Shown one piece after another: positions 1 to 64,000 of a stretch of 64,000 nucleotides of DNA. Under the pieces are notes generated by a model that was not told where the DNA came from, searched no databases, and was given only the letters and a program-made list of their open reading frames with translations. The DNA comes from Candidatus Gordonibacter avicola (GTDB lineage Bacteria; Actinomycetota; Coriobacteriia; Coriobacteriales; Eggerthellaceae), in the NCBI GenBank assembly GCA_019113915.1, contig DXGM01000027.1:62001-126000 (forward strand). Reading direction: 5' to 3'. The position numbers and the translations under genes were made by a program. Each line of letters starts with the position of its first letter. The stretch's first letter is position 1.

Positions 1-2
1 CA

Positions 3-689
3 CGTTATTACATGTATTTAGATGAAGCAGGCAACTTCGACTTTTCCCAAAAAGGATCGAAGCACTTCATCATGACGTGCGTAGTCATGAGCCGCCCCTT
101 TAAACACGTACAGGAACTTTCGTCAGTCAAATATGACTGCCTGGAAGATGGCATTGACCCCAAGAAGTGCAGAGACGCTCATAAATTTCACGCCACAGAA
201 GACAAACAGGCGGTCAGGGATGCCGTGTTCAATGTTATTGAAAAACACTTGAACGACATTTCGGTTTACTCAGTAATTATTCGAAAAAACATGACAAACC
301 CAGCTATCAGAGATCAGGCGACTCTTTATTTGAAGGTATTTCAGTGGCTTGTAGGATTTGTATTTAACCAAGAAAACCTCGAAGATGCAGACAGCGTAGT
401 TGTGATTACAGACAGTATCCCTGTAAAGAAAAAGCTAGGTGACCTACGAGGTGCGCTGAAGAAGTATATGAACGGATGTCTTGCAGAGAAGAATATACCT
501 TACAAACTTTATCATCATAGATCGGAAAGCGATGTAAACCTTCAAGTAGCGGACTACTGCTGCTGGGCTATCCAAAGAAAATGGGAGCGCGGCGATGCAA
601 GATCATATGAGATCATACAAAGCGCAATCAAGGGCGAAGGCGATCTATTCAAAAATGGAGATACGGTCTATTACCGCTTCGAAAAATGA
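3..689 (+). CDS. DUF3800 domain protein, 5' end at window edge
   Basis: The first in-window ATG is at 12, but the frame is open to the left edge (Arg-Tyr-Tyr before the Met), so the true start may lie outside. The N-terminal YLDEAGNFDF segment and the C-terminal LQVADYCCWAIQRKW segment match the acidic motifs that bracket DUF3800 proteins, which are predicted to have an RNase H-like fold and are common in phage- and defence-associated DNA. No biochemical function is established that I can rely on. The gene is clearly more AT-rich than the neighbours from 0.9 kb on, which suggests acquired DNA. Family assignment is fairly secure, function unknown. Confidence 0.75.
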   Translation, partial: RYYMYLDEAGNFDFSQKGSKHFIMTCVVMSRPFKHVQELSSVKYDCLEDGIDPKKCRDAHKFHATEDKQAVRDAVFNVIEKHLNDISVYSVIIRKNMTNPAIRDQATLYLKVFQWLVGFVFNQENLEDADSVVVITDSIPVKKKLGDLRGALKKYMNGCLAEKNIPYKLYHHRSESDVNLQVADYCCWAIQRKWERGDARSYEIIQSAIKGEGDLFKNGDTVYYRFEK

Positions 690-714
690 CCAACCCACCT
701 ATCCTCTTTCAAGG

Positions 715-732
715 AAGAACCCAGGGGTTCTT
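715..732. terminator. Short hairpin after DUF3800 gene
   Basis: AAGAACCC pairs perfectly with GGGTTCTT across a 2-nt gap, 26 bases after the stop codon. There is no clear T-run, so this is only a possible weak terminator. The rest of 690-890 holds no gene I can support. Confidence 0.3.
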
Positions 733-890
733 ATCAGCGGGCTGGAACGTAATTAAAGTTTAGCAGATCGCAACCACTAATGTGTGAAGATTGGCAGACA
801 ACTAGATGAAAACGCTGTGCATGCAGCCTCCCTTGAGAAAACATATTGCTTGCATTTGATCCTGCTGATCAGGGAAAACAATGACATACG

Positions 891-2543
891 TTACTTTCGT
901 CGGGCTATGTCTACTACTACCCAGATGCTCAGGACGGCGGCGCCGAGGTAGCCGAAGAAGGCGAGGACGGGGACGCCTAAAAGGCGCGGCTCCATGCCAG
1001 AGAGGGCCAACATGCTGGAGCCGATGAACAGGCCCGCAATGATGATGCCGATAGTCAACCTATTCACGATGGTGCCCAGGTGCGTGAGCGGGGCCTCGCT
1101 TCCCAGCACCTCGGTGTTCACCTTCAGCTGGCCGCGGGTGAGCATTTTCAGCGCCTCGCCGGAGTACTGCGCCGCGTCGAGCGAACCCTTCGTCGACGAG
1201 CGCAGCGCCAGCGCAAGGTCTTCCATGGCGGACACCAGTTCATCGCGCGGGTCTTTCGTGCGATTGATGTGCGCGTTGATGATGGACACCACGTTTTCGT
1301 TCGGAATGAATGGCGCGATGGTGCCCTCCAGCGTCACGATGCCGCGCGAGACACTGGTGATGGACGAGGGCAGCGTCACCTTGCACGAGCGCGTCAGCAT
1401 GAGAATGTCGTTCAGGAACTGGCCGATGTCGATGTCCCCCACGTCGCACGAGCCGTAATCCTCCAACAGTAAGTCCAGGTCAGCAAGGAAGCGCGTGTGG
1501 TCGATAGCCGCGTTGTCCTTCGCAATGGCAAAGGACATAAGCGCGTCTTTCAGCTCGGTGGAGCTTTGCATACCCACGGCCTGAATGATGTTGCCGAACC
1601 CGGCGCGGTCGCGCGGCGACAGGCGGCCCATGATGCCCAGGTCGATGTAGACTATTTTGCCGTCGCGCACGAGGATGTTGCCCGGATGCGGGTCGGCGTG
1701 GAAGAAGCCGTGGTCGAGAATTTGCGTGGCGTAGTTGTCGAGCACCTTCTCGCCGATTTCCTCCAAGTCGTAGCCGGCGGCTTGCAAACGGCCGGTCGCC
1801 AGGATGGGAATGCCGTCGATGTACTCCATGACCAGCACGTATTCGCCGCACAGCTCCGGATACACCTTCGGGCACTCAATGAATGCCACATTCTCGTTCA
1901 GCCGCGCGAACTCTTGGAGGTTCGCCGCTTCGCGTGCAAAGTCGGTTTCCTCAAGGAAGGTGGCCCAGAGTTCCTCCACCACATCGCGCAGATCGAGCAT
2001 CTGCTCGTCTTTCATGAAGCGCGAGGCTTGCCGCGCCACCATGCGCATGATGTCGATGTCGAGCGCCATGGTGGCTTTCACGCCCGGGCGCTGGATTTTT
2101 ACGGCCACGGTTTCGCCCGTGACCAGGCGCGCCTTGTGCACCTGCGCAAGCGACGCCGACCCGAGCGGCGTGGGACTGATGGCGTCGAAGATGTCGCCCT
2201 GGCGCTCGCCGTAGATGTCGTCGAGCGCGGCCAGGATGCGATCGAAGGGCAGCGGGTCACACTCCATCTGGAGTTTTTCCAACTCGTCGCAGTAGGCTTT
2301 CGGCAGTATTTCCGAACGGGTGGACAGTGTCTGGCCAATTTTCACGAAACTGGGGCCGAGGTCTTCCAACATGGCGCGGAATTCCTCAGGCGCGAAGCCT
2401 TTGAGGAAGTGGTGCTTTTGCAGGATGCCGTAGATTTCCTTCAGCCGGCGCGTGCGCGTTTTGCGGCTGAGATTGAACCGCCCTTCGGGGTCGATCTCCG
2501 CGCCGGAACTGAAGAAGTATTTGAGCAGCGTGTTGTCCGCCAT
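891..2543 (-). CDS. ABC1/UbiB-family atypical kinase (AarF-like)
   Basis: This 550-residue protein has the UbiB/ABC1 hallmarks: a KIGQ motif (68-71) in the N-terminal extension, an alanine-containing nucleotide loop GSASLAQVH (128-136), the lysine of VAVKI (147-151), HADPHPGN (282-289) and DLG (301-303). Two hydrophobic helices near residues 495-545 form a C-terminal membrane anchor. Family members are atypical kinases/ATPases linked to quinone or isoprenoid lipid handling at the membrane. The phasin-like gene lies immediately upstream on the same strand, so the two probably form an operon. The physiological substrate cannot be read from sequence. Confidence 0.92.
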   Translation of the reverse strand: MADNTLLKYFFSSGAEIDPEGRFNLSRKTRTRRLKEIYGILQKHHFLKGFAPEEFRAMLEDLGPSFVKIGQTLSTRSEILPKAYCDELEKLQMECDPLPFDRILAALDDIYGERQGDIFDAISPTPLGSASLAQVHKARLVTGETVAVKIQRPGVKATMALDIDIMRMVARQASRFMKDEQMLDLRDVVEELWATFLEETDFAREAANLQEFARLNENVAFIECPKVYPELCGEYVLVMEYIDGIPILATGRLQAAGYDLEEIGEKVLDNYATQILDHGFFHADPHPGNILVRDGKIVYIDLGIMGRLSPRDRAGFGNIIQAVGMQSSTELKDALMSFAIAKDNAAIDHTRFLADLDLLLEDYGSCDVGDIDIGQFLNDILMLTRSCKVTLPSSITSVSRGIVTLEGTIAPFIPNENVVSIINAHINRTKDPRDELVSAMEDLALALRSSTKGSLDAAQYSGEALKMLTRGQLKVNTEVLGSEAPLTHLGTIVNRLTIGIIIAGLFIGSSMLALSGMEPRLLGVPVLAFFGYLGAAVLSIWVVVDIARRK

Positions 2544-2582
2544 GGGCTGGTCGCGCCGTGCTTGAGTTGCCAGATGCGGGCG

Positions 2583-2993
2583 CTAGACGCCGGGCGTTTG
2601 GGCCGCGGTGGTAGTGCCGCACGCGGGCGCGTCGGGCACGGGTTCTGACGTCTTTACCTCGGAAGCGTCGCCCACCTCGGCTTGCGCCGCGCTGTCTTCG
2701 GCAGCCTTCGCGTTCGCCTTTGCCGCAATTTCGGCGGCTTTCGCGGCGAACTCCGCACGTTCTTCGGGAGTCATGACGGCCATGCGGGCCTCCAGCGCGT
2801 CGTAGCGCACAGACGCCGCCAGGTCGTCAGCCTTGTGCTTGAGCTCGGAATTTATCTGCTTGCCCTGGTCAACCGTGAGTTCGCCCTTCGTGATGAGCTG
2901 ATCCACCAGGTCCTTCGATTTCTCGGCGGTGATGGCCATCGCACCGATGCCCGCCAGGAAAATGTCTTTGAATCCGTCGCCTATGGTTGCCAT
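2583..2993 (-). CDS. Phasin-family small helical protein
   Basis: The start at 2993 (MATIGDGFKD) is chosen because AAGGAGG precedes it. A longer frame to 3077 lacks a site. The 136-residue product begins with a phasin-like amphipathic segment (FKDIFLAGIGAMAITAEKSK), followed by a helical, charged region and an Ala/Lys/Glu-rich tail. Such proteins often sit beside ABC1 kinases in actinobacteria; true granule association is not implied here because no PHA synthase is visible. The small size, coiled-coil look and operon position suggest an accessory or scaffold protein for the kinase. Function is inferred. Confidence 0.75.
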   Translation of the reverse strand: MATIGDGFKDIFLAGIGAMAITAEKSKDLVDQLITKGELTVDQGKQINSELKHKADDLAASVRYDALEARMAVMTPEERAEFAAKAAEIAAKANAKAAEDSAAQAEVGDASEVKTSEPVPDAPACGTTTAAQTPGV

Positions 2994-3170
2994 AAGAGCC
3001 TCCTTCGTCGCGGTTCGGCCCGCCAGCGCGCAGCACCGGCCGGCCTCTTCTCTCCATGATGCACCAAAACGCCCCAAAGGGCAATGCGATGAGCCAGTTT
3101 GTCGAGAAAAGGGAACGGCACGGCAACACGCGCGCGAAGTGCGCGGGATGTAGCGGGGTGCGGAAGCTGG

Positions 3171-4202
3171 CTAGGGGCGTTCGTAGGCGCGCTGAGGCTG
3201 GGACGGTGTGAGGTGCGGCACCGTGAGAGAGGCGGATGTCGTGGCGTCAGCGAGTGCCGAAAGCGGCTCCAAGGCGGGAGCGGCGAGTGCGGCGGCTTCT
3301 TCTCCACCGCGCGCAGCGGCCTCGGCGCGCCCGTCGATCCAAGTTTCGGCGATAACGCAAACGATGATAAGGGCGGCACCGGCCAGGCCCACAGCGGTCA
3401 GCGTCTCGCCCAGGATGCCCCAGGAGAACAGCGCCGTGAAGATAGGCTCGCCCGTGAGCAGCATAGATACCGTGGCGGAGGGCAGGCGAGTAAGTGCCAT
3501 GTTCTGCAACGCGAACGTGAGGCAGGTGCTGGCGATGGCGAGGAACACCACCGTCCCCCAAGCGATAGGCTGCACAGCGGCCACGTTGAGGGGCTGATCG
3601 AACAGGAGCGCACCGGCAAGCGACGCGATAAACGTCACGAAGATTTGCGTGCCCGACACCGTGACCACGTCCATGCGCGCGAGCCCGCGCTCGCCGAACA
3701 CGAGGGCACCAGCCAGCGACACTGCGGTCAGCAGGCCGCAGAACTCGCCCAGGCCGAACGTGAACGAGCCGCCGCTGGAGCACAGCAGGTAGAGCCCCAC
3801 CACGACCGCCGCCTGGAAGGGCAGGTGCACCAGGCGATAGCGGCGGCGCAGCACGATGGCCGCCAGAATGGGCGTGAACACCACGGGCAGCGCCATAAGA
3901 AAACCTACATTCGTGGCTGTGGTCAGGTCTAACGCAATGTTGCAGGAAAGGTAGGACACCGCCATGCACAGCGCGGCCGGCAGCCAGTCGGACAGGCGCG
4001 CGCCCTTGAGTCCGCGCACCATACGAGGCCCGAACAGCACCGCAAACACAAGCGCAGCCAACCCAAAACGCAGGGCCATACACCACAGCGGCGAAATGCT
4101 TTCGTAGGCGAGCTTCGTGATGGCACTGCCCGACCCGAAAATGATGGTTTGCAGCACCACACTAGCGATGCAGATTGCTCGTATGTCCATCAATCGGGAC
4201 AC
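3171..4202 (-). CDS. EamA/DMT-family transporter
   Basis: This 343-residue protein has about ten hydrophobic helices arranged as two EamA repeats, typical of drug/metabolite transporters such as RhaT/YdcZ-type exporters. The GTG start at 4202 has AAGGAGG five bases upstream. A second possible start (MDIRAICIAS, 4190) is further from the site. The C-terminal ~50 residues are a hydrophilic Ala/Ser-rich tail. It is divergent from the LysR gene at 4435 with about 230 bp between, the usual arrangement for a LysR-controlled exporter. Substrate unknown. Confidence 0.9.
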   Translation of the reverse strand: MSRLMDIRAICIASVVLQTIIFGSGSAITKLAYESISPLWCMALRFGLAALVFAVLFGPRMVRGLKGARLSDWLPAALCMAVSYLSCNIALDLTTATNVGFLMALPVVFTPILAAIVLRRRYRLVHLPFQAAVVVGLYLLCSSGGSFTFGLGEFCGLLTAVSLAGALVFGERGLARMDVVTVSGTQIFVTFIASLAGALLFDQPLNVAAVQPIAWGTVVFLAIASTCLTFALQNMALTRLPSATVSMLLTGEPIFTALFSWGILGETLTAVGLAGAALIIVCVIAETWIDGRAEAAARGGEEAAALAAPALEPLSALADATTSASLTVPHLTPSQPQRAYERP

Positions 4203-4434
4203 GCCCGCCTCCTTTTAGTGCCTGGGCGCTGCGGCAAGCAGCACAGAACATCCGACCTCATCCATGCGGGGCGGTTGATTCTCTGGAATGGATTTCTTCA
4301 CATGGTATCCGTTGAGTGAATGAAAGTAAAACGAGAGTTTCTTTTTGAGATTTCAAGAAGTACTTGTTAATGGAGGTGGCAAAGCCTATGGTGGAAGGAG
4401 CATGCGGCGTGGATGATGGCGAACGGAGGCTCTG

Positions 4435-5325
4435 GTGAGCAACCAAAAGTATGAGGCGTTTCTCAAGGTGGCTGAAACCGGCAGCTTCAAGGAGGCCGCG
4501 CGCGAGTTGGATTACACGCAGGCCGGCGTGAGTTACCTGGTGAACGCGCTGGAGAAAGAGTTGGGCGTACCGCTGTTGGTGCGCGAGTACGGCGGCGCGC
4601 GGCCCACGGCCGAAGGCGCGGATTTGCTGACGTACGCGCGCGACGTCGTGAACGCTGAGCGGCGGCTAGCTGCGCGCCTGGCCGACCTCCAGCACCTCGA
4701 GGGCGGTTCGGTGCGCGTGGCCGCGTTCACCAGCACGGCCATCCAGTGGCTCCCCGGCATGGCAAAGGAGTTCTTGCGGAGACATCCCGCGGTCGACCTT
4801 GACATCGCCTGCATCGACGACCAGGCGAAACTCGAAGAAGCCGTGCGCCGCGGCGACTTCGACTGCGGCTTTGCGGTGCTGCCCGTTAAGCGCGGTCTGG
4901 AGGCCGTGCCGCTGGCAAGTGACCCCATGCTTATCGCGGTATCACCCGATCACCCGCTGGCTGCTGCGAAGCACTTCCCTGCCGCAGCGCTTGCCGCGGA
5001 ACCCTACATACGACTGGAAAGCGGCGAAGATACCGAGATGGACGCCGTCTTCCGCGCCAACGCCGTGGAGCCACACGTGCGCTTCTCCATCACCAGCGAC
5101 TACGCCGCTATGTCACTCGTGAGCGCCGGTCTGGGCTTTGGCGTGCTTCCCTCCCTCATCGTAAAAGACGCCCCGTTTCCCCTGGTAACCATGCCACCCG
5201 AAGTCCCCGTCAACCGCGAAATAGCCCTCGTCCTCCGCTCCGAAGCAACAGCCAGCGCCGCCGCCAGGGCATTCGTCGAAGTAGCGCAAGAGTGGGTGAG
5301 GAAAGTAGCGCCTCGCACCAGGTGA
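4435..5325 (+). CDS. LysR-family transcriptional regulator
   Basis: The GTG start at 4435 follows GGAGG by five bases. Residues 1-60 form the LysR winged helix-turn-helix (FLKVAETGSFKEAARELDYT then a VSYLVNALEKELG recognition region), and residues 90-290 a periplasmic-binding-protein-like effector domain. The 296-residue length is normal. It is divergent from the EamA transporter at 4202, so it most likely controls that gene and itself from the shared ~230-bp region. The ligand is unknown. Confidence 0.93.
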   Translation: MSNQKYEAFLKVAETGSFKEAARELDYTQAGVSYLVNALEKELGVPLLVREYGGARPTAEGADLLTYARDVVNAERRLAARLADLQHLEGGSVRVAAFTSTAIQWLPGMAKEFLRRHPAVDLDIACIDDQAKLEEAVRRGDFDCGFAVLPVKRGLEAVPLASDPMLIAVSPDHPLAAAKHFPAAALAAEPYIRLESGEDTEMDAVFRANAVEPHVRFSITSDYAAMSLVSAGLGFGVLPSLIVKDAPFPLVTMPPEVPVNREIALVLRSEATASAAARAFVEVAQEWVRKVAPRTR

Positions 5326-5367
5326 GCGCTCCCGCTCGCGCTCCCCTGTGCGAGGCGCTTGGCTCTG

Positions 5368-6024
5368 TTAAAGTTGTTCCATCAGCGCAGGTAGTTCGCT
5401 GATAGTTTTACATTCATAGGCGGGGTGTTCGGCGCAGAGGACTTCTGCGGGGAACATGCCCCAAAGGGCGGCTACGGTGACGCAGCCAGCGCCGTTTCCG
5501 GCTTGCATGTCAAAGGGGCTGTCGCCCACATAGACACACTCACTTGGATCCAACCCCAAAAGCTCACAACCGTGGCGTACCGGGCCCGGATCGGGCTTGT
5601 GGGTGGGCCAATCGTCGGAGCCCACCACGAAGTCGAACGCGTCACACAGTTCAAACGTGGACAAACCATGCAGCGCAGGCTCGTGACGCTTTGAGGTAAC
5701 CACACCCATACGGTAGCCCCGTTTGTGCAGTTCATCCAGCACTTCCTGCGTCCCCGGGAAGATGCGAATCAGCTTGTCATGCACGCTCGCGTTGTACTCG
5801 CGGTACACCCGACACAGCTCGTCGTGGACGGCTTCGTCGTCGGTGAAATCCCACATCTGCGTGTTGAGGGGCTGCCCCACCTTCGCCATCAGACGCTCGT
5901 CGGGAATGGTACAGCCCAGCACTTCGCGCACCGTGTGGCGAAACGAGTCCAACAGCAAATCGTGCGTATCGAGCAACGTGCCGTCCAAATCAAACAGAAT
6001 TGCCTTGATAGTGTTTGTCGACAT
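5368..6024 (-). CDS. HAD-family phosphatase (phosphoglycolate/PPi phosphatase type)
   Basis: The chosen start at 6024 places the HAD motif I FDLDGTLLDT near residue 10, as expected; a longer frame to 6114 would overlap proS. Motif II is VVTSKR and motif IV GDSPFDMQAG. A helical cap follows motif I (C1 cap type), as in Gph/PpaX enzymes. The 218-residue length fits. The gene lies 13 bp after proS and probably ends that operon. Substrate could be 2-phosphoglycolate, pyrophosphate or another small phosphate ester. Confidence 0.9.
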   Translation of the reverse strand: MSTNTIKAILFDLDGTLLDTHDLLLDSFRHTVREVLGCTIPDERLMAKVGQPLNTQMWDFTDDEAVHDELCRVYREYNASVHDKLIRIFPGTQEVLDELHKRGYRMGVVTSKRHEPALHGLSTFELCDAFDFVVGSDDWPTHKPDPGPVRHGCELLGLDPSECVYVGDSPFDMQAGNGAGCVTVAALWGMFPAEVLCAEHPAYECKTISELPALMEQL

Positions 6025-6037
6025 AGCCGTCACAAAC

Positions 6038-7795
6038 CTACTCAAACAAGCCGCTGAACAGGTCAACCTCAGAGCCCCACACCTTCGTGTTGCGCTGCGC
6101 GAACGCGATGGCATCGGTAAGTGCCACCAGCGGAATGTCGCGGCGCGCTCCCGTGCGGCGGGACTTGATTTCCACCTTCTGCTCGGCCAGACCGCGCTTT
6201 CCCACCACTACCTGCAGGGGCCAGCCAATAAGGTCGGCGTCAGCGAACTTCACGCCTGCGCGCTCCTTGCGGTCGTCAATAACTACTTCCAAGCCCAGTT
6301 TCGCCAGATCAGTGGCGAGGTTCTCCGCGGCAGGCTGTACCAAGTCGTCGCCCACCACCAGCGGGATGACGCACACGTGCGCCGGCGCGACAGTGAGCGG
6401 CCAGCAGATGCCGTTTTCGTCGTTGTGCTGTTCCACGATGGCGGCCATGGTGCGCGAAACGCCCACGCCGTAGCAACCCATGAGGAACGGCTGCTCAGAG
6501 CCGTCTTCCGCCATGTACGTAGCACCCATGGCGCGCGAGTATTTGTCGCCCAGTTGGAACACCTGCGACACCTCAATGCCGCGTGCGCCCTCCAGCGGAA
6601 GCCCGCACTTCGGGCAGCTGTCGCCCGGCTTCACGATGCAGAGGTCGGCCCATTCGTCCACTTCGAAGTCAACACCCAGCTGAGCACCCACGTAGTGGTA
6701 GCCGTCTTCGTTCGCACCAACGACCCACTTCGGCACGGCCTGTAGGCTGCGCGCCGCGATGACGTGCGCTTCCTCGGGCAGACCAACCGGGCCCATCGAG
6801 CCTTTATGCAGGCCAAACGCTTCCATTTCCTCGTCGGTAAGCAACGTAAAGCCACCCGCCGCACGTTCGGCTTTCAGCTCGTTCAGCTCGTGGTCGCCGG
6901 GGATGAACATGACAACAAGCTTGCCTTCATCATTCTTACCTGAAAGCGCCTTCACAGTGGACGACTCGGGGATGTCCAAGAACGCGGCCAACTCGGCAAT
7001 GGTGTGCACGTTCGGCGTGGCAATCTTTTCCATGGCCGGCACGTCGTAGACGGTCGGACGCGCCAGGCAGTCGCCCGCCTCGGCGTTGGCGGCGTATCCG
7101 CACGTGCAGTGCACGAGTTCTGCCTCGCCCGCATCGGCGAGCGCCATAAACTCGCAGGTCACACTGCCGCCGATCTGGCCCGGATCGGCCTCAACAGGGC
7201 GGTAATCCATATCCATACGGTCACAGATGCGCCCGTACGCCGCGCTCATCTCGTCGTAGGTTTGCTGCAGCGATTCCTGGCTTGCGTGAAAGCTGTAGGC
7301 GTCCTTCATGATGAACTCGCGGCTGCGCAACAGGCCGAAGCGCGGCCGAATTTCATCGCGGAACTTCACCTGGATCTGGTACAACGACAGCGGCAACTGC
7401 TTGTAGGAGCGCAATTCGTTACGCACGAGCGCTGTGATGAGTTCCTCGTGGGTGGGCCCAAGGCAGAATTCGTGGTTGTGACGATCCATGAGGCGCATGA
7501 GCTCGGGGCCGTAATCGTCCCAACGGCCGCTTTCGTGCCAGAGTTCGCCCGGTTGCAGCGCCGGCATCATGATTTCCTGCGCGCCGATGGCATCCATCTC
7601 TTCGCGCACGATGTTCTCCACCTTCGCCAGCACGCGCTTGCCAAGCGGCAAAAATGTGTACACGCCGGAAGCGGTCTTGCGAATCATGCCGGCGCGCAGA
7701 AGCAGCCGGTGGCTAGCGATTTCCGCGTCGGTGGGGTCCTCCTTCAGCGTGGGCACATACAGCCTGCTCATGCGCATGATATTCGTGTTCGTCAT
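6038..7795 (-). CDS. proS: Prolyl-tRNA synthetase
   Basis: This class II aminoacyl-tRNA synthetase of 585 residues charges tRNA-Pro. The class II motif 2 region RDEIRPRFGLLRSREFIMKD is clear. A central insertion (about residues 225-390, with the CTCGYAANAEA zinc-ribbon-like start) corresponds to the bacterial-type editing domain that removes misacylated alanine. The start at 7795 makes an ATGA overlap with the ispG stop, indicating translational coupling; a longer frame to 7897 would lie inside ispG. The ispG-proS order is familiar from other Gram-positive and actinobacterial genomes. Confidence 0.97.
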   Translation of the reverse strand: MTNTNIMRMSRLYVPTLKEDPTDAEIASHRLLLRAGMIRKTASGVYTFLPLGKRVLAKVENIVREEMDAIGAQEIMMPALQPGELWHESGRWDDYGPELMRLMDRHNHEFCLGPTHEELITALVRNELRSYKQLPLSLYQIQVKFRDEIRPRFGLLRSREFIMKDAYSFHASQESLQQTYDEMSAAYGRICDRMDMDYRPVEADPGQIGGSVTCEFMALADAGEAELVHCTCGYAANAEAGDCLARPTVYDVPAMEKIATPNVHTIAELAAFLDIPESSTVKALSGKNDEGKLVVMFIPGDHELNELKAERAAGGFTLLTDEEMEAFGLHKGSMGPVGLPEEAHVIAARSLQAVPKWVVGANEDGYHYVGAQLGVDFEVDEWADLCIVKPGDSCPKCGLPLEGARGIEVSQVFQLGDKYSRAMGATYMAEDGSEQPFLMGCYGVGVSRTMAAIVEQHNDENGICWPLTVAPAHVCVIPLVVGDDLVQPAAENLATDLAKLGLEVVIDDRKERAGVKFADADLIGWPLQVVVGKRGLAEQKVEIKSRRTGARRDIPLVALTDAIAFAQRNTKVWGSEVDLFSGLFE

Positions 7796-8859
7796 AGCTT
7801 TCCTATCTCCTCCATCAAAGCGTCCACAATGGCATCTTCCTGCACCTTGCGAACGACTGCTCCCTTGGAAAACACCACGCCCGATCCCGCGCCGCACGCC
7901 ACCCCAATGTCGGCGTCGGCGGCCTCACCAGGCCCGTTCACCACGCATCCCATGACCGCCACCTTGAGCGGCTTGTCCAACCCGCTGCTGCGCTCTTCCA
8001 CCTCGCGCGCCAGCCCGATGAGATCTACCTGGCAGCGGCCGCACGTGGGGCAGCTGATAAGTTCGGGCGAACGACGGCGTAAATCGAGCGCCGCCAGCAG
8101 CGTCCAGCACGCGCGAATTTCTTGCACCGGATCATCTGTGAGCGAGATGCGCAGCGTATCGCCAATGCCTTCTTCCAACAGAATACCCAGGCCACACGCG
8201 CTTTTTATCACACCTTGGAACGTGGTGCCCGCCTCCGTCACGCCAATGTGCAGCGGCACGTGCGGAAGTTCGCGCGCGAGCAAGCGATACGTAGCCACCG
8301 TAGTCATGACATCATGCGCCTTCGCGCTGACCACAAGGTCGGTAAAGCCGCGGCCTTCACAGTAGCGCACGTAGTCGGCGGCAGAGTGCGCCAGCTTTTC
8401 CGGCAGCGTAAGGTCATCGCGCGCAGCCAAGTCCGCATCGAGCGAACCCGCATTCACGCCAATACGAATGGGAATGCCCGCCTCACCGGCCGCATCAAGC
8501 ACCACATCGGTTGCACCGAGGCCGCCGATGTTGCCGGGATTGATGCGCAGCTTCGCCGCACCACGGCGCGCGGCCTGAACGGCGATGTCGGCGGAAAAGT
8601 GCACGTCAGCCACCACAGGAAGTGGCGACGCGGCACACACCTGGGCAAACGCGCCCACACACGCAGCGCGCGGGATAGCCATGCGCACCACTTCGCATCC
8701 GGCCGCCGCCAGCGCTTCAATTTGCGCGAGGTTCGCCGCGACATCGTCGGCCGGAGCGTTCAGCATCGACTGCACGACCACCGGCGCACCGCCACCGAGC
8801 GGCACGTTGCCCACCATGACCTGGTGAGTGCCCTGATTCGGCTTTGTTGTGCAGGACAT
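7792..8859 (-). CDS. ispG: 4-hydroxy-3-methylbut-2-enyl diphosphate synthase
   Basis: IspG (GcpE) converts methylerythritol cyclodiphosphate to HMBPP in the MEP isoprenoid pathway, using a [4Fe-4S] cluster. The 355-residue protein shows the TIM-barrel part (residues 1-250) and the C-terminal cluster-binding motifs CPTCGRC and GCVVNGPGEA. Dxr, another MEP enzyme, is encoded at 20531-21862, and the two would normally be only a few kb apart. The gene is preceded by a 334-bp gap containing structured repeat A and ends in the ATGA overlap with proS. Confidence 0.97.
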   Translation of the reverse strand: MSCTTKPNQGTHQVMVGNVPLGGGAPVVVQSMLNAPADDVAANLAQIEALAAAGCEVVRMAIPRAACVGAFAQVCAASPLPVVADVHFSADIAVQAARRGAAKLRINPGNIGGLGATDVVLDAAGEAGIPIRIGVNAGSLDADLAARDDLTLPEKLAHSAADYVRYCEGRGFTDLVVSAKAHDVMTTVATYRLLARELPHVPLHIGVTEAGTTFQGVIKSACGLGILLEEGIGDTLRISLTDDPVQEIRACWTLLAALDLRRRSPELISCPTCGRCQVDLIGLAREVEERSSGLDKPLKVAVMGCVVNGPGEAADADIGVACGAGSGVVFSKGAVVRKVQEDAIVDALMEEIGKL

Positions 8860-9193
8860 CCGCCCTCCTTCTTCCTTCGCGCGTCAAACCGCATGTCGCA
8901 CTATTGTACCGCCGAAACGCGCCCACCCCCTCACCCTCCACGAACTCTGCCGCAAAATGAAGGTGAAGGAAGAGGAAGGGGAAGCGGGAGGGAGGCAGCA
9001 CAGGTTGCTGCCAAACCGCATAGGTTGGCGCTAGTAAGTCAGCGAGTCCCCCTGTGGCGTCCGAGATTCGGGGGATCGCGGGGGCGAAGCGTACTTAGAT
9101 ACGCGAGTTCCCGGGATCGCACGAAGATCGGATGCCACAGGGTGCCGCAGCGTCGGCCAGTTCCGCGGGCCGGCAAGCCCGCGGAACCCAAAC
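8860..9193. other. Intergenic region between rseP and ispG
   Basis: This 334-bp gap separates two same-strand genes that normally sit close together. Positions 9023-9187 are taken up by structured repeat A. Positions 8870-9000 include a purine-rich tract (about 8955-8995) with no recognisable gene. An ispG promoter may lie here, but I cannot place one convincingly. Confidence 0.6.
9023..9187 (+). repeat. Structured intergenic repeat, copy A
   Basis: Read on the plus strand, the copy begins with the tag AGTAAGTCAGCGAG (9033-9046). Outer arms CCCTGTGGC (9050-9058) and GCCACAGGG (9134-9142) pair. Inner imperfect pairing leads to an apex GCGTACTTAGATACGC near 9089-9104. Then come the conserved GCAGCGTCGGCC block and a perfect 11-bp hairpin (9160-9187) that ends 6 bp from the rseP stop codon. 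Tag, apex and 3' block are shared with copies B-D while the arms differ but stay complementary. Confidence 0.85.
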
Positions 9194-10282
9194 CTACCAA
9201 TTCCCAAATACGAACCTTTGGATATCCTGGTTCGCGACGAACAGGAAGAAGCAGAGGAACAGCGCCATACCAGCGAGCGACATATAGTTGAGCGCGCGCA
9301 TGGACACCACTTTGCGCGACACTTTCTGGAAAATCTCAATGACCAGGCGCCCTCCGTCAAGCGGCGGAATGGGCAGCAGGTTCATAATGCCCAGCGACAC
9401 CGAAATCATCGCAGTAAAGAAGATGGCGTAGGCCGCGCCCATATCAAAGTACGTTTTCGACATAGCCGCAATGCCAATGATGGACGAAGAGTTCGACACG
9501 GTGTCCGCCGCCGTCGCGGGGTTGAACAGCCCAATCACAAACTGCACCACGGTGCCGATGTACATAAACCCAAACTGGATGGCCTGCAGCGGATTCAGCA
9601 CCACGTGCTGCACCGCCCCGGTCTCGGGGTTCGTCATATCTAACCCCAGCACCGAGAACAGAATCACAAACAGCAGCACGGCGAACACGAGGTTCACCAC
9701 CACGCCAGCCACCAAAATAACCGAGCGCTTCCAGAACGGCAGGCTGCGGTACTGCTGACGGTACTCGGACTCAAACAGTTCGTGCGGGTTGTCCACCGGC
9801 CGCGCTTCGCCCAGGCTGTAGGCCACGGCGCCGGCGGCGAGCGCCTTCTTGCCCGGCTTCACCTCGGGAGCGCGATACGTGTTGAACTGGTCTTTTTTCG
9901 TGGGACCCACCGCGCTACCCCACTCCACCAGCTCTTCCAGCGCCTCGTAGGCATCGTCATCACTGATGCCGCAGTCACGCGCAATGTCTTCCATATTGGC
10001 AGTGCCGCGGCGATACAGCGACGCAAGCGCCGCCTCCAGATGCGGGCTCATCTCGCCCGGCTCCATGCCGCACACCTTCGCGTATCCACCCAGCAAAAAC
10101 GGGGTCACGCCGAACTTCGTGCCGCCCTTCGTGAAGCCGATGCTCGGCCCCGGAAGCCCCAGCATGAACTCGGTCACGCGCACGCCGAACGCGCGCGAGG
10201 CCAGGTAGTGCCCGCCTTCGTGGATGAACACCAGAATGCCCAGCACGATAGTGGCGTACAGAATCATCAAAACAATATCCAT
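9194..10282 (-). CDS. rseP: Site-2 intramembrane metalloprotease, PDZ-less with inserted wHTH-like segment
   Basis: The zinc motif HEGGH (21-25) in the first membrane helix and the late PPLDGG motif identify an M50 site-2 protease (RseP/RasP type), which cleaves membrane-bound anti-sigma factors and signal-peptide remnants. The 362-residue protein differs from the family pattern. After GGYAKVCGMEPGE, residues about 82-140 look like a small winged helix (NMEDIARDCGISDDDAYEALEEL). The PDZ domain expected after the GVVVNLVFA helix is replaced by only ~25 residues. The gene belongs to the dxr-rseP-ispG-proS block but is separated from dxr by locus 1. Confidence 0.9.
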   Translation of the reverse strand: MDIVLMILYATIVLGILVFIHEGGHYLASRAFGVRVTEFMLGLPGPSIGFTKGGTKFGVTPFLLGGYAKVCGMEPGEMSPHLEAALASLYRRGTANMEDIARDCGISDDDAYEALEELVEWGSAVGPTKKDQFNTYRAPEVKPGKKALAAGAVAYSLGEARPVDNPHELFESEYRQQYRSLPFWKRSVILVAGVVVNLVFAVLLFVILFSVLGLDMTNPETGAVQHVVLNPLQAIQFGFMYIGTVVQFVIGLFNPATAADTVSNSSSIIGIAAMSKTYFDMGAAYAIFFTAMISVSLGIMNLLPIPPLDGGRLVIEIFQKVSRKVVSMRALNYMSLAGMALFLCFFLFVANQDIQRFVFGNW

Positions 10283-10327
10283 GAACTCGAATCCTTCCGA
10301 ATGCGAGGTAAATGCTACACACGCACT

Positions 10328-10333
10328 ATTATA
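10328..10333 (-). promoter_or_regulatory. Candidate -10 box upstream of rseP
   Basis: A perfect TATAAT on the minus strand lies about 45 bp upstream of the rseP start. A good -35 is not evident. A local promoter would be needed here because locus 1 separates rseP from its usual upstream partner dxr. Confidence 0.35.
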
Positions 10334-10443
10334 CGGAAGGCGCCCTCAACGCACCTGCCCCCACCCGATACGCGAGAAAAACCTACAACCCCACCGCGAA
10401 TCCCCCACGACTGGGCTTAGGTCAAGCTCACATGCAGAACACT

Positions 10444-11970
10444 TTATCCATGGCTCGGCTCCGTTAATTCTTTATGCTTCTTCGAAAGCGCACTTTTACG
10501 ATCATATTCTTCAACTGCGTCAATAAGACTTTGCTGCGAGTTAATCCCCATCTTTCTATATATATGATAAATGTGGGACTTAGCCGTGGAATTGGAAATA
10601 ATAAGTTTATCGCTTATATAATCGGCATTGCGCCCTTTAGCGAGTAAGCGAAACACTTCCACTTCACGCGGCGACAAATCGTAACTTTTCATCAACTCAT
10701 CAAAGCGCTCTTCAAACTGCTCGGTTGCCTTGTCTTCCTCTTGCGCCCAACGCACGTTCTCCGTTCTCTGAGTCAGCAGTTCCGACAGGCGCTTTTTTGC
10801 CATTGAATCGTCCATGCCATACGCCGCGATAGCACAGACGATAACTGACACTATGCCTACTACTATGGCCATAAACTGCCATCTCGAGTCACCAGAAAAA
10901 TCAGCAGCAAAACCTGCGACTACCGTTCCGACGAAAAAGCCTATCCATACAGGCAACTGCCGCGCGGCCGTACAGCCAACGGGATGTAGCGAGAATTCGG
11001 AGTTCGCCGTAGTAGAGTTAATCCATCCCGCAACGGCATACAGCGAAAGAGCGATGTTTACGAGACAACAGCAAAGAAGCTGCCAAAACGAACCACCAAA
11101 CGGCATAAGCAACAAACCTATAACGACCGGCGGTAATGTCAAGCGCTGCAAAACCCCGATGTCAATATCGGTCTTGCGACCAATCTTGAACCAGGCGAGA
11201 GAAAGCAACGACCCCACTATACCGCTTGCGCATCCTATCACCGTTGCATGAACTCCCAAGGTGAACAGCATGGTCGTAGAAAATCCGAAGGCAATACCAT
11301 GAGCACCCACTGAGAAAGCGCTTTTTACCGTGAAGGACGAGATGCTCGTGTACTTCTCTGCCTCGCTCAACCTCTGCGGAGACACCCCTCTCATGAGCAA
11401 GAAGAGCAGACCGAACGAACAAGCGGCGGCAAAACCTGTTGCAAGAAGACCAAGTACAACAGACTCCATATTTGAGACACCAATAAACAGTACGGTACCC
11501 ACGCACGATGACACCGCAATGGTGACGGGCGTATAGCGAGTAGGCGTCAAGCTGAAATACAGAGCCCAGTAAAGCATGAGTGCTGCTTGTGCAACACCGT
11601 ACGCCAGCCAGGCGGCGGCACCCAACCACTCTGGCGCGACGCCCTCGCCCACAGCATTGATAACTCCCACCCCGAGCGGTACGAGGAAAAGCACTAAACC
11701 TCCTCCTAATACATCCGCCCTCCGTCGGAGCACCTCAGCAGCGCGTAAACGCGCTAGCGCGAGGCATGCCGTGAGGGCGATAAGCCAACAGAGCCGCAGC
11801 CCAATCACATCAACCAGACGCAAACTGAAGGCAAACGGGGTGGCGAACATGAATACTCCTGACAAGTCCCACAGGTAGTATCCCGAGAAACCGATGATAG
11901 CCACAAGGCATTCGAATAACTCTTTGCTGGGTAGACTGCTTCGCCCTGCGTGGGAATCCTCTGCTGACAT
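10444..11970 (-). CDS. LuxR-type regulator with polytopic membrane sensor domain (locus 1)
   Basis: The 508-residue protein has about twelve hydrophobic helices over residues 20-400, resembling an MFS fold. A charged linker follows, then a LuxR/NarL HTH at about 435-495 (LSPREVEVFRLLAKGRN, then STAKSHIYHIYRKMGINSQQ). There is no receiver domain, so the membrane part is probably the sensor and the regulator acts from the membrane. It is divergent from the molybdoenzyme operon starting at 12193, its likely target. A close architectural relative is encoded at 52394-53893 beside locus 3. Such membrane LuxR proteins are expanded in Eggerthellaceae. Confidence 0.9.
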   Translation of the reverse strand: MSAEDSHAGRSSLPSKELFECLVAIIGFSGYYLWDLSGVFMFATPFAFSLRLVDVIGLRLCWLIALTACLALARLRAAEVLRRRADVLGGGLVLFLVPLGVGVINAVGEGVAPEWLGAAAWLAYGVAQAALMLYWALYFSLTPTRYTPVTIAVSSCVGTVLFIGVSNMESVVLGLLATGFAAACSFGLLFLLMRGVSPQRLSEAEKYTSISSFTVKSAFSVGAHGIAFGFSTTMLFTLGVHATVIGCASGIVGSLLSLAWFKIGRKTDIDIGVLQRLTLPPVVIGLLLMPFGGSFWQLLCCCLVNIALSLYAVAGWINSTTANSEFSLHPVGCTAARQLPVWIGFFVGTVVAGFAADFSGDSRWQFMAIVVGIVSVIVCAIAAYGMDDSMAKKRLSELLTQRTENVRWAQEEDKATEQFEERFDELMKSYDLSPREVEVFRLLAKGRNADYISDKLIISNSTAKSHIYHIYRKMGINSQQSLIDAVEEYDRKSALSKKHKELTEPSHG

Positions 11971-12076
11971 AAGTTCTCCTTTACGCTTTGACCTGGGGTT
12001 TTCAGCACGTGAGTATGATCCTCATTTTTCTTTCAGTCTGTTCATAGGTTGCGCAGGTAGCAAGCGAATCAGTACT

Positions 12077-12104
12077 TTGAACTTGTGTTTGCTATTTATA
12101 TTAT
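12077..12104 (+). promoter_or_regulatory. Candidate sigma-70 promoter for the locus 1 operon
   Basis: TTGAAC (12077-12082) and TATTAT (12099-12104) are separated by 16 bp and lie about 90 bp upstream of the first structural gene. A CACGTG core at 12006-12011, between this promoter and the divergent LuxR gene, is a possible regulator site; locus 2 has the same core in its divergent region. Confidence 0.5.
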
Positions 12105-12192
12105 GCATTTTTTCACCGCCTTGTACCAGAGAAAACACCCGTCGGCAGCGACAGCAAACACGGCGTTTCGAGCGTAAAGACAGGAGGAAGAC

Positions 12193-14424
12193 ATGGAGGA
12201 ATCACGGTACTTGTTCGTCGATCACGAAAAGCCATTCCGCTATAAAGAGGGTGACCTCACCGTGACGCGGGGGAGCGCATGGTCTGGCCCCGGGTGCCAT
12301 CTCGGGTGCGGCGTGCTGCTTTACACCGACGAGGAGGGAAAGCTTGTCAAGGTTGAAGGCGACCCCGAAAATCCCTACAACCAAGGACGCCTGTGCCCCC
12401 GCTGTCTTGATTTGCCTGAAGTCACCAACCACGAAGACCGCCTCCTCTACCCGCTCAAGCGCGATCCAACTGATCGAGGTAAAGACACCTGGAAACGCAT
12501 CGGATGGGATGAAGCATTTGATCTTATAGAGTTGAAGTTCAAGGAAATCAAACGTGAATACGGGCCCGAAGCAGTTCTGTTCATGCAGGGCACCGGGCGC
12601 GATATCGCACCGTATATCACTCGTTTGTGCTGGTCATTCGGCAGCCCCAACTTTTCACTCTTCCTCAGCGGCGCTGCATGCTATGTACCACGCGTCATCG
12701 GCTTGGCTGGCACAGTTGGAGCTTTCCTCGTTCCTGACTGTTCCCAAGTCCATCCCGATCGCTACGACAATCCGGAGTATTGTATCCCAGAAACAATTTT
12801 CATCTGGGGTAACAACTGCGTCGTGTCCAATTCCGACGGCTTTTTCGGACACTGGGTGGTCGACCTCATGAAGCGCGGCAGCAAGATTGTGGTCATTGAC
12901 CCGAAAGTCACTTGGCTGGCATCAAAAGCGGCCGCTCATTTGCGTGTCCGCCCCGGAACAGACGCCGCCCTCGCGCTCGGCATGCTATACGTCATTATCA
13001 ACGAAGACCTTTACGATCATGATTTTGTAGACAAGTGGTGCTATGGGTTTGACGAGTTGCGCGAACGCGTTCAAGAATACCCTGTTGAACGTGTAGCTCG
13101 CATAACCTGGGTACCTGAAGAAAAGATTATCACCGCCGCCCGTCTGCTTGCTCAAAGCAAACCAGCGGCTCTTGAGTGGGGCGTGGCCGTCGACATGACG
13201 AAAGAGGCTATCCCTGCAGGCCAAGCTATCTCTACCCTTTTCGAGATCACCGGCAACATCGAGGTTCCGGGAGGAATGATAGTTCCTCCGGAAATATTGA
13301 AATACGTGGGCGGCTGGGGTAAGGATCTCCTTCCCGCCGAAGCAGCCGAAAAGCGCATCGGTCAAAAGAAGTACCCCCTGTTTGCTTCCGAGGCACAGCC
13401 CGACTGCATCGTCGAGCAACTCGAAACGGGTGAGCCCTATCGCATACATGGCGCATGGATTCAAACCTCGAACTTCCTTTCTTGCATGGCTGCCGACCCT
13501 CAACGCCTTTACCGTGCGATTAAAACCATCGACTTCATTGCCTACGTCGATTTGTTTATGACTCCCACCGCCATGGCACTGGCCGATGTGATTCTGCCCG
13601 CAGCCACTTTCCCCGAGCGCAACGGCATCCGCCTCGGAGACGGCGCACAACGAGGAGAAACCATCAACAAGGTGACCAGTATCGGTGAATGCAAGTCCGA
13701 CATGGAAATCAACCTTGAACTGGGTCGTCGATTCAACCCTGAAGCGTGGCCTTGGGAGACGGTCGAGGAGATGTTCACCTTCCTCTTAAAGGACGACACC
13801 GGCATGACGTTTGAAGAACTCCAGCAGAAAGCGCCCGCCTATCCTCCGTTCGAATACCACCGACACGAGAAGGGCATGTTGCGCAAGGATGGCGCTGTTG
13901 GATTCAACACCGCCACTGGCCGCATTGAGCTTTGGTCGACGTTCTACCAGAGTGTCGGACTTGATCCACTCCCCTATTTCGAAGAGCCCTCCCCTGGCCC
14001 TGGCGCAACTCCTGAACTCATGGAGGAGTACCCGCTTGTGCTCACAACGGGTGCACGTACGTGGAGCATGTTCCATTCCGAGCATCGCCAAGTGAAACGC
14101 ATGCGCGCGCTCCACCCCGACCCCATCATCGAAGTTCATCCTACAACGCTTGAGCGCTTTGGACTCAGGGACGGAGAGTGGGTGTGGGTCGAGAACCAGT
14201 TTGGTCGTGCGAAACGAAAAACTGTGGCGACACCCGTCATCGACCCCCGCATGTGTAGCACGGATCATGCCTGGTGGCTCCCTGAAGGCGATCCTGAATC
14301 TTTCTATGACGTGTTCGAGCTCAATATCAACAACCTTGTGCAATGGTCGCCCGGCAAAAGTGGCTTTGGTTCAAATTACAAAACCGCCCTCTGCAAGATT
14401 TACCGCATTCAGGAAGGAGAGTGA
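12193..14424 (+). CDS. Molybdopterin oxidoreductase, acetylene-hydratase-like (MoOR1)
   Basis: This is a bis-MGD enzyme of the DMSO reductase superfamily, 743 residues. AGGAGG precedes the ATG. Cysteines C35, C39, C68 and C71 lie where the N-terminal Fe-S cluster binds, but the first cysteine of the usual CxxCxxxC pattern is replaced (GSAW at 27-30). C163 in AACYVPR aligns by eye with the Mo-ligand cysteine of acetylene hydratase, and the C-terminal domain (from about 615) has the MGD-binding LVLTTGA segment. There is no Tat signal, so it is cytoplasmic. The ferredoxin gene follows after 3 bp. The reaction is unknown; hydration, dehydroxylation or hydroxyl transfer on a small or aromatic substrate is plausible. 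Confidence 0.92.
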   Translation: MEESRYLFVDHEKPFRYKEGDLTVTRGSAWSGPGCHLGCGVLLYTDEEGKLVKVEGDPENPYNQGRLCPRCLDLPEVTNHEDRLLYPLKRDPTDRGKDTWKRIGWDEAFDLIELKFKEIKREYGPEAVLFMQGTGRDIAPYITRLCWSFGSPNFSLFLSGAACYVPRVIGLAGTVGAFLVPDCSQVHPDRYDNPEYCIPETIFIWGNNCVVSNSDGFFGHWVVDLMKRGSKIVVIDPKVTWLASKAAAHLRVRPGTDAALALGMLYVIINEDLYDHDFVDKWCYGFDELRERVQEYPVERVARITWVPEEKIITAARLLAQSKPAALEWGVAVDMTKEAIPAGQAISTLFEITGNIEVPGGMIVPPEILKYVGGWGKDLLPAEAAEKRIGQKKYPLFASEAQPDCIVEQLETGEPYRIHGAWIQTSNFLSCMAADPQRLYRAIKTIDFIAYVDLFMTPTAMALADVILPAATFPERNGIRLGDGAQRGETINKVTSIGECKSDMEINLELGRRFNPEAWPWETVEEMFTFLLKDDTGMTFEELQQKAPAYPPFEYHRHEKGMLRKDGAVGFNTATGRIELWSTFYQSVGLDPLPYFEEPSPGPGATPELMEEYPLVLTTGARTWSMFHSEHRQVKRMRALHPDPIIEVHPTTLERFGLRDGEWVWVENQFGRAKRKTVATPVIDPRMCSTDHAWWLPEGDPESFYDVFELNINNLVQWSPGKSGFGSNYKTALCKIYRIQEGE

Positions 14425-14427
14425 CTC

Positions 14428-14769
14428 ATGGAAAACATCGGAATGCTCATCGATTATGAGTGGTGCTCCGGCTGCCATAGCTGCGAAGTTGCCTGCCAAA
14501 TGGAGCACGGTCTTCCCGTTGGACAGACAGGCATCTCTGTTCACACCGTCGGCCCTTGGGAAATTGCCGAGGACAATTGGCAATACACCCATCTAGCTCT
14601 TCCCACCAAACAGTGCACCGGATGCGTAACACGCCGCGCAAAGGGAAAGCTTGCCTCCTGCGCCCACCACTGTCAATCGAAATGTCTTCAGGTAGGACCG
14701 CTCGAAGACCTGATGGCAGAGTTGTCAAACAAGCCAAGCCAAGCGCTTTTCTTCATTCAACAGCTCTAA
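14428..14769 (+). CDS. Small two-cluster ferredoxin subunit (locus 1)
   Basis: The 113-residue protein has C13-x2-C16-x2-C19-x3-C23 (EWCSGCHSCEVAC) and a second set C63-x2-C66, C78, C82, C86, enough for two [4Fe-4S] clusters. It is much shorter than the usual four-cluster DmsB-type electron-transfer subunit. The gene starts 3 bp after the molybdoenzyme stop, so it is very likely that enzyme's electron-transfer partner. Close paralogues are encoded at 40686 and 50436, each directly after a molybdoenzyme gene. Confidence 0.9.
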   Translation: MENIGMLIDYEWCSGCHSCEVACQMEHGLPVGQTGISVHTVGPWEIAEDNWQYTHLALPTKQCTGCVTRRAKGKLASCAHHCQSKCLQVGPLEDLMAELSNKPSQALFFIQQL

Positions 14770-14826
14770 CTCCCTTGTTACTGGGGAAATATCGCTTCCA
14801 TCAAGAATACGAAAGGAGGTGTTCCT

Positions 14827-15042
14827 ATGTGCTTCAGACCGCCCACTATCGATAACGGCCCCATCATCTGCCCGAAGTGCGGAGCCGAAGTCGATCCGAC
14901 GGCCAGCGAATGCCCCAACTGTGGCGCGAAAGCTGCCCCCGCTCCTGGAGCTCCTGCTATGCCGGCAGCTCCCGGCGCGCCGAAGGTTCCCAGCGTCCCG
15001 CAGGCCCCTTCCGTCCCCAAGCCACCAGCACCGAAGGCCTAA
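14827..15042 (+). CDS. Small zinc-ribbon protein with Pro/Ala tail (locus 1)
   Basis: The 71-residue product has two knuckles, CPKCGAE and CPNCGAK, as in a compact zinc ribbon, followed by a Pro/Ala-rich tail. AAAGGAGG lies just upstream of the ATG at 14827, which supports a real gene. It sits between the ferredoxin gene and the transhydroxylase-like gene. Comparable Cys-rich mini-proteins occur at 43647 and 52170, each beside a molybdoenzyme and a LuxR gene, all with a CG followed shortly by a PAPG-like stretch. Function unknown; metal handling, protein docking or maturation are possibilities. Confidence 0.75.
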   Translation: MCFRPPTIDNGPIICPKCGAEVDPTASECPNCGAKAAPAPGAPAMPAAPGAPKVPSVPQAPSVPKPPAPKA

Positions 15043-15076
15043 TCGACGGAAACACGTGTATCGGAGGAGAGAAACT

Positions 15077-17692
15077 ATGGGAAACAACGTGAAAGGCACG
15101 CCTATCGTAAAGGGCCTTGGCTTCAACAGCTTTGGCATCGGCACAAACGCGTGCACCGTCGACATCGACGAAGAGAACGACAAGATTCTGCGCATTCGGC
15201 CCTTCCACTTCGACGAACATCAGACACCTGAGGAATTGAACGCCTGGAAAATAGAAGCGCGTGGTTCTACTTTTGAGCCGGGCTTCAAGACACTCATCTC
15301 ACCGTTGTCACTGTGTTACAAAAAGCGCGTTTACTCGAAGAATCGCATCCCTTATCCACTTAAGCGCGTGGACTGGGATCCCCAGGGCGAGCGCAACCCG
15401 CAAAACCGCGGCACCAGTGGCTACGTGCGCATCAGCTGGGACGAGGCGTGCGAAATCACCGCAGCCGAAATCAAGCGTATTCATGACCAGTACGGTCCGG
15501 CGTCCATCCTGTGTGAACTTGACGGCCATGGCGAAACGAAGTTTGTTCACGCCCCGCATGGCTGCCAAAGTCGCATGTTTGACCTCATCGGAAGCTACAC
15601 ACTCCAAACACGGCAACCGGACAGCTGGGAGGGCTGGTATTGGGGGGCCAAGCACATCTGGGGCATGGATCCACTCGGCCAAAACTCGCTGCAGAATAAC
15701 GTCATCAAAGACATCGCTGAAAATGGTGACGCTGTGCTCTTCTGGGGCTGCGACGTAGAGACAACCCCGCTTGGTTGGGGAGGCTATTTGGCAAGCCGTT
15801 TGTGCTTCTGGTTCACGGAACTGGGCGTGAAACAGATTCACATTTCGCCCGACGTGAACTATACCAACGCTGTGCATGCCGACTTCTGGATACCCGTTAA
15901 GCCTAACACCGATGCGGCGCTTCAGCTGGCTATCGCCTATACCTGGATTAAGGAAGGCACCTACGACCAGGACTATCTCGACACGCATAGCATTGGGTTC
16001 GAGAACTTTAAGTACTATGTTATGGGTGGAGAAGACGGTGTACCCAAAACACCAAAATGGGCTGAAGCTATTTGCGGTGTTCCGTCATACACTATTAAGG
16101 CGTTCGCCCGCTACTGGGCAAAACATGCCGTATCCATTGCACACTGCAACGGCGGAAGCTACATACGCTCCTGCTTCGCTCACGAGCCAGCGCGCCTTGA
16201 AGTGGCTCTTTTAGGGATGCAAAGCGTCGGTAAGCCAGGAGCCAATCAATTCAAGTTCATCGAATGGACGCTCTACGGCATGGAATCAGTCACCCCGTTG
16301 CCCCCTTCGTCAGAAATCCCCAACTGTAGCCCCGCCTACCGCGGCTGGTTCCGCAGCTTCCCGAAAAGTTTCATCCCGAAAACGATGATCCCCGAAGCCA
16401 TTATGAACCCTCCGGTGAGTTGGTATGGTCACATTGGTGCCGGTTTCCCGCGCGAAGACCAGTTCGACGGCCCCTATACCTTCCCCCTTGAGGGCAACGA
16501 GCGCCTGCATATGATCTGGTCTGACACTCCGTGTTGGGAAACGTGCTGGAACGGTGGCAACGAAATGCAGGAAGCGCTCCGTCACGAGTCCATCGAATTT
16601 ATCATCGTGCAGCATCCTTGGATGGAAAACGACTGCTTCTTCGCCGACATCATTCTGCCCACCAACACGAAGTTCGAAACCGAGGACATAGGAACCGACT
16701 CAGACAACGGGCAGTGGAACGTTGTGTACTTTGAACGCCAAGCAGTGAAGCCTCGCCTGGAGTCGAAGTCCGATATGGAAGCCGTTGGCGAAGTGGCTAA
16801 GAAGCTTGAAAAGTACGGTGGTATTTACGAAAACCTGTATGAGCGTTACATGGGCGGTAAAACCTGCGAAGAATACATCCAGGCTGGCTTCGAAAATACC
16901 GGCGCCGCAAAAAAGATGACGTTTGATGAATTTAAGGAAAAGCAGTACTACGCATTCCCTACAAAGGAAAAGTGGGAAGATCTGCCGGTCGGCCTCAGCC
17001 AGTTCCATGACGATCCCGAAGGGCATCCACTCTCAACACCTTCTGGTAAGTTGGAATACTATTCCACGCGTTTGGCTGACGAGTTTCCCGACGACAAGGA
17101 ACGTGGCCCCGTACCTCACTGGGTGGATGAAGGCGCAGGCCATCAGGAACGGCAATATCTCGAACGTGGGAGAAAGTACCCATTCCTTCTCGTATCAAAC
17201 CATCCACGCTGGCGTGTCCATGCGAACCTCGACGACGTCACCTGGTTCCGCGAAATGGAAGAATACGTAAAAGTAACCGGTCCCGACGGCTACAAGTATG
17301 AGCCGGTGTGGGTGCACCCGATCGATGCCGGAAAGCTCGGTCTGCGCACCGGCGATGTCGTTAAGCTCCACAACGAGCGTGGCGCTGTGCTGGGAGGCGT
17401 ACGCGTAACCGAACGCATCATGCCCGGCGTCGTCTACCAGGATCATGGCAGCCGCGTCGACTCTATCGTACTTGGACGCGGAGGACTCGACCGCGGTGGC
17501 GCGAACAACCTCATCGCACCATACGCAACTACTTCAAGCCACGCATTCGGAGAAGTGACCAGCGGTTTTTTGGTGGGTGTGGAAAAGGTAGATGTATTCA
17601 AGCTCGCCGAAGAATATCCCGAGGCCTTCAACCGCGACTACGATCCCGATTGCGGCCTCGTCGCCACGGCGCGCGTCGTGGAAGGAGCATAG
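15077..17692 (+). CDS. Pyrogallol/phloroglucinol transhydroxylase-like large subunit
   Basis: This 871-residue protein matches the length and architecture of the alpha subunit of Pelobacter pyrogallol-phloroglucinol transhydroxylase (about 875 residues), a bis-MGD enzyme without its own Fe-S cluster. Consistent with that, the N-terminus has a single cysteine (C26) rather than a cluster motif. The segment Asp182-Ser183-Trp184 may correspond to the Asp-Ser-Trp stretch of that enzyme in which Ser ligates Mo, and His151 to its active-site histidine; both need alignment. GGAGG precedes the ATG at 15077; a longer upstream frame overlaps the zinc-ribbon gene. There is no Tat signal. The iron-sulfur subunit follows after 4 bp. 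The substrate is probably a polyhydroxylated aromatic, but this is inferred. Confidence 0.87.
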   Translation: MGNNVKGTPIVKGLGFNSFGIGTNACTVDIDEENDKILRIRPFHFDEHQTPEELNAWKIEARGSTFEPGFKTLISPLSLCYKKRVYSKNRIPYPLKRVDWDPQGERNPQNRGTSGYVRISWDEACEITAAEIKRIHDQYGPASILCELDGHGETKFVHAPHGCQSRMFDLIGSYTLQTRQPDSWEGWYWGAKHIWGMDPLGQNSLQNNVIKDIAENGDAVLFWGCDVETTPLGWGGYLASRLCFWFTELGVKQIHISPDVNYTNAVHADFWIPVKPNTDAALQLAIAYTWIKEGTYDQDYLDTHSIGFENFKYYVMGGEDGVPKTPKWAEAICGVPSYTIKAFARYWAKHAVSIAHCNGGSYIRSCFAHEPARLEVALLGMQSVGKPGANQFKFIEWTLYGMESVTPLPPSSEIPNCSPAYRGWFRSFPKSFIPKTMIPEAIMNPPVSWYGHIGAGFPREDQFDGPYTFPLEGNERLHMIWSDTPCWETCWNGGNEMQEALRHESIEFIIVQHPWMENDCFFADIILPTNTKFETEDIGTDSDNGQWNVVYFERQAVKPRLESKSDMEAVGEVAKKLEKYGGIYENLYERYMGGKTCEEYIQAGFENTGAAKKMTFDEFKEKQYYAFPTKEKWEDLPVGLSQFHDDPEGHPLSTPSGKLEYYSTRLADEFPDDKERGPVPHWVDEGAGHQERQYLERGRKYPFLLVSNHPRWRVHANLDDVTWFREMEEYVKVTGPDGYKYEPVWVHPIDAGKLGLRTGDVVKLHNERGAVLGGVRVTERIMPGVVYQDHGSRVDSIVLGRGGLDRGGANNLIAPYATTSSHAFGEVTSGFLVGVEKVDVFKLAEEYPEAFNRDYDPDCGLVATARVVEGA

Positions 17693-17696
17693 CATC

Positions 17697-18515
17697 ATGG
17701 GAAAAGTATTTGTATTCGATCACGCAAAGTGCAACGGTTGCCGCAACTGCCAGATAGCATGCAAAGACGAGCACGTCGACAATGACTGGTCCCCTTGGGC
17801 AAAACCCCAACCTGACACCGGCCACTTCTGGACACATATTGAAGAACGTGTCTGTGGCCAAGTGCCAAAAGTCAAGGTTTCTTACCTGCTTCACATCTGC
17901 CAACACTGCGAGAATGCACCCTGCATCGAGGCTGCACCGGAAGCGGTTTTTCGTCGAGACGATGGCCTGGTCATCATCGACCCAGAAAAGGCAAAAGGTT
18001 TGAAGGAACTTGTCGAAGCGTGCCCCTATGAAGCCATTTTCTGGAACGAAGAACTTGAGCTTCCTCAGAAGTGCACAGGTTGCGCGCATCTCGTTGATGC
18101 AGGAGAGGTTCCTCACTGTGTCGATGTGTGTCCTCATGGCGCTTTACGCTTCGGCGATGAAGAAGATTTTGAATCCGAATTGGCAATCGCCGAAGCGCTC
18201 GTACCAGAGCGTGCAAAAACAGACTGCCCACGCGTACACTACCTCAACCTTCCCAAGCGCTTCCTCGCTGGTCTTGTTGTAGACCTAGAGGCAGACGAGG
18301 TGGTAATCGGCGCAAAGGTTACGGCAGAAAACGTGGATTCTGGGGAAGTTCTAGTTACCGAAACCGACGAATTCGGCGATTTCTGGTTCCACTGTGTTCC
18401 CGAAGCCAACTGGAAGCTCTATGTCGAAGCCGAAGGCTATCTCTCTCGCATGCTGGAAGCTTCCACCGTTGAAGAGGACCGCAACGTAGGACCTGTGCAA
18501 GTGTTCGCGAGCTAA
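17697..18515 (+). CDS. Transhydroxylase-like iron-sulfur subunit with C-terminal beta domain
   Basis: The 272-residue protein has twelve cysteines grouped for three [4Fe-4S] clusters: C12, C15, C18, C22; C68, C71, C76, C109; C126, C129, C141, C145. Residues 185-272 form a separate beta-rich domain (VVDLEADEVVIGAKVTAEN, then FGDFWFHCVPE) like the transthyretin/Cna-B-like module at the end of the Pelobacter transhydroxylase beta subunit (about 274 residues). This domain is absent from ordinary DmsB-type subunits, so it is the strongest sign that the pair is transhydroxylase-like. It starts 4 bp after the large-subunit gene. Confidence 0.9.
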   Translation: MGKVFVFDHAKCNGCRNCQIACKDEHVDNDWSPWAKPQPDTGHFWTHIEERVCGQVPKVKVSYLLHICQHCENAPCIEAAPEAVFRRDDGLVIIDPEKAKGLKELVEACPYEAIFWNEELELPQKCTGCAHLVDAGEVPHCVDVCPHGALRFGDEEDFESELAIAEALVPERAKTDCPRVHYLNLPKRFLAGLVVDLEADEVVIGAKVTAENVDSGEVLVTETDEFGDFWFHCVPEANWKLYVEAEGYLSRMLEASTVEEDRNVGPVQVFAS

Positions 18516-18583
18516 GTAGGTAATAAGGGGAGCGGCGGGCGACGGGCCTCGGTCCGCGCTCGCCGCCTGAAAGGGGTGAACTC

Positions 18584-20008
18584 ATGAGTTCTGAAGCCTT
18601 GAAGAAAACATTCTCTGTCAAGGGAGTAGTGGGCATCGTCTTGTCGATCGTCGTCATGATCGCATCATGCATGGTGCCAGGCACCGAAGCACTCTCCCAC
18701 GAGGGAGCTATGGGCCTGGGCATCATGGCAACGGCCGTCATTCTCTGGATCTGCGAGACTTTTCCCGCAGGAGTCACCGGCATTCTCGTTCTCGTTTTGG
18801 CGGGAATGTTCAACGTCGTTCCGCTCAAAACGGTGTTTTCCGGATTTGGTGGCACGACGGTGTTTTTCGTCATCGGCGTGTTCAGCCTAACCATTCTGAT
18901 GATGAAGACAAACCTGGGACAGCGACTCACCAGAAGGCTTGTCAAATGGGCCGGTCCTAACTCCAAGAAACTCGTACTAGCGTTCATGATAGGCTCGGCG
19001 CTTATCTCTACCGTTATGACCGACACGGGAGCTGTTGTTATCACTATGGGTTTGGCACTTCCGTTTCTGGAAGCCATCGGTCACAAGCCCGGCCAGTCCA
19101 ATCTTGGAAAATGCCTGATGATAGGTGTAGCCTTTGCTGCCATCATGGGCGGATTCTGCACACCCGCTGGACACTCCATGAACGTCTTGGCGCTAGGTAT
19201 GCTCCAAGAGTTTAACGGCGCAAGCATCGGCTTTTTGCAGTGGATGCTCGTGGGTGTTCCCTTCGCCATTGTTCTCATTCCCATTTGCTGGATCTTCCTC
19301 GTCAAAATCCTCAAACCCGAGCCCATCACTGAAGGCGATATCGAAACTATTCTTTCGGGAACGAGCGATTTGGGCAAGCTCAGTACCTTGGAGAAGAAGG
19401 CACTCGTCATGCTCATCGGCATTCCGGTGCTGTGGATTCTTGGCAACTGGATTCCCCTGCTGGATACCACAACCGTAGCCGTCATTGGTTTGGCTATTAT
19501 GTTTATGCCCGGCATGAATCTACTCGAATGGGAGGATATGCAGAAAGGTGTTCCGTGGAATATCGTTCTCATGCTGGGAGGCATCTTATCTCTGGGATCC
19601 ATTTTGGGAGCAACTGGCGGAGCCGCTTACATAGCGAACCTGTTCCTTTCCAGTGGCGTGCTTGCCATGGATCCTTTGGTTGCACTCCTACTGATTGGCG
19701 CGTTTGCTTACCTACTTCACACGTTTTTGCCCGTCGCACCCGCAATCCTCACCATTTTCCTGCCTCCGCTTTTTGTGTTCGCTGAAGCAGCTGGGATTCC
19801 GCCTGCGGTTCCGATGCTTATCATTGTGGCCATTGTGTCCGGAAACTTCATCTTGCCGCTGAATCCCACGATCACAGTAGCGTATGCGAAGGGCTACTTC
19901 ACGTTTGCCGACGTAGCCAAAGCAGGCATCATTCCTGCAATTATCTTCGTGGCGATACTCGTTCCTTGGGTATCCTTCATGGCCGGGACTCTTGGATTAG
20001 GTATGTAA
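18584..20008 (+). CDS. DASS/SLC13-family anion transporter
   Basis: The 474-residue membrane protein has about twelve helices in two inverted halves, typical of divalent anion:sodium symporters (SLC13/ArsB-NhaD superfamily). The motifs GFGGTTVFFVIGVF and ILPLNPTITVAYAKGYF fit the two hairpin/unwound-helix regions. It closes the locus 1 operon, 68 bp after the iron-sulfur subunit gene, with a GC-rich imperfect hairpin in that gap (about 18532-18568). The likely role is import of the carboxylated substrate or precursor of the two molybdoenzymes, which is inferred from context. Confidence 0.9.
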   Translation: MSSEALKKTFSVKGVVGIVLSIVVMIASCMVPGTEALSHEGAMGLGIMATAVILWICETFPAGVTGILVLVLAGMFNVVPLKTVFSGFGGTTVFFVIGVFSLTILMMKTNLGQRLTRRLVKWAGPNSKKLVLAFMIGSALISTVMTDTGAVVITMGLALPFLEAIGHKPGQSNLGKCLMIGVAFAAIMGGFCTPAGHSMNVLALGMLQEFNGASIGFLQWMLVGVPFAIVLIPICWIFLVKILKPEPITEGDIETILSGTSDLGKLSTLEKKALVMLIGIPVLWILGNWIPLLDTTTVAVIGLAIMFMPGMNLLEWEDMQKGVPWNIVLMLGGILSLGSILGATGGAAYIANLFLSSGVLAMDPLVALLLIGAFAYLLHTFLPVAPAILTIFLPPLFVFAEAAGIPPAVPMLIIVAIVSGNFILPLNPTITVAYAKGYFTFADVAKAGIIPAIIFVAILVPWVSFMAGTLGLGM

Positions 20009-20078
20009 CTTTCTTCTTGATGTCTGGGGGCTCTAGCAATGACACCTGTCTCCCTCAAGCGCCGCAAACGTCAAGAGG

Positions 20079-20300
20079 CTAGCGACGGTCAGAATTAGGC
20101 CTCAAAAGCTCATAAGCTTCGATGTTTAAGCTATCAGCAATTTTCTGGAGATTTTTAACCGACACGTTGATACGCCGCTGCTCAATCCCTCCGATATACG
20201 TTCGATGGAGGTTGCAGACGTTTGCAAGCCCCTCCTGTGAAAGGCCCGTACGCTTTCGATAGAACCTGAGATTTGCTGAAAGGACGTCAAAAATATCCAT
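20079..20300 (-). CDS. XRE-family helix-turn-helix protein
   Basis: The 73-residue protein is a single Cro/C1-type HTH (NLRFYRKRTGLSQEGLANVC, then YIGGIEQRRINVSVKNLQKIA). It resembles controller proteins of mobile elements, but no restriction-modification or phage genes adjoin it. It converges with the locus 1 operon and lies in an AT-richer strip (20.0-20.5 kb) at the boundary between locus 1 and dxr, which suits a remnant of inserted DNA. Confidence 0.85.
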   Translation of the reverse strand: MDIFDVLSANLRFYRKRTGLSQEGLANVCNLHRTYIGGIEQRRINVSVKNLQKIADSLNIEAYELLRPNSDRR

Positions 20301-20446
20301 GTCGTCTCTAATGATCGTAGTGCTAGTACCTCATTATTTTGAGTAAGCGCCTATGATATATCGACAGAATATAAGTAGCATTTAAGGTTCAAAGGAGTGA
20401 ATAATCACAGATTAGACTATAGATAGCCAGTTCAAGGAGGTCTTGT

Positions 20447-20480
20447 CATCTACCCGTGTTGTCTTTTGCACGGGTAGATG
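20447..20480. terminator. Hairpin downstream of dxr
   Basis: CATCTACCCGT (20447-20457) pairs perfectly with ACGGGTAGATG (20470-20480) across a 12-nt loop, 51 bp beyond the dxr stop. It lacks a long T-run on either strand, so it is a stable stem of uncertain terminator strength. It marks the point where the upstream half of the housekeeping cluster ends. Confidence 0.45.
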
Positions 20481-20530
20481 CATTTACCTTGGCGGCATGA
20501 GAATAAGGGTATCGAGAACTCTGGAACTAC

Positions 20531-21862
20531 TTACGATAGTCGGCGGCGGGCTTCGGTGCGCGACCAGGTGTCGAGGGCTTCTAGTTGGTCGAGGCTTTCT
20601 ACCTGCTGCACGCCAGCACGTTCGTGGGCGTCCATGACGGCTTCGACACACGCGGCTATGCCCAGGTAGGAGCTTTCTTCGGCAAGAAATGCGGCCACGG
20701 CCACCTCGTTGGCAGCGTTCATGACGCAAGGCAGTGTGCCGCCCACTTCACCCGCGTGGCGCGCGAGCGCGAGGCAACGGAACGTGTCCTCATCGGGCGC
20801 GGCGAACTCGAGCGACCCCAGCGTGCGGAAGTCGAGCGGAGCCACCGGCGCGTCCCAGCGCTCGGGGTAACTGAGCGCGAACTGGATGGGAATGCGCATG
20901 TCGGTGGTACCAAGGTGCGCCTTCACGCTGCCGTCGGCGAATTCCACCATGGAATGGATGGCACTCTGCGGCTGCACCACCACGCTGATGCGGTCGTACG
21001 GCATGGCGAACAGGTGGTGCGCCTCGATAACCTCAAGGCCCTTGTTCATGAGCGTGGATGAGTCGATGGAAATTTTCGCACCCATATTCCACGTGGGATG
21101 TGCGAGCGCCTGAGCAGGCGTGATGTTCGCCAACTCGCTGCGCGTGCGACCGCGAAAGGGGCCACCGGATGCGGTCACCCACAGGCGCGACACCTCACGC
21201 GCGTCCTCGCCGAGCAGGCATTGGTAGATGGCGCCGTGCTCTGAGTCGATAGGCATGAGCGCGCCAGCCGGGCCGGTGGCAGGTGCCACGCCGGATGCAC
21301 GGCGCTGTTCGTCCACCTGAGCGGCCAGCGGCATGATGAGGTCGCCACCCACCACGAGCGATTCCTTGTTGGCCAGCGCGAGCACCTTGCCTGCGCGCAG
21401 CGTTTCGTAGCTAGCTCGCAGGCCCGCCGCGCCCACCAGCGCGTTCACCACGATGTCGGCCTCGGGGAGCTGGGCCAACGCAGCAACCGCTTCTGCGCCA
21501 AACCCGAGTGTTGGCTCGGAAACTTCGCCCGCTGACGCCGCGCGGGATCCTTCAATTACGGCCGCTTCGCGACCTTCGCGCAGGATGGCAGAAGGAGCAG
21601 CGTCGCACTCGCTGACGAAGCGAGTTGACTGCTTGGCCAGAATGACACTCCGCAGTTCATCGGCCACAGCTTCGCCTGCTAGGCGCTCGTCGCCTACGGC
21701 CAGGTGGCGCACGCCGAACTCGCGCGCCTGCGCCAACAACTCAGTCGCCCGCGTACCCACGGCCAGCCCCACCACCTGGAGCTTATCCGCATGCCGTCGC
21801 ACCACGTCAAGCGTCTGCGTACCAATAGACCCCGTAGACCCCAGAACCACAATGCGCTTCAT
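20531..21862 (-). CDS. dxr: 1-deoxy-D-xylulose 5-phosphate reductoisomerase
   Basis: Dxr makes methylerythritol phosphate from DXP in the MEP pathway using NADPH. The start at 21862 puts the Rossmann motif GSTGSIGTQ at residues 7-15. Further conserved segments are LANKESLVVGG, IDSEHGAIYQCL, SGGPFRG and PTWNMGAKISIDSSTLMNKG. At 443 residues it is about 45 longer than typical Dxr. The extra segment (around residues 75-115, rich in Ala/Arg/Glu) lies between the NADPH-binding strands and the NKES motif. The next expected gene, rseP, is 10 kb away. Confidence 0.96.
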   Translation of the reverse strand: MKRIVVLGSTGSIGTQTLDVVRRHADKLQVVGLAVGTRATELLAQAREFGVRHLAVGDERLAGEAVADELRSVILAKQSTRFVSECDAAPSAILREGREAAVIEGSRAASAGEVSEPTLGFGAEAVAALAQLPEADIVVNALVGAAGLRASYETLRAGKVLALANKESLVVGGDLIMPLAAQVDEQRRASGVAPATGPAGALMPIDSEHGAIYQCLLGEDAREVSRLWVTASGGPFRGRTRSELANITPAQALAHPTWNMGAKISIDSSTLMNKGLEVIEAHHLFAMPYDRISVVVQPQSAIHSMVEFADGSVKAHLGTTDMRIPIQFALSYPERWDAPVAPLDFRTLGSLEFAAPDEDTFRCLALARHAGEVGGTLPCVMNAANEVAVAAFLAEESSYLGIAACVEAVMDAHERAGVQQVESLDQLEALDTWSRTEARRRLS

Positions 21863-21912
21863 ATGTTCACCCTCTAGGTCACCCTTAATGTAGCTTTGCA
21901 CGTATATTTACC

Positions 21913-22063
21913 GAAAATGGCAGAAAGGGCGCTTTGTGTACGGATTTTTGAGGAGCCCGGCAAACGCGACTATCGGCCACCTGGGATTATGTCGCCCACT
22001 ATTCCTTTCGCTCGCCTCTGAGCGCCTGAAATCCGTACACAAAACGCCCTTTGTGCCATTTTC
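21913..22063. repeat. 35-bp inverted repeat between cdsA and dxr
   Basis: The 35-bp arms at 21913-21947 and 22029-22063 match at 33 of 35 positions in inverted orientation; each starts GAAAATGGCA and ends GTGTACGGATTT reading inward. The ~80-bp centre shows no gene. It is unrelated in sequence to repeats A-D. It could be a miniature inverted-repeat element or a large RNA hairpin between two co-directional genes. Confidence 0.8.
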
Positions 22064-22090
22064 TGCCTAACGGTCGGCGGAACCCAAAAC

Positions 22091-23005
22091 CTAATAAGGG
22101 ATGCACCCGCCAACCACCAGCAATATAGCCGACGTCACAGCCACCAGGAACAGTGAGTCACACCGGTCGAGCAGGCCTCCGTGACCGGGCATTATGGTGC
22201 CGGAGTCTTTGAAGCCGGAGTTGCGCTTGATGCGGCTTTCCGCCAAGTCGCCCAGCACGCCCATGAGTCCGCTGATCACGCCAAATACGATAGCCTGCGG
22301 GATGCTCATCACCACACCGGGCACCAGCGTCATCAAGCACCAGAACACCGCCGACCCCGCAAGCCCCGCCAGAAACCCTTCCCAGCTTTTCTTCGGCGAT
22401 GTGCGCGGTGCCAGCTTATGCTTGCCAAACTTGCTTCCCACCAGGTAGGCAAAGGAGTCGTTCGCCCACACGCTCAGGAAAATACCCAGCACCAGCACCC
22501 CGCCCCACGGCGCCTCAAGCGACTGGCGCACCACGATGATGCTGGATAGCAGCATGCCGCAGTACGCAGCGCCAAAGAAACTCACGCCCACGTCGGGCAC
22601 ACGCGCACGCATCCAAAACACGTACCACACGATAAGTGCCAGCAGCAGCGCCAGACTCACGTAGAGCGCGCCCTCTATGCCCAGGAAAAATACCCCAACG
22701 GGGTACAGCATCGCGGCCACAATGCCCAGCATCTCGTTGGGTAGTTTCGCGTCAGCGCGCAGCATGTAGTAGAATTCGCCAGCCGTAATGCCGGCCATGG
22801 CCACCAGCAGCGCCAGTGTAGTCCACTCGCTCACCAGGATACACACCACCGACACCGCAATGTAGATGAAGCCCGTACGGAAGCGCACCTGGAAGTTCGT
22901 GGGATTCTTCAGCTTCTTGGGGGTTTTGTCCTGCGCGAACTCTTTGAGTCGCTCTTTGCGCGAGCGCTCGGCGGCAGCAAGCTCGGCGTCCGTTCGATCG
23001 GACAC
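22091..23005 (-). CDS. cdsA: Phosphatidate cytidylyltransferase
   Basis: CdsA makes CDP-diacylglycerol, the precursor of anionic phospholipids, in the cytoplasmic membrane. The 304-residue protein has about eight hydrophobic helices after a charged N-terminus and the C-terminal family signature SRIKRNSGFKDSGTIMPGHGG, then DRCDS. The GTG start at 23005 lies 1 bp after the uppS stop, so the two are translationally linked. Confidence 0.96.
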   Translation of the reverse strand: MSDRTDAELAAAERSRKERLKEFAQDKTPKKLKNPTNFQVRFRTGFIYIAVSVVCILVSEWTTLALLVAMAGITAGEFYYMLRADAKLPNEMLGIVAAMLYPVGVFFLGIEGALYVSLALLLALIVWYVFWMRARVPDVGVSFFGAAYCGMLLSSIIVVRQSLEAPWGGVLVLGIFLSVWANDSFAYLVGSKFGKHKLAPRTSPKKSWEGFLAGLAGSAVFWCLMTLVPGVVMSIPQAIVFGVISGLMGVLGDLAESRIKRNSGFKDSGTIMPGHGGLLDRCDSLFLVAVTSAILLVVGGCIPY

Positions 23006-23006
23006 G

Positions 23007-23831
23007 CTACTTCACCGCCCCAAACCGACGATCGCGCCCCTGAAACTCCAACAGCGCCCGCAAGAACTCGTACCGATCGAAGTCCGGCCACAGCACATCC
23101 GTGCACACAAATTCGGAATAGGCAATCTGCCACAGCAAAAAGTTCGACACGCGCATTTCACCACTCGTGCGAATGAGCAGGTCAGGGTCAGGAATGCCCG
23201 CGGTATAGAGGTGCGCCGCCAACGCTTCTTCAGACAGCGGCTCCGGCGTGCGACCCTCACGCAGGGCGGCGTGCGCTTCATCCATATAGGCCTGCACAGC
23301 GTCGAGCAGTTCCACGCGTCCGCCGTAGTTCACGGCCACGATCAGTGTCATGCCGTCGTTGTCCTTCGTTTTCTCCCACGCCTTGGCGAACGCGTCGCGC
23401 GTTTTTTTGGGCAGCGCGTCGGTGCGCCCGATAGTCATAACGCGCACGTGTTCCTCGTGCAGGCCATCCACCTCGGCAAGCATGGTGGTGGCAAACAGGT
23501 TCATAAGGCCGATGACCTCGTCCTGCGGCCGCTTCCAGTTCTCGGATGAAAACGAGTAGATGGTGAGGTAGCGCACACCCACGTCTGACGCGCAGCGAAT
23601 GGTTTCGCGCACAGCCTCAATGCCGGCCTTGTGCCCGAACAGGCGATTCTTGCCGCGCTCCTTCGCCCAGCGCCCGTTGCCGTCCATGATAACCGCCACA
23701 TGCTCCGGCACCGCCGCAGGGTCAAGCTGCGTCGGATCAAGATCCGCCGGCGGGTTCGGAAATATGTACTCAAGCGGCTTATTCAATAAAGTAGCGCTTT
23801 CTGGTTGAAGTTCAAAAGCACGAGCCAACAA
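23007..23831 (-). CDS. uppS: Undecaprenyl diphosphate synthase (cis-prenyltransferase)
   Basis: UppS condenses IPP onto FPP to make the lipid carrier for peptidoglycan. The P-loop-like MDGNGRWAKERG motif and the later region with GGRVELLDA and DLLIRTSGE are diagnostic. The start is uncertain: the frame opens with TTG at 23831, while another TTG at 23786 begins closer to the conserved core; neither has a strong ribosome site. Structured repeat B ends about 30 bp upstream of the longer start, so expression may depend on it. It is followed by cdsA after 1 bp. Confidence 0.95.
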   Translation of the reverse strand: MLARAFELQPESATLLNKPLEYIFPNPPADLDPTQLDPAAVPEHVAVIMDGNGRWAKERGKNRLFGHKAGIEAVRETIRCASDVGVRYLTIYSFSSENWKRPQDEVIGLMNLFATTMLAEVDGLHEEHVRVMTIGRTDALPKKTRDAFAKAWEKTKDNDGMTLIVAVNYGGRVELLDAVQAYMDEAHAALREGRTPEPLSEEALAAHLYTAGIPDPDLLIRTSGEMRVSNFLLWQIAYSEFVCTDVLWPDFDRYEFLRALLEFQGRDRRFGAVK

Positions 23832-23860
23832 AAGGGCACAGGTTGATAGAGGGTGACACA

Positions 23861-24023
23861 GGTTGGCGTAGTAAGTCAGCGAGAAGCGTCGAGGTGCCCC
23901 GAATTGCCGTGAAAGCTTGAGGAAGCGTACTTAAGTACGCGACGAAAGCTTGGAGCGGCAAGGCGGGGTGCCGCGACGCTTCGCAGCGTCGAGCGGTTGC
24001 GCGGGCCGTAGGCCCGCGCAACC
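23861..24023 (+). repeat. Structured intergenic repeat, copy B
   Basis: The tag GTAGTAAGTCAGCGAG (23868-23883) is followed by arms AAGCGTCG and CGACGCTT (perfect), GGTGCCCCG with CGGGGTGCC (two G-T pairs) and TTGCCG with CGGCAA. The apex is the perfect palindrome GCGTACTTAAGTACGC. The conserved GCAGCGTCGAGC block and a 13-bp hairpin with a 3-nt loop (23995-24023) follow; the hairpin's last base is the first of the frr stop codon (minus strand). It fills the frr-uppS gap. Confidence 0.87.
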
Positions 24024-24580
24024 TAAATCTCCATCACTTCCGCTTCCTTCTTCTTGAAGGCAGCTTCCACTTCGGCTACGTACTTGTCGGTGAGTTTCTG
24101 CACGTCAGCCTGGGCGCGGCGCTCGTCGTCCTCGGGCAGATTGTCGTCCTTGACGGCGCGCTCCAAAGCGGCGTTCGCGTCCTGGCGAGCCTTGCGCACG
24201 GCAACGCGTGCTTCCTCGGCGTACACCTTGCACTGCTTCACCAGTTCACGACGGCGCTCCTCGGTCAGCGAGGGGAACGGCAGGCGGATGACCGACCCGT
24301 CGTTGGACGGCGTCACGCCCAAGTCGCTCTCCAGAATAGCGTGCTCGATAGCACCTAGAACGCCCTTGTCCCACGGCTCGATGACCAGCATGTGCGCGTC
24401 GGGCGTCTTGATGCCCGCCATCTGGTTCACCGGTGTCGGCACGCCGTAGTAGTCCACCTTGATGCGGTCGAGCAGCATCGCGTTCGCGCGCCCCGTGCGA
24501 ACCGCGCCGAAATTATCGTGCAGCGACGTGAGGGCCTTCTGCATGCGCTCCTCTGCCTGCGCCATGATATCGTTGACCAT
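24023..24580 (-). CDS. frr: Ribosome recycling factor
   Basis: This 185-residue protein splits post-termination ribosomes together with EF-G. The three-helix bundle and beta domain are recognisable from RTGRANAMLLDRIKVDYYG, LVIEPWDKG and LPFPSLTEERRRELVK. It lies directly downstream of pyrH, the standard order, and its stop codon abuts the terminal hairpin of structured repeat B. Confidence 0.97.
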   Translation of the reverse strand: MVNDIMAQAEERMQKALTSLHDNFGAVRTGRANAMLLDRIKVDYYGVPTPVNQMAGIKTPDAHMLVIEPWDKGVLGAIEHAILESDLGVTPSNDGSVIRLPFPSLTEERRRELVKQCKVYAEEARVAVRKARQDANAALERAVKDDNLPEDDERRAQADVQKLTDKYVAEVEAAFKKKEAEVMEI

Positions 24581-24649
24581 ATCCCGAATCCTTTCACCCG
24601 GCTCCTTGCGGCGCGCCCGGCCGCAGCCGACGCGCGTTTGTGCTTGCGC

Positions 24650-25366
24650 CTATTCTACCGTGGTTCCGACGTTTTCGCCCTTCAAAGCGCGCGAAATGTT
24701 GCCCTTCACCGTAAGGTCGAACACGATCATGGGCAGGTGATTGTCCATACAGAGCGACGTCGCCGTGGAATCCATCACGTTCAGGCCCTTCGACAGCACA
24801 TCCATGTAGCTGATGCGGTCGAAACGCTTGGCATCCGGGTTCTTCGTGGGGTCGCTGTCGTACACGCCGTCCACCTTCGTGGCCTTCATGAGGCAGTCTG
24901 CGTCCAGCTCGCAGGCGCGCAGGGCCGCCGTCGTGTCGGTAGTGAAGTAGGGATTGCCCGTGCCAGCAGCCAAAATAACCACGCGACCCTTCTCCAAATG
25001 GCGAATGGCGCGACGGCGGATGTAGGGTTCCGACACCTCCTGCATGGTGATGGCACTCTGCACGCGCGAGAAAATACCATGGCGCTCGAAAGCATCCTGC
25101 AGGGCCAGCGCGTTCATGACGGTAGCCAGCATGCCGATGTAGTCGGCCTGGGCGCGATCCATACCCTTAGCCGAAGCGGACAAGCCGCGGAAGATGTTGC
25201 CGCCACCCACCACAATGGCCAGCTGCACGCCATCGCGTACGATGTCGGCTATCTGGTCGGCCAGGTCATCCACTACTTTCGGATCGATGCCATAGCCGAC
25301 GTCTCCCGCCAACGCCTCGCCGGATAGCTTCAGCAACACGCGACGGTAGCGATACTCTTCAGACAT
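24650..25366 (-). CDS. pyrH: UMP kinase
   Basis: PyrH phosphorylates UMP to UDP. The 238-residue amino-acid-kinase-fold protein shows [21 protein letters not shown] and [17 protein letters not shown], typical of the hexameric bacterial enzyme. It is the first visible gene of the minus-strand cluster pyrH-frr-uppS-cdsA-dxr. Upstream tsf/rpsB, often found here, are not in this position; the htrA terminator and gene come instead. Confidence 0.97.
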
Positions 25367-25427
25367 AAGCCCTCTTCCCTTCGACGCCTTGTTCAGTGCA
25401 CTCGTTCAAACAATCTTACCTGAAAAA

Positions 25428-25460
25428 GAAAACGGCCGCGCTTATCGCACGGTCGTTTTC
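25428..25460 (-). terminator. Rho-independent terminator after htrA
   Basis: On the minus strand an 11-bp stem, GAAAACGACCG with CGGCCGTTTTC (one G-T/C mismatch), is followed by TTTTTC, a classical terminator 36 bp beyond the htrA stop. Confidence 0.75.
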
Positions 25461-25496
25461 GGTCATTTCACGCAAAGGACAGACGTGAGGGCTTTG

Positions 25497-26993
25497 TTAG
25501 GCCGCATCCTGGTTGGATGAGCTGCCGCCGAACAGGCGCTCCAGCATGGATTCCTGAGCGTTGTTCTGCTGAGTTGAGGCCTGGGTGGACTCGTCGGAGC
25601 CCAGCGTGACCTCGATTTCCTTGGTTTGACCGTTGCGGTTCACTTCCAGCTTCACCTTGTCGCCAGGGTTCTTCGAACGTACATCTAACATGAGGTCGCT
25701 GGCAGACGTAACATCCTTGCCGTCGAACTTCGTGATGATGTCGCCCACTTCAAGACCCGCCTCAGCTGCGCCGGAGCCGCTGTTCACAGCCGCCACATAG
25801 GCACCGCTGTCGGTGGGCAGACCGTAGCGCTGAGCGTTCTGGGCATTCACCGTGGACAGCGACACACCAAGCTGCGCGTGGGTGGGCGTCTTGCCGTCGA
25901 TGATTTGCTGCGCCAGGTTCACGGCGTAGTTCACCGGGATGGCAAAACCGACGCCCGAGTAGTTGCCCGAATAGGACGTGATAAGTGTGTTAATGCCGAT
26001 GAGTTTGCCATCGGAGTCGACGAGCGCGCCGCCGGAGTTACCGGGGTTAATGGCCGCGTCGGTTTGAATCATGTTCGGGTAGATGGTGGTTTCCCCGGAG
26101 CCGCCGTAGGGGTTGGACGAGCTGTTGTCCATGATTTGCGAGCGGCTGGTGGCCGACACGATGCCCGTTGCCACGGACTGCTCAAGGCCGAACGGGCTGC
26201 CGATAGTCATAACCCACTCGCCAATGATGAGGTCGTCCGAGTCGCCAATTTCCACTGCGGTAAGACCGCTGGCGTTCTTCGCCTTGATAACGGCGATGTC
26301 GGAACTGGGATCGCTGCCCACGATTTCGGCGTCGTACTGTTCGCCTTCGATGGTTACCTTGAAGGCATCGCCGCCCTCGACCACGTGGTAGTTAGTAATA
26401 ATGTAGCCGTCGTCGGTGAGCACCACGCCGCTTCCCAGCGAAGACTGCGTCAGCGTGCCAGAGTTCGAGCCGCTATTCGAGCCCATGCCGAAGCCGTACA
26501 TGCCGGATGCGGACTGGTTCGAATACACGTCAATAGCGACGACGGACGGAAGGGCCTTTTTGGCCACGGCCTCGGGCAACGTGAGGTCAGAATCCGATTC
26601 CTTGGCGTTGACACTCGAAGAGTTCTGCGAACCAAGCTGCGTCTGGCCGCTGTTGTTGGAGCCGTTATCCGCCGAGGAGCCGCCTCCCGTCGCAGCTTGC
26701 CAGATGCCGAAGCCGCCAAGCCCAATGACGCAGGCCAGCGCCGCGCCAGCGAATCCCAGAAGGAAGGTGCGCAGGCCGTGCGACTTCTTCTCCACCGTTA
26801 CCTTACCGGGCGTGTGGCCCGGTTGGGGCGGCTGATAGGTCTGCTGGTAGTACGACTGCTGATAGCCGGTCTGGGTGTTTGGGGTTGCTGCTGGGGTTGA
26901 TGAAGCCGAGGTTGCTGCGTGCTGGGCATGCTCGTCGCCCGGCGCGGGCGGAACGGGGGTGCCGCCGGGGGTGGTTCCCTGTGTGTCGGTCAT
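25497..26993 (-). CDS. HtrA/DegP-like membrane-anchored serine protease
   Basis: The ATG at 26993 (MTDTQGTTPG) is preferred because AAGGAG lies 10 bases upstream; an in-frame GTG 9 bp earlier is too close to it. The 498-residue protein has a disordered Pro/Gln/Tyr-rich cytoplasmic N-terminus, one membrane helix (about 78-100) and a trypsin-like domain with His in TNYHVVEGG, Asp in SSDIAVIKA and Ser in NPGNSGGALV. A C-terminal PDZ domain (about 385-470) follows. It acts outside the membrane in protein quality control. A rho-independent terminator follows. Confidence 0.95.
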   Translation of the reverse strand: MTDTQGTTPGGTPVPPAPGDEHAQHAATSASSTPAATPNTQTGYQQSYYQQTYQPPQPGHTPGKVTVEKKSHGLRTFLLGFAGAALACVIGLGGFGIWQAATGGGSSADNGSNNSGQTQLGSQNSSSVNAKESDSDLTLPEAVAKKALPSVVAIDVYSNQSASGMYGFGMGSNSGSNSGTLTQSSLGSGVVLTDDGYIITNYHVVEGGDAFKVTIEGEQYDAEIVGSDPSSDIAVIKAKNASGLTAVEIGDSDDLIIGEWVMTIGSPFGLEQSVATGIVSATSRSQIMDNSSSNPYGGSGETTIYPNMIQTDAAINPGNSGGALVDSDGKLIGINTLITSYSGNYSGVGFAIPVNYAVNLAQQIIDGKTPTHAQLGVSLSTVNAQNAQRYGLPTDSGAYVAAVNSGSGAAEAGLEVGDIITKFDGKDVTSASDLMLDVRSKNPGDKVKLEVNRNGQTKEIEVTLGSDESTQASTQQNNAQESMLERLFGGSSSNQDAA

Positions 26994-27298
26994 GTGATTC
27001 ACACTCCTTGGATACTCGATCGGTAGACGATCGCCGCACTCATGTTGGATGACGCGCTCACCTTACCATGCGAGGCCCCTGGTCAGGAGACCTTGGGCGC
27101 AATTGTCACCTTTGCGTCATGGAATTACACCATTTGGTGTACCCGCCGCAACCCGCCCGTACACCCTTCGGCGTAGAGCGGACGGACGAAGAGATGCCTT
27201 CCGTCGAGGCGGCGGGGCGTTTCGTGGAATTCGCGTGCGCGGCCAACGACGGAGCGTATCATACGAAGAGCGTCAACGATGATGCCAAAGGAGTACCT

Positions 27299-27829
27299 AT
27301 GATCAATCCAACGTCTCCGCGCTCTCCGTTGGGCGAGCGTGTTCAAGCGCTGTATGTCCGCGTGCTGCTGCGCTTGCTTCCCCTCCCGATTAACCTGTTC
27401 AAGCACGTGTCGCCGAAGATTCGGGCCGAGGTGGACTATCTGGCGGACGGCTACACGTTTATGTTGTCGGTGCGCGGCACGAGTTTAGCGTGCGTGTGTC
27501 AGCGCGACGCGGCAGGGACGTTTCACCGCGTGCCGCCAGCGCGCGTGGCGCGCGATGTTGAGCCGGGAAGCGGGCTTGCAAGTGCGCAACCGGGAGCCGT
27601 GGCCGTGGACTACGTGATTGACTTTCGTTCGCTGGCTTATGCGTTCCGGTGCTTTTCGGGCGGCATGACGTTGAAGGGCGCACTGGCCGAGCGCGCGTTT
27701 TCTACTCGCGGACCCAACGACACGGGCGTCGCGCTTACCTATTTATTTACCGCGCTCTTGCGCCTCTTCTTCGGCTGGCGCGCGACGTATCGCACCTCCG
27801 CCAGCTGGCCTTCCGCTGTTCGACCGTAA
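27299..27829 (+). CDS. Uncharacterised protein, possibly SCP2-like
   Basis: AAAGGAG six bases before the ATG at 27299 sets the start; the frame runs open further upstream without a site. The 176-residue product has no signal peptide. Its C-terminal half (DYVIDFRSLAYAFRCFSGG, then a Gly-Pro-Asn step and a helical end) is reminiscent of the SCP-2 sterol/lipid-binding fold, which I regard as tentative. It ends 9 bp before the iron alcohol dehydrogenase gene and is likely co-transcribed with it and the aldehyde dehydrogenase gene. Confidence 0.7.
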   Translation: MINPTSPRSPLGERVQALYVRVLLRLLPLPINLFKHVSPKIRAEVDYLADGYTFMLSVRGTSLACVCQRDAAGTFHRVPPARVARDVEPGSGLASAQPGAVAVDYVIDFRSLAYAFRCFSGGMTLKGALAERAFSTRGPNDTGVALTYLFTALLRLFFGWRATYRTSASWPSAVRP

Positions 27830-27838
27830 GGAGCCATT

Positions 27839-29026
27839 GTGCAAGGATTTGAGTTTGCGTGTCCCACGAAGATTGTCTGCGGCAAGCATGCTTTGGATAA
27901 ATTGCCTGATGAATTGGCCGATCGGGGCGTGGCGCGCCCGCTTGTCATGACGGATGCGGGTCTCGTGAAACTGGGCGTGGCAGCAAAGTTGACTGCCGTT
28001 CTGGACGCAGCCGGCGTGGCCTATGAGGTGTTTGACCAGGTGCCGCCCGACTCGTCGATGGACGTGGTGAACGAGGTGGCGCGCCTCTATACCGAACGCG
28101 GCTGCGACGGGTTTGTGGCCATCGGTGGCGGCTCGGTAATTGACACGACGAAGGGTGCGGCCGCCTCGCTTGCATGCGCGGGCGTCGACTTCGCCACGCT
28201 GCAGGGTTCGGAAATTTTGAAGGCAGACTTGCCGCCGTTCATCGCCGTACCCACTACCGCCGGCACCGGCAGCGAGGTGACCCTCGTGGCTGTGGTGGCC
28301 GACACGCAAAAGCACGCTAAGCTGTCGTTCACGTCCTACAAGCTGGTGCCGCACGTGGCTGTGCTTGACCCCGCGCTGACCGCTTCGCTGCCGCCGAAGC
28401 TGACCGCCACCACCGGCATGGATGCACTCACGCACGCCATTGAGGCGTACACGTCCATTCAGAAGAACCCCGTGAGCGATGCGTTCGCCGTGAAAGCCAT
28501 TGAGCTTATTGCCGAAAACCTGCCCGTGGCCTGCCGCGATGGGGCGAACGTGGACGCGCGCACGAGCCTGGCGCTGGCCTCGCTCATGGCGGGTGCGGCG
28601 TTCTCGAACGCGATGGTGGGCATCGTGCATGCTTTGGGACATTCACTTGGCGGCCTCTGCCACATTCCGCATGGCCAGGCCATGATGATGCTGCTTCCTC
28701 ACTGCGTGCGCTACAACCTGAACAACGGCATACACGCGGGGTTGTACGGCGAGTTGCTGCCGTATGTGGCTCCGGCGCGGGCTGCTGACCTGGGAGTTGG
28801 TGCTTCAGCTGCTGAGCGCGACCGCGCGTTTGGCGAGCACCTGTTTGCGCTAAACAACCTCTACCATGAGCAGTACGGCGTGCCGCTGCGCCTGTCTGAA
28901 CTGGGCGTGACGCGTGAAGGCCTGCCCACCGTAGCAAAGCAAGCCCGCTACGATGGCGCCGCGCTCTACAACGAGACCGAGATCACGCTTGAGGTAGCGA
29001 TGGAGATACTGGAAGCCGCTTACTAG
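27839..29026 (+). CDS. Iron-containing alcohol dehydrogenase
   Basis: The GTG at 27839 has AAGGAG nearby. The 395-residue protein belongs to the group III Fe-ADH family: Rossmann-like N-terminal domain with GGGSVIDTTKGAA, the TTAGTGSEVT loop and metal-binding histidines in GMDALTHAIEAY, HALGHSLGG and HGQAMMMLLPH. It interconverts an alcohol and an aldehyde with NAD(P)H. Followed by an aldehyde dehydrogenase gene, it probably forms a two-step alcohol-acid route, though the chain length or substrate is unknown. Confidence 0.94.
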   Translation: MQGFEFACPTKIVCGKHALDKLPDELADRGVARPLVMTDAGLVKLGVAAKLTAVLDAAGVAYEVFDQVPPDSSMDVVNEVARLYTERGCDGFVAIGGGSVIDTTKGAAASLACAGVDFATLQGSEILKADLPPFIAVPTTAGTGSEVTLVAVVADTQKHAKLSFTSYKLVPHVAVLDPALTASLPPKLTATTGMDALTHAIEAYTSIQKNPVSDAFAVKAIELIAENLPVACRDGANVDARTSLALASLMAGAAFSNAMVGIVHALGHSLGGLCHIPHGQAMMMLLPHCVRYNLNNGIHAGLYGELLPYVAPARAADLGVGASAAERDRAFGEHLFALNNLYHEQYGVPLRLSELGVTREGLPTVAKQARYDGAALYNETEITLEVAMEILEAAY

Positions 29027-29035
29027 CCAGCGAGA

Positions 29036-29115
29036 GCCCGCAGGCGAGCGTCCAGTCGCTCAAACAGTCCTCACTTCGCTGCGGAACTCGCTTGGTGGAC
29101 GCCCCGCCTGCGGGC
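29036..29115. repeat. Long intercistronic hairpin between ADH and ALDH genes
   Basis: Arms at 29036-29054 and 29096-29115 pair over 18 positions (GCCCGCAGGCG with CGCCTGCGGGC, GCGTCCA with TGGACGC) around a small bulge and enclose a ~41-nt loop. The left arm is preceded by CAGCGAG, the same heptamer that ends the tag of repeats A-D, and starts just 8 bp after a stop codon. It may be a reduced relative of that family. Confidence 0.7.
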
Positions 29116-29152
29116 ACCTTGTTGTATGTCACTTAACCAGAAAGGCCCGTTC

Positions 29153-30562
29153 ATGAGTACTATTCCAACTTACGAGAGCATCGCTGACGTCGAAGCCGCG
29201 GCTCAGAAGATGCGCGACTTCCACGCGACGGGAGCCACCCTCCAGGTGGAGTATCGCCGCCGCGCGCTTCAGCAGCTGCGGGCGTATCTCAAGGCGAACG
29301 AGGATCGCATTCTGGCTGCGCTTCAAGCTGACCTGGGCAAAGCCCCGTTTGAAGGGTACGCCACCGAACTCGGCATCGTGTACGACGAGATTTCCACCTG
29401 CCTCAAGCATTTGAACTCGTGGTCGCGCCCGCGCCGTGTGGCCTCCCCCATCGTCCACTTCCACTCCACGTCGAAGGTGTATCCCAGTCCGCTCGGCGTG
29501 GTGCTGGTGCTTTCGCCGTGGAACTATCCGCTGCAGCTGGCGCTTGTGCCCCTGGTGGATGCCATCGCGGCCGGCAACTGCGTGGCGCTCAAACCCTCAC
29601 GCACGTCAAAAGCCACCAGCGACCTTCTCATTGAGATGCTGGCCGACGTATTCCCGCCGGAATTCGTGTGCGGTTTCCCCGGGTCGGGGGCGATGAATGA
29701 CTGGCTGCTTGAGGTGCGCTGGGACCAGCTTTTCTTCACGGGCAGCCCAAATGTGGGGCATACCATCATGGCCGCAGCGGCGAAGCACCTCACGCCCGTG
29801 GTGCTGGAGCTGGGTGGCAAGAGCCCCTGCATCGTGGACGAGACGGCGAACGTGAAGCGCGCCGCCCAGCGTGTGGCCTGGGGAAAGGGAATCAACTGCG
29901 GGCAGACGTGCGTCGCGCCCGACTACTTCCTCGTGCATGAGAGCGTGGTGGACGACTTCGTGGCACAGTTGGACGCGTGCTTCTACCAGTATTACGGCGA
30001 GAACATCCTCGCCTGCGACGAGTGGCCGCACATGATATCGCAGCGCCACTTCGAGCGCGTGATGGGGCTCATCGAGCACCGCAACCCCAACGCCACGGTG
30101 GCCTTCGGCGGCCACGGCGACCCCGAGACACTTCGCATCGAACCCACCTGCTTACGCGGCGTAACGCTGGACGACCCGGTCATGAACGAGGAAATTTTCG
30201 GTCCTGTGCTCCCCATTCTCACGTACCGCGCGCTTGACCAGGCATTCGACATTGTGCGCACATTCGAGAAGCCGCTCGCGTGCTACGTGTTCAGCGACGA
30301 CAAGTCCGTGCAACACCGCGTGCTCACGCGCCTGCAATTCGGCGGAGCCACCGTGAATGACGTGGTGATTCACCTCGCAAATAACCATATGGGCTTCGGC
30401 GGCGTCGGCAACTCCGGCATGGGTGCCTACCACGGCAAAACGGGCTTCGACTGCTTCACGCACTACAAGTCCACCATGAAGAAGGGCACCTGGCTGGAAC
30501 TCCCCATCCGCAACCCTCCCTTCGGCAACAAGATCAAACTCCTCCACATGCTCATGCGGTAG
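29153..30562 (+). CDS. NAD(P)-dependent aldehyde dehydrogenase
   Basis: The ATG at 29153 is preferred because AGAAAGG precedes it; an in-frame ATG at 29126 has no site. The 469-residue protein is of the class-3-like ALDH type. It has the WNYP segment, SGAMN/FTGSPNVG cofactor loop, catalytic Glu in LELGGKSP and Cys in GKGINCGQTCVAP, and a hydrophobic, basic C-terminus that may touch the membrane. It oxidises the aldehyde produced by the upstream Fe-ADH or runs in reverse with it. Confidence 0.94.
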   Translation: MSTIPTYESIADVEAAAQKMRDFHATGATLQVEYRRRALQQLRAYLKANEDRILAALQADLGKAPFEGYATELGIVYDEISTCLKHLNSWSRPRRVASPIVHFHSTSKVYPSPLGVVLVLSPWNYPLQLALVPLVDAIAAGNCVALKPSRTSKATSDLLIEMLADVFPPEFVCGFPGSGAMNDWLLEVRWDQLFFTGSPNVGHTIMAAAAKHLTPVVLELGGKSPCIVDETANVKRAAQRVAWGKGINCGQTCVAPDYFLVHESVVDDFVAQLDACFYQYYGENILACDEWPHMISQRHFERVMGLIEHRNPNATVAFGGHGDPETLRIEPTCLRGVTLDDPVMNEEIFGPVLPILTYRALDQAFDIVRTFEKPLACYVFSDDKSVQHRVLTRLQFGGATVNDVVIHLANNHMGFGGVGNSGMGAYHGKTGFDCFTHYKSTMKKGTWLELPIRNPPFGNKIKLLHMLMR

Positions 30563-30603
30563 AGAGCCTTTCCGGTCAATAGAAAGGCTTCTATATATCT
30601 TTA

Positions 30604-30897
30604 CTAAACGAATTTGATCTCGACTTTTTTGCCGAAGCCGCGGGCTAGTTTGCCGATAGTGCGCAAGGTGGGGTTTGCATTACCTGTTTGGATGCGACTG
30701 ATGACGCGCTGGTTCAGCCCCGAGGCCTTTGCAAGCTGTTCCTGCGTCATGCCGGTTTCATTCCGTGCATCTATAATGGCCAACCGCAGCTGAAACTCAG
30801 CCTCATCCTCCTCCCAGCACTTCCGAAATGCGGGGTCTTTCAACTGCTCTTCCAAATAGAGGGTAAAATCATCTTTTTCTTCCTCAGTGGCAACCAT
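30604..30897 (-). CDS. HigA-like antitoxin (XRE family)
   Basis: The 97-residue protein has an acidic N-terminus and an XRE HTH (ETGMTQEQLAKASGLNQRVISRIQTG, quoted in part by position 52-77). It begins 1 bp after the stop of the toxin-like gene, the toxin-first order typical of HigBA. It should neutralise the toxin and repress the operon, probably through the palindrome at 31272-31289. The gene is more AT-rich than the surrounding genes. Confidence 0.88.
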   Translation of the reverse strand: MVATEEEKDDFTLYLEEQLKDPAFRKCWEEDEAEFQLRLAIIDARNETGMTQEQLAKASGLNQRVISRIQTGNANPTLRTIGKLARGFGKKVEIKFV

Positions 30898-30898
30898 T

Positions 30899-31246
30899 TC
30901 AAACTCCCTTCAGGCGATCATAGTAATCGGCCCTATAACGCTTCGCTCTCTCTATCTCACGCCTTGGCGTTCTTTGTGTCTTTTTCCTAAAGCCATGCGT
31001 TAACACCGCTTTATCTCCAATGCAGAAGAAGAACAGCACTCTTCCAGTGTTGTCGCCCATAGTCGTACGCAACTCGAAAATGCCATCTTCAAGATGCTTG
31101 GAATCCGGCGCACCGATCAAATGACCCTTCTGCCCCAAGAAAGAAATTGTACGAAGTGTTTTACTGCGCAAGCCATTATCGAGTGAATCCAGGTAATCAC
31201 GAACCGGGGCAGAACCGCTTTGAAGCTTGTACCATTCGACTTTCAT
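30899..31246 (-). CDS. HigB/RelE-like toxin (phage Gp49-like family)
   Basis: The ATG at 31246 (MKVEWYKLQ) is chosen because it overlaps the stop of a short upstream frame (TAATG) and has AGGGG about ten bases upstream; an in-frame TTG at 31255 is less convincing. The 115-residue basic protein shows the family features PVRDYLDSL, a LIGAPDSKHLEDGIFELR core, RVLFFFCIGDKAVLTHGF and a basic tail with KKTQRTP. Family members are ribosome-dependent mRNA endonucleases. Control is discussed under the promoter and leader entries. Confidence 0.9.
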   Translation of the reverse strand: MKVEWYKLQSGSAPVRDYLDSLDNGLRSKTLRTISFLGQKGHLIGAPDSKHLEDGIFELRTTMGDNTGRVLFFFCIGDKAVLTHGFRKKTQRTPRREIERAKRYRADYYDRLKGV

Positions 31247-31329
31247 TACATCCAACCCCTCATGTGTATCTTACTACTTATATGTAGTAGTTTGCAAGGG
31301 TAAAGGAAGGTGAAATTAGAAGCAGCCAT
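31246..31329 (-). CDS. Possible 27-codon leader ORF coupled to the toxin
   Basis: An ATG at 31329 with GAGAAAGG seven bases upstream opens a frame of 27 codons whose TAA shares one base with the toxin ATG. The peptide would be mostly hydrophobic/basic with no recognisable domain. The TAATG overlap and a proper ribosome site are what make it credible. The same site can pair with an upstream CCTTTCTC. It may be a leader peptide rather than a functional protein. Confidence 0.35.
   Translation of the reverse strand: MAASNFTFLYPCKLLHISSKIHMRGWM
31272..31289. promoter_or_regulatory. Palindromic operator of the TA operon
   Basis: TACTAC and GTAGTA are perfect 6-bp arms around TTATAT, 26 bp upstream of the toxin start, where HigA-type autoregulators usually bind. 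Confidence 0.6.
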
Positions 31330-31336
31330 GGTTCAT

Positions 31337-31415
31337 CCTTTCTCTCAGCTGCCACCGGGTAAGGGAGGCGACTGTCCCGCAGGGCTACCTGCGGTTAGGA
31401 GAAAGGTCCAGTCGC
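31337..31415 (-). ncRNA. Compact structured leader with mutually exclusive helices
   Basis: Three helices can form: CCGCAGG (31377-31383) with CCTGCGG (31388-31394) and a 4-nt loop; GCGACTG (31368-31374) with CAGTCGC (31409-31415); and CCTTTCTC (31337-31344) with GAGAAAGG (31399-31406). The last crosses the second, so they form a pseudoknot or alternate. Read on the minus strand, the third helix covers the ribosome site of the 27-codon ORF. It resembles no riboswitch class I can name. Confidence 0.45.
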
Positions 31416-31423
31416 TGATAATC

Positions 31424-31452
31424 ATTTTAACGAACTTATGTTCGCTAGTCAA
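31424..31452 (-). promoter_or_regulatory. Consensus sigma-70 promoter for the TA operon
   Basis: On the minus strand TTGACT (31447-31452) and TAAAAT (31424-31429) are separated by exactly 17 bp. This is the best promoter match I noticed in the window. Transcripts would start near 31417 and run through the folded leader into the toxin-antitoxin genes. Confidence 0.7.
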
Positions 31453-31465
31453 GAACATAAGTTCG
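31431..31465. promoter_or_regulatory. Two LexA-like (SOS) boxes
   Basis: CGAACTTATGTTCG (31431-31444) is a full match to the Gram-positive/actinobacterial CGAAC-N4-GTTCG box, and GAACATAAGTTCG (31453-31465) is a second one. Together they form a 13-bp perfect inverted repeat with a 9-bp spacer. The first fills the spacer of the TA promoter and the second abuts its -35, ideal positions for LexA repression. Confidence 0.65.
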
Positions 31466-31675
31466 TATTAGTTCATAAAAATGCGGAGGTTTTGAGGAGG
31501 GTGAAACGAATGGGGGTTCAACTGCGTGTTTAAGGTAACAGGAGGGAAACGGGTAGTTGGAGTGGTGGGGTTCGTTCAGGCGCTTTGACCGGCGACTCAC
31601 GGCTGGCCTTTCAGGTTGATTTCAACTTTGGCGGCTATCGTTTCCCTGCGGTGATCGACCGAAAGGAGGACGCGC

Positions 31676-32581
31676 ATGTCGTACCCACCGAACACGCAAC
31701 GGCGCGCCTCTAACGATGCGCTTCCGAACAGCGCTTTCTCGAGCGCCCGGCGAACAGCCCCCAGCAACCCCGCGTTTGTTCCGCGCGCTCACCCCGTGCC
31801 GCGCAAGCGTCGCGTGCCCGCGCGCCTACATCCCCTCGCTCGCCGTTGGAAGACAGCGCAGATCTGCTTTCTAGCTGCGCTCCTGGTGGTAGGTGCCATC
31901 ACTGCCCTCCCTTTGATATCGTCGTCGCTAGCTGCTGCCGACGTGGACGCCGCTGAACGCGCGTCGCTGGAAGTTGCGCGCCTCGAAGGCGAGCGAAGCG
32001 ACCTCCCCAAAACGGCCTCCTTCGACGTACCCGCGCTGGCTCAGTATCCAGAACTGCCAACCGGCTGTGAATCGGTGGCACTTACCAACGCGCTCATCTC
32101 GCGCGGCTTCACGCTGCAGAAGACCGAAATTGCTGATACCTGGCTTCCCATCAGCGACAACGACTTTGTGTATGCCTTCATGGGCGACCCGCACGACCCC
32201 CTTGGCAACAGCTGCATGGCACCCGCTGTGATACAGGCCGGTACCGCTTATCTTGAGGCGCAGGGTTCCGAACTGCGCGCGGTTGACCTCACCGGCTCGT
32301 CGTTTGGCACCGTGCTCAGCGAAGCGTCTGCTGGCAACCCTGTCATCTGCTGGTACACCATCAACCTGCAACCAGCCGGCGAGCCCTACCGCATCCAACA
32401 AGCCGACGGCCGCACGTATGGCCTCTACACCACCAGCCACTGCGTCGTCGTCCGAGGCTACGACCTTAACGCCGGCGTCGTCCTGGTCAGCGACTCGCTG
32501 GCCGGCCAAGTCCCCTACGACCTCGAAACCTTCGCCGCCCGCTACTACGAACTAGGCGCCCAAGCCGTAGTAATAAAGTAA
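31676..32581 (+). CDS. Membrane-anchored C39-like peptidase-fold protein
   Basis: The ATG at 31676 follows AAAGGAGG. The 301-residue protein has a basic, Arg/Pro-rich cytoplasmic N-terminus, one membrane helix (about 62-84) and an extracellular domain beginning FDVPALAQYPELPTGCESVA. There Cys in PTGCES is the expected nucleophile and His in TSHCVVVRGY the expected general base of Peptidase_C39_2 proteins. Such proteins are surface cysteine peptidases or peptidase-like; substrate unknown. A strong terminator follows. Confidence 0.85.
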   Translation: MSYPPNTQRRASNDALPNSAFSSARRTAPSNPAFVPRAHPVPRKRRVPARLHPLARRWKTAQICFLAALLVVGAITALPLISSSLAAADVDAAERASLEVARLEGERSDLPKTASFDVPALAQYPELPTGCESVALTNALISRGFTLQKTEIADTWLPISDNDFVYAFMGDPHDPLGNSCMAPAVIQAGTAYLEAQGSELRAVDLTGSSFGTVLSEASAGNPVICWYTINLQPAGEPYRIQQADGRTYGLYTTSHCVVVRGYDLNAGVVLVSDSLAGQVPYDLETFAARYYELGAQAVVIK

Positions 32582-32587
32582 GGGCAA

Positions 32588-32622
32588 GAAAAAAACGCCT
32601 CCCAAGTGGAAGGCGTTTTTAC
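32588..32622 (+). terminator. Rho-independent terminator after the C39-like gene
   Basis: AAAAACGCCT (32591-32600) pairs with AGGCGTTTTT (32611-32620), with two more C-G pairs inside. The A-run and T-run on either side make it functional in both directions, 10 bp after the stop codon. Confidence 0.9.
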
Positions 32623-32633
32623 TTTTTGTAGCA

Positions 32634-32797
32634 CAGGTAGTTCGTAGCGTCAGCGAGGGGTGCGCTGGTGCCCGAGATTGCCCCGCCGCGCGGCTGAGCG
32701 TACTTCGGTACGCAAAGGTAAGCGCACAAGGGGCAAGATCGAGTGCCAGCGCACCCCGCAGCTTCGGCTAGTTCCGGCGGCCGTAGGCCGCCGGAAC
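32634..32797 (+). repeat. Structured intergenic repeat, copy C
   Basis: The tag is a variant (GTAGCGTCAGCGAG, 32644-32657). Arms GGGTGCGCTGG and CCAGCGCACCC pair perfectly over 11 bp, ATTGCCCC pairs with GGGGCAA(G)AT, and the apex is GCGTAC-TTCG-GTACGC, a classic stable UUCG loop. The GCAGCTTCGGCTA block and a 12-bp hairpin with 3-nt loop (32771-32797) follow and end exactly at the aguA stop codon (minus strand). Confidence 0.85.
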
Positions 32798-33907
32798 TTA
32801 CGCCGGTTCTTGCTGCGTGATGCAGTGGATGTTGCCGCCGCCGTAGGCTATCTCGCGGGTGTCTACGCCGACGATTTCGCGGTCGGGGAACATGGCTTGG
32901 ACCTGTTCAACGGCCAGATCGTCGTACTCGTCGCCGTATTGCGGGAAGATGATGGCGTCGTTCACAATGAGGAAGTTCATGTAGGACGCGATGGCGTAGT
33001 CCTCGGTTGTGCGGGGCAGCGTGCCCTCCACGACGTCGATGGCGTCCACTTCTTCCTGCGACATATACGTAGGCACCTTCGGCATGGTGAGCTTGTGCAC
33101 CTTCAGCTGGCGACCCTTGGCATCCGTGGCGTTCGACAGCGTCTCGTAGGCGGCATGCGCTGCCTCGTAGAACGGGTTGTCCTCGTCGTCGGTCCAGATG
33201 CAGGCCACCTCGCCCGGACGCACAAAGCACGCCACGTCGTCGATGTGACCGTTCGTTTCCTCCGGGTCGATGCCATCCTTGATCCAGATGACCTTCTCCA
33301 CGTTGAGGTATTCGCGCAGGTAGCCCTCAATGTCTTCCTTCGACAGCTCCGGGTTGCGGCCCTCGGAGAGCAGGCACATCTCGGTGGTGATAACGGTGCC
33401 TTCGCCGTCCACGTGAATGGAGCCGCCTTCCAGCACAAACGTGTCGGGACGGTAGCGCACCGCACCCGCCAGGTCGGCCACCTTCACGCCCACAAGCGCG
33501 TCCTGATCCCATGGGAAGTACAAGCCATCGACCAAACCACCCCAGGCGTTGAAGTGCCAGTGCACTGCACGCACGTCGCCATCGTCGTTCTTCACGAACG
33601 TGGGGCCGCAGTCGCGAATCCACGCATCATCCGAGGTCATCTCAATCACGAGCACATTCTCGTCCTCGGACATGGCGAAGCGAGCCGCCTCGTAGTCCTC
33701 CGGCTTCGCGCCAATCACCACGGGCTCGAAACGGGCGATAGCGCGCGCCACGTTGGCGTAGGCCTTCTGCGCTGGTTTCGCACCGTCGCGCCAGTTGTCG
33801 GGGCGGTGCGGCCACAGCATCCAAATGCGCTTCTGCGGCTCGAACTCACCGGGCATGCGGTAGCCGTCTTTGCGCGGCGTGGACTGCTCTTCATAAATGG
33901 TTTCCAT
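32798..33907 (-). CDS. aguA: Agmatine deiminase
   Basis: AguA hydrolyses agmatine to N-carbamoylputrescine and ammonia. The 369-residue protein of the peptidyl-arginine-deiminase superfamily shows RIWMLWPHRPDNWR near residue 30, the acidic/His pocket in WHFNAWGG and DGEGTVITTE, and the catalytic Cys in GGGNIHCITQQ near the C-terminus. It is the third gene of the minus-strand ptcA-aguD-aguA operon, 45 bp after the antiporter gene. Repeat C abuts its stop codon. Confidence 0.96.
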   Translation of the reverse strand: METIYEEQSTPRKDGYRMPGEFEPQKRIWMLWPHRPDNWRDGAKPAQKAYANVARAIARFEPVVIGAKPEDYEAARFAMSEDENVLVIEMTSDDAWIRDCGPTFVKNDDGDVRAVHWHFNAWGGLVDGLYFPWDQDALVGVKVADLAGAVRYRPDTFVLEGGSIHVDGEGTVITTEMCLLSEGRNPELSKEDIEGYLREYLNVEKVIWIKDGIDPEETNGHIDDVACFVRPGEVACIWTDDEDNPFYEAAHAAYETLSNATDAKGRQLKVHKLTMPKVPTYMSQEEVDAIDVVEGTLPRTTEDYAIASYMNFLIVNDAIIFPQYGDEYDDLAVEQVQAMFPDREIVGVDTREIAYGGGNIHCITQQEPA

Positions 33908-33952
33908 ACGAATGGTCCTTTCGTTAGCAAAGTCTATAGTACCTGATAAGCG

Positions 33953-35455
33953 CTACACCAAGTCGCGCGGCTCACGGCCGATAAGCATCTCTTCCTCCAT
34001 CGGTACTTCCTCAGAGGGCGGCATCTCTTCGTAGCCGTGTGCCACATCGAATGCCATCGGGTCGCCGTGCGTGCCCATGCCGCCGTAATCGTCATCGCGC
34101 CCGCGCGCCGACAGCACGCGCACGATCTCGCCTAGAATGACGAACGCAATCACGCCGATGAGCATGGGGATCTTCCCCATTTCCTCGGGCGAGCCGTTCA
34201 GCGGCACGATGGTGGCAATAATGGCCAGCACCAGCAGCACCACGGGCAGCCAGGCAACCACCAGCAGAAGGCCGCGGCCGCCGGGCACCTTAAACACGCG
34301 ATTCGCGGTGGGGTCGACCGAGCGCAGCTTGAGGAACGCCGGGAACATGGGAATGTAGCTGATCAGCAAGAACACAATGTTCATGGAGAAGAAAATCCAG
34401 AAGAACCCGTCAAGTCCCACCAGCTCCATAAGTGGCGACAGCAGCACCAGCACGCTCGCCACAATGCCGTTGATGATAGCGGCACCCGTCGGCATACCGC
34501 TTTTCGCGCTTTCGTGGGCAAACGGCTTCGGCATGTTCTTCTTGCGCGCGGCATGCTCGGCCACGAAGTTAACGCCGAACGACCAACTCACCATGTTGCC
34601 GAACAGCGTGATAAGGAACACAATGCCCACTACGATGAACAGCACGCTGCCGAACCCGGACATGATGCCCACGGCGTCCATGATGCCCGAATCGAGCGAG
34701 ATATCCATGGCGGGAATAGCCGCCGCAATGCCGAACGAGCTGAACAGGTACAGCGCCGCAATGGCAATACCACCTGCGATAATAGCTTTGGGTATTTGCT
34801 TGCTGGGGTTCTCCATGGAGCCCACGTACGTGGTGATAACCTCAAAGCCCATAAAGTTGAACAGAATAATGGACAAATACGTGAGGCTGTTCGAGTCGAG
34901 CGACGGCAGGAACGTGGCCGGTGCCATATCGTTCGCGAAGCCGTAGTTCACGGCGTACCAAATGCCCAAGCCGCCCACCACTAGCGCGATGGCCACCTTG
35001 AGCACGGCCGCCAGGTTCAAAATCCACGCCGAGTCCGACACTTTCGAGAAGCTGAGGAACACCACAATCCAGATGAACGCCAGCTCAATGGCAAGCGATG
35101 GCAACAAATCCAACTCCACGCCGGTGATCATGGTGATAGTCTCGGGGAACAAAAACGCCAGCGAGGCCATCCACAGCGGGAAGTTGATCCAGTAGTACCA
35201 GCTCACGCGGCTGCCCCACTTGTCACCGAACGCGCGACGCACCCAGTCGTAGAGGCCGCCCTCGTCGTCGTAAGTGGTGCCAAGCTCACTCACCACCAGG
35301 CCGTACGGCAGCAAAAACGCGATGATGAGGAAAATCCACCAGAAGAACTGCGAGTTACCAATAGCCGCAGCCGGAGCCGCCGCCTCCGCCACGAACACGA
35401 CCGTGATAACCGAGAGGATCGCGTCTATCAGGCGGAATTTCTTGTTTTTTGCCAT
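33953..35455 (-). CDS. aguD: APC-family amine antiporter, likely agmatine/putrescine
   Basis: The 500-residue membrane protein has about twelve helices and belongs to the amino acid-polyamine-organocation (APC) superfamily, glutamate:GABA/agmatine antiporter branch (RLIDAILSVITVVFVAEAAAP at the N-terminus). Its place between the carbamoyltransferase and agmatine deiminase genes makes agmatine-putrescine exchange the likely role, which is inferred. The C-terminal ~40 residues are acidic and cytoplasmic. It is 15 bp downstream of ptcA. Confidence 0.9.
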   Translation of the reverse strand: MAKNKKFRLIDAILSVITVVFVAEAAAPAAAIGNSQFFWWIFLIIAFLLPYGLVVSELGTTYDDEGGLYDWVRRAFGDKWGSRVSWYYWINFPLWMASLAFLFPETITMITGVELDLLPSLAIELAFIWIVVFLSFSKVSDSAWILNLAAVLKVAIALVVGGLGIWYAVNYGFANDMAPATFLPSLDSNSLTYLSIILFNFMGFEVITTYVGSMENPSKQIPKAIIAGGIAIAALYLFSSFGIAAAIPAMDISLDSGIMDAVGIMSGFGSVLFIVVGIVFLITLFGNMVSWSFGVNFVAEHAARKKNMPKPFAHESAKSGMPTGAAIINGIVASVLVLLSPLMELVGLDGFFWIFFSMNIVFLLISYIPMFPAFLKLRSVDPTANRVFKVPGGRGLLLVVAWLPVVLLVLAIIATIVPLNGSPEEMGKIPMLIGVIAFVILGEIVRVLSARGRDDDYGGMGTHGDPMAFDVAHGYEEMPPSEEVPMEEEMLIGREPRDLV

Positions 35456-35470
35456 AGGGAGGCTCCTCTC

Positions 35471-36502
35471 CTACGCCGTTGCCGCTTTGCCGATTTTCTC
35501 CAGCAACTCGTTCACGCGGTCGCGGGCGGCGTTGGCTGCGGTTTCGTCGGCGGGCAGGTCGGGGCAGAAGTACGCCAGCAGACCGCGGATGGAGTGCTTG
35601 CGGTTCTCGGCCTCGTCCCAGCAGATGGAGTTCGGGCCGTCGATAACCTCGTCCACCACTTCTTCGCCGCGCGAAGCGGGCAGGCAGTGCATGAACTTCG
35701 CGTCCGGGCCGGCCAGCTCCATGAGTTCGGGCGTGACCTGGTATGTCGGGTAGAAGATAGCCATGCGCTCTTCCTGCGACAACTCCGCGTCGTACAGGCC
35801 GTACCACACATCGGTGTACACGAAGTCGGCGCCCTTCACGGCCTCGCGGTCGTCGGTCACCGTCACGCTGCCGCCGGACGTTTCGCAGTTCTTCCGGCCG
35901 ATGGCCAGCAGCTCCTCACCAATCTGGTGGCCCTTCGGACCGTACTGCACGAAGTCCATGCCCATCTTCGAGCAGATGAACATCTCGGACACGCACACCT
36001 GCGTGGCGTCGCCCACGAACACCATCTTGCAATCCTCGATGCGCTTACCCTCGGGCAGGTGCTCCATCATGGTCATGAGGTCGCCCATCTCCTGCGTGGG
36101 ATGGTTGTAGTCCGACATACCGTTGATAACGGGGCACGGCGCGTATTTCGCGAGGTTCACCAGGTCTTCGTGGCGGTCGACGCGCGCCATGAGAATGTCC
36201 AGCAAGCGTCCCATGACGCGGGCGGAGTCCTCAAAAGTTTCGTGTCCGCCCAGCTGAATGGTGCCAGGCGCGAAAAATTCGCCCGCGCCGCCGAGGTCGG
36301 TCATGGCCGTTTCGAACGAGATGCGCGTGCGGGTGGACACCTGCTGGAAGATCATGCCCAGCGAGCGGTGCTTCAGGATGAGCGGGTAGGAGCCTGCCGC
36401 AATCATCTCCTTCATCGCGCGCGAAAGGTCGATGATGTCAAGCAGTTCCTCCTTCGTAAAATCGTTGGTGTCGAGAAAGTCTTTCTTTGACGAACGTGCC
36501 AT
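35471..36502 (-). CDS. ptcA: Putrescine carbamoyltransferase
   Basis: This 343-residue transcarbamoylase has the carbamoyl-phosphate motif STRTR, then HPTQ and [18 protein letters not shown] and [10 protein letters not shown] favour putrescine over ornithine carbamoyltransferase, because the ornithine-binding SMG loop is missing. It converts carbamoylputrescine and phosphate into putrescine and carbamoyl phosphate in the agmatine pathway. It is the first gene of the operon, divergent from the MerR gene with 225 bp between. Confidence 0.93.
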
Positions 36503-36727
36503 CGGTTCCTCCTATCGGAATGGGAATGAGGTCGCTTCCCGATGATTCTCCCTGTCGCGCCGCGCGTCTCGACTGCTGCGCGGCGGGTTGACGACGAGGC
36601 GTTGTCCGTCCATCATGGGGGCGTTACCAACCAAGTGGGAGCGACCGCGCCTGCATCTGGCCTGATGGGCGAGGAGCGTCCCTCAGGCTGACCCGCGCGA
36701 TAAACGCAAAAGGAGGCGAAAACCACT

Positions 36728-37528
36728 ATGAAGTCAGGGGAACTTGCCCAGCTAGCAGGCGTCACTGTGCGCGCCCTGCGCCACTACCACGCCATCGGTC
36801 TCTTGCCCGAACCACCCCGCGGAGAAAACGGGTATCGGGATTACACGGTGGAAGACCTCGCGCACGTGCTTCGCATAAAAAGGCTCGCCTCCCTGGGGTT
36901 TTCGCTTGATCGCATCGGCGAGGTGCTGGAAGAGATGGACGCGCATCCGACTGATGGCGCAGGCTCACGTACCAGCGATGCCCTTGACGAACTCGACCGC
37001 GAGCTGGCTTTGCAGATAGAGCGCTTGCAGGAACAGCGAAGCACCATTGAGCTGCTCAAACGCGAGCAGCTTGATCCAGACCTGCCCATTCGGTTCGCAC
37101 GCGCCATAAAAACGCTCATGAGTGGACCGCGGGCAGACTCGCCCATCGCAAAAGCCGATCACACTGCGATGCTGTTAGCCGGGCACCTGTACACCGAAGA
37201 AGACTTGGCCGAACTTGAACGCGTGGTTGCAACCATTGAAGAACTCAACCTGATGGAGCAGCTGCGTGCGCTGCAAAAGCGTGTCGACGAACTTGCGCCC
37301 GATGCTTCGCAGGAAGAGCAAGACAACCTCGTGAAAGATATCGAGGCCACCATGATTCCCCTGATTGACTGCTTCTCCTACGAAAACTGGGAAGGCGATT
37401 ACGAACCGACGGAACTGTTGATGATAGAAGCGCTGCACCGAGGTCTCAACGAAGCACAAGCCCAGGTAAGCGACCGCATAGAACGCATACTGGAAGACCG
37501 CATCCTTGCGAAAAAGGCCGACTCGTAG
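36728..37528 (+). CDS. MerR-family transcriptional regulator
   Basis: AAAGGAGG precedes the ATG. Residues 1-70 are a MerR winged helix (MKSGELAQLAGVTVRALRHY) with a GENGYRDY wing, then a long coiled-coil helix (about 80-120). The acidic, helical C-terminal domain of ~145 residues is of the TipAS-like kind seen in multidrug-sensing MerR proteins. It is divergent from the agmatine operon and converges on the MFS gene at 37546, so it could control either; the divergent ptcA is the more natural target. Confidence 0.88.
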   Translation: MKSGELAQLAGVTVRALRHYHAIGLLPEPPRGENGYRDYTVEDLAHVLRIKRLASLGFSLDRIGEVLEEMDAHPTDGAGSRTSDALDELDRELALQIERLQEQRSTIELLKREQLDPDLPIRFARAIKTLMSGPRADSPIAKADHTAMLLAGHLYTEEDLAELERVVATIEELNLMEQLRALQKRVDELAPDASQEEQDNLVKDIEATMIPLIDCFSYENWEGDYEPTELLMIEALHRGLNEAQAQVSDRIERILEDRILAKKADS

Positions 37529-37545
37529 TCGAGCCGGCCCACATA

Positions 37546-38787
37546 TTAGACCAATTTTTTCCAAGCAATAACGGTGAGCACCAAACCGAACGCGTACAGC
37601 GGCACAGCCGTGCAGCGAGCCGCCAAAGCCCACTCGCCCATGCCCGCGACCAGAGCCCCCAACACTGTCGTTCCGAGAAACATGCCAACATTTTGCATGA
37701 GTGCCAGCACCGCAGAAGCGCCAGCCACCTTATCCGGCGACATCATTTCTGCCACCGAAGCATAAATCATGGAAGGTGTTGCGTTCTCGCCAAGTGCCAG
37801 CAAAATAATGACGGGAATGAACAGCGGCAGACTATCAACGGAGAACACAAACCAGGAATAGATCATGCCTGCGATCCAACCTACTAAAAGCACCAGCCGA
37901 CGCGAATGCACTCGATCGGATACCTTACCCGAAAGCACCGCGAATACCGAGCCGATCACCGCGCCCGAAGTCACAATGATGCCCGCCACGGTGAGAGCAA
38001 CATCAAACGTGTCAAACACGTAGGTGCTGAAGAATCCTTCTATCGACATTGACGCCGCCGCATAGGCAAACATCATAATGCCCAAGAGCCACACCACTGG
38101 CAACTTAAGGGCTGCAGTGATATGCGGCACCGGTAGTTCCTCGCGCACCGAATCATCAATGGCAACGGGCTGCTCGTCATCATCAAACACAAACGTTGGA
38201 GCACGATAGAGTAGAGCAAAGAGAACGAGTACTATGGCATCGAATACCAATGTCGCCCACCATACCGAATGCCACGACCCGGTGATATCGAAAATTCCCG
38301 TAAACAACGTGGGACCTACAATAAACGAAACAGTCACCCAGATAGCCCATATACCTAAGGGTAATCCACGTTTCGAAGGAGCAAACCACGGGGAGATGGC
38401 CACCACACCAACCACCCCCATAATCCCCATGCCAGCCCCTTCCAGCACTCTACTAACCATAAACGCAGGCACATCGGCAGACAACACGCCCACCAAGCCT
38501 CCCACCAGCGCCAAAAGCAGCGAAGCGATTCCCACCTTGTGCACACCAAACCGATTCACAATGCCCGCTGCTGGAAACGCCATAACTATTCCCAACACAT
38601 AAAACAACGACATGATGGTGCCCATGAAGGCCTCATCAATGCCAAACGATGCCATCAAAACAGGACTGAGTGCCGTCACTTTAACCATGTTCAGCGGCGC
38701 GACGAAACCACAAAGCCACACGACGGCAAGCACGACCCAGCCGTACCGGTTGGGCCCACGCGTCGGTGTATCAATTAAACCAGACAC
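37546..38787 (-). CDS. MFS transporter (locus 2, second copy)
   Basis: The GTG at 38787 has AAGGAGG six bases upstream. The 413-residue protein has twelve helices, with the family motif A region GIVNRFGVHKVG and the N-terminal segment WLCGFVAPLNMVKVTALSP almost repeated in the next gene upstream. It is the last gene of the locus 2 operon, about 100 bp after its paralogue. The pair probably arose by duplication and may carry substrate and product of the molybdoenzyme. Confidence 0.88.
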   Translation of the reverse strand: MSGLIDTPTRGPNRYGWVVLAVVWLCGFVAPLNMVKVTALSPVLMASFGIDEAFMGTIMSLFYVLGIVMAFPAAGIVNRFGVHKVGIASLLLALVGGLVGVLSADVPAFMVSRVLEGAGMGIMGVVGVVAISPWFAPSKRGLPLGIWAIWVTVSFIVGPTLFTGIFDITGSWHSVWWATLVFDAIVLVLFALLYRAPTFVFDDDEQPVAIDDSVREELPVPHITAALKLPVVWLLGIMMFAYAAASMSIEGFFSTYVFDTFDVALTVAGIIVTSGAVIGSVFAVLSGKVSDRVHSRRLVLLVGWIAGMIYSWFVFSVDSLPLFIPVIILLALGENATPSMIYASVAEMMSPDKVAGASAVLALMQNVGMFLGTTVLGALVAGMGEWALAARCTAVPLYAFGLVLTVIAWKKLV

Positions 38788-38890
38788 GAGATCCCTCCTT
38801 ATGCCCGCCCTACCCACATCGGCAAACAGAAATCAACCACTACCGCGCACAGCCCTGAATACCGATGCGAGGCGGGAGGCGCTTAGTTGC

Positions 38891-40138
38891 TTACTTAACC
38901 CTCTTCCAGAACAGCAGTGCCACCACAATGACCAGGGCATAAAGCGGAACGGCCACATAATGGGCACCCACCGCCCAGCCAAGATTGCTCACCACGGTGC
39001 CAATGAGTGTTGTCCCTATAAGCATGCCCAGATTCTGCATGAACGCAAGAATTGCCGACCCCGCCGGTAGCGCCTCTTCGGGACATCCCTTTGCCAAAAT
39101 GGTGAACAGCATAGCGGGTCCACCACCTTCGGCAATGCCAATGCATATGACGATGAAGATATACACCGCAAGATTGGTGGTCTGAAAAGCGATCCAGGAA
39201 TAGATGAGACCAAACACCACCGTTACCACCAATATGAGCTTAGTCTTGCCGGTCACGTCCGATAGCTTCCCCAGCAGGATAGAGAACACCACACCAGCAA
39301 CGGCACCACCCGAAGCCACAAGGTTGGCAATGGTCAAGGAAGCGTCGAGGTTCTCAAAAATATACGTTGGTAGGAAGTTCTCGATAGCCATTTGAGCACC
39401 GCACATAAACAGCATAGCAATGGCCGCACAAAGAACCGCTGGCGCCTTGAAAGCGGTTCGATACGCGCCCTTGGGCACCTCGCCTTGAAGGTCTCCGTCG
39501 GTATGATCAACACGATTCCCCTGTTCATCAAATGAGAAGTTTGCATCGCGATACAGAACCAAAAACACCACGAGAATCACGGCGTCAAATACAACGTTAA
39601 TCCACCAGACGGGCTGCCACTCCCCCAGAGAATCGAACATGCCTGCGAACAACAGTGGCCCCACGATAAAAGCCACCGCAACCCAAATGCCCCAAATACC
39701 CATCGGCAAACCGCGCTTAGCAGGCGCAAACCAGGCGGATATGGCCGGAATGCCCGCAACGGCCAGCAAGCCCCAGCTCACACCTTCAAGCGCGCGCGAC
39801 ACCATAAACACGGAAAGGTCATTCCCACTTACCACACCGAGAACGCCACCAGCTATTTCGAAAACCAGGGCGATGACCACGGTTTTGCGGATACCCAGCT
39901 TCTTCATGATGCCTGCTGCAGGGAAGGCAAAGACACAGCCCATAATGTAGAACATCGACATAACCCACGACACGCTTGCTTCATCAATCATGAACCACTC
40001 CATGATGGGCGCAGCGAGTGCAGTGACCTTTACCATATTCGCCGGCGCGGTGAACGCCGCAAGCCACACCACTATCAGTACGACCCAGGCGTACCAGTGA
40101 GGCAAATTCTTTTTATTGGGTGCTGCCTGATTAGCCAT
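38891..40138 (-). CDS. MFS transporter (locus 2, first copy)
   Basis: The 415-residue twelve-helix protein has motif A GIMKKLGIRKTV and an N-terminus (WLAAFTAPANMVKVTALAAP) very similar to the next gene. AAGGGG lies before the ATG, which is 2 bp after the FKBP stop, so the two are translationally linked. Fine-scale substrate is unknown; the anion-carrier (oxalate/nitrate-like) branch of MFS is the best guess. Confidence 0.88.
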   Translation of the reverse strand: MANQAAPNKKNLPHWYAWVVLIVVWLAAFTAPANMVKVTALAAPIMEWFMIDEASVSWVMSMFYIMGCVFAFPAAGIMKKLGIRKTVVIALVFEIAGGVLGVVSGNDLSVFMVSRALEGVSWGLLAVAGIPAISAWFAPAKRGLPMGIWGIWVAVAFIVGPLLFAGMFDSLGEWQPVWWINVVFDAVILVVFLVLYRDANFSFDEQGNRVDHTDGDLQGEVPKGAYRTAFKAPAVLCAAIAMLFMCGAQMAIENFLPTYIFENLDASLTIANLVASGGAVAGVVFSILLGKLSDVTGKTKLILVVTVVFGLIYSWIAFQTTNLAVYIFIVICIGIAEGGGPAMLFTILAKGCPEEALPAGSAILAFMQNLGMLIGTTLIGTVVSNLGWAVGAHYVAVPLYALVIVVALLFWKRVK

Positions 40139-40140
40139 AA

Positions 40141-40620
40141 TTATCCCCTTACCCTCTTGCCATCCACCCGCTGCGCCTCCAGAGCAGAGCGCTCGTTCAC
40201 TGCAAGCAGCGTCACTTCATACGAAAGATCCTTTCCCGCATGCGGATGGTTAAAATCCAGCACGAGTACGTCGTGTTCGATACTGCGCACGTAGGCCGTA
40301 GCGGGAAGTGCCGAACGGTCACTCTGCACCTCAATAAAGGTACCCTGCTCCACATCCTGCCACCGCGGCATGGCTATGAGAGGAAACGAGCGCACTGCCT
40401 CGCTATCCACTTCCCCAAAGCCATACCGAGCGGGAACCTCTACGCGACGCGTCTCCCCTGGAGTCATGTCAAATAATGCCTGTTCAATGGGAGGAAACAC
40501 GCTCCCATTTCCCAAGATTACTTCCAGCGGGTTACCGGTTTCCCTCACGTCATAGAACGCGGCATCCTGTGCACACGTACCTCGATATGCTATGCGCACC
40601 TTGTCTCCCGGCTTATTCAT
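40141..40620 (-). CDS. FKBP-type peptidyl-prolyl isomerase, SlyD-like
   Basis: The start at 40620 (MNKPGDKVRIAYRG) fits the family; a longer frame overlaps the ferredoxin gene. The 159-residue protein has the FKBP beta-sheet split by an insert (IPIEQAL to PARYGFGEVD, then the flap-like part), and the C-terminal DFNHPHAGKDLSYEV signature of SlyD/FkpA-type chaperones. There is no SlyD-type His/Cys-rich metal tail. Its place inside a molybdoenzyme operon, right after the ferredoxin gene, suggests a dedicated folding or maturation factor. Confidence 0.88.
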   Translation of the reverse strand: MNKPGDKVRIAYRGTCAQDAAFYDVRETGNPLEVILGNGSVFPPIEQALFDMTPGETRRVEVPARYGFGEVDSEAVRSFPLIAMPRWQDVEQGTFIEVQSDRSALPATAYVRSIEHDVLVLDFNHPHAGKDLSYEVTLLAVNERSALEAQRVDGKRVRG

Positions 40621-40645
40621 GTTGTTTTTCCTTCCCCATGGGACA

Positions 40646-40675
40646 GCCGCGCCCCACCGCAAAGCGGGGCGCGGC
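40646..40675. terminator. GC-rich hairpin between ferredoxin and FKBP genes
   Basis: GCCGCGCCCC pairs with GGGGCGCGGC around a 10-nt loop, 10 bp after the ferredoxin stop. With no T-run, it is more likely an RNA processing or attenuation stem that sets the level of FKBP and carriers relative to the enzyme. Confidence 0.5.
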
Positions 40676-40685
40676 GCGCTGTGTG

Positions 40686-41036
40686 CTAGCGAGGGATGAA
40701 CAGAGCTTGCTTTGGCTCGCTCCCCAGCTTCTGAGCCAGTTCCTCCACCGGACCAAATTCCATGCACTTCGCTAAGCAGTGGTGCACACACGAAGGTTTC
40801 TTTCCTTCAGCGACACGCACCTCGCACAAATCGCACAAGTCAGTGGGAACGGGAATATGATTCCAATTAAAATCGTTCCCCATGGTCTCAGACCCCGTCT
40901 TTGACCAGGGGCCATCCTTAAGTACTCGGATGCCCCATTCACCCACGGTTAAACCGTGTTCTTCCTTACACGCCACCTCGCATGATTGGCAGCCCGAACA
41001 CCACTCGTATGAAATAAGCAATCCGTAGGCAGTCAT
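40686..41036 (-). CDS. Small two-cluster ferredoxin subunit (locus 2)
   Basis: The 116-residue protein has C13, C16, C19, C23 and C68, C71, C83, C87, C91, the same nine-cysteine layout as the locus 1 protein, with EWCSGCQSCEVAC at the front. Its ATG overlaps the molybdoenzyme stop (TGATG), so the two subunits are translated together. It should transfer electrons to or from MoOR2. Confidence 0.9.
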   Translation of the reverse strand: MTAYGLLISYEWCSGCQSCEVACKEEHGLTVGEWGIRVLKDGPWSKTGSETMGNDFNWNHIPVPTDLCDLCEVRVAEGKKPSCVHHCLAKCMEFGPVEELAQKLGSEPKQALFIPR

Positions 41037-43351
41037 CAGTACACCAGCTTTCCAAAACGCTCGGCGAAATCTTTCAGATCAAGATCGTAGTTCTCGGTAA
41101 GGGGGCTCACGTTGCACAGGCTGTTCTTAAACGGGGCACCATACCCCAGCTTGCCAATTCGCTTATGCGGAACGAGACAGTTGCAGTTGCTCTTCCACAC
41201 GCCGAACAAGCTTGGCTCTTCCGGGTCATCCTCGGGGAACCACCAGCCATGATGCGCATGCACGGTCCCTGGGTACACCGTGGGCGTAACCTTTGCCTTA
41301 AACTTGGCTTGACCAAACTGGTTTTCTATGAGAACCCACTGACCATCCGCCACGCCGCGTTTCTTTGCGTCATCGGGGTGTATCTCCAAAAGCGGGTTAG
41401 GCACCAGTTCACGCAGCGGCACCACCTGGCGGTGCTCCGAGTGGAACGAAGCGTATTCACGTGCCCCTGTCATGAGGATGAATGGGTATTTCTCCGCAAT
41501 CTCAGGCGTGGAAACCGGGCTAAAGGGCGGCTCCTGATAGTACGGAAGCGGATCGTCTCCGTAGTACTGGAACAGATACGAATAGAATTCAAACCGTCCG
41601 GAACGCGTGTTGAAGCCCAGTTCGCCGTTTGGACGCAGCAGCCCCTTCTCGTACTTCCGATATGTTACGCCGCGCTTGTGGTACACTTTGTCGCGTAGTT
41701 CGGCAAACGTCATTTCACGGGCAATACGCACGTCAGCGATGAAGTCGTGCAGATCAGCGTACGTGCCGTCGTTCCATATTTCAGGATTCAGGCGCTTACC
41801 CAATTCCCAGATAACTTGATAGTCATCCTTGCACTCCCCCACCGTGATAGCCTTATTCGTGGCACCGTACGTGACCGGAGATAGCGTGTAATGGGTCATA
41901 TTAATGGAATCCTTCTCCGCCGCCGTGGCCAGCGGCAGGAAGATGTCACAGCACGCCTGGATGGTGGGCGTTATGAACAGGTCCGTGCCAATGCCGAAGT
42001 CCAGCTTCGACAGCGCTTTATGCCAACGCTGCGGCTGAGCGCTATTGGTAGGCGAAAGCAAGTTATTCGACTGAACAATAACCATGTGGAACTCGTAGGG
42101 GTCGCCCGTCTCAAGCGCGTCGAGCAGCAGGTCAGCGTGCGCATTGAGGATGGAGTTCACATAGTATGGGTACTGATCCATGCCAATGGTCTTCGCACGC
42201 AAGTCGGGGTCGAGCTTATTCCATCCATAGTTAGGCACTACGGTATCATCCTGGAATTCGCCGCCCATCAGCTGCCCACCGGGTACGTCCAGGTTCCCGG
42301 TAAGCGCCATGAGGGACAGGATGCAGTGGCCTGCCTGCACGCCATTTTGCTGCTGGTCGATAGCAAGGCCCCACGCGATGGAAGCGGGCTTGGCCTTCGC
42401 ATACGTACGAGCGACCGCGTAGATATCCTCCACGTTGAGGCCGCAGATCTCGGCCGCACGCTCGGGAGGCATCTCCTTGGCACGCTCTGCCAATTCCTCA
42501 AAACCCCACGTCCAGCGCTCTACGAAATCGTGGTCATACAATTCTTCGGTCACGATGATGTTGATAAGGGCCAGCCCAAGCGCCGCGTCGGTGCCGGGGC
42601 GAAGCCTGAGCTGCAGGACGGCGCGTGTCGTGAGCCAGTTCACACGCGGGTCAATGGCAATGAGTTTTGCACCGCAACGCATGAGGTCAAGCACGGCATG
42701 ACCAAACAAGCCATCACCGTTTGACGCAAGTGGCTGTTTACCCCACACCATGATAACCTCGGGCACCACATAATCTGGATCATCATAACCACCGGGAAGT
42801 CCGCCAGCGTAATCGATCTCAGGGTATCCAACGCCTGAAGCAAACATGGCGCTGGCACAGCGCGGCTCATAGCAGGCGTAGCCCGACTGCGTGTAAGCCG
42901 AGTTTGGCGTTCCGAACACTGCATGCGCCAGCGTCTGTGAAAGAATGCCGCCATCGCGTCCAGTGCCGCTCAAAAGACAGATGCTCTCCGCACCGTACTT
43001 CTCTTTAATTTCCGTCGTTTTGCGCTCGATGATGTCGAAAGCATCGTCCCACGTAGTGCGCTCCCACTTGTCTTTGCCGCGGTCTTCGCGGGCTCGCTTT
43101 AAGGGATGAATCACTCGTGACGGATTGTAGATATAGTCCTTCAGTGCCAAGCATCGCACGCACAGACGCCCATTGGTGACAGGGTTATTCTCATCTCCCT
43201 CAACCTTTTCCAACACGCCGTCCTTAACGTACAGCTTGACGCCGCAACCGACGGGATGACATCCAGGAGGTGACCAGATTGAAGAGCGTGTGACCGTATA
43301 GTCCCCCTCTTCATAGCACCACGGTTTATCCAGATCGTTCTCAAATTTCAT
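41036..43351 (-). CDS. Molybdopterin oxidoreductase, acetylene-hydratase-like (MoOR2)
   Basis: The start at 43351 (MKFENDLDKPW) aligns with the two paralogues; a longer frame adds 23 unmatched residues. The 771-residue bis-MGD enzyme has C31, C36, C64 and C67 near the N-terminus, with spacing CHPVGC (one residue longer than its paralogues). C160 in ACYEPR is the probable Mo ligand by comparison with acetylene hydratase, and FILMTGARE opens the C-terminal MGD-binding domain. There is no Tat signal. It leads an operon with ferredoxin, FKBP and two MFS genes. Substrate unknown. Confidence 0.92.
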   Translation of the reverse strand: MKFENDLDKPWCYEEGDYTVTRSSIWSPPGCHPVGCGVKLYVKDGVLEKVEGDENNPVTNGRLCVRCLALKDYIYNPSRVIHPLKRAREDRGKDKWERTTWDDAFDIIERKTTEIKEKYGAESICLLSGTGRDGGILSQTLAHAVFGTPNSAYTQSGYACYEPRCASAMFASGVGYPEIDYAGGLPGGYDDPDYVVPEVIMVWGKQPLASNGDGLFGHAVLDLMRCGAKLIAIDPRVNWLTTRAVLQLRLRPGTDAALGLALINIIVTEELYDHDFVERWTWGFEELAERAKEMPPERAAEICGLNVEDIYAVARTYAKAKPASIAWGLAIDQQQNGVQAGHCILSLMALTGNLDVPGGQLMGGEFQDDTVVPNYGWNKLDPDLRAKTIGMDQYPYYVNSILNAHADLLLDALETGDPYEFHMVIVQSNNLLSPTNSAQPQRWHKALSKLDFGIGTDLFITPTIQACCDIFLPLATAAEKDSINMTHYTLSPVTYGATNKAITVGECKDDYQVIWELGKRLNPEIWNDGTYADLHDFIADVRIAREMTFAELRDKVYHKRGVTYRKYEKGLLRPNGELGFNTRSGRFEFYSYLFQYYGDDPLPYYQEPPFSPVSTPEIAEKYPFILMTGAREYASFHSEHRQVVPLRELVPNPLLEIHPDDAKKRGVADGQWVLIENQFGQAKFKAKVTPTVYPGTVHAHHGWWFPEDDPEEPSLFGVWKSNCNCLVPHKRIGKLGYGAPFKNSLCNVSPLTENYDLDLKDFAERFGKLVY

Positions 43352-43415
43352 AGTGAAACCCCCATTGCCTTCGTCACCTGTCGCCGGCCGTGCGAAAAAG
43401 GTGAGCTGATACGAT

Positions 43416-43425
43416 GACACGTGTC
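43416..43425. promoter_or_regulatory. Palindrome GACACGTGTC in the locus 2 divergent region
   Basis: A perfect 10-bp palindrome lies 65 bp upstream of MoOR2, in the 295-bp gap to the zinc-ribbon gene. The CACGTG core also occurs between the divergent genes of locus 1 (12006-12011). A 10-bp direct repeat TTCGTATTGT (43514-43523 and 43561-43570) lies in the same gap. Confidence 0.35.
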
Positions 43426-43646
43426 TGGCAACCTCAGTCTAACAAGCGGCTGAGACGGCGCACATGCGAGCCTTTTCTTACTTTTTGCGCAGAAAAGCGC
43501 GGCTTCAGCGGACTTCGTATTGTGTCAATAGGTACTTCGTCGTATTCAGATGATGAAACGTTCGTATTGTTTACCTTGCCCGGAGACGCGACACTGAACG
43601 AAACCGGGGGTTTCCCGCTGCTAGCCGACCAAAGGAGGCAGGGATT

Positions 43647-43850
43647 ATGTGCGGCTACGCGTGCAGCCACTGCGGAAGATGTAAGGGAAGCAAGAACGTA
43701 GACGGGGCGTACTGCTTCTTCTGTGGCACCATGAACAGCCGAAACACTGTTCGCTGCCAAGCGTGTGGAGCAGCACTACCTGCCCCGCCGGGAGTAGCCA
43801 TAAAAAACGATTGGCGATCTGAAGCCATTCTCAAGACGAAAGATGCTTAA
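43647..43850 (+). CDS. Small zinc-ribbon protein (locus 2)
   Basis: AAAGGAGG lies eight bases before the ATG. The 67-residue product has CSHCGRC, CFFCG and CQACG, enough for two zinc sites, then PAPPG and a short basic end. It is divergent from MoOR2 and overlaps the 3' end of the LuxR gene by 20 bp on the other strand. It belongs with the mini-proteins at 14827 and 52170. Confidence 0.75.
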   Translation: MCGYACSHCGRCKGSKNVDGAYCFFCGTMNSRNTVRCQACGAALPAPPGVAIKNDWRSEAILKTKDA

Positions 43851-44709
43851 TCCCTTCTCCAAGCAAGGCAGCTTGCGTCCTATTGTTAACGTTGAGCTTT
43901 GCAAAAATGTTCTCCAAATGCTTGCGCACGGTATGCTTGCTGATGAACAAGCTCTGCGATATCTCAACGTTGGACATTCCGCTTGACACCATGCCGAGAA
44001 TTTCTTGTTCCCTCTTGGTAAGTCCTTCAAGCAGCGCGCGCTCTTTAGCGTCAAACGCCGGCTCAGTATACGTGGACACTCGTGCTTCGACCACCCCTAA
44101 GGACCCTCGTTCATCAAGTGCTTCCTTCAAAAAGTGAATAAGATCTTCTTCGACACGAAGATGATCAGCTTTGCGGGTGTCTTGCACCAGTTTCATGAGG
44201 TCGACATAGGAGCCGCAAAGATGCCCGATGACAGGAAGCCACTTTCGCTCCTTCTCAGACCACGCATAACTTCGATCAATGGCCGAAAGGGTAAACCAAC
44301 CATGCAGGCCTTTTCTACTCACAATGGGAATGTGAGCAGCGCATCCTTCATCAAAAACGTTCCCCATAAGAGATTTTGTTTGATCGTAGTCATCAACGAA
44401 CATTGCCTTGCGTGCAATACGGTAGGGCTTTATAAATTCCTCATTCTCGTTGATCATACTTTCGAATTCATCCATGGGCACGTCGTAGCCCTTTTGAAGA
44501 ATGAGATGGCTTTTCTCGGTATCGGTCTCGTCTTCGGTGTAGTAAACCGTCATCCGAAAATGGGGATAGAATGTCTCCAGCACATAGGCAAAGCACTCCA
44601 GCGTTTCTTCAGGAGAACGGCATTCCTCACCTAAAACATCAACTAGTTCGTAGATAAAATTGATCCAAGAAAAAGATGTGCCGTCGTCGGTTCGTTTCAG
44701 ATCGTCCAT
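43831..44709 (-). CDS. LuxR-type regulator with GAF-like sensor domain (locus 2)
   Basis: The 292-residue soluble protein has a GAF-like N-terminal domain (about 30-180, with MTVYYTEDETDTEKSHLIL and AAHIPIVSRKGLHGWFTLS) and a C-terminal LuxR HTH (LTKREQEILGMVSSGMSNVE, then HTVRKHLENIFAKLNVNNRT). Unlike the regulators of loci 1 and 3 it has no membrane segments, so it likely senses an intracellular ligand. The adjacent molybdoenzyme operon is the obvious target. Confidence 0.88.
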   Translation of the reverse strand: MDDLKRTDDGTSFSWINFIYELVDVLGEECRSPEETLECFAYVLETFYPHFRMTVYYTEDETDTEKSHLILQKGYDVPMDEFESMINENEEFIKPYRIARKAMFVDDYDQTKSLMGNVFDEGCAAHIPIVSRKGLHGWFTLSAIDRSYAWSEKERKWLPVIGHLCGSYVDLMKLVQDTRKADHLRVEEDLIHFLKEALDERGSLGVVEARVSTYTEPAFDAKERALLEGLTKREQEILGMVSSGMSNVEISQSLFISKHTVRKHLENIFAKLNVNNRTQAALLGEGIKHLSS

Positions 44710-44852
44710 GCGACCACCCCTCGCACTATCAGCGTCTTTTGGTCGAAGACCTACTGCTCCCCTGTGCTTAGATGGCTCAGATTATACAAGTAAACGCGAG
44801 TTACCCACTGACGAAAGTTCCCGTACGAAAGTTTTTTCGCGTAGCCGCTTGA

Positions 44853-44876
44853 CCCCGACGTTGCGTCGGGGTTTTT
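44853..44876 (+). terminator. Rho-independent terminator upstream of MFS gene
   Basis: CCCCGACG and CGTCGGGG form a perfect 8-bp stem with a 3-nt loop, followed by TTTTT. No plus-strand gene precedes it, so it may end a short leader transcript and act as an attenuator for the MFS gene at 44910, or shield that gene from antisense reads. Confidence 0.75.
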
Positions 44877-44909
44877 ACTGCTTTCTGTTGTTTACAGAAA
44901 GGACTTCCT

Positions 44910-46211
44910 ATGACGCGTTCTCTTGCTCCCCGGTTTTTGTTATCGGGCGCGCTTTCGCTGTTGGGTAACTCGGTGGCCGGTGTGGCGTTGCCGCTTGTGT
45001 TGTTGGCGACCACCGGCGACGCATTGGCGGCAGGTACGTTGGCGCTTATTTGCGCGGTGCCGCAGATGCTCATTGGCATTGCGGGCGGGGCGGCGCTCGA
45101 CCGCTTCAACCGGCGCGACATTTCTATTCTTTCCGACCTTGTGTCGGCCGTGAGCGTGGCGCTTATCCCTGTGGTGGATATGGTGTGGGGGCTGAACTTC
45201 GGGTGGTTTATCGTGTTGGGCCTGATGGGAGCTGTGGGCGATATCCCGGGTATGACTGCACGCGATGCCCTTCTGCCTGCTGTCGTGGAGCGCGACGGGC
45301 GCGACTTGCAGCGGTTCATGGGGCTGTCACAGTCGCTCGATTCGCTCACTACTATTGTGGGCCCGGCGCTCGCGGCGCTGTTCATAGGCGCGGTGGGCGG
45401 CGTGCCGTCGCTCTGGTTCACGGCGACGCTCTCGATGCTGGCCGCGCTCGTCACCTGCACCTTGCCGCATTCGGTGGGCGCGGAGGGTCTGCGCGATGCC
45501 GCCCACAGCGAAGGGCGCGGCGCGGTGGCTTCGGCGTTTCATGCGCTGCGCACCGGTGTGCGCGTACTGTTCCGCACTGACGGCATTCTGACCGCTTCCA
45601 CGCTGCTTTCGTTCGGCATTGTGATGGTGATGGGGTCGTTCCAGGGTCTGGTACTGCCCGTGCACTTCACGGAGAATGGGCATCCCGAACTGCTGGGCTA
45701 TGTGTTGTCGGCCATGTCGTTTGGCCTGTTGGCAAGCTCGCTTGGGTATGCGGCGGTGGCACCAAAGCTCTCGAGACGCGCCTGGTATGTACTCTCGCTC
45801 GTCGGCATGGCGGCGGGTGTGGCGGTGCTCGGAACGCTGCCGGACTTCCCGTTCATGCTGGCAGGCGCGGTGCTCTTGGGCGTGAGTGCAGGGCCGGCCT
45901 CGGCGCTGCTGGGATTCTTCATGTTCGACCGCATTCCCGAGGAATCGCGCGGCAGTGCCCTTGGCACGCAAAACTCGCTTATGCTGGTGGCTGCGCCGGT
46001 TGCCGTGTTCGCCACCTCGGCCGTCGTGAGTGTGTTCGGCGAAGGTGTGGCGGCGCTAGCCCTGGTAGGGTGCTGGATTGCGGTGTCGCTCTGGGCCGCC
46101 GCCACGAAGAGCATGCGCACACTCGACGAGGAAAAGCCCGCACCGGCCACCGCCCCCGAATCCACCGGCAGCGCATCAACTCAGCCCCAACCAGGTGATA
46201 CATCCTGCTAA
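44910..46211 (+). CDS. MFS transporter, EntS/MefA-like exporter branch
   Basis: The 433-residue protein has twelve helices. RFLLSGALSLLGNSVAGVALP and a GGAALDRFNRRDI motif A place it in the MFS_3 group of siderophore/macrolide exporters. The last ~30 residues are a hydrophilic Pro/Ala/Ser tail. AGAAAGGA precedes the ATG. It stands alone between a terminator-like hairpin and the SDR gene. Confidence 0.88.
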   Translation: MTRSLAPRFLLSGALSLLGNSVAGVALPLVLLATTGDALAAGTLALICAVPQMLIGIAGGAALDRFNRRDISILSDLVSAVSVALIPVVDMVWGLNFGWFIVLGLMGAVGDIPGMTARDALLPAVVERDGRDLQRFMGLSQSLDSLTTIVGPALAALFIGAVGGVPSLWFTATLSMLAALVTCTLPHSVGAEGLRDAAHSEGRGAVASAFHALRTGVRVLFRTDGILTASTLLSFGIVMVMGSFQGLVLPVHFTENGHPELLGYVLSAMSFGLLASSLGYAAVAPKLSRRAWYVLSLVGMAAGVAVLGTLPDFPFMLAGAVLLGVSAGPASALLGFFMFDRIPEESRGSALGTQNSLMLVAAPVAVFATSAVVSVFGEGVAALALVGCWIAVSLWAAATKSMRTLDEEKPAPATAPESTGSASTQPQPGDTSC

Positions 46212-46368
46212 GCGTCACCTTCGCCACACGCTGGTTATCAACCTGATTTCGCGCGGGTCGCGCCTTTCCAACGGACGCGCGGGCGGCGGAAACGGCCGGC
46301 GCGGGCGCTCCTATGATGCGGAGGAATGCTTGGGCGCTTGTGCGCCCTCCGACGAAAGGAGCGCCATC

Positions 46369-47895
46369 ATGGCAAAAACAGCCCTGGTTACCGGCGCGAC
46401 GAGCGGCATCGGCGAGTCCCTCTGCCTGCTGTTCGCCAGCGACGGTTATGATTTGGTTACCGTGGCCCGCGACGAAGAGTCCCTGAAAAAGCAGGCGGAG
46501 GAACTGCGCGCCCTTGATGTGGACGTACTGCCCGTCGCCTGCGACCTCTCCGACCCGAATTCCGCGCGCACCATCTTTAAGCGCGTAAAGGAAGCCGGCA
46601 AGGAAATTGAAATCCTTGTGAACGACGCTGGCTATAGCCCGGCCGGCCGGTTCTCGGAGTTGTCCGTGGCCGACATCCGCGCGATGCTCCAGGTGAGCGT
46701 CACCAGCTTGGCCGAACTCACCAACGTGTTTCTGCAGCCCATGCTGGAGCGCGGGCACGGTCGCATCCTCAACATGAGTTCAATGATGGCGAAAACGCCG
46801 TGCCCCTACAATGCCCTTTACGGCGCGGCGAAGGTGTTCGTGCTGTCGTTCTCCACGGCGCTTGCGCACGAACTGCGCGGCTCGGGCGTGACCGTGACCA
46901 CCGTGTGCCCCGGCGCCACGCGCACGAACTTCCCGAAGAACGCCGGCATTGAAGGCGCTCCTGCGTGGAAATATTTCTCCATGAGCGCTGATGAGACAGC
47001 CATTCGCGTGTACCGCGCGCTCATGCGCGGCGAGCTGTGCGCCGTCACCGGCTGGTACAACAAAGTGGGTGCGTTCGGCGTGCGCTTCATGCCGATGGGC
47101 TTCCAGCTGATGGCCGGCGAGTGGCTCATGGGCACGCGCACCCATCCGCTCGATCACGAGGGCACCGAGGAAGGTGCTGGTCAGCGTGGCGAAGGTGCGG
47201 ACGGAAAGGGCCAAAGCGGGCAAAGTCAAAGCGAAGGGCGCAAGGATGGCGACCAGCGCGGTGGGAAGGCCGACGCACGCAAGGACGACAAGGGCAGCAG
47301 CGCCCCGCACTACCAGCGAGAACATCCCTTGGGCCGCGATGGCCAGCGCGGCTGGTACGACGGCGGCCGCGAGGCGCGCGTGAGCCCCTGGGTATTTGCC
47401 GCCCGCAAGGTTTCAGGTATCCCAGCCATCATTCGCCACGAGCGCTCGGCACGCGTGGCTCCTTGGGAAGGTCGCCCTCAGCGCGTGCAGCAGCCCGCGG
47501 GTGCACAACCGATGGGCTCCACCCCTCCCCGCGAGAACCGCGCGGGTGACCCCTGCGGCGGTGGCGTCGGCTGGCGCGCAAACACGCTCGGCTGCAAGAT
47601 CTATCGTGAAGAAGGCGGCCGCGGCCAGCAGCAGAACCAAGGTCAAAGCCAGGGTCAGGCCCAGGGCCAGCGTCAAAAGCAGGAGCAATCCCAAAGCAAA
47701 CCTCAAGCCCAAAGCCAAAGCCAATCCCAAGGCCAGCAGCAACACGTTCCCAGCAACATGCCACACTCCGAGGCTGACAAGCCCAACACAAACATGCCAA
47801 AGCCCCAACCCGGCCCCGGCAAGTACGCCGGCCCTACTCGCGACGGCGAGCCCGCCGATCTCGGCCGCTTCACCCAGCGCGGCTCCAGGCATTAG
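46369..47895 (+). CDS. Short-chain dehydrogenase with long low-complexity tail
   Basis: The ATG at 46369 has AAAGGAG upstream. Residues 1-260 are a complete classical SDR: NAD(P) motif TGATSGIG (8-15), NDAG (85-88), catalytic Ser138, Tyr151 and Lys155 (YGAAK). Residues 263-508 are an unusual tail. It first has Gly/Lys/Asp/Gln-rich disorder, then a short possibly ordered Trp-containing region (about 330-390), then a Gln/Ser-rich tract (about 420-455) and a Pro-rich end. Normal SDRs end near 250-280. The reading frame is continuous with strong GC3 use throughout, so the tail is probably real. Confidence 0.85.
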   Translation: MAKTALVTGATSGIGESLCLLFASDGYDLVTVARDEESLKKQAEELRALDVDVLPVACDLSDPNSARTIFKRVKEAGKEIEILVNDAGYSPAGRFSELSVADIRAMLQVSVTSLAELTNVFLQPMLERGHGRILNMSSMMAKTPCPYNALYGAAKVFVLSFSTALAHELRGSGVTVTTVCPGATRTNFPKNAGIEGAPAWKYFSMSADETAIRVYRALMRGELCAVTGWYNKVGAFGVRFMPMGFQLMAGEWLMGTRTHPLDHEGTEEGAGQRGEGADGKGQSGQSQSEGRKDGDQRGGKADARKDDKGSSAPHYQREHPLGRDGQRGWYDGGREARVSPWVFAARKVSGIPAIIRHERSARVAPWEGRPQRVQQPAGAQPMGSTPPRENRAGDPCGGGVGWRANTLGCKIYREEGGRGQQQNQGQSQGQAQGQRQKQEQSQSKPQAQSQSQSQGQQQHVPSNMPHSEADKPNTNMPKPQPGPGKYAGPTRDGEPADLGRFTQRGSRH

Positions 47896-48064
47896 CAAGT
47901 AACCCATTTCCCGTTTCCGATGCCGACGTCCCCAAAGGGCGCCGGCATCGCGCATCTCCAGAAGCAGTTTCCCCAGATCAATCCAGGTAATACCATCGGT
48001 ATGAGAAGACGGTACATACAGAAATCACCTCCCTTCTCCCCCCAATACGTGAAGTGAGCGATTT

Positions 48065-48102
48065 CCCCCTGTGCACACATGTGAAAAGGTATGCACAGGG
48101 GG
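48065..48102. promoter_or_regulatory. Perfect 11-bp inverted repeat upstream of MoOR3
   Basis: CCCCCTGTGCA (48065-48075) and TGCACAGGGGG (48092-48102) flank a 16-nt spacer containing CACATGTG, 76 bp upstream of the enzyme start. It could be a regulator site or leader hairpin. Further upstream, GGTA/TACC half-sites recur (47987-48002). Confidence 0.5.
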
Positions 48103-48177
48103 TTTGGCTTGGGGCGCAGCAGTAGCCGCCAAGCCACCAAGCTCATCGTTCGAAGAGACGAAAGGAGAGGGAGCTTC

Positions 48178-50430
48178 ATGGGAGAGAAACGAGACTACAC
48201 CACCGTCGATCACGAAAAGCCGTATCGCTTTGACGAAGACGGGCTGCACGTGACCAGGGGGTGCGGATGGTCGGCGCCGGGATGCCACCTCGGATGCGGC
48301 GTTCTGCTGTTTACCGACGACAACGGAAAGCTCGTTAAAGTGGAGGGTGACCCCGAGAATCCCTTCAACCAGGGGCGCTTGTGCGTGCGCTGCCTCGATC
48401 TGCCGGAAGTCGTGTATTCGCCGGACCGCATCCTACACCCGATGAAACGCGACCCGAAAAACCGCGGCAAGAACCAGTGGGAGCAGATAAGCTGGGACGT
48501 TGCGCTCGACGAAATCGCCGGGAAAATCCTGGAAGCCAAGGAAGAATACGGCCCGGAATCCGTGGCATTCTACTCGGGCACCGGCCGCGACATCGGCCAG
48601 TACATCACGCGTTTGTGCTGGGGATTCAATAGCCCCAACTTCGTGTTCATGATGTCGGGCCAGTCATGCTATTCGCCGCGCGTTGCCGGCTGCTTTTCAA
48701 CCTCTGGGTCGTTCTGGGTGGGCGACTACGCGCAGCAGTTCCCCGACCGCTACGACAATCCGAACTGGGAACAGCCCGACCTCATTGTGATCTGGGGCAA
48801 TAACCCCATCATATCGAACTCCGACGGCCTGTACGGTCACTGGGTGGTCGACTGCATGAAGCGAGGTACAAAGGCCATCGTCGTTGACCCTCGCTTGACC
48901 TGGCTCGCTTCGCGCGCCGAACTCTTCCTGCAGATTCGCCCTGGCACCGACGGCGCCCTGGCGCTTGGCATGGTGAACTACCTGATAGAGAACGACCTCT
49001 ACGACCATGAGTTCGTCGACCTGTGGTGCTACGGCTTCGATGAACTGGCCGAACGCGCCCGCGAATACCCGCTTGACGAAGTTGCCGCCATCACGGAAAT
49101 CCCCGCGGACGAAATCGCCGCCGCCGCCCGCCGCATCGGCACAGCAGAGCGCGCCATTTTGCAGTGGGGCGTTGCCATCGACCAAATCAAAGAAACCATC
49201 CCCACAGCGCAGGCCGTGCTCGCGCTCTTCGAAATTACCGGCAACATCGGCAAACCCGGCACCATGCAGCAGCCCGCAAGCATTCTCAACTACGCCGCTG
49301 GCTGGGGCTCCGAATTCCTCACGCCGGAGCAGGAGGCGAAACGCATCGGCCAGGAGGAACACCCGCTCATCAAGATGGGCTTCCAGGAATGCGTCACCGA
49401 CGACTACATCAAGTGCCTCGAAACGGGCACGCCCTACCCCATCAAGGTGGCATGGATGCAGACTACCAACCCCCTGGCCTGCACCGGCGTCGACGCGAAG
49501 CGCACCCTGGCCGCGCATATGAACATCGACACCATCGTGTGCGTCGACCTGTTCATGACACCCACCGCCATGGCGCTGGCCGACTACTTCCTGCCCGCGT
49601 GCACGTATGCCGAACGCAACGGCCTGCGTATCGGCGACGGCGCGCAGCGTGCCGAAACCATCAACAAGGCCATCGAGCCTTTGGGCGAGTCAAGGTCTGA
49701 CATGCAGATATGTCTCGACATTGGCAAGCGCATCTCGCCTGAGGCCTGGCCGTGGGACACGGTGGAGGACATGTACTCCGACATCCTGGAAGAGACCGGC
49801 CACTCCTTCGAAGAAATGCAGGAGCTGGCGCCCGGCTATCCGCCGTTCGACTACCGCATGCACGAAAAAGGCCTGCTGCGCGAGGATGGCAACCCCGGCT
49901 TCCAAACCGCAACGGGTCGCATCGAGCTGTGGTGCACCATGTACAATTCGCTCGGCCTCGACCCGCTTCCGTCTTATGAAGAGCCAGTGCCCAGCCCCCG
50001 GTCAACACCGGAGCTGTTCGAAGAGTACCCGCTCGTGCTTACCACCGGCGCACGCGTGTGGAGCATGTTCCATTCGGAGCATCGTCAGATTCCGCGCATG
50101 CGCGCCCTGCACCCCGAGCCTCTGGTGTATGTCAACCCGGCCACCGCTGCGAAGTATGGCGTAAAGGACGGCGACTGGGTGTGGCTGGAGAATATGCACG
50201 GGCGCTGCAAGCGTCAGGTGCGCGAAACGCCCATCGTGAACGAGCACACCATCAACACCGATCACGCCTGGTGGCGCCCGGAAGCGCCGTGCGAGCTGGA
50301 CGAGGGCCTGTACGATTTGTGGGACCTCACCGTTGAGAACCTTCTGCCCTACGACTGCGGCGCGTCCGGCTTCGGCGCGAATTACAAGAACACCATTTGC
50401 AAGATGTACCCGGTAGCGGAAGGAGCGTAA
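48178..50430 (+). CDS. Molybdopterin oxidoreductase, acetylene-hydratase-like (MoOR3)
   Basis: AAAGGAGAGG sets the start at 48178. The 750-residue enzyme is the closest relative of MoOR1 (both begin with a VDHEKP segment about ten residues in). Cysteines C29, C36, C40, C69 and C72 surround the expected Fe-S site; C29 is absent in MoOR1. C164 in SCYSPR is the probable Mo ligand, and LVLTTGARVW opens the C-terminal cofactor domain. There is no Tat signal. Ferredoxin, MFS, zinc-ribbon and LuxR genes follow on the same strand. Substrate unknown. Confidence 0.92.
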   Translation: MGEKRDYTTVDHEKPYRFDEDGLHVTRGCGWSAPGCHLGCGVLLFTDDNGKLVKVEGDPENPFNQGRLCVRCLDLPEVVYSPDRILHPMKRDPKNRGKNQWEQISWDVALDEIAGKILEAKEEYGPESVAFYSGTGRDIGQYITRLCWGFNSPNFVFMMSGQSCYSPRVAGCFSTSGSFWVGDYAQQFPDRYDNPNWEQPDLIVIWGNNPIISNSDGLYGHWVVDCMKRGTKAIVVDPRLTWLASRAELFLQIRPGTDGALALGMVNYLIENDLYDHEFVDLWCYGFDELAERAREYPLDEVAAITEIPADEIAAAARRIGTAERAILQWGVAIDQIKETIPTAQAVLALFEITGNIGKPGTMQQPASILNYAAGWGSEFLTPEQEAKRIGQEEHPLIKMGFQECVTDDYIKCLETGTPYPIKVAWMQTTNPLACTGVDAKRTLAAHMNIDTIVCVDLFMTPTAMALADYFLPACTYAERNGLRIGDGAQRAETINKAIEPLGESRSDMQICLDIGKRISPEAWPWDTVEDMYSDILEETGHSFEEMQELAPGYPPFDYRMHEKGLLREDGNPGFQTATGRIELWCTMYNSLGLDPLPSYEEPVPSPRSTPELFEEYPLVLTTGARVWSMFHSEHRQIPRMRALHPEPLVYVNPATAAKYGVKDGDWVWLENMHGRCKRQVRETPIVNEHTINTDHAWWRPEAPCELDEGLYDLWDLTVENLLPYDCGASGFGANYKNTICKMYPVAEGA

Positions 50431-50435
50431 GCCAT

Positions 50436-50777
50436 ATGGGCGCAAAGGGATTGTTGGTCGATTACGAATGGTGCACAGGGTGCCACACCTGCGAAGTGGC
50501 CTGCCAACTTGAGCACGGCTACCCAAGCGACCAGTGGGGCATCAAAGTGCACGAAGTGGGCCCATGGGAGTACGCGCCAAAGAAGTGGCAGTACAGCTAC
50601 CTGCCCGCGCCCACGGACCAGTGCGATTTGTGCGGCGCGCGCGTGGCGAAGGGCCACGTGCCCACCTGCGTAAAGCACTGCCAGGCGCAGGTTTTGAAGT
50701 ACGGGGATATTGAAGATTTGGCGCGCGAGCTGGCCCAAAAGCCCAAGCAGACCCTGTTCTGCTGCGCGTCAGCTTAA
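50436..50777 (+). CDS. Small two-cluster ferredoxin subunit (locus 3)
   Basis: AAGGAG lies before the ATG at 50436, 5 bp after the enzyme stop. The 113-residue protein has C13, C16, C19, C23, C63, C66, C78 and C82; the ninth cysteine of the other two copies (position 86) is Val here, so it is not essential for the two [4Fe-4S] clusters. Partner of MoOR3. Confidence 0.9.
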   Translation: MGAKGLLVDYEWCTGCHTCEVACQLEHGYPSDQWGIKVHEVGPWEYAPKKWQYSYLPAPTDQCDLCGARVAKGHVPTCVKHCQAQVLKYGDIEDLARELAQKPKQTLFCCASA

Positions 50778-50856
50778 CCGTACCGGCTTGTTTCGGCGCC
50801 TGATGAGAGGGGAAACACCATCGGGCGCCGGCATCATTACGAAAGGGGAACACTTC

Positions 50857-52086
50857 ATGAATAAGAAAACTCGGGCATGGATTCCTGTATGGGCCATTAT
50901 TATCGCCAGCGTGCTCATTGCATTTGAGTACGGCAAGGTGCCGCCCGCCGCACCAAACATGATGGAAGTGCTGGGCATTTCCTACACCACCCAAGGCCTC
51001 ATGATGACCATGTTTTCCATCGCGGCTGTGGTCATGGCGCTGTTCGGCGGCGCGCTCATGGATCGCTTCGGCGCGCGCAAAGTGGTCAGCATTGCGCTTT
51101 TAGTGTCCATCGTGGGCAATGTGGTTGGCCTGTTCTGGACAAGTGATGTGGGCATTTTGGTAACCCGCGCGCTGGAAGGCTGCGGTTACGGCGCAGCCAT
51201 GACCGCAGGCCCTGGCATTATCGCCATGTGGTACGAGCCCAAAAAGCGTGGCCTCGCCAACGGCGTGTGGGGCGCGAACGTCGGCTTCGCCATGATGATT
51301 GTGACGTTGTCCGCCACCCCCATCATGGAGAACAGCAACTGGACGGGCATGTGGATCTTCGGCCTCATTGGTGCGGTGCTGGCCTTCATGCTGGTGGTTG
51401 TGTGCGTGAAAGCGCCAGCCGAATCCGAGCGTAAGGACCTGGAAGAAACCACCGGCGTCAAAGAAGATACCGAGAAGCATGGTGTTTTGTGGGGCTACTT
51501 AGCTCCGCTGTCCCTGCTGAGCGCCGTCATGTTCTTCCTGGTGGGCGGCGCAACCGACGCGTTCAACGCCTTCACCATTCCCTTCCTGAACGTCGAGAAC
51601 GGCTGGAGCGAAGGCGCGGCGAACATGTGCGCAACCATTGCGGCCGCGGGTATGCTGGTCGGCGGCACCACGATGGGCGTAGTGCTTGCGCGGACGAAGG
51701 ACAAGGGCATGTTGCTGTTTGTCGATATGCTGGTGTGCGCTATCGGCCTCTTCCTGTGGTTCAACCTGAACATTGGTGTAGTGGGAACGTATATCATCGC
51801 CTTTGTGCTGGGATGCTTCCTGGGCGCTGCGCCCACCGTGTTCTTCGCGATGGCTCCTGAGGTGGCACGTTCGCCGAAAACGGTTGGTGCCGCAACCGCC
51901 GTGGTGGTGCTCGGGCAAAACGGTGGCACCCTGGCCGTGCCCGCACTTGTTGGCATGATTCTTGACAGCGCTGGCTACAGTGCAGCGGCGGTGGCCATGG
52001 GCGCGTTGTCGCTGGTGGCGTGCGCAATCTGCCTGTTCGCTTTCCGCCGCATCTACAACAAGAGCAAGCGGGTCACGCTCGAATAG
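50857..52086 (+). CDS. MFS transporter (locus 3)
   Basis: The start at 50857 follows GAAAGGGG. The 409-residue protein has twelve helices with motif A GALMDRFGARKVV and a GCGYGAAMTAGPGIIAMWYEP stretch in helix 4-5, as in the anion and nitrate-like MFS branches. It lies downstream of the ferredoxin gene and probably imports or exports the MoOR3 substrate or product. It is only distantly similar to the two locus 2 carriers. Confidence 0.88.
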   Translation: MNKKTRAWIPVWAIIIASVLIAFEYGKVPPAAPNMMEVLGISYTTQGLMMTMFSIAAVVMALFGGALMDRFGARKVVSIALLVSIVGNVVGLFWTSDVGILVTRALEGCGYGAAMTAGPGIIAMWYEPKKRGLANGVWGANVGFAMMIVTLSATPIMENSNWTGMWIFGLIGAVLAFMLVVVCVKAPAESERKDLEETTGVKEDTEKHGVLWGYLAPLSLLSAVMFFLVGGATDAFNAFTIPFLNVENGWSEGAANMCATIAAAGMLVGGTTMGVVLARTKDKGMLLFVDMLVCAIGLFLWFNLNIGVVGTYIIAFVLGCFLGAAPTVFFAMAPEVARSPKTVGAATAVVVLGQNGGTLAVPALVGMILDSAGYSAAAVAMGALSLVACAICLFAFRRIYNKSKRVTLE

Positions 52087-52112
52087 CGACAGCGAGCATA
52101 CGCAGTTCTAAA

Positions 52113-52144
52113 CGGTGGGCATCGGATTTACTCGATGCCCACCG
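52113..52144. terminator. Perfect 12-bp hairpin between MFS and zinc-ribbon genes
   Basis: CGGTGGGCATCG pairs with CGATGCCCACCG across an 8-nt loop, 27 bp after the MFS stop and 26 bp before the zinc-ribbon start. It has no T-run, so it is more likely a stem that limits readthrough or protects the upstream mRNA. Confidence 0.55.
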
Positions 52145-52169
52145 CGAAGATTCGAGGTGAGGTACCGTT

Positions 52170-52370
52170 ATGAGGGAACACTGCTTTCCGTGCCGAAACT
52201 GTGGGAAATGCCATCCCCCTTACCGCCGGGGTTTGTGTCCTGCGTGTCTGAGCGCAAACAAGCCTGACGCAAAGGTGTGCGCAACCTGCGGCTTTGTTTT
52301 CCCCGCCTCACCAGGAACGAAGGGCGGCTTGGGTAGTTTTTCATCGCGTGGCACACACGACAAGGTTTGA
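52170..52370 (+). CDS. Small zinc-ribbon protein (locus 3)
   Basis: The 66-residue product has CFPCRNCGKC, CPAC and CATCG, then PASPG and a Gly/Ser-rich end, the same plan as the copies at 14827 and 43647. GAGGTGAGG lies upstream of the ATG. It ends 23 bp before the LuxR gene and is probably co-transcribed with it. Confidence 0.75.
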   Translation: MREHCFPCRNCGKCHPPYRRGLCPACLSANKPDAKVCATCGFVFPASPGTKGGLGSFSSRGTHDKV

Positions 52371-52393
52371 GCCGAGACCACAGGAGGTGACCG

Positions 52394-53893
52394 TTGACTG
52401 CTCAAGAGAAGCACCTGTTCTCTGAATATGAGAGCACGCGCGCGGCCGAAAGCGACGGTCGCGACCTGCTTATCGGCAACAGTTCGCGCTACGTCATCTT
52501 GGGCATTGTGGCGCTGGCCGCCTACTGGGCCTGGATCTTTTCCATCTTCCACGCCAACGTGCTGAACCCGTTCGCGGCGGAGGAATTTAACGCCTACCTG
52601 ATGCTCTGCGTTATTGTTGCGGGCAGCTCAGCGCTGAGTATGGGAGCGTTTGTCCTGTTCGGGTGCTATTTACAGCGCATGGTAGACCGCATGTGGTTTA
52701 CCGTAGGCATCGCCTTGCTGTCGCTTTTAACGGAGGCTCCCGCGTTTCTTGGGCAGGTGGGCGGCGAGCTGAGCTTCCCACAAGCGGGGGTGCTTTTCGC
52801 TATTGGAGGATTTGCGTCCTCGTTCATCTATTTGAAGACCGGCCCCTTTTTCGTGTGGCTGCGGCGCGCCAAGCTGATGCGCAGCATCGCGCTGGCGTTT
52901 TTGCTGGCGTCGCTTCTGTACTTTTTGCCGCTGTTTATGACCCCGGTGGTGGGAATTAGCCTGATAGCCTCCTTCCCCGTGGCGTCCGTGGCGTGCTCGC
53001 ATCTAGTGAACAAAGGCATCGGACCGAAGCGACTCGATGCCGCCGAGTCATGCAGCGCCTACCGCACAGCGATTCTTGAGCGGCTGCGGGAGTTTGTTCC
53101 CACACTGCCGCGCACCTTGTTGTATACGCTCATTTTCGGCGTGACTTCCTACGCAGTGCTCAAGCTTGCCGTGGAACAAGGAATGGTGATGGTGATTGCC
53201 GCCTCGATTGCGGTGTCATCTTTGGCATTTGCCGTTTACGTGCTATCGAAGAAGGTGAAGGCCGACTCGGATTTGTACCGCATGCTGCTGCTTCCGCTGA
53301 TTGCCCTTGCGGTGCTGCCGTTTCCCTACGTGCCAGAGATGCTGAAAATTTTCTTCCTGACGCTGATTATTTTTGGGTTCACCTGTTTTGATGCTATCAC
53401 CTGGGGCGATTTGGCTGACGAAATAAGCGACCGCCAGCTACCTATTTATGTGTCGTACGCGCCGCCCACCATCGGCAACTTTTTCGGCATCTTCATTGGA
53501 TGGAGCGTGGGCGCGCTGCTGTATGCCGAACTTGGGCAAGCGGAGTTCGACACGGGATATTCCATCTTTTCCATCATTATTGTTATTGCGCTCGTGATGC
53601 TGCTAGTGTGGGACCTCATTAAAAGCCGGAAGGAGGAATCCGGCGAGCCCCAGGCGGACGCGTTTCTCGATAAATGGAAAGCAGCGTGCGAAGAGATTGC
53701 CGAGACGCACGAGCTTACCAACCAGGAGACGAGGATTCACACCATGTTGGCGCGCGGGCGTAACCAGCACTACATTGCCGAGGAACTGTTCATTTCGCCG
53801 CACACGATTAAGACGCACACCTACCATATTTATAAGAAGTTGGGCATACACTCACAGCAGGAGCTGATTGATATGGTGGAGGCTAAGTTGTAG
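52394..53893 (+). CDS. LuxR-type regulator with polytopic membrane sensor domain (locus 3)
   Basis: The TTG start at 52394 is supported by GGAGGTGA placed correctly. The 499-residue protein has about twelve helices (40-410), a charged linker and a LuxR HTH (LTNQETRIHTMLARGRN, then HTIKTHTYHIYKKLGIHSQQ). It is the counterpart of the locus 1 regulator, but lies downstream of and co-directional with its presumed target operon, so it may be co-expressed with it. Confidence 0.9.
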   Translation: MTAQEKHLFSEYESTRAAESDGRDLLIGNSSRYVILGIVALAAYWAWIFSIFHANVLNPFAAEEFNAYLMLCVIVAGSSALSMGAFVLFGCYLQRMVDRMWFTVGIALLSLLTEAPAFLGQVGGELSFPQAGVLFAIGGFASSFIYLKTGPFFVWLRRAKLMRSIALAFLLASLLYFLPLFMTPVVGISLIASFPVASVACSHLVNKGIGPKRLDAAESCSAYRTAILERLREFVPTLPRTLLYTLIFGVTSYAVLKLAVEQGMVMVIAASIAVSSLAFAVYVLSKKVKADSDLYRMLLLPLIALAVLPFPYVPEMLKIFFLTLIIFGFTCFDAITWGDLADEISDRQLPIYVSYAPPTIGNFFGIFIGWSVGALLYAELGQAEFDTGYSIFSIIIVIALVMLLVWDLIKSRKEESGEPQADAFLDKWKAACEEIAETHELTNQETRIHTMLARGRNQHYIAEELFISPHTIKTHTYHIYKKLGIHSQQELIDMVEAKL

Positions 53894-53957
53894 AAGATGC
53901 GGGTGCGAAATTTTCGCGCGAGTGGGAGTCCTGGCTGCGGCCGGGGCTCCCGTTGTG

Positions 53958-54803
53958 CTAGGCCTTTTGCCAGGCGGTGGAGCCTATTTCGGCGAGGGTG
54001 AAGCCGGTTTGGTCGTAGTGGATGCGGGTGACGCTGGTATTGGGGATTTTTACGGGGTCGTTCACGCGCGAGGGTTCCAGCAGGTACACGAGCGTGCGCA
54101 CGACGAAGGAGTGGGTGACCACCAGCACGTTGCCGCCATCGGCGCGGCTTATGGCATCACCGGCCTCGCGGAAAAAGCTGGTCAGACGCTGTTCGATGGT
54201 TTCGAAACGTTCGGCGCGGCCCGAGGTGTCGGCTTGTACGATGACGTTTGCCACCTCGGGAAGGCGGCGGTTGTGCTCTTCGAAGGAGAGGTCTTCGCCG
54301 AAGCCGCGGGTGAGCGCTTCGTGCAGCAACTCGCCGGGCTCACCTTCCAGGTCACCGTAGCACCACTCGCGCAGCCGAGCGTCGAAGGCGAGGGGAAGCG
54401 ACGCGCCCGTGCAGAGCGGCGCGCGCAACGCCGGGGATGCGGCGGCGCCGGTTGCCGCGGGATCGCTGGTGTCGGTCGTGGCGCTCAGGGAGGTCTGGGT
54501 CAGCGCGGACGCCTCGCCGCGCGCCGCAGCGCGTGCGCTCAGCAGCACATCAAGCGTCTGTTCGGCTCGACCGCTGTCGCTGGCATACGCAGCAACAAAG
54601 TCCACTTCGGCCAGACCGCGCCCCAGCTTCTCCGCGCCACGCACGCCGTCTTCCGTGAGCGGGGTGTCGCACCAGCCCTGCACCTTGCCCATCACATTGA
54701 ACAGCGTTTGGCCGTGGCGTACCACGTAGAACGTTACCGGGGCACCCGGTGCCTGCGCGCCTCGAAACGCATTCGTCGCGGAAGGCTTTTCAGCCGCCGT
54801 CAT
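53958..54803 (-). CDS. Histidine phosphatase superfamily protein
   Basis: The start at 54803 is preferred because it makes an ATGA overlap with the YbaK-like gene; an ATG 12 bp earlier exists. The RHGQT motif with the catalytic His follows at about residues 29-33, and HSFVVRT near 220 carries the second His. The 281-residue protein has a ~45-residue Ala/Ser/Thr-rich insertion in the middle. The phosphoglycerate mutase-like fold suggests a broad phosphatase. Confidence 0.9.
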   Translation of the reverse strand: MTAAEKPSATNAFRGAQAPGAPVTFYVVRHGQTLFNVMGKVQGWCDTPLTEDGVRGAEKLGRGLAEVDFVAAYASDSGRAEQTLDVLLSARAAARGEASALTQTSLSATTDTSDPAATGAAASPALRAPLCTGASLPLAFDARLREWCYGDLEGEPGELLHEALTRGFGEDLSFEEHNRRLPEVANVIVQADTSGRAERFETIEQRLTSFFREAGDAISRADGGNVLVVTHSFVVRTLVYLLEPSRVNDPVKIPNTSVTRIHYDQTGFTLAEIGSTAWQKA

Positions 54804-55267
54804 GGGAGTTTGCACACGTCAACCCACGTGCAGGGCTCGGCACACTGCTGAAGTTCATCGGGAGTGAGGCGCACCGCACTGGCCGCGTTGCCGGCCGCCG
54901 GATACACCACATCGAAGCGACGTAGCGACTCATCCAGGTACACGTCTACGCCGTCGTTCACCGCGAACGGACACACGCCGCCCACGCCGTGGCCGATGAG
55001 CGGCTCCGCCTCGTCGGCGGCCAGCATCTTCGCCTTACAGCCGAACTGCGCCTTGAATTTGGGATTGTCAATGCGCGCGTCACCTGCGGCAACAACCAGC
55101 GCCACGCGGTCGCCCACATGGAACGACAGCGTCTTCGCGATGCGAGCCGGCTCGCACCCCACCGCTGCGGCCGCCAGCTCCACGGTGGCGCTCGACGTGT
55201 CGAACTCCAACACGCGCTCCTCCATGCCACGCTCGCGCAAATACGCCTTCACCTTGTCGATTGCCAT
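54800..55267 (-). CDS. YbaK/EbsC-family aminoacyl-tRNA deacylase-like protein
   Basis: The 155-residue protein matches the free-standing editing-domain family: EPARIAKTLSFHVGDRVALVV with the conserved lysine, a GHGVGGVCPF loop and DVYLDESL. Relatives hydrolyse mischarged tRNAs (Cys-tRNA-Pro, Ala-tRNA-Pro). The gene is coupled to the phosphatase gene by an ATGA overlap. A TATACT -10-like box lies about 40 bp upstream. Confidence 0.92.
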   Translation of the reverse strand: MAIDKVKAYLRERGMEERVLEFDTSSATVELAAAAVGCEPARIAKTLSFHVGDRVALVVAAGDARIDNPKFKAQFGCKAKMLAADEAEPLIGHGVGGVCPFAVNDGVDVYLDESLRRFDVVYPAAGNAASAVRLTPDELQQCAEPCTWVDVCKLP

Positions 55268-55413
55268 CCCGGACGCCTCCCATCATGTTTCGAATCTCCC
55301 CAGTATAGCAAACGCCCCGCGAACACCAAAAGAAGTCACCCGCCGGTCACCTGCGGACGGGAAGCTGACAGCCGTCCTTCATCGCCAAACAAAACACACC
55401 CGCGGTAGCGCGC

Positions 55414-55443
55414 AAGCGCGTCGCTTTTTTGAGCGACGCGCTT
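55414..55443. terminator. 12-bp hairpin after ABC ATPase gene
   Basis: AAGCGCGTCGCT pairs perfectly with AGCGACGCGCTT around a T-rich 6-nt loop, 28 bp beyond the ATPase stop. It lacks a flanking T-run, so termination is possible but unproven. Confidence 0.45.
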
Positions 55444-55470
55444 TCGCATGGAGGGGTTTGATGCGTGCTT

Positions 55471-56244
55471 CTAGTCTTGTTCGTATTTGGAGAGGAAGGC
55501 GCGGGTGCGTTCGTGTTTGGGGTTGTTGATGAGGTCGGCGGCGGGGCCCTCTTCTACGATGATGCCGCCGTCCATGAACACGATGTGATCGGCCACGTCG
55601 CGGGCGAAATTCATCTCGTGCGTGACGATGACCATGGTCATGTGCTCGGCCGCCAGGTCGCGGATGACTTTCAGCACGTCTTGCGTGAGCTCGGGGTCAA
55701 GCGCACTGGTGGGTTCGTCAAAGAACAGCACGTCGGGGTTGAGCGCGAGCGCACGGGCGATGGCCACACGCTGTTGCTGACCGCCCGACAACTCGCAGGG
55801 CACCATGTTTTCCTTGCCCGCAAGTCCCATCTTGTCCAGCAGAGCACGCGCATGGGTCATAACCTCGTCTTTTGGACGCTTCTGCACATGCAGCGGCGCG
55901 TCCGTTATGTTCTTCAGCACGGTGTAGTGCGGGAACAGATTGAAGTTCTGGAACACCAGGCCAAAGCGTTCTTTCGCCTGCTTCTGTACGGCCTTCGACC
56001 CATAGACAGCACGCCCGTCGGGGCCGTCTTCGCACACCAACAAGTCACCGAACGCGAGGCGTCCCGCATCGAGCGTTTCCAGCAACGTGCAGCAGCGCAG
56101 AAGCGTAGACTTGCCGCCGCCCGACGGCCCAATGACGGCCACCACTTCGCCCTTGTGCACCGACAGCGAGAGGTCCTTGAGCACCGGCGTGTCCCCGAAG
56201 CTCTTCTTCGCGTGCTCCAACAGCACAAGCGACTGGTCAGTCAT
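55471..56244 (-). CDS. Polar amino acid ABC transporter ATP-binding protein
   Basis: The ATG at 56244 is used because AAGGAG lies eleven bases upstream, while an in-frame GTG at 56253 is too near it. The 257-residue ATPase has Walker A GPSGGGKST, signature LSGGQQQR, Walker B VLFFDEPTSALD and the H-loop THEMNF, all typical of the GlnQ/HisP family. It ends the SBP-permease-ATPase operon. Confidence 0.95.
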   Translation of the reverse strand: MTDQSLVLLEHAKKSFGDTPVLKDLSLSVHKGEVVAVIGPSGGGKSTLLRCCTLLETLDAGRLAFGDLLVCEDGPDGRAVYGSKAVQKQAKERFGLVFQNFNLFPHYTVLKNITDAPLHVQKRPKDEVMTHARALLDKMGLAGKENMVPCELSGGQQQRVAIARALALNPDVLFFDEPTSALDPELTQDVLKVIRDLAAEHMTMVIVTHEMNFARDVADHIVFMDGGIIVEEGPAADLINNPKHERTRAFLSKYEQD

Positions 56245-56295
56245 CGTTGTCACAACTCCTTATCGCAGGTCAAACAAAGGTTGCAGTCAAATAGC

Positions 56296-56949
56296 CTAGT
56301 CGTGGTAGTAATTCAGCTTTTTCTCTATGCGCGTGAGTATGATTTCCACAATGAAGTTGAACACCCAATAAATCGCACCGGCCAGCACATAAGGAAGCAA
56401 GCTTGCCTGCGAAGATGCAATAGCTTTGGACTGGCTAAACATCTCCATAACGCCCAGCACGAACGCAAGTGAAGTATCCTTGACCAGCGTGATAATTTCG
56501 TTGCTCATGGCCGGAAGGATGCGCTTTATCACCTGCGGCAGAATGATTTTCATGAATGTCTGCGCACGCGAGTAGCCCAGCACGGCCGCCGCTTCGTACT
56601 GCCCTTGCGGAATGGACTGAATGCCGCCGCGATAGATTTCGCCGAAGTACGCCGCATAGTTGATGATGAAGCCGATTGAGCAGGCCCAGTATTTCCAGTC
56701 GTTGCCCATCTGCAAGCCGAACAGGTAATACGGACCGAATGCGAGCGCCATAAGCTGCAACATGAGCGGCGTGCCGCGCATGACCGAGATATAGAATCGC
56801 GTGATGAGCGCAATAGGTTTGAAGCGACTCATGCGACCGAACGCCACCAGCACGCCAAGCGGCAACGACCCCACCAGCGTAATGACGAAAATCTGGACGG
56901 TGAACACCAGTCCCGACCCCAAAAGCTCCATCATTGTCGCGAATTCCAT
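56296..56949 (-). CDS. Polar amino acid ABC transporter permease
   Basis: The 217-residue membrane protein has about five helices and the HisMQ/GlnP EAA loop (EAAAVLGYSRAQTFMKIILPQ) that contacts the ATPase. AAGGA lies before the ATG and directly abuts the terminal hairpin of inverted repeat D, so ribosome access could depend on that hairpin. Confidence 0.94.
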   Translation of the reverse strand: MEFATMMELLGSGLVFTVQIFVITLVGSLPLGVLVAFGRMSRFKPIALITRFYISVMRGTPLMLQLMALAFGPYYLFGLQMGNDWKYWACSIGFIINYAAYFGEIYRGGIQSIPQGQYEAAAVLGYSRAQTFMKIILPQVIKRILPAMSNEIITLVKDTSLAFVLGVMEMFSQSKAIASSQASLLPYVLAGAIYWVFNFIVEIILTRIEKKLNYYHD

Positions 56950-56957
56950 ACTTATCC

Positions 56958-57116
56958 TTCCGCCGTTCTGCCGAACGGCGGAACGGTCGACGCTGCGGGG
57001 CGATGGAGCACGCCGCCTTGCCGATCCAAGCCTTTCTCACGTGCAAAGCACGCTTCAAAAGGCTTTCACGGCAATTCGACGCACTCCATCGCCCCTCGCT
57101 GACTTACTACGCCAAC
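56958..57116 (-). repeat. Structured intergenic repeat, copy D (opposite orientation)
   Basis: Read on the minus strand, tag GTAGTAAGTCAGCGAG is followed by arms GGGCGATGGAG and CTCCATCGCCC (perfect), AATTGCCGTGAAAGCC with its partner GGCTT...CGGCAA, an apex GCGTGCTTTGCACG, the conserved GCAGCGTCGACCG block and an 11-bp hairpin at 56958-56983. Unlike A-C, the terminal hairpin faces the start of the next gene (permease), not the stop of the previous one. Confidence 0.85.
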
Positions 57117-57178
57117 TTCTACCTCTCAGTGAGCTGGAGCATAAGACAAATCCTTATGCCCGAGCCAACAATGCTGAG

Positions 57179-57212
57179 AAGGGTTTGGCGGCCTCCCGGC
57201 CGCCAAACCCTT
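57179..57212. terminator. 15-bp hairpin at the SBP stop codon
   Basis: AAGGGTTTGGCGGCC pairs perfectly with GGCCGCCAAACCCTT across TCCC and reaches into the SBP stop codon. In ABC operons such stems often stabilise the SBP part of the mRNA and lower expression of the downstream membrane components. Confidence 0.6.
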
Positions 57213-58056
57213 ACAGAACCCAGTTGTCGTAGGTGATTCCCTGCTCGTTGTACTTCTCGCAGAGTTGCTTCACGGTGCCATCTTCGTCGAGTGCCTTGAG
57301 GGCGTCGGTCACCTGTTTTGCCAGGTCGGTGTCACCCTTCTTGAAGCCGACAGCGTAGTTCTCGGGAGCGAGCACACCAAGCTTCACATAGGCATCCGGC
57401 TTGGCTGCCATCTGATAAGCCGCGATGGACAGGTCGCAGGCAACGGCGTCTACGATGCCGCTCTCAAGCTGCATGAAGGCGTTGTTGTAGTCACCGATGG
57501 TCTGCAACTCCTTGAACGTGGCGGCAAGTTCAGCCTGACCACCCTCTTCGCTGCTTTCCAACACATGAAGCGCCGCCGAGTCCACCTGCGTCAAAACAAT
57601 CTTGCCGCTTAAGTCTTCAAGCGCACTCATGCCGGCATCTTTCTTCACAATGACAACCTGCTCGTTGTACATATACGGATCGGAGAACGTGTAGTCGTCC
57701 TCGCGGTTTTCCATGGTGAAGCCGTTCCAAATGCAGTTGATTGAACCGCTGGCGATAAGCGCGTCCTTCGCATCCCAGTCGATGGGTTCGAGCTTTAGCC
57801 CCCAGCCGTTCTTTTCGCACACGGCCTTGGCAAGTTCCAGGTCAAAGCCCGTGAATTCGCCGTCGTCACCCACGTAGCCGTAGGGTGGATAGCCCTGGTC
57901 AAAGCCTACTGTCAGCGTGAACGCATCCGCAGCGCCACCGTTGTCTGAGTTCGCGGGCTTTTCTGCGTCGCCACCACCGGAGCAGCCGGCCAGCAGCGCC
58001 GCCGACAGCGCGAGCGTTGCCGCCGCTGCGACAAACGCTTTGAGGTTCTTCTTCAT
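57211..58056 (-). CDS. Amino acid ABC transporter substrate-binding lipoprotein
   Basis: GGAGG precedes the ATG at 58056. A lipoprotein signal with lipobox LLAGC (cleavage before Cys about 24) leads to a family 3 solute-binding protein (FTLTVGFDQGYPPYGYVGDDG, then GFDLELAKAVCEKNG). The 281-residue length is normal. It captures a polar amino acid such as cystine or glutamine for the permease and ATPase encoded downstream. Confidence 0.95.
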   Translation of the reverse strand: MKKNLKAFVAAAATLALSAALLAGCSGGGDAEKPANSDNGGAADAFTLTVGFDQGYPPYGYVGDDGEFTGFDLELAKAVCEKNGWGLKLEPIDWDAKDALIASGSINCIWNGFTMENREDDYTFSDPYMYNEQVVIVKKDAGMSALEDLSGKIVLTQVDSAALHVLESSEEGGQAELAATFKELQTIGDYNNAFMQLESGIVDAVACDLSIAAYQMAAKPDAYVKLGVLAPENYAVGFKKGDTDLAKQVTDALKALDEDGTVKQLCEKYNEQGITYDNWVL

Positions 58057-58398
58057 CAATCGTCCTCCCATTGCCTCCGCGGCTCGACGCCCAGCCCCTG
58101 ATGATGCGCCCCTCAGCCGCTCTTTCACTTTACTGCGCTAAAGCGCGATCGCCAGTATAGCACACCGAACGCGACACCGCCTACTACCGCGCACAACGAC
58201 CGGAGGCGGCGCGCAGCCAAACGGCACCTTCACCCCACAAGCGTCAAACCTCGTCAGCCCCCAGCCACCGACCACCCCACTCCCCCACCACAAGCCCGAG
58301 AGAATGCCGTTACTACGACAACACTAAACCCGCCAAAAAGAAAACCGGGCCGTTTTATGGCCCGGTTTTGGCGTGCTTGATTGCTTTGTTGCTGCGGG
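58057..58398. other. Intergenic region upstream of SBP gene
   Basis: This 342-bp region contains a minus-strand TATACT-like -10 element near 58155, a C-rich stretch without genes (58200-58310) and the bidirectional terminator at 58341-58369. I see no RNA gene. Confidence 0.5.
58341..58369. terminator. Bidirectional rho-independent terminator
   Basis: AAAACCGGGCC pairs perfectly with GGCCCGGTTTT around a 7-nt loop, with A- and T-runs on both sides. It lies 30 bp after the hydantoinase-like gene on the minus strand and separates it from the ABC operon. Confidence 0.9.
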
Positions 58399-59955
58399 TT
58401 ATCCCAGGTCGCCGGAGGCTTTTACTTTTACTCGGTTGGTGTGGCCGGGGTAGTAGGCCAGCGGCACGTCCTCGGCGTCGATGATTTCTACCGTTTCGCG
58501 GATGGCGCCTGCTTCTACGGCGGCTTCGATGGCGGCGGCGCGGGCGGCGGCCAGGGCCTCGTCGCGAGGGGTTACGTCATAATCCACCAGAGCCTCGTAT
58601 ACGCCGCTCACCTTGGAAATAGCGGAACCGATGGCGTTTGCGCAGCCGGCGTGCTCAGGCTTGTCGACGCTGGCCGTGCCGGCCAGATCCTGCGGCAGCA
58701 CAATGGCGCCGCCGCCCACCAGCACCACGTCGATGGGGTCGCTCGACACCTTCATCACATCGATGGCATCCTCCACCAGCGTGCGGATGGCAGCCATCGC
58801 GCCCTCGGCCACCTCCTGCGGGATATCGGCCACAAGCGACGCATCCCCCACCTCAGCCATGCCCAGGCGCACGGCCACGTCAGTGGCGGTCATCGTGTCA
58901 CCGCCAAACACGAGCGCGCGCTCGGTGATGGCATAGCCCACCGAATCCGGGCCCACGGTCACCGCGCCCGAGCCGTCCTCGGCCACGCGCACAATAGAGC
59001 CGCCACCGAGGCCAATGCTCACCACGTCGGGCATGCGGAAGTTCGTGCGCACGCCGCCGATGGTCACCGCCACGCCGCTCTCGCGCGGGAAGCCGTGCGC
59101 AAGTACACCCAGGTCAGTGGTGGTGCCACCCACGTCAATCACGATGGCGTCGTCGCGCCGCGATAGGTAGCTCGCGCCGCGAATGGAGTTCGTCGGCCCG
59201 CACGCAATGGTCAGAATGGGATAGCGCCGCGCGTGCTCCATGGTCATGAGCGTGCCGTCGTTCTGTGACAGGTACACCTCCGCGTTCGTCACGCCCTTGT
59301 CGGCGAGGCTGGCCGCAAAGCCCTCGGTAAACTTGCGCGCCACATCGTAGAGCGCCGCGTTCAAGATGGTGGCGTTCTCGCGCTCTATCAGGCCCATCGA
59401 GCCAATTTCGCTCGAAATGGACACGTGCACACCCTCGCCCAGCACCTCGCGCGCAATCTCAGCCGCGCGCACCTCGTCGTCAGCACGCACCGTGGAGAAC
59501 ACGCACGAGATAGCCACGGCCTCCACGCGCCCGCGCACGCCCTCGAAGAACGCGCGGCACCCGGCTTCGTCAAATTCCGCCAGGCGCTTGCCGTCATACT
59601 CGAAGCCGCCCTCAATAATGCGGGAGTCCACGCATACCGCCGCGATGTCGTCTGCCCAGTCCACCATGGGCGGGATGCCCACCGTTGCCGGCGCGCCAAT
59701 GCGCAGCACGGCGATGGGTGCCAAGCCCTTGCGCTCCACGATGGCGTTCGTGCACTGCGTGGTGCCAAGCATGGCCTGCCCAATGAGCGCGCGGTCGATG
59801 CCGCTGGCGTCCAAGACGGCGTCAACCGCGCCCATGATGCCGGTATAAATATCGTCTGACGTGGGGTTCTTCACCGCAGCCACCACGTTTAAGTTTTCGT
59901 CAATCAGCACGGCGTCCGTGTTCGTGCCGCCCACGTCAATGCCCAGTTTATACAT
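58399..59955 (-). CDS. Hydantoinase/oxoprolinase-family ATPase-like protein
   Basis: The N-terminus KLGIDVGGTNTDAVLID is the ATP-binding motif of HyuA/oxoprolinase proteins (ASKHA fold), with GGTTTDLGVLAHG near residue 285 as the second phosphate motif. The 518-residue length fits the short hydantoinase A type. It lies 3 bp after a DUF917 gene, its common partner, and below an NCS1 permease gene, so uptake and ring opening of a hydantoin- or lactam-like compound is likely. Confidence 0.9.
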   Translation of the reverse strand: MYKLGIDVGGTNTDAVLIDENLNVVAAVKNPTSDDIYTGIMGAVDAVLDASGIDRALIGQAMLGTTQCTNAIVERKGLAPIAVLRIGAPATVGIPPMVDWADDIAAVCVDSRIIEGGFEYDGKRLAEFDEAGCRAFFEGVRGRVEAVAISCVFSTVRADDEVRAAEIAREVLGEGVHVSISSEIGSMGLIERENATILNAALYDVARKFTEGFAASLADKGVTNAEVYLSQNDGTLMTMEHARRYPILTIACGPTNSIRGASYLSRRDDAIVIDVGGTTTDLGVLAHGFPRESGVAVTIGGVRTNFRMPDVVSIGLGGGSIVRVAEDGSGAVTVGPDSVGYAITERALVFGGDTMTATDVAVRLGMAEVGDASLVADIPQEVAEGAMAAIRTLVEDAIDVMKVSSDPIDVVLVGGGAIVLPQDLAGTASVDKPEHAGCANAIGSAISKVSGVYEALVDYDVTPRDEALAAARAAAIEAAVEAGAIRETVEIIDAEDVPLAYYPGHTNRVKVKASGDLG

Positions 59956-59958
59956 GGT

Positions 59959-61062
59959 TTAAGCCCCCTTCCGCACGCAGCGCTCTTCCACGGGAATGTA
60001 GTCGGTGTCAATGCCGAAGTAACGCGGCCCCACCAGCTCCAGGCCCTTTTCGCAGCGCCACATGTCGAAGCACTCCAGGCCCACCACCAGCACGCGCTTG
60101 CCGTACTTGAGCGCGTCAGTGGGCACGGGAATGAACGTGTCGGGGTCCACCAGGCAAATGAGGTCAGGCACCGTAGCCACAATCTCGCCGTCCACCGTGC
60201 ACGCCAGGTTCTCGTTCTGGAATTCCACGCTGGCCTGGCTGCCGCGGTTCTCGGCGATGCCTTCCAGCACCACCTTGCCGAAGTTGAACGCCCCGCGCGT
60301 CTCGCGCAGCACGTCCACAATCTTGCCCTTGAACAGCTTGTACCCGCCTGTGAACTTCAGGAAGAACTCTTCGGGCGTGAGGCCTGCCGCCGCGGCCTCA
60401 TCCTTCGCCAGGCGAATGGCGCGGCCCAGCTCCTCCGAGCGCGTCACAATGCCATGCACGCCGTAGTTTTTGCAGGTGTCGGCATCCATGCAGAACAGCG
60501 CAATGGTCAGCGTGCCGCCCATGGTCATAGTGGCGGCGCGCGCAATATCCTCGGTCCACTTGTTCGTGATGGTGTCCAGGATGCCCGAGTTGCCCTTCTC
60601 GTCGATAAACGCCATGGGGGTGGCAGATGCGCCCCCAATGGTGAACGTGACCATCTGCAGCTCAGGGAACGCGCGACCCATGCCGTCGGCGTCCACCATG
60701 GGAATGCCCAGGCGCGCGGCCGCCGCAATAGGCAGCATGGAGTTCACGCCGCCGGCCTCCATGGGCATGGTGGCGTACACAGGCTTGCCGTAGTAGCGCG
60801 ACACCATGTCGAAGAGCTTCGCGAATTCGTTCGCACCCACGCCCTTTTCGGCCAAAATGGTGGGCGCGCCCATGGACGCAGCTGGCATGATGAATGCGCC
60901 GTCAGGCACCTCATCAGCGCTGATGAGGTCCACTTCGCCGCATTCTTTCACCGCACCGATGGCCGTAAGTTTACCAATATAGGGGTCGCCGCCCCCGCCC
61001 GCACCAAGAAGCGCCGCGCCGAGCGCGATGTCCTCAATTTCCTGGATGCCGATTTTTCGCAT
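59959..61062 (-). CDS. DUF917-family protein
   Basis: The second ATG (61062, MRKIGIQEIED) is chosen because GGAAGG then has proper spacing. The 367-residue protein has the family N-terminus (DIALGAALLGAGGGGDPYIG) and PMEAGGVNS segment. DUF917 proteins are regularly paired with hydantoinase-like proteins, but their reaction is not firmly known. It is middle gene of the NCS1-DUF917-HyuA operon. A TATACT -10-like box lies at 61112-61117. Confidence 0.9.
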   Translation of the reverse strand: MRKIGIQEIEDIALGAALLGAGGGGDPYIGKLTAIGAVKECGEVDLISADEVPDGAFIMPAASMGAPTILAEKGVGANEFAKLFDMVSRYYGKPVYATMPMEAGGVNSMLPIAAAARLGIPMVDADGMGRAFPELQMVTFTIGGASATPMAFIDEKGNSGILDTITNKWTEDIARAATMTMGGTLTIALFCMDADTCKNYGVHGIVTRSEELGRAIRLAKDEAAAAGLTPEEFFLKFTGGYKLFKGKIVDVLRETRGAFNFGKVVLEGIAENRGSQASVEFQNENLACTVDGEIVATVPDLICLVDPDTFIPVPTDALKYGKRVLVVGLECFDMWRCEKGLELVGPRYFGIDTDYIPVEERCVRKGA

Positions 61063-61122
61063 AGTCATCCTTCCCCGAATGCCGAAAGCCGCGCCGCGCG
61101 CGACCTCCCTAGTATAGTGCCC

Positions 61123-62538
61123 CTACTGGGCTAACGCCGAAGGTTCACCCTCGGTCTCATCAAAAGGCACAGAAGTTTCGCGAGGACGCGCCCACGCCAC
61201 GGGGCCGCTGAAGCGCTCGCCGCCCGCCAGGCGATACGCCACCACATAGGCCACCATAGCCACCACAATGCCATTCACCGGCCCAATGAAGAACGGCACA
61301 TCAAGCAGTTCCAGGCCCGGGATCAGCGCGAACGTTCCGCCCGTCACGAGCGCTACCGCAATGCCGCACACAAGCCCCACCACACCCGCAACCGAGAAAC
61401 CCTCAACCGTGCGCAGGTTCGCCAGGCGGCCCTTCCGCACCACCCAGTAGTCGGCCACCATAACGCCGGCCAGCGCCGGGCCGCACGCGGAAAGCACGGT
61501 GAGGAACGCTTCGAACTGCCCGAGAATACCGCCTACCGCAAGCAGGATACCCGCGATGCCAGACACGGCCGTGGTCCACTTGGAGCCGCCTTCGTCACGC
61601 CCGAGCATCACGGCGAAGCCGAGGCCGGCCGAATACACGTTGCTCGCGTTCACCGTCCAGGCCGACAACACGAGCGCGATCAGGCCCACTGCCGGAAGGC
61701 CAATGGAGTTCATGATAATGGCGATGTCGCCCTCGCCGGTAACGATGGCCAGCGCCGCGCCCGCCATGAGCGCCACGAGCGCGGCCGGGATTACGCCCGC
61801 CACGCAGGAAAGCACCGCGTCCTTGCGCGTGCGTGCGAAGCGGGCGAAGTCGCCGGCCGTCGCGCCCGCGAACGCGAACAGGCCCACGGCCATGTTCACG
61901 CCAGCGATGAACCCGATGGCGTCGCCCGGCAGTGGCACGTAGCCCAACAGCCCCTCAAGGCTGCCCGTGCGCGCCACCGACGCGCCCACACCGTAGAGGC
62001 AGATGAGCACCAGCAGCGGCGCGGCAATTGAGCTCACCCACTTCAGGCCGTCGAAGCCCACAAGCGCCGTGGCCAACATGAGCGCCCCAAGCGCCACCGA
62101 GCACGCCCACACGGGCGCGGCCAGCCCAAATACGTCGGCCAGCATGAGCGAGAGCGACGCGCCGCACACGGCTGTTTGCACGCCGAACCACCCAATGGTT
62201 ACCACGCCCACTATCAGCGATACCAGATAGCGCGCACCCGTGCGCCCAAGCGCCGGTGCTGCGAGCGAAGCCGTGGGAAGTCCCAGGTCGGACGCCTGCA
62301 TGGACACGAAACACATGTAGGCCACAATGAACCCAAAGCCCATAAGCGTTGCGAGCGCCGCGCCCGACAACGCAAGGCCCGTACCCAGCGCCGCACCCAC
62401 CATGAGCGTCGGCGCGCTGAACATGCCGCCTGCGCGGATGAACGCGATATCCGCCCACCCCTTGCGCTCGGCCTCGTTGATGTGAAGTCCCTCGTCAACC
62501 GCCGTCGTGCCGTTCGCTGTGGATTCGCCTGACGCCAT
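61123..62538 (-). CDS. NCS1-family nucleobase/cytosine-type permease
   Basis: The start at 62538 (MASGESTANG) follows GGACGAGG; a longer frame to 62598 adds an unlikely leader. The 471-residue protein has about twelve helices of the CodB-like NCS1 type (FIRAGGMFSAPTLMVGAALG, then TIGWFGVQTAVCG). Encoded just upstream of DUF917 and hydantoinase-like genes, it probably imports their heterocyclic substrate. Confidence 0.92.
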   Translation of the reverse strand: MASGESTANGTTAVDEGLHINEAERKGWADIAFIRAGGMFSAPTLMVGAALGTGLALSGAALATLMGFGFIVAYMCFVSMQASDLGLPTASLAAPALGRTGARYLVSLIVGVVTIGWFGVQTAVCGASLSLMLADVFGLAAPVWACSVALGALMLATALVGFDGLKWVSSIAAPLLVLICLYGVGASVARTGSLEGLLGYVPLPGDAIGFIAGVNMAVGLFAFAGATAGDFARFARTRKDAVLSCVAGVIPAALVALMAGAALAIVTGEGDIAIIMNSIGLPAVGLIALVLSAWTVNASNVYSAGLGFAVMLGRDEGGSKWTTAVSGIAGILLAVGGILGQFEAFLTVLSACGPALAGVMVADYWVVRKGRLANLRTVEGFSVAGVVGLVCGIAVALVTGGTFALIPGLELLDVPFFIGPVNGIVVAMVAYVVAYRLAGGERFSGPVAWARPRETSVPFDETEGEPSALAQ

Positions 62539-62696
62539 AGATGCCTCGTCCCCCGCCCTTCGTTTGCCGTGATTTTCCGGCTGGAAAGTGTAGCACAATG
62601 GACACGATGCCGGGAAACGATCAGGGGGCGGAAGGGGGCACAGGGCGAGAGGCGCGAACGAGCGCGGGCAAACGCAGGGCTTGCTCCGCGCCGCAG

Positions 62697-64000
62697 TTAC
62701 TTCCGCTTACCGCTCATGGTCTGCTCGATGATGTTATCCATCACATCGGGAGTAAGCATGCCCGCCGCGTAGCCGAACACGTTCCCGTCCTTGTCAATCA
62801 TGAACGTGGTGGGGAACGACATCACGCCATACGCGCCGAACACTTCTCCCGTTTCGTCCATGAGCACGGGATACGTCATGTTCTGCTCCTTGATGAACGC
62901 CTTCACTTCCTCGACGGACACGTCGGAGTTTGTAGGATGATCGGCCGTTTTGGGGTTCGCCACAGCCAGCACCACCAGGTCATCCGCATTCTCGCCGCGG
63001 TCGCGGTACAGCTTCTCGATGTCGGGAATTTCGCGCTTGCACGGCCCGCACCAGGTGGCGAAGAAGTTGAGGAATATCGTTTTGCCGCGGTAGTCCGAAA
63101 GCCGGTGTTCCACGCCGTTTTGATCGAGTAGCACCTTATCAGCAAGCGGAGCGATCCGTGTTGTAGGCACCTCATCCGAGGAAGCGCCTTCCTTTTTGTC
63201 GGTGGAGTTGGACGCGCCTTCATCACCCGCAACTTTGCCCTCGCTATCCTTGGGCGTGGTCTTCGCGTCCTTCGCGTTTGCCGCATCGCCGTCAACCGTC
63301 TGCTCCTGTGCAGCCGGCGCGCCGCCAAACGACGACAAATAGCTGGTCACGCCATTCATCCACCCGGTCACCGTCATAATGCCCATCACAATGAGCAGCG
63401 CGCCGCCCACTTTCACCGTATATTTCACCACGTTGCCGTGTGTGCGGAAGAAGCGCAGCACCTCGCCAGTGAACAGGCCCACCGCCAGAAACGGCAGGAT
63501 GAAGCCAATCGTGTAAACGCCCACCAGGAAAAAGCCCGTCGCGGCCGATGCGCTCGACGAAGCCATCAGCAGTACGCTGGCCAGCACCGGACCCACGCAC
63601 GGCGTCCACGCGAAGCTAAACGTGAAGCCCAGTACGAGCGCCACGAGCGGGTTCATGGCGAAACGCCCCAGGTTAAACGGCAGACGCCGCTCTTTTTCGA
63701 TGGCGCGCGTTTTGCCGAACGCACCCAGCATGTACAGACCGAACACCACCATAATGATGCCCGCAATGACGGAGAACAGCCGCTGATTACCCGTGAAGAA
63801 TTGCCCGAGCGCCGTAAACCCAATGCCTAACAAGAAGAACGCGAAGCTGACGCCAATCACAAAAAATAGCGTGTTTATCAGCACCTTCTTGCGCGGGTAC
63901 TCAATGGTGCCGTCGTCGTTTCGCTTCGCTGCGCCGCCGGCCAGATAGCCCACGTACAGCGGAATGAGCGGCAGTACGCAGGGCGAGAAGAAACTCAAAA
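62697..64000 (-). CDS. CcdA-TlpA fusion protein, 5' end beyond window
   Basis: The visible 433+ residues begin inside the first CcdA helix (SFFSPCVLPLIPLYVGYL), so the start lies past the right edge. Residues 1-210 are the six-helix CcdA/DsbD transmembrane reductant conduit with its paired Cys (SPC and TPC motifs). An acidic, Lys/Asp/Ser-rich linker (about 215-290) leads to a TlpA/ResA-type thioredoxin domain with WCGPC (about 335). The fusion would move electrons from cytoplasmic thioredoxin to extracytoplasmic disulfides in one polypeptide. Confidence 0.93.
   Translation of the reverse strand, partial: LSFFSPCVLPLIPLYVGYLAGGAAKRNDDGTIEYPRKKVLINTLFFVIGVSFAFFLLGIGFTALGQFFTGNQRLFSVIAGIIMVVFGLYMLGAFGKTRAIEKERRLPFNLGRFAMNPLVALVLGFTFSFAWTPCVGPVLASVLLMASSSASAATGFFLVGVYTIGFILPFLAVGLFTGEVLRFFRTHGNVVKYTVKVGGALLIVMGIMTVTGWMNGVTSYLSSFGGAPAAQEQTVDGDAANAKDAKTTPKDSEGKVAGDEGASNSTDKKEGASSDEVPTTRIAPLADKVLLDQNGVEHRLSDYRGKTIFLNFFATWCGPCKREIPDIEKLYRDRGENADDLVVLAVANPKTADHPTNSDVSVEEVKAFIKEQNMTYPVLMDETGEVFGAYGVMSFPTTFMIDKDGNVFGYAAGMLTPDVMDNIIEQTMSGKRK

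Follow-up and report, generated by a model that had tools for sequence, protein, structure and literature searches.

The pyrogallol-phloroglucinol transhydroxylase of Pelobacter acidigallici (AthLS or PgtLS; PDB 4v4c) combines a large subunit that has no iron-sulfur cluster, and whose molybdenum is held by a serine beside a histidine and an aspartate, with a small subunit that has three clusters and a beta domain. PgtL and RhL belong to the same family, and both act on phenols (PMC10100899). In Thauera, the operon for 3,5-dihydroxybenzoate (3,5-DHB) includes a homologue of catechol dehydroxylases (Cdh), of the acetylene-hydratase/Cdh type, and its loss impairs growth on 3,5-DHB (PMC7028382). 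The Gordonibacter-type catechol dehydroxylases (Dodh, Cldh, and Eadh1/2) lack a TAT signal, come with a small 4Fe-4S protein, and are substrate-induced (PMC7028382, PMC12771579). Membrane LuxR-type regulators activate catechol dehydroxylase genes (PMC9734109). Gut Coriobacteriia determine which metabolites of plant phenols reach the host. They have many molybdenum enzymes, the majority with no assigned substrate.

We analysed a window of 64,000 nucleotides from Candidatus Gordonibacter avicola. Six genes on the + strand (P2 to P7, 12193-20008) form an operon, with gaps of 3, 57, 34, 4, and 68 nt. Divergent from the operon and 222 nt away is P1 (10444..11970, - strand), which encodes a LuxR-type regulator of 508 amino acids with a GerE domain (PF00196) at residues 432-484 (E = 1.8e-14). 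Like DadR, HcdR, and CadR from Coriobacteriia, P1 has a membrane N-terminus and a C-terminal LuxR helix-turn-helix and is divergent from a molybdoenzyme operon; a simple hydropathy scan found 8 strong hydrophobic segments in its N-terminal part, versus 10-12 transmembrane helices in the known class. The original prediction described a unit that senses, imports, and transforms an aromatic compound, with a transhydroxylase-family pair, a second and different molybdoenzyme, a mini-ferredoxin, a zinc ribbon, a DASS carrier, and a membrane LuxR regulator, all within 12193-20008. All of these genes are present (P3, P4, and P7 by profile matches), and the same set occurs together in other genomes, but the regulator lies outside of that interval. 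Scans for promoters and terminators gave results near chance level, and a search of Rfam led nowhere.

The best match of P2 (12193..14424, 743 amino acids) in PDB is acetylene hydratase (2e7z, E = 3e-92). Cys163, which is likely the molybdenum ligand, is present in 51 of 51 relatives, and the cluster cysteines (Cys35, Cys39, Cys68, and Cys71) in 46 of the 51. Reading the N-terminus by eye, we saw neither a twin-arginine motif nor a transmembrane segment. P3 (14428..14769; 113 amino acids, 9 of them cysteine) begins 3 nt downstream of P2 and has Fer4 matches that are below the curated cut-offs. By its class features as an acetylene-hydratase-like bis-MGD enzyme, P2/P3 is a probable Gordonibacter-type catechol dehydroxylase: like Dodh, Cldh, and Eadh1/2, it has no apparent TAT signal, is of ~743 amino acids, has a putative small 4Fe-4S partner, and has a regulator and a transporter close by. 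It differs from them in that the transporter is a DASS carrier rather than from the MFS and in that it is linked to an AthLS pair. P2 is also only ~48-49% identical to its homologues in the same genome that are beside an Eah-like gene. In Gordonibacter sp. 28C, an apparent disruption of P2 was dismissed, as the flagged TAG is its normal stop codon.

P4 (14827..15042, 71 amino acids) is a small zinc-ribbon protein (Zn_Ribbon_1 or PF13240, E = 1.3e-8), and it is followed by the large and small subunits of an enzyme that is related to the PgtL/RhL family: P5 (15077..17692, 871 amino acids) and P6 (17697..18515, 272 amino acids). By both sequence and fold, their best relatives are the two subunits of the transhydroxylase (4v4c_A, E = 2e-119; 4v4c_B, E = 2.5e-48). 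P5 contains PF21423, which is the cluster-free first domain of the transhydroxylase type, and another transhydroxylase feature, the PDSWEGW motif; its AF2 model (pLDDT 86.5) matches 4v4c_A with Z = 38.2. Over residues 1-269, the AF2 model of P6 aligns with 4v4c_B (Z = 22.1), and the C-terminal beta domain of P6 is recognized by PF13620. Cluster ligands account for 12 of the 15 cysteines in P6 (11 are invariant across 14 homologues and C76 is nearly so), and the ferredoxin part has conserved cysteine sets for three 4Fe-4S clusters. The broad features of the PgtL/RhL family (cluster-free large subunit, three-cluster small subunit, and beta domain) are all present, and the original description of the subunit sizes (871 and 272), the cluster-free large subunit, and the twelve-cysteine small subunit with its extra beta domain was accurate.

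The identification of P5/P6 as pyrogallol-phloroglucinol transhydroxylase itself, which would imply a redox-neutral transfer with a tetrahydroxybenzene co-substrate, is not supported. The transhydroxylase is the closest relative, and the molybdenum site is kept: Ser183 (the molybdenum ligand), His151, and Asp182 of P5, which correspond to Ser175, His144, and Asp174, are essentially invariant among 90 clade members, as are Trp184 and Trp187. But the tyrosine and cysteine that the prediction also named for checking, Tyr404 and Cys557, are replaced throughout these 90 proteins by variable residues, and so are Tyr152, Arg153, Trp354, and Phe468 (transhydroxylase numbering, checked against the PDB sequence). 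Tyr404, Cys557, Tyr152, and Arg153 are reportedly substrate-pocket residues in the 2004 structure. P5 is 35% identical to the transhydroxylase, versus ~50% for proteobacterial relatives; relatives from a plasmid search are also ~50% identical to it, and across 138 Eggerthellaceae genomes, we found no full-length match above ~41% identity. In a FastTree phylogeny (with long branches), the transhydroxylase groups with the proteobacterial proteins (support 100), and P5 lies in the sister clade (support 99).

We conclude from these comparisons that P5 belongs to a large group that is sister to, and separate from, the known pyrogallol transhydroxylase. The genome of the window encodes nine members of this clade, which also has relatives in Bacillota and Chloroflexota, and our literature search did not find functional data for it. 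Because the clade is separate and has lost the substrate residues, "transhydroxylase" as a name for P5/P6 describes a family resemblance, not a functional assignment, and "pyrogallol hydroxytransferase" may be an over-call as a label for proteins from Eggerthellaceae and Chloroflexota. The cassette around P5/P6, with a catechol dehydroxylase, a zinc ribbon, a DASS carrier, and a LuxR regulator, is another difference from AthLS/PgtLS. We ruled out that P5 is a tetrathionate or polysulfide reductase, as its score against the transhydroxylase is far higher.

Since the fold of P5 matches the DMSO/S-oxide reductases (MtsZ and DMSO reductase, Z = 36.9) nearly as well as the transhydroxylase (38.2), its substrate could be something other than a phenol. 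P5/P6 might be a respiratory reductase of S- or N-oxides or of aliphatic carboxylates, built on a transhydroxylase-like scaffold, with the catechol dehydroxylase and the carrier as incidental neighbors. The top match of P5 in NCBIfam is a subfamily of S/N-oxide reductases, although far under its cut-off. The carrier, P7 (18584..20008, 474 amino acids), is assigned to the DASS family by TIGR00785 (E = 7.7e-62; 209.4 bits, which is above the cut-off of 198.6), and DASS carriers mostly transport non-aromatic carboxylates or sulfate. We nevertheless consider a reductase of this kind improbable, given the PDSWEGW motif and the three-cluster small subunit with its beta domain, the recurring linkage to catechol dehydroxylases, and an operon with a decarboxylase (both discussed below).

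The order LuxR / P2-P3-P4-P5-P6-P7 is repeated on another contig of the same genome (C5, locus L174), in Gordonibacter sp. 28C (L178), in Adlercreutzia ZJ304 (L009), and in Gordonibacter Marseille-P2775 (L014). Chance does not explain this arrangement, because other genomes have the same cassette with each gene in its place. A divergent homologue of P1 is at the equivalent position in these four loci and in L041; a P3-type gene follows a P2-type gene in the same four and in L013, L033, L039, L041, and L078; and P4 is upstream of P5 orthologues in the four and in L010, L012, and L042. DASS genes lie behind AthS-type genes in many loci, and an Anaerolineales locus (L039) has AthLS together with a P2 homologue (63%) and P3. 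In three Gordonibacter genomes, 7 of the 17 AthL genes are close to a catechol dehydroxylase, versus 1.7 expected, a figure that takes no account of common descent or of the general tendency of molybdoenzyme genes to cluster. Distances among linked P5 and P2 homologues are correlated (Mantel r = 0.56, 1/5000 permutations), so the two enzymes are bound together by evolution as well as by position. They are not obligate partners, because the P5 orthologues in L012, L042, and L082 have no neighboring catechol dehydroxylase.

Pairing with a P2-like enzyme also recalls the Cdh homologue in the 3,5-DHB operon of Thauera (PMC7028382). P5/P6 might be similar to RhL/DbhL-type resorcinol hydroxylases and hydroxylate a 1,3-dihydroxy ring, with an acetylene-hydratase-type partner, and RhL and PgtL are indeed one family (PMC10100899). 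These likenesses (shared family, Cdh-type enzyme in the operon) come from literature descriptions. Hydroxylation requires a strong electron acceptor, as in nitrate reducers; the hosts of RhLS and the Thauera operon are nitrate-reducing degraders, whereas P2-P7 is the cassette of a gut anaerobe, with a DASS carrier and a membrane LuxR, and the better-known chemistry of Gordonibacter is reductive dehydroxylation. We give this possibility little credence.

An Adlercreutzia operon (L078) has the order LuxR / UbiD-DASS-UbiX-AthL-AthS-Cdh-FeS, and its UbiD is of the 3,4-dihydroxybenzoate (protocatechuate) decarboxylase type (E = 2e-166). This context supports phenolic substrates for the AthLS-type pair, and the tie to a hydroxybenzoate decarboxylase in one operon yields, along with the link to catechol dehydroxylases, a short list of candidate substrates for strains that are already cultured and engineered in laboratories. 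Formation of pyrogallol from gallate would fit a decarboxylase beside a clade member, and so would fit a true transhydroxylase. However, the Gordonibacter genomes G000 and G065-G068 gave no UbiD match, so we rejected a full route from gallate to phloroglucinol in this genome alone; with the replaced residues, the separate clade, and the low identity, a true transhydroxylase is quite unlikely. A supposed UbiD among the Dehalococcoidales neighbors is actually an aldehyde dehydrogenase, and only UbiX is present there.

We propose, with a probability of about 0.5, that the cassette is an inducible cytoplasmic unit that imports a polyhydroxylated aromatic acid and modifies its ring hydroxyls, probably reductively. 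We infer its substrate, direction, and order of steps as follows. By analogy to DadR, HcdR, and CadR, the membrane LuxR would detect the phenol and turn on the divergent operon. The DASS carrier would then import the anionic phenolic acid, and P2/P3, given its class, would reductively remove one of two adjacent hydroxyls. P5/P6, with its serine-ligated bis-MGD and three-cluster partner, would act on a further ring hydroxyl, either of this compound or of the product. For this last step, electron-linked removal of the hydroxyl seems more likely than a pyrogallol-type transfer, because the substrate residues of the transhydroxylase are gone, the redox small subunit is kept, and relatives dehydroxylate widely. 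The clusters are not proof of a reductive reaction, as the small subunit of the transhydroxylase also has three, yet that enzyme needs no net electron transfer.

Our analysis sets a large transhydroxylase-like clade apart from the true transhydroxylase and ties it to the catechol dehydroxylases. More tentatively, the clade might be a new class of phenol ring-hydroxyl reductases that work in tandem with catechol dehydroxylases and serve anaerobic respiration. If so, two differently built molybdenum enzymes strip two hydroxyls in sequence from one phenolic acid.

Downstream of P7 is P8 (20079..20300, - strand), a small helix-turn-helix protein of 73 amino acids (PF01381, E = 1.5e-10) whose membership in the cassette is uncertain. 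A counterpart (74%) is at the same position in Gordonibacter sp. 28C.

The operon that the original prediction placed at 12193-20008 was confirmed, with six genes on the + strand and intergenic gaps of 3 to 68 nt: a molybdoenzyme of the catechol dehydroxylase (Cdh) type (P2), a small 4Fe-4S protein (P3), a zinc ribbon (P4), large and small subunits similar to pyrogallol-phloroglucinol transhydroxylase or TH (P5 and P6; AthL and AthS type), and a DASS carrier (P7). The gene for a LuxR regulator (10444-11970) is divergent from these genes. TH (structure 4v4c) is the best sequence relative of both P5 (E = 2e-119) and P6 (E = 2.5e-48), and it also has the closest fold to each of them (P5: Z = 38.2 over 799 residues, rmsd 2.3; P6: Z = 22.1 over 256 residues, rmsd 4.2). 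For P6, the runner-up is well behind (Z = 18.0), while the fold of P5 is nearly as near to MtsZ (Z = 36.9) and DMSO reductase (Z = 36.3). The N-terminal domain of P5 (PF21423) is without cluster cysteines; P6 retains 12 of them and is redox-competent.

For the active site of TH, we compared residues numbered as in the 2004 structure: His144, Tyr152, Arg153, Asp174, Ser175, Trp176, Trp354, Tyr404, Phe468, Cys557, and Tyr560 (TH numbering). The residue letters in the PDB sequence of TH match all of these numbers. Across 90 relatives that are at least 50% identical to P5, the Ser-Mo catalytic core is conserved: His144, Asp174, Ser175, Trp176, and Trp179 are present in 89-90 of the 90. Trp354 is replaced by glycine in all 90, Tyr152, Arg153, Tyr404, and Phe468 are substituted, and just five of the proteins have a cysteine at Cys557. 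A profile-profile alignment was concordant with this survey, with Tyr404 and Trp354 landing in gaps. Of the active-site residues that the original prediction proposed to check against TH, the serine, histidine, and aspartate are kept, but Tyr152, Tyr404, and in most cases Cys557 are lost.

In a FastTree phylogeny with long branches, P5 falls with its relatives in a separate clade that is sister to the TH group (support 99), and four proteobacterial plasmid proteins (49-51% identical to TH) cluster with TH (support 100). Among 138 Eggerthellaceae genomes, 48 had a strong match, and we did not find any full-length match above about 41% identity to TH. The window's own genome encodes nine members of the clade, one of which (L097) is divergent; this 3.08 Mb genome has 64 matches to molybdopterin-binding domains, which is very high. 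AthLS proteins from Chloroflexota were previously interpreted as pyrogallol transhydroxylase (PMC3971608). The Chloroflexota relatives covered by our analysis, from five loci (L039, L076, L080, L083, and L086), fall in the clade with the altered pocket.

P2 is similar to acetylene hydratase, and we saw neither a twin-arginine signal nor a transmembrane segment in it. Cys163 of P2 is conserved in 51 of 51 relatives and, judging from the alignment, is likely to be the molybdenum ligand. These features, and the small 4Fe-4S protein directly after P2, match the catechol dehydroxylases of the Gordonibacter type (PMC7028382, PMC12771579).

The cassette is recurrent: it is repeated on another contig of the same Gordonibacter genome (C5), in Gordonibacter sp. 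28C, in Gordonibacter Marseille-P2775, and in Adlercreutzia ZJ304. The proteins from strain 28C are 91, 80, 72, 93, 78, and 87% identical to P2 through P7, respectively; for C5, the corresponding values are 65, 50, 83, 81, 80, and 45%. Contig C5 carries a full second cassette of seven genes, and their divergence (35-83% identity) suggests that it may act on a different but related substrate. AthL-type and Cdh-type genes are paired at 21 loci, and their distances are correlated (Mantel r = 0.56). In three Gordonibacter genomes, a Cdh-type gene lies within 5 kb of 7 of 17 AthL genes, versus 1.7 expected (uncorrected for the clustering of molybdoenzyme genes or for shared ancestry). Because orthologues of P5 without an adjoining Cdh occur (L012, L042, and L082), we consider Cdh to be a frequent partner rather than an obligate one. 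Many loci have a DASS gene near AthS.

Related operons give a clue to the substrate. In Adlercreutzia ZJ304 (locus L078, 5158-15093), a LuxR gene precedes UbiD-DASS-UbiX-AthL-AthS-Cdh-FeS, and the nearest relatives of this UbiD are decarboxylases of 3,4-dihydroxybenzoate (protocatechuate) with solved structures (E = 2e-166), as well as VdcC. Clade members from Dehalococcoidales adjoin UbiX and an HpaB-like gene. Together, these neighbors support phenolic acids as probable substrates of the clade, although the Adlercreutzia operon is a 56% relative and is distinct from the window's operon. In two Dehalococcoidales loci (L076 and L083), the AthL-type gene is beside UbiX, HpaB-like, GlcD-like, and CCG-domain genes, and we did not find a match to AthS near it.

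We propose that the LuxR regulator would sense the substrate, the DASS carrier would import it, P2/P3 would dehydroxylate it, and P5/P6 would act at another ring hydroxyl, more likely by a reductive reaction than by hydroxyl transfer. Among published systems, the 3,5-dihydroxybenzoate operon of Thauera comes closest; in it, a hydroxylase of the RhL type (the large subunit of resorcinol hydroxylase) presumably adjoins the Cdh homologue. The presence of a Cdh homologue in the Thauera operon has been described (PMC7028382).

The window's genome has about 30 genes of the P2 type. Two others in the window encode Cdh-type molybdoenzymes, at 41036-43420 (- strand; 45% identical to P2) and at 48091-50430 (+ strand; 59%), with MFS genes nearby; the latter is accompanied by a LuxR-type regulator (52394-53893). 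On contig C43 of the same genome, an Eah-like amidohydrolase is near two Cdh-type genes (61596-62330, 63487-65751, and 50116-52371), and this group resembles the ellagic acid (eam) cluster (PMC12771579).
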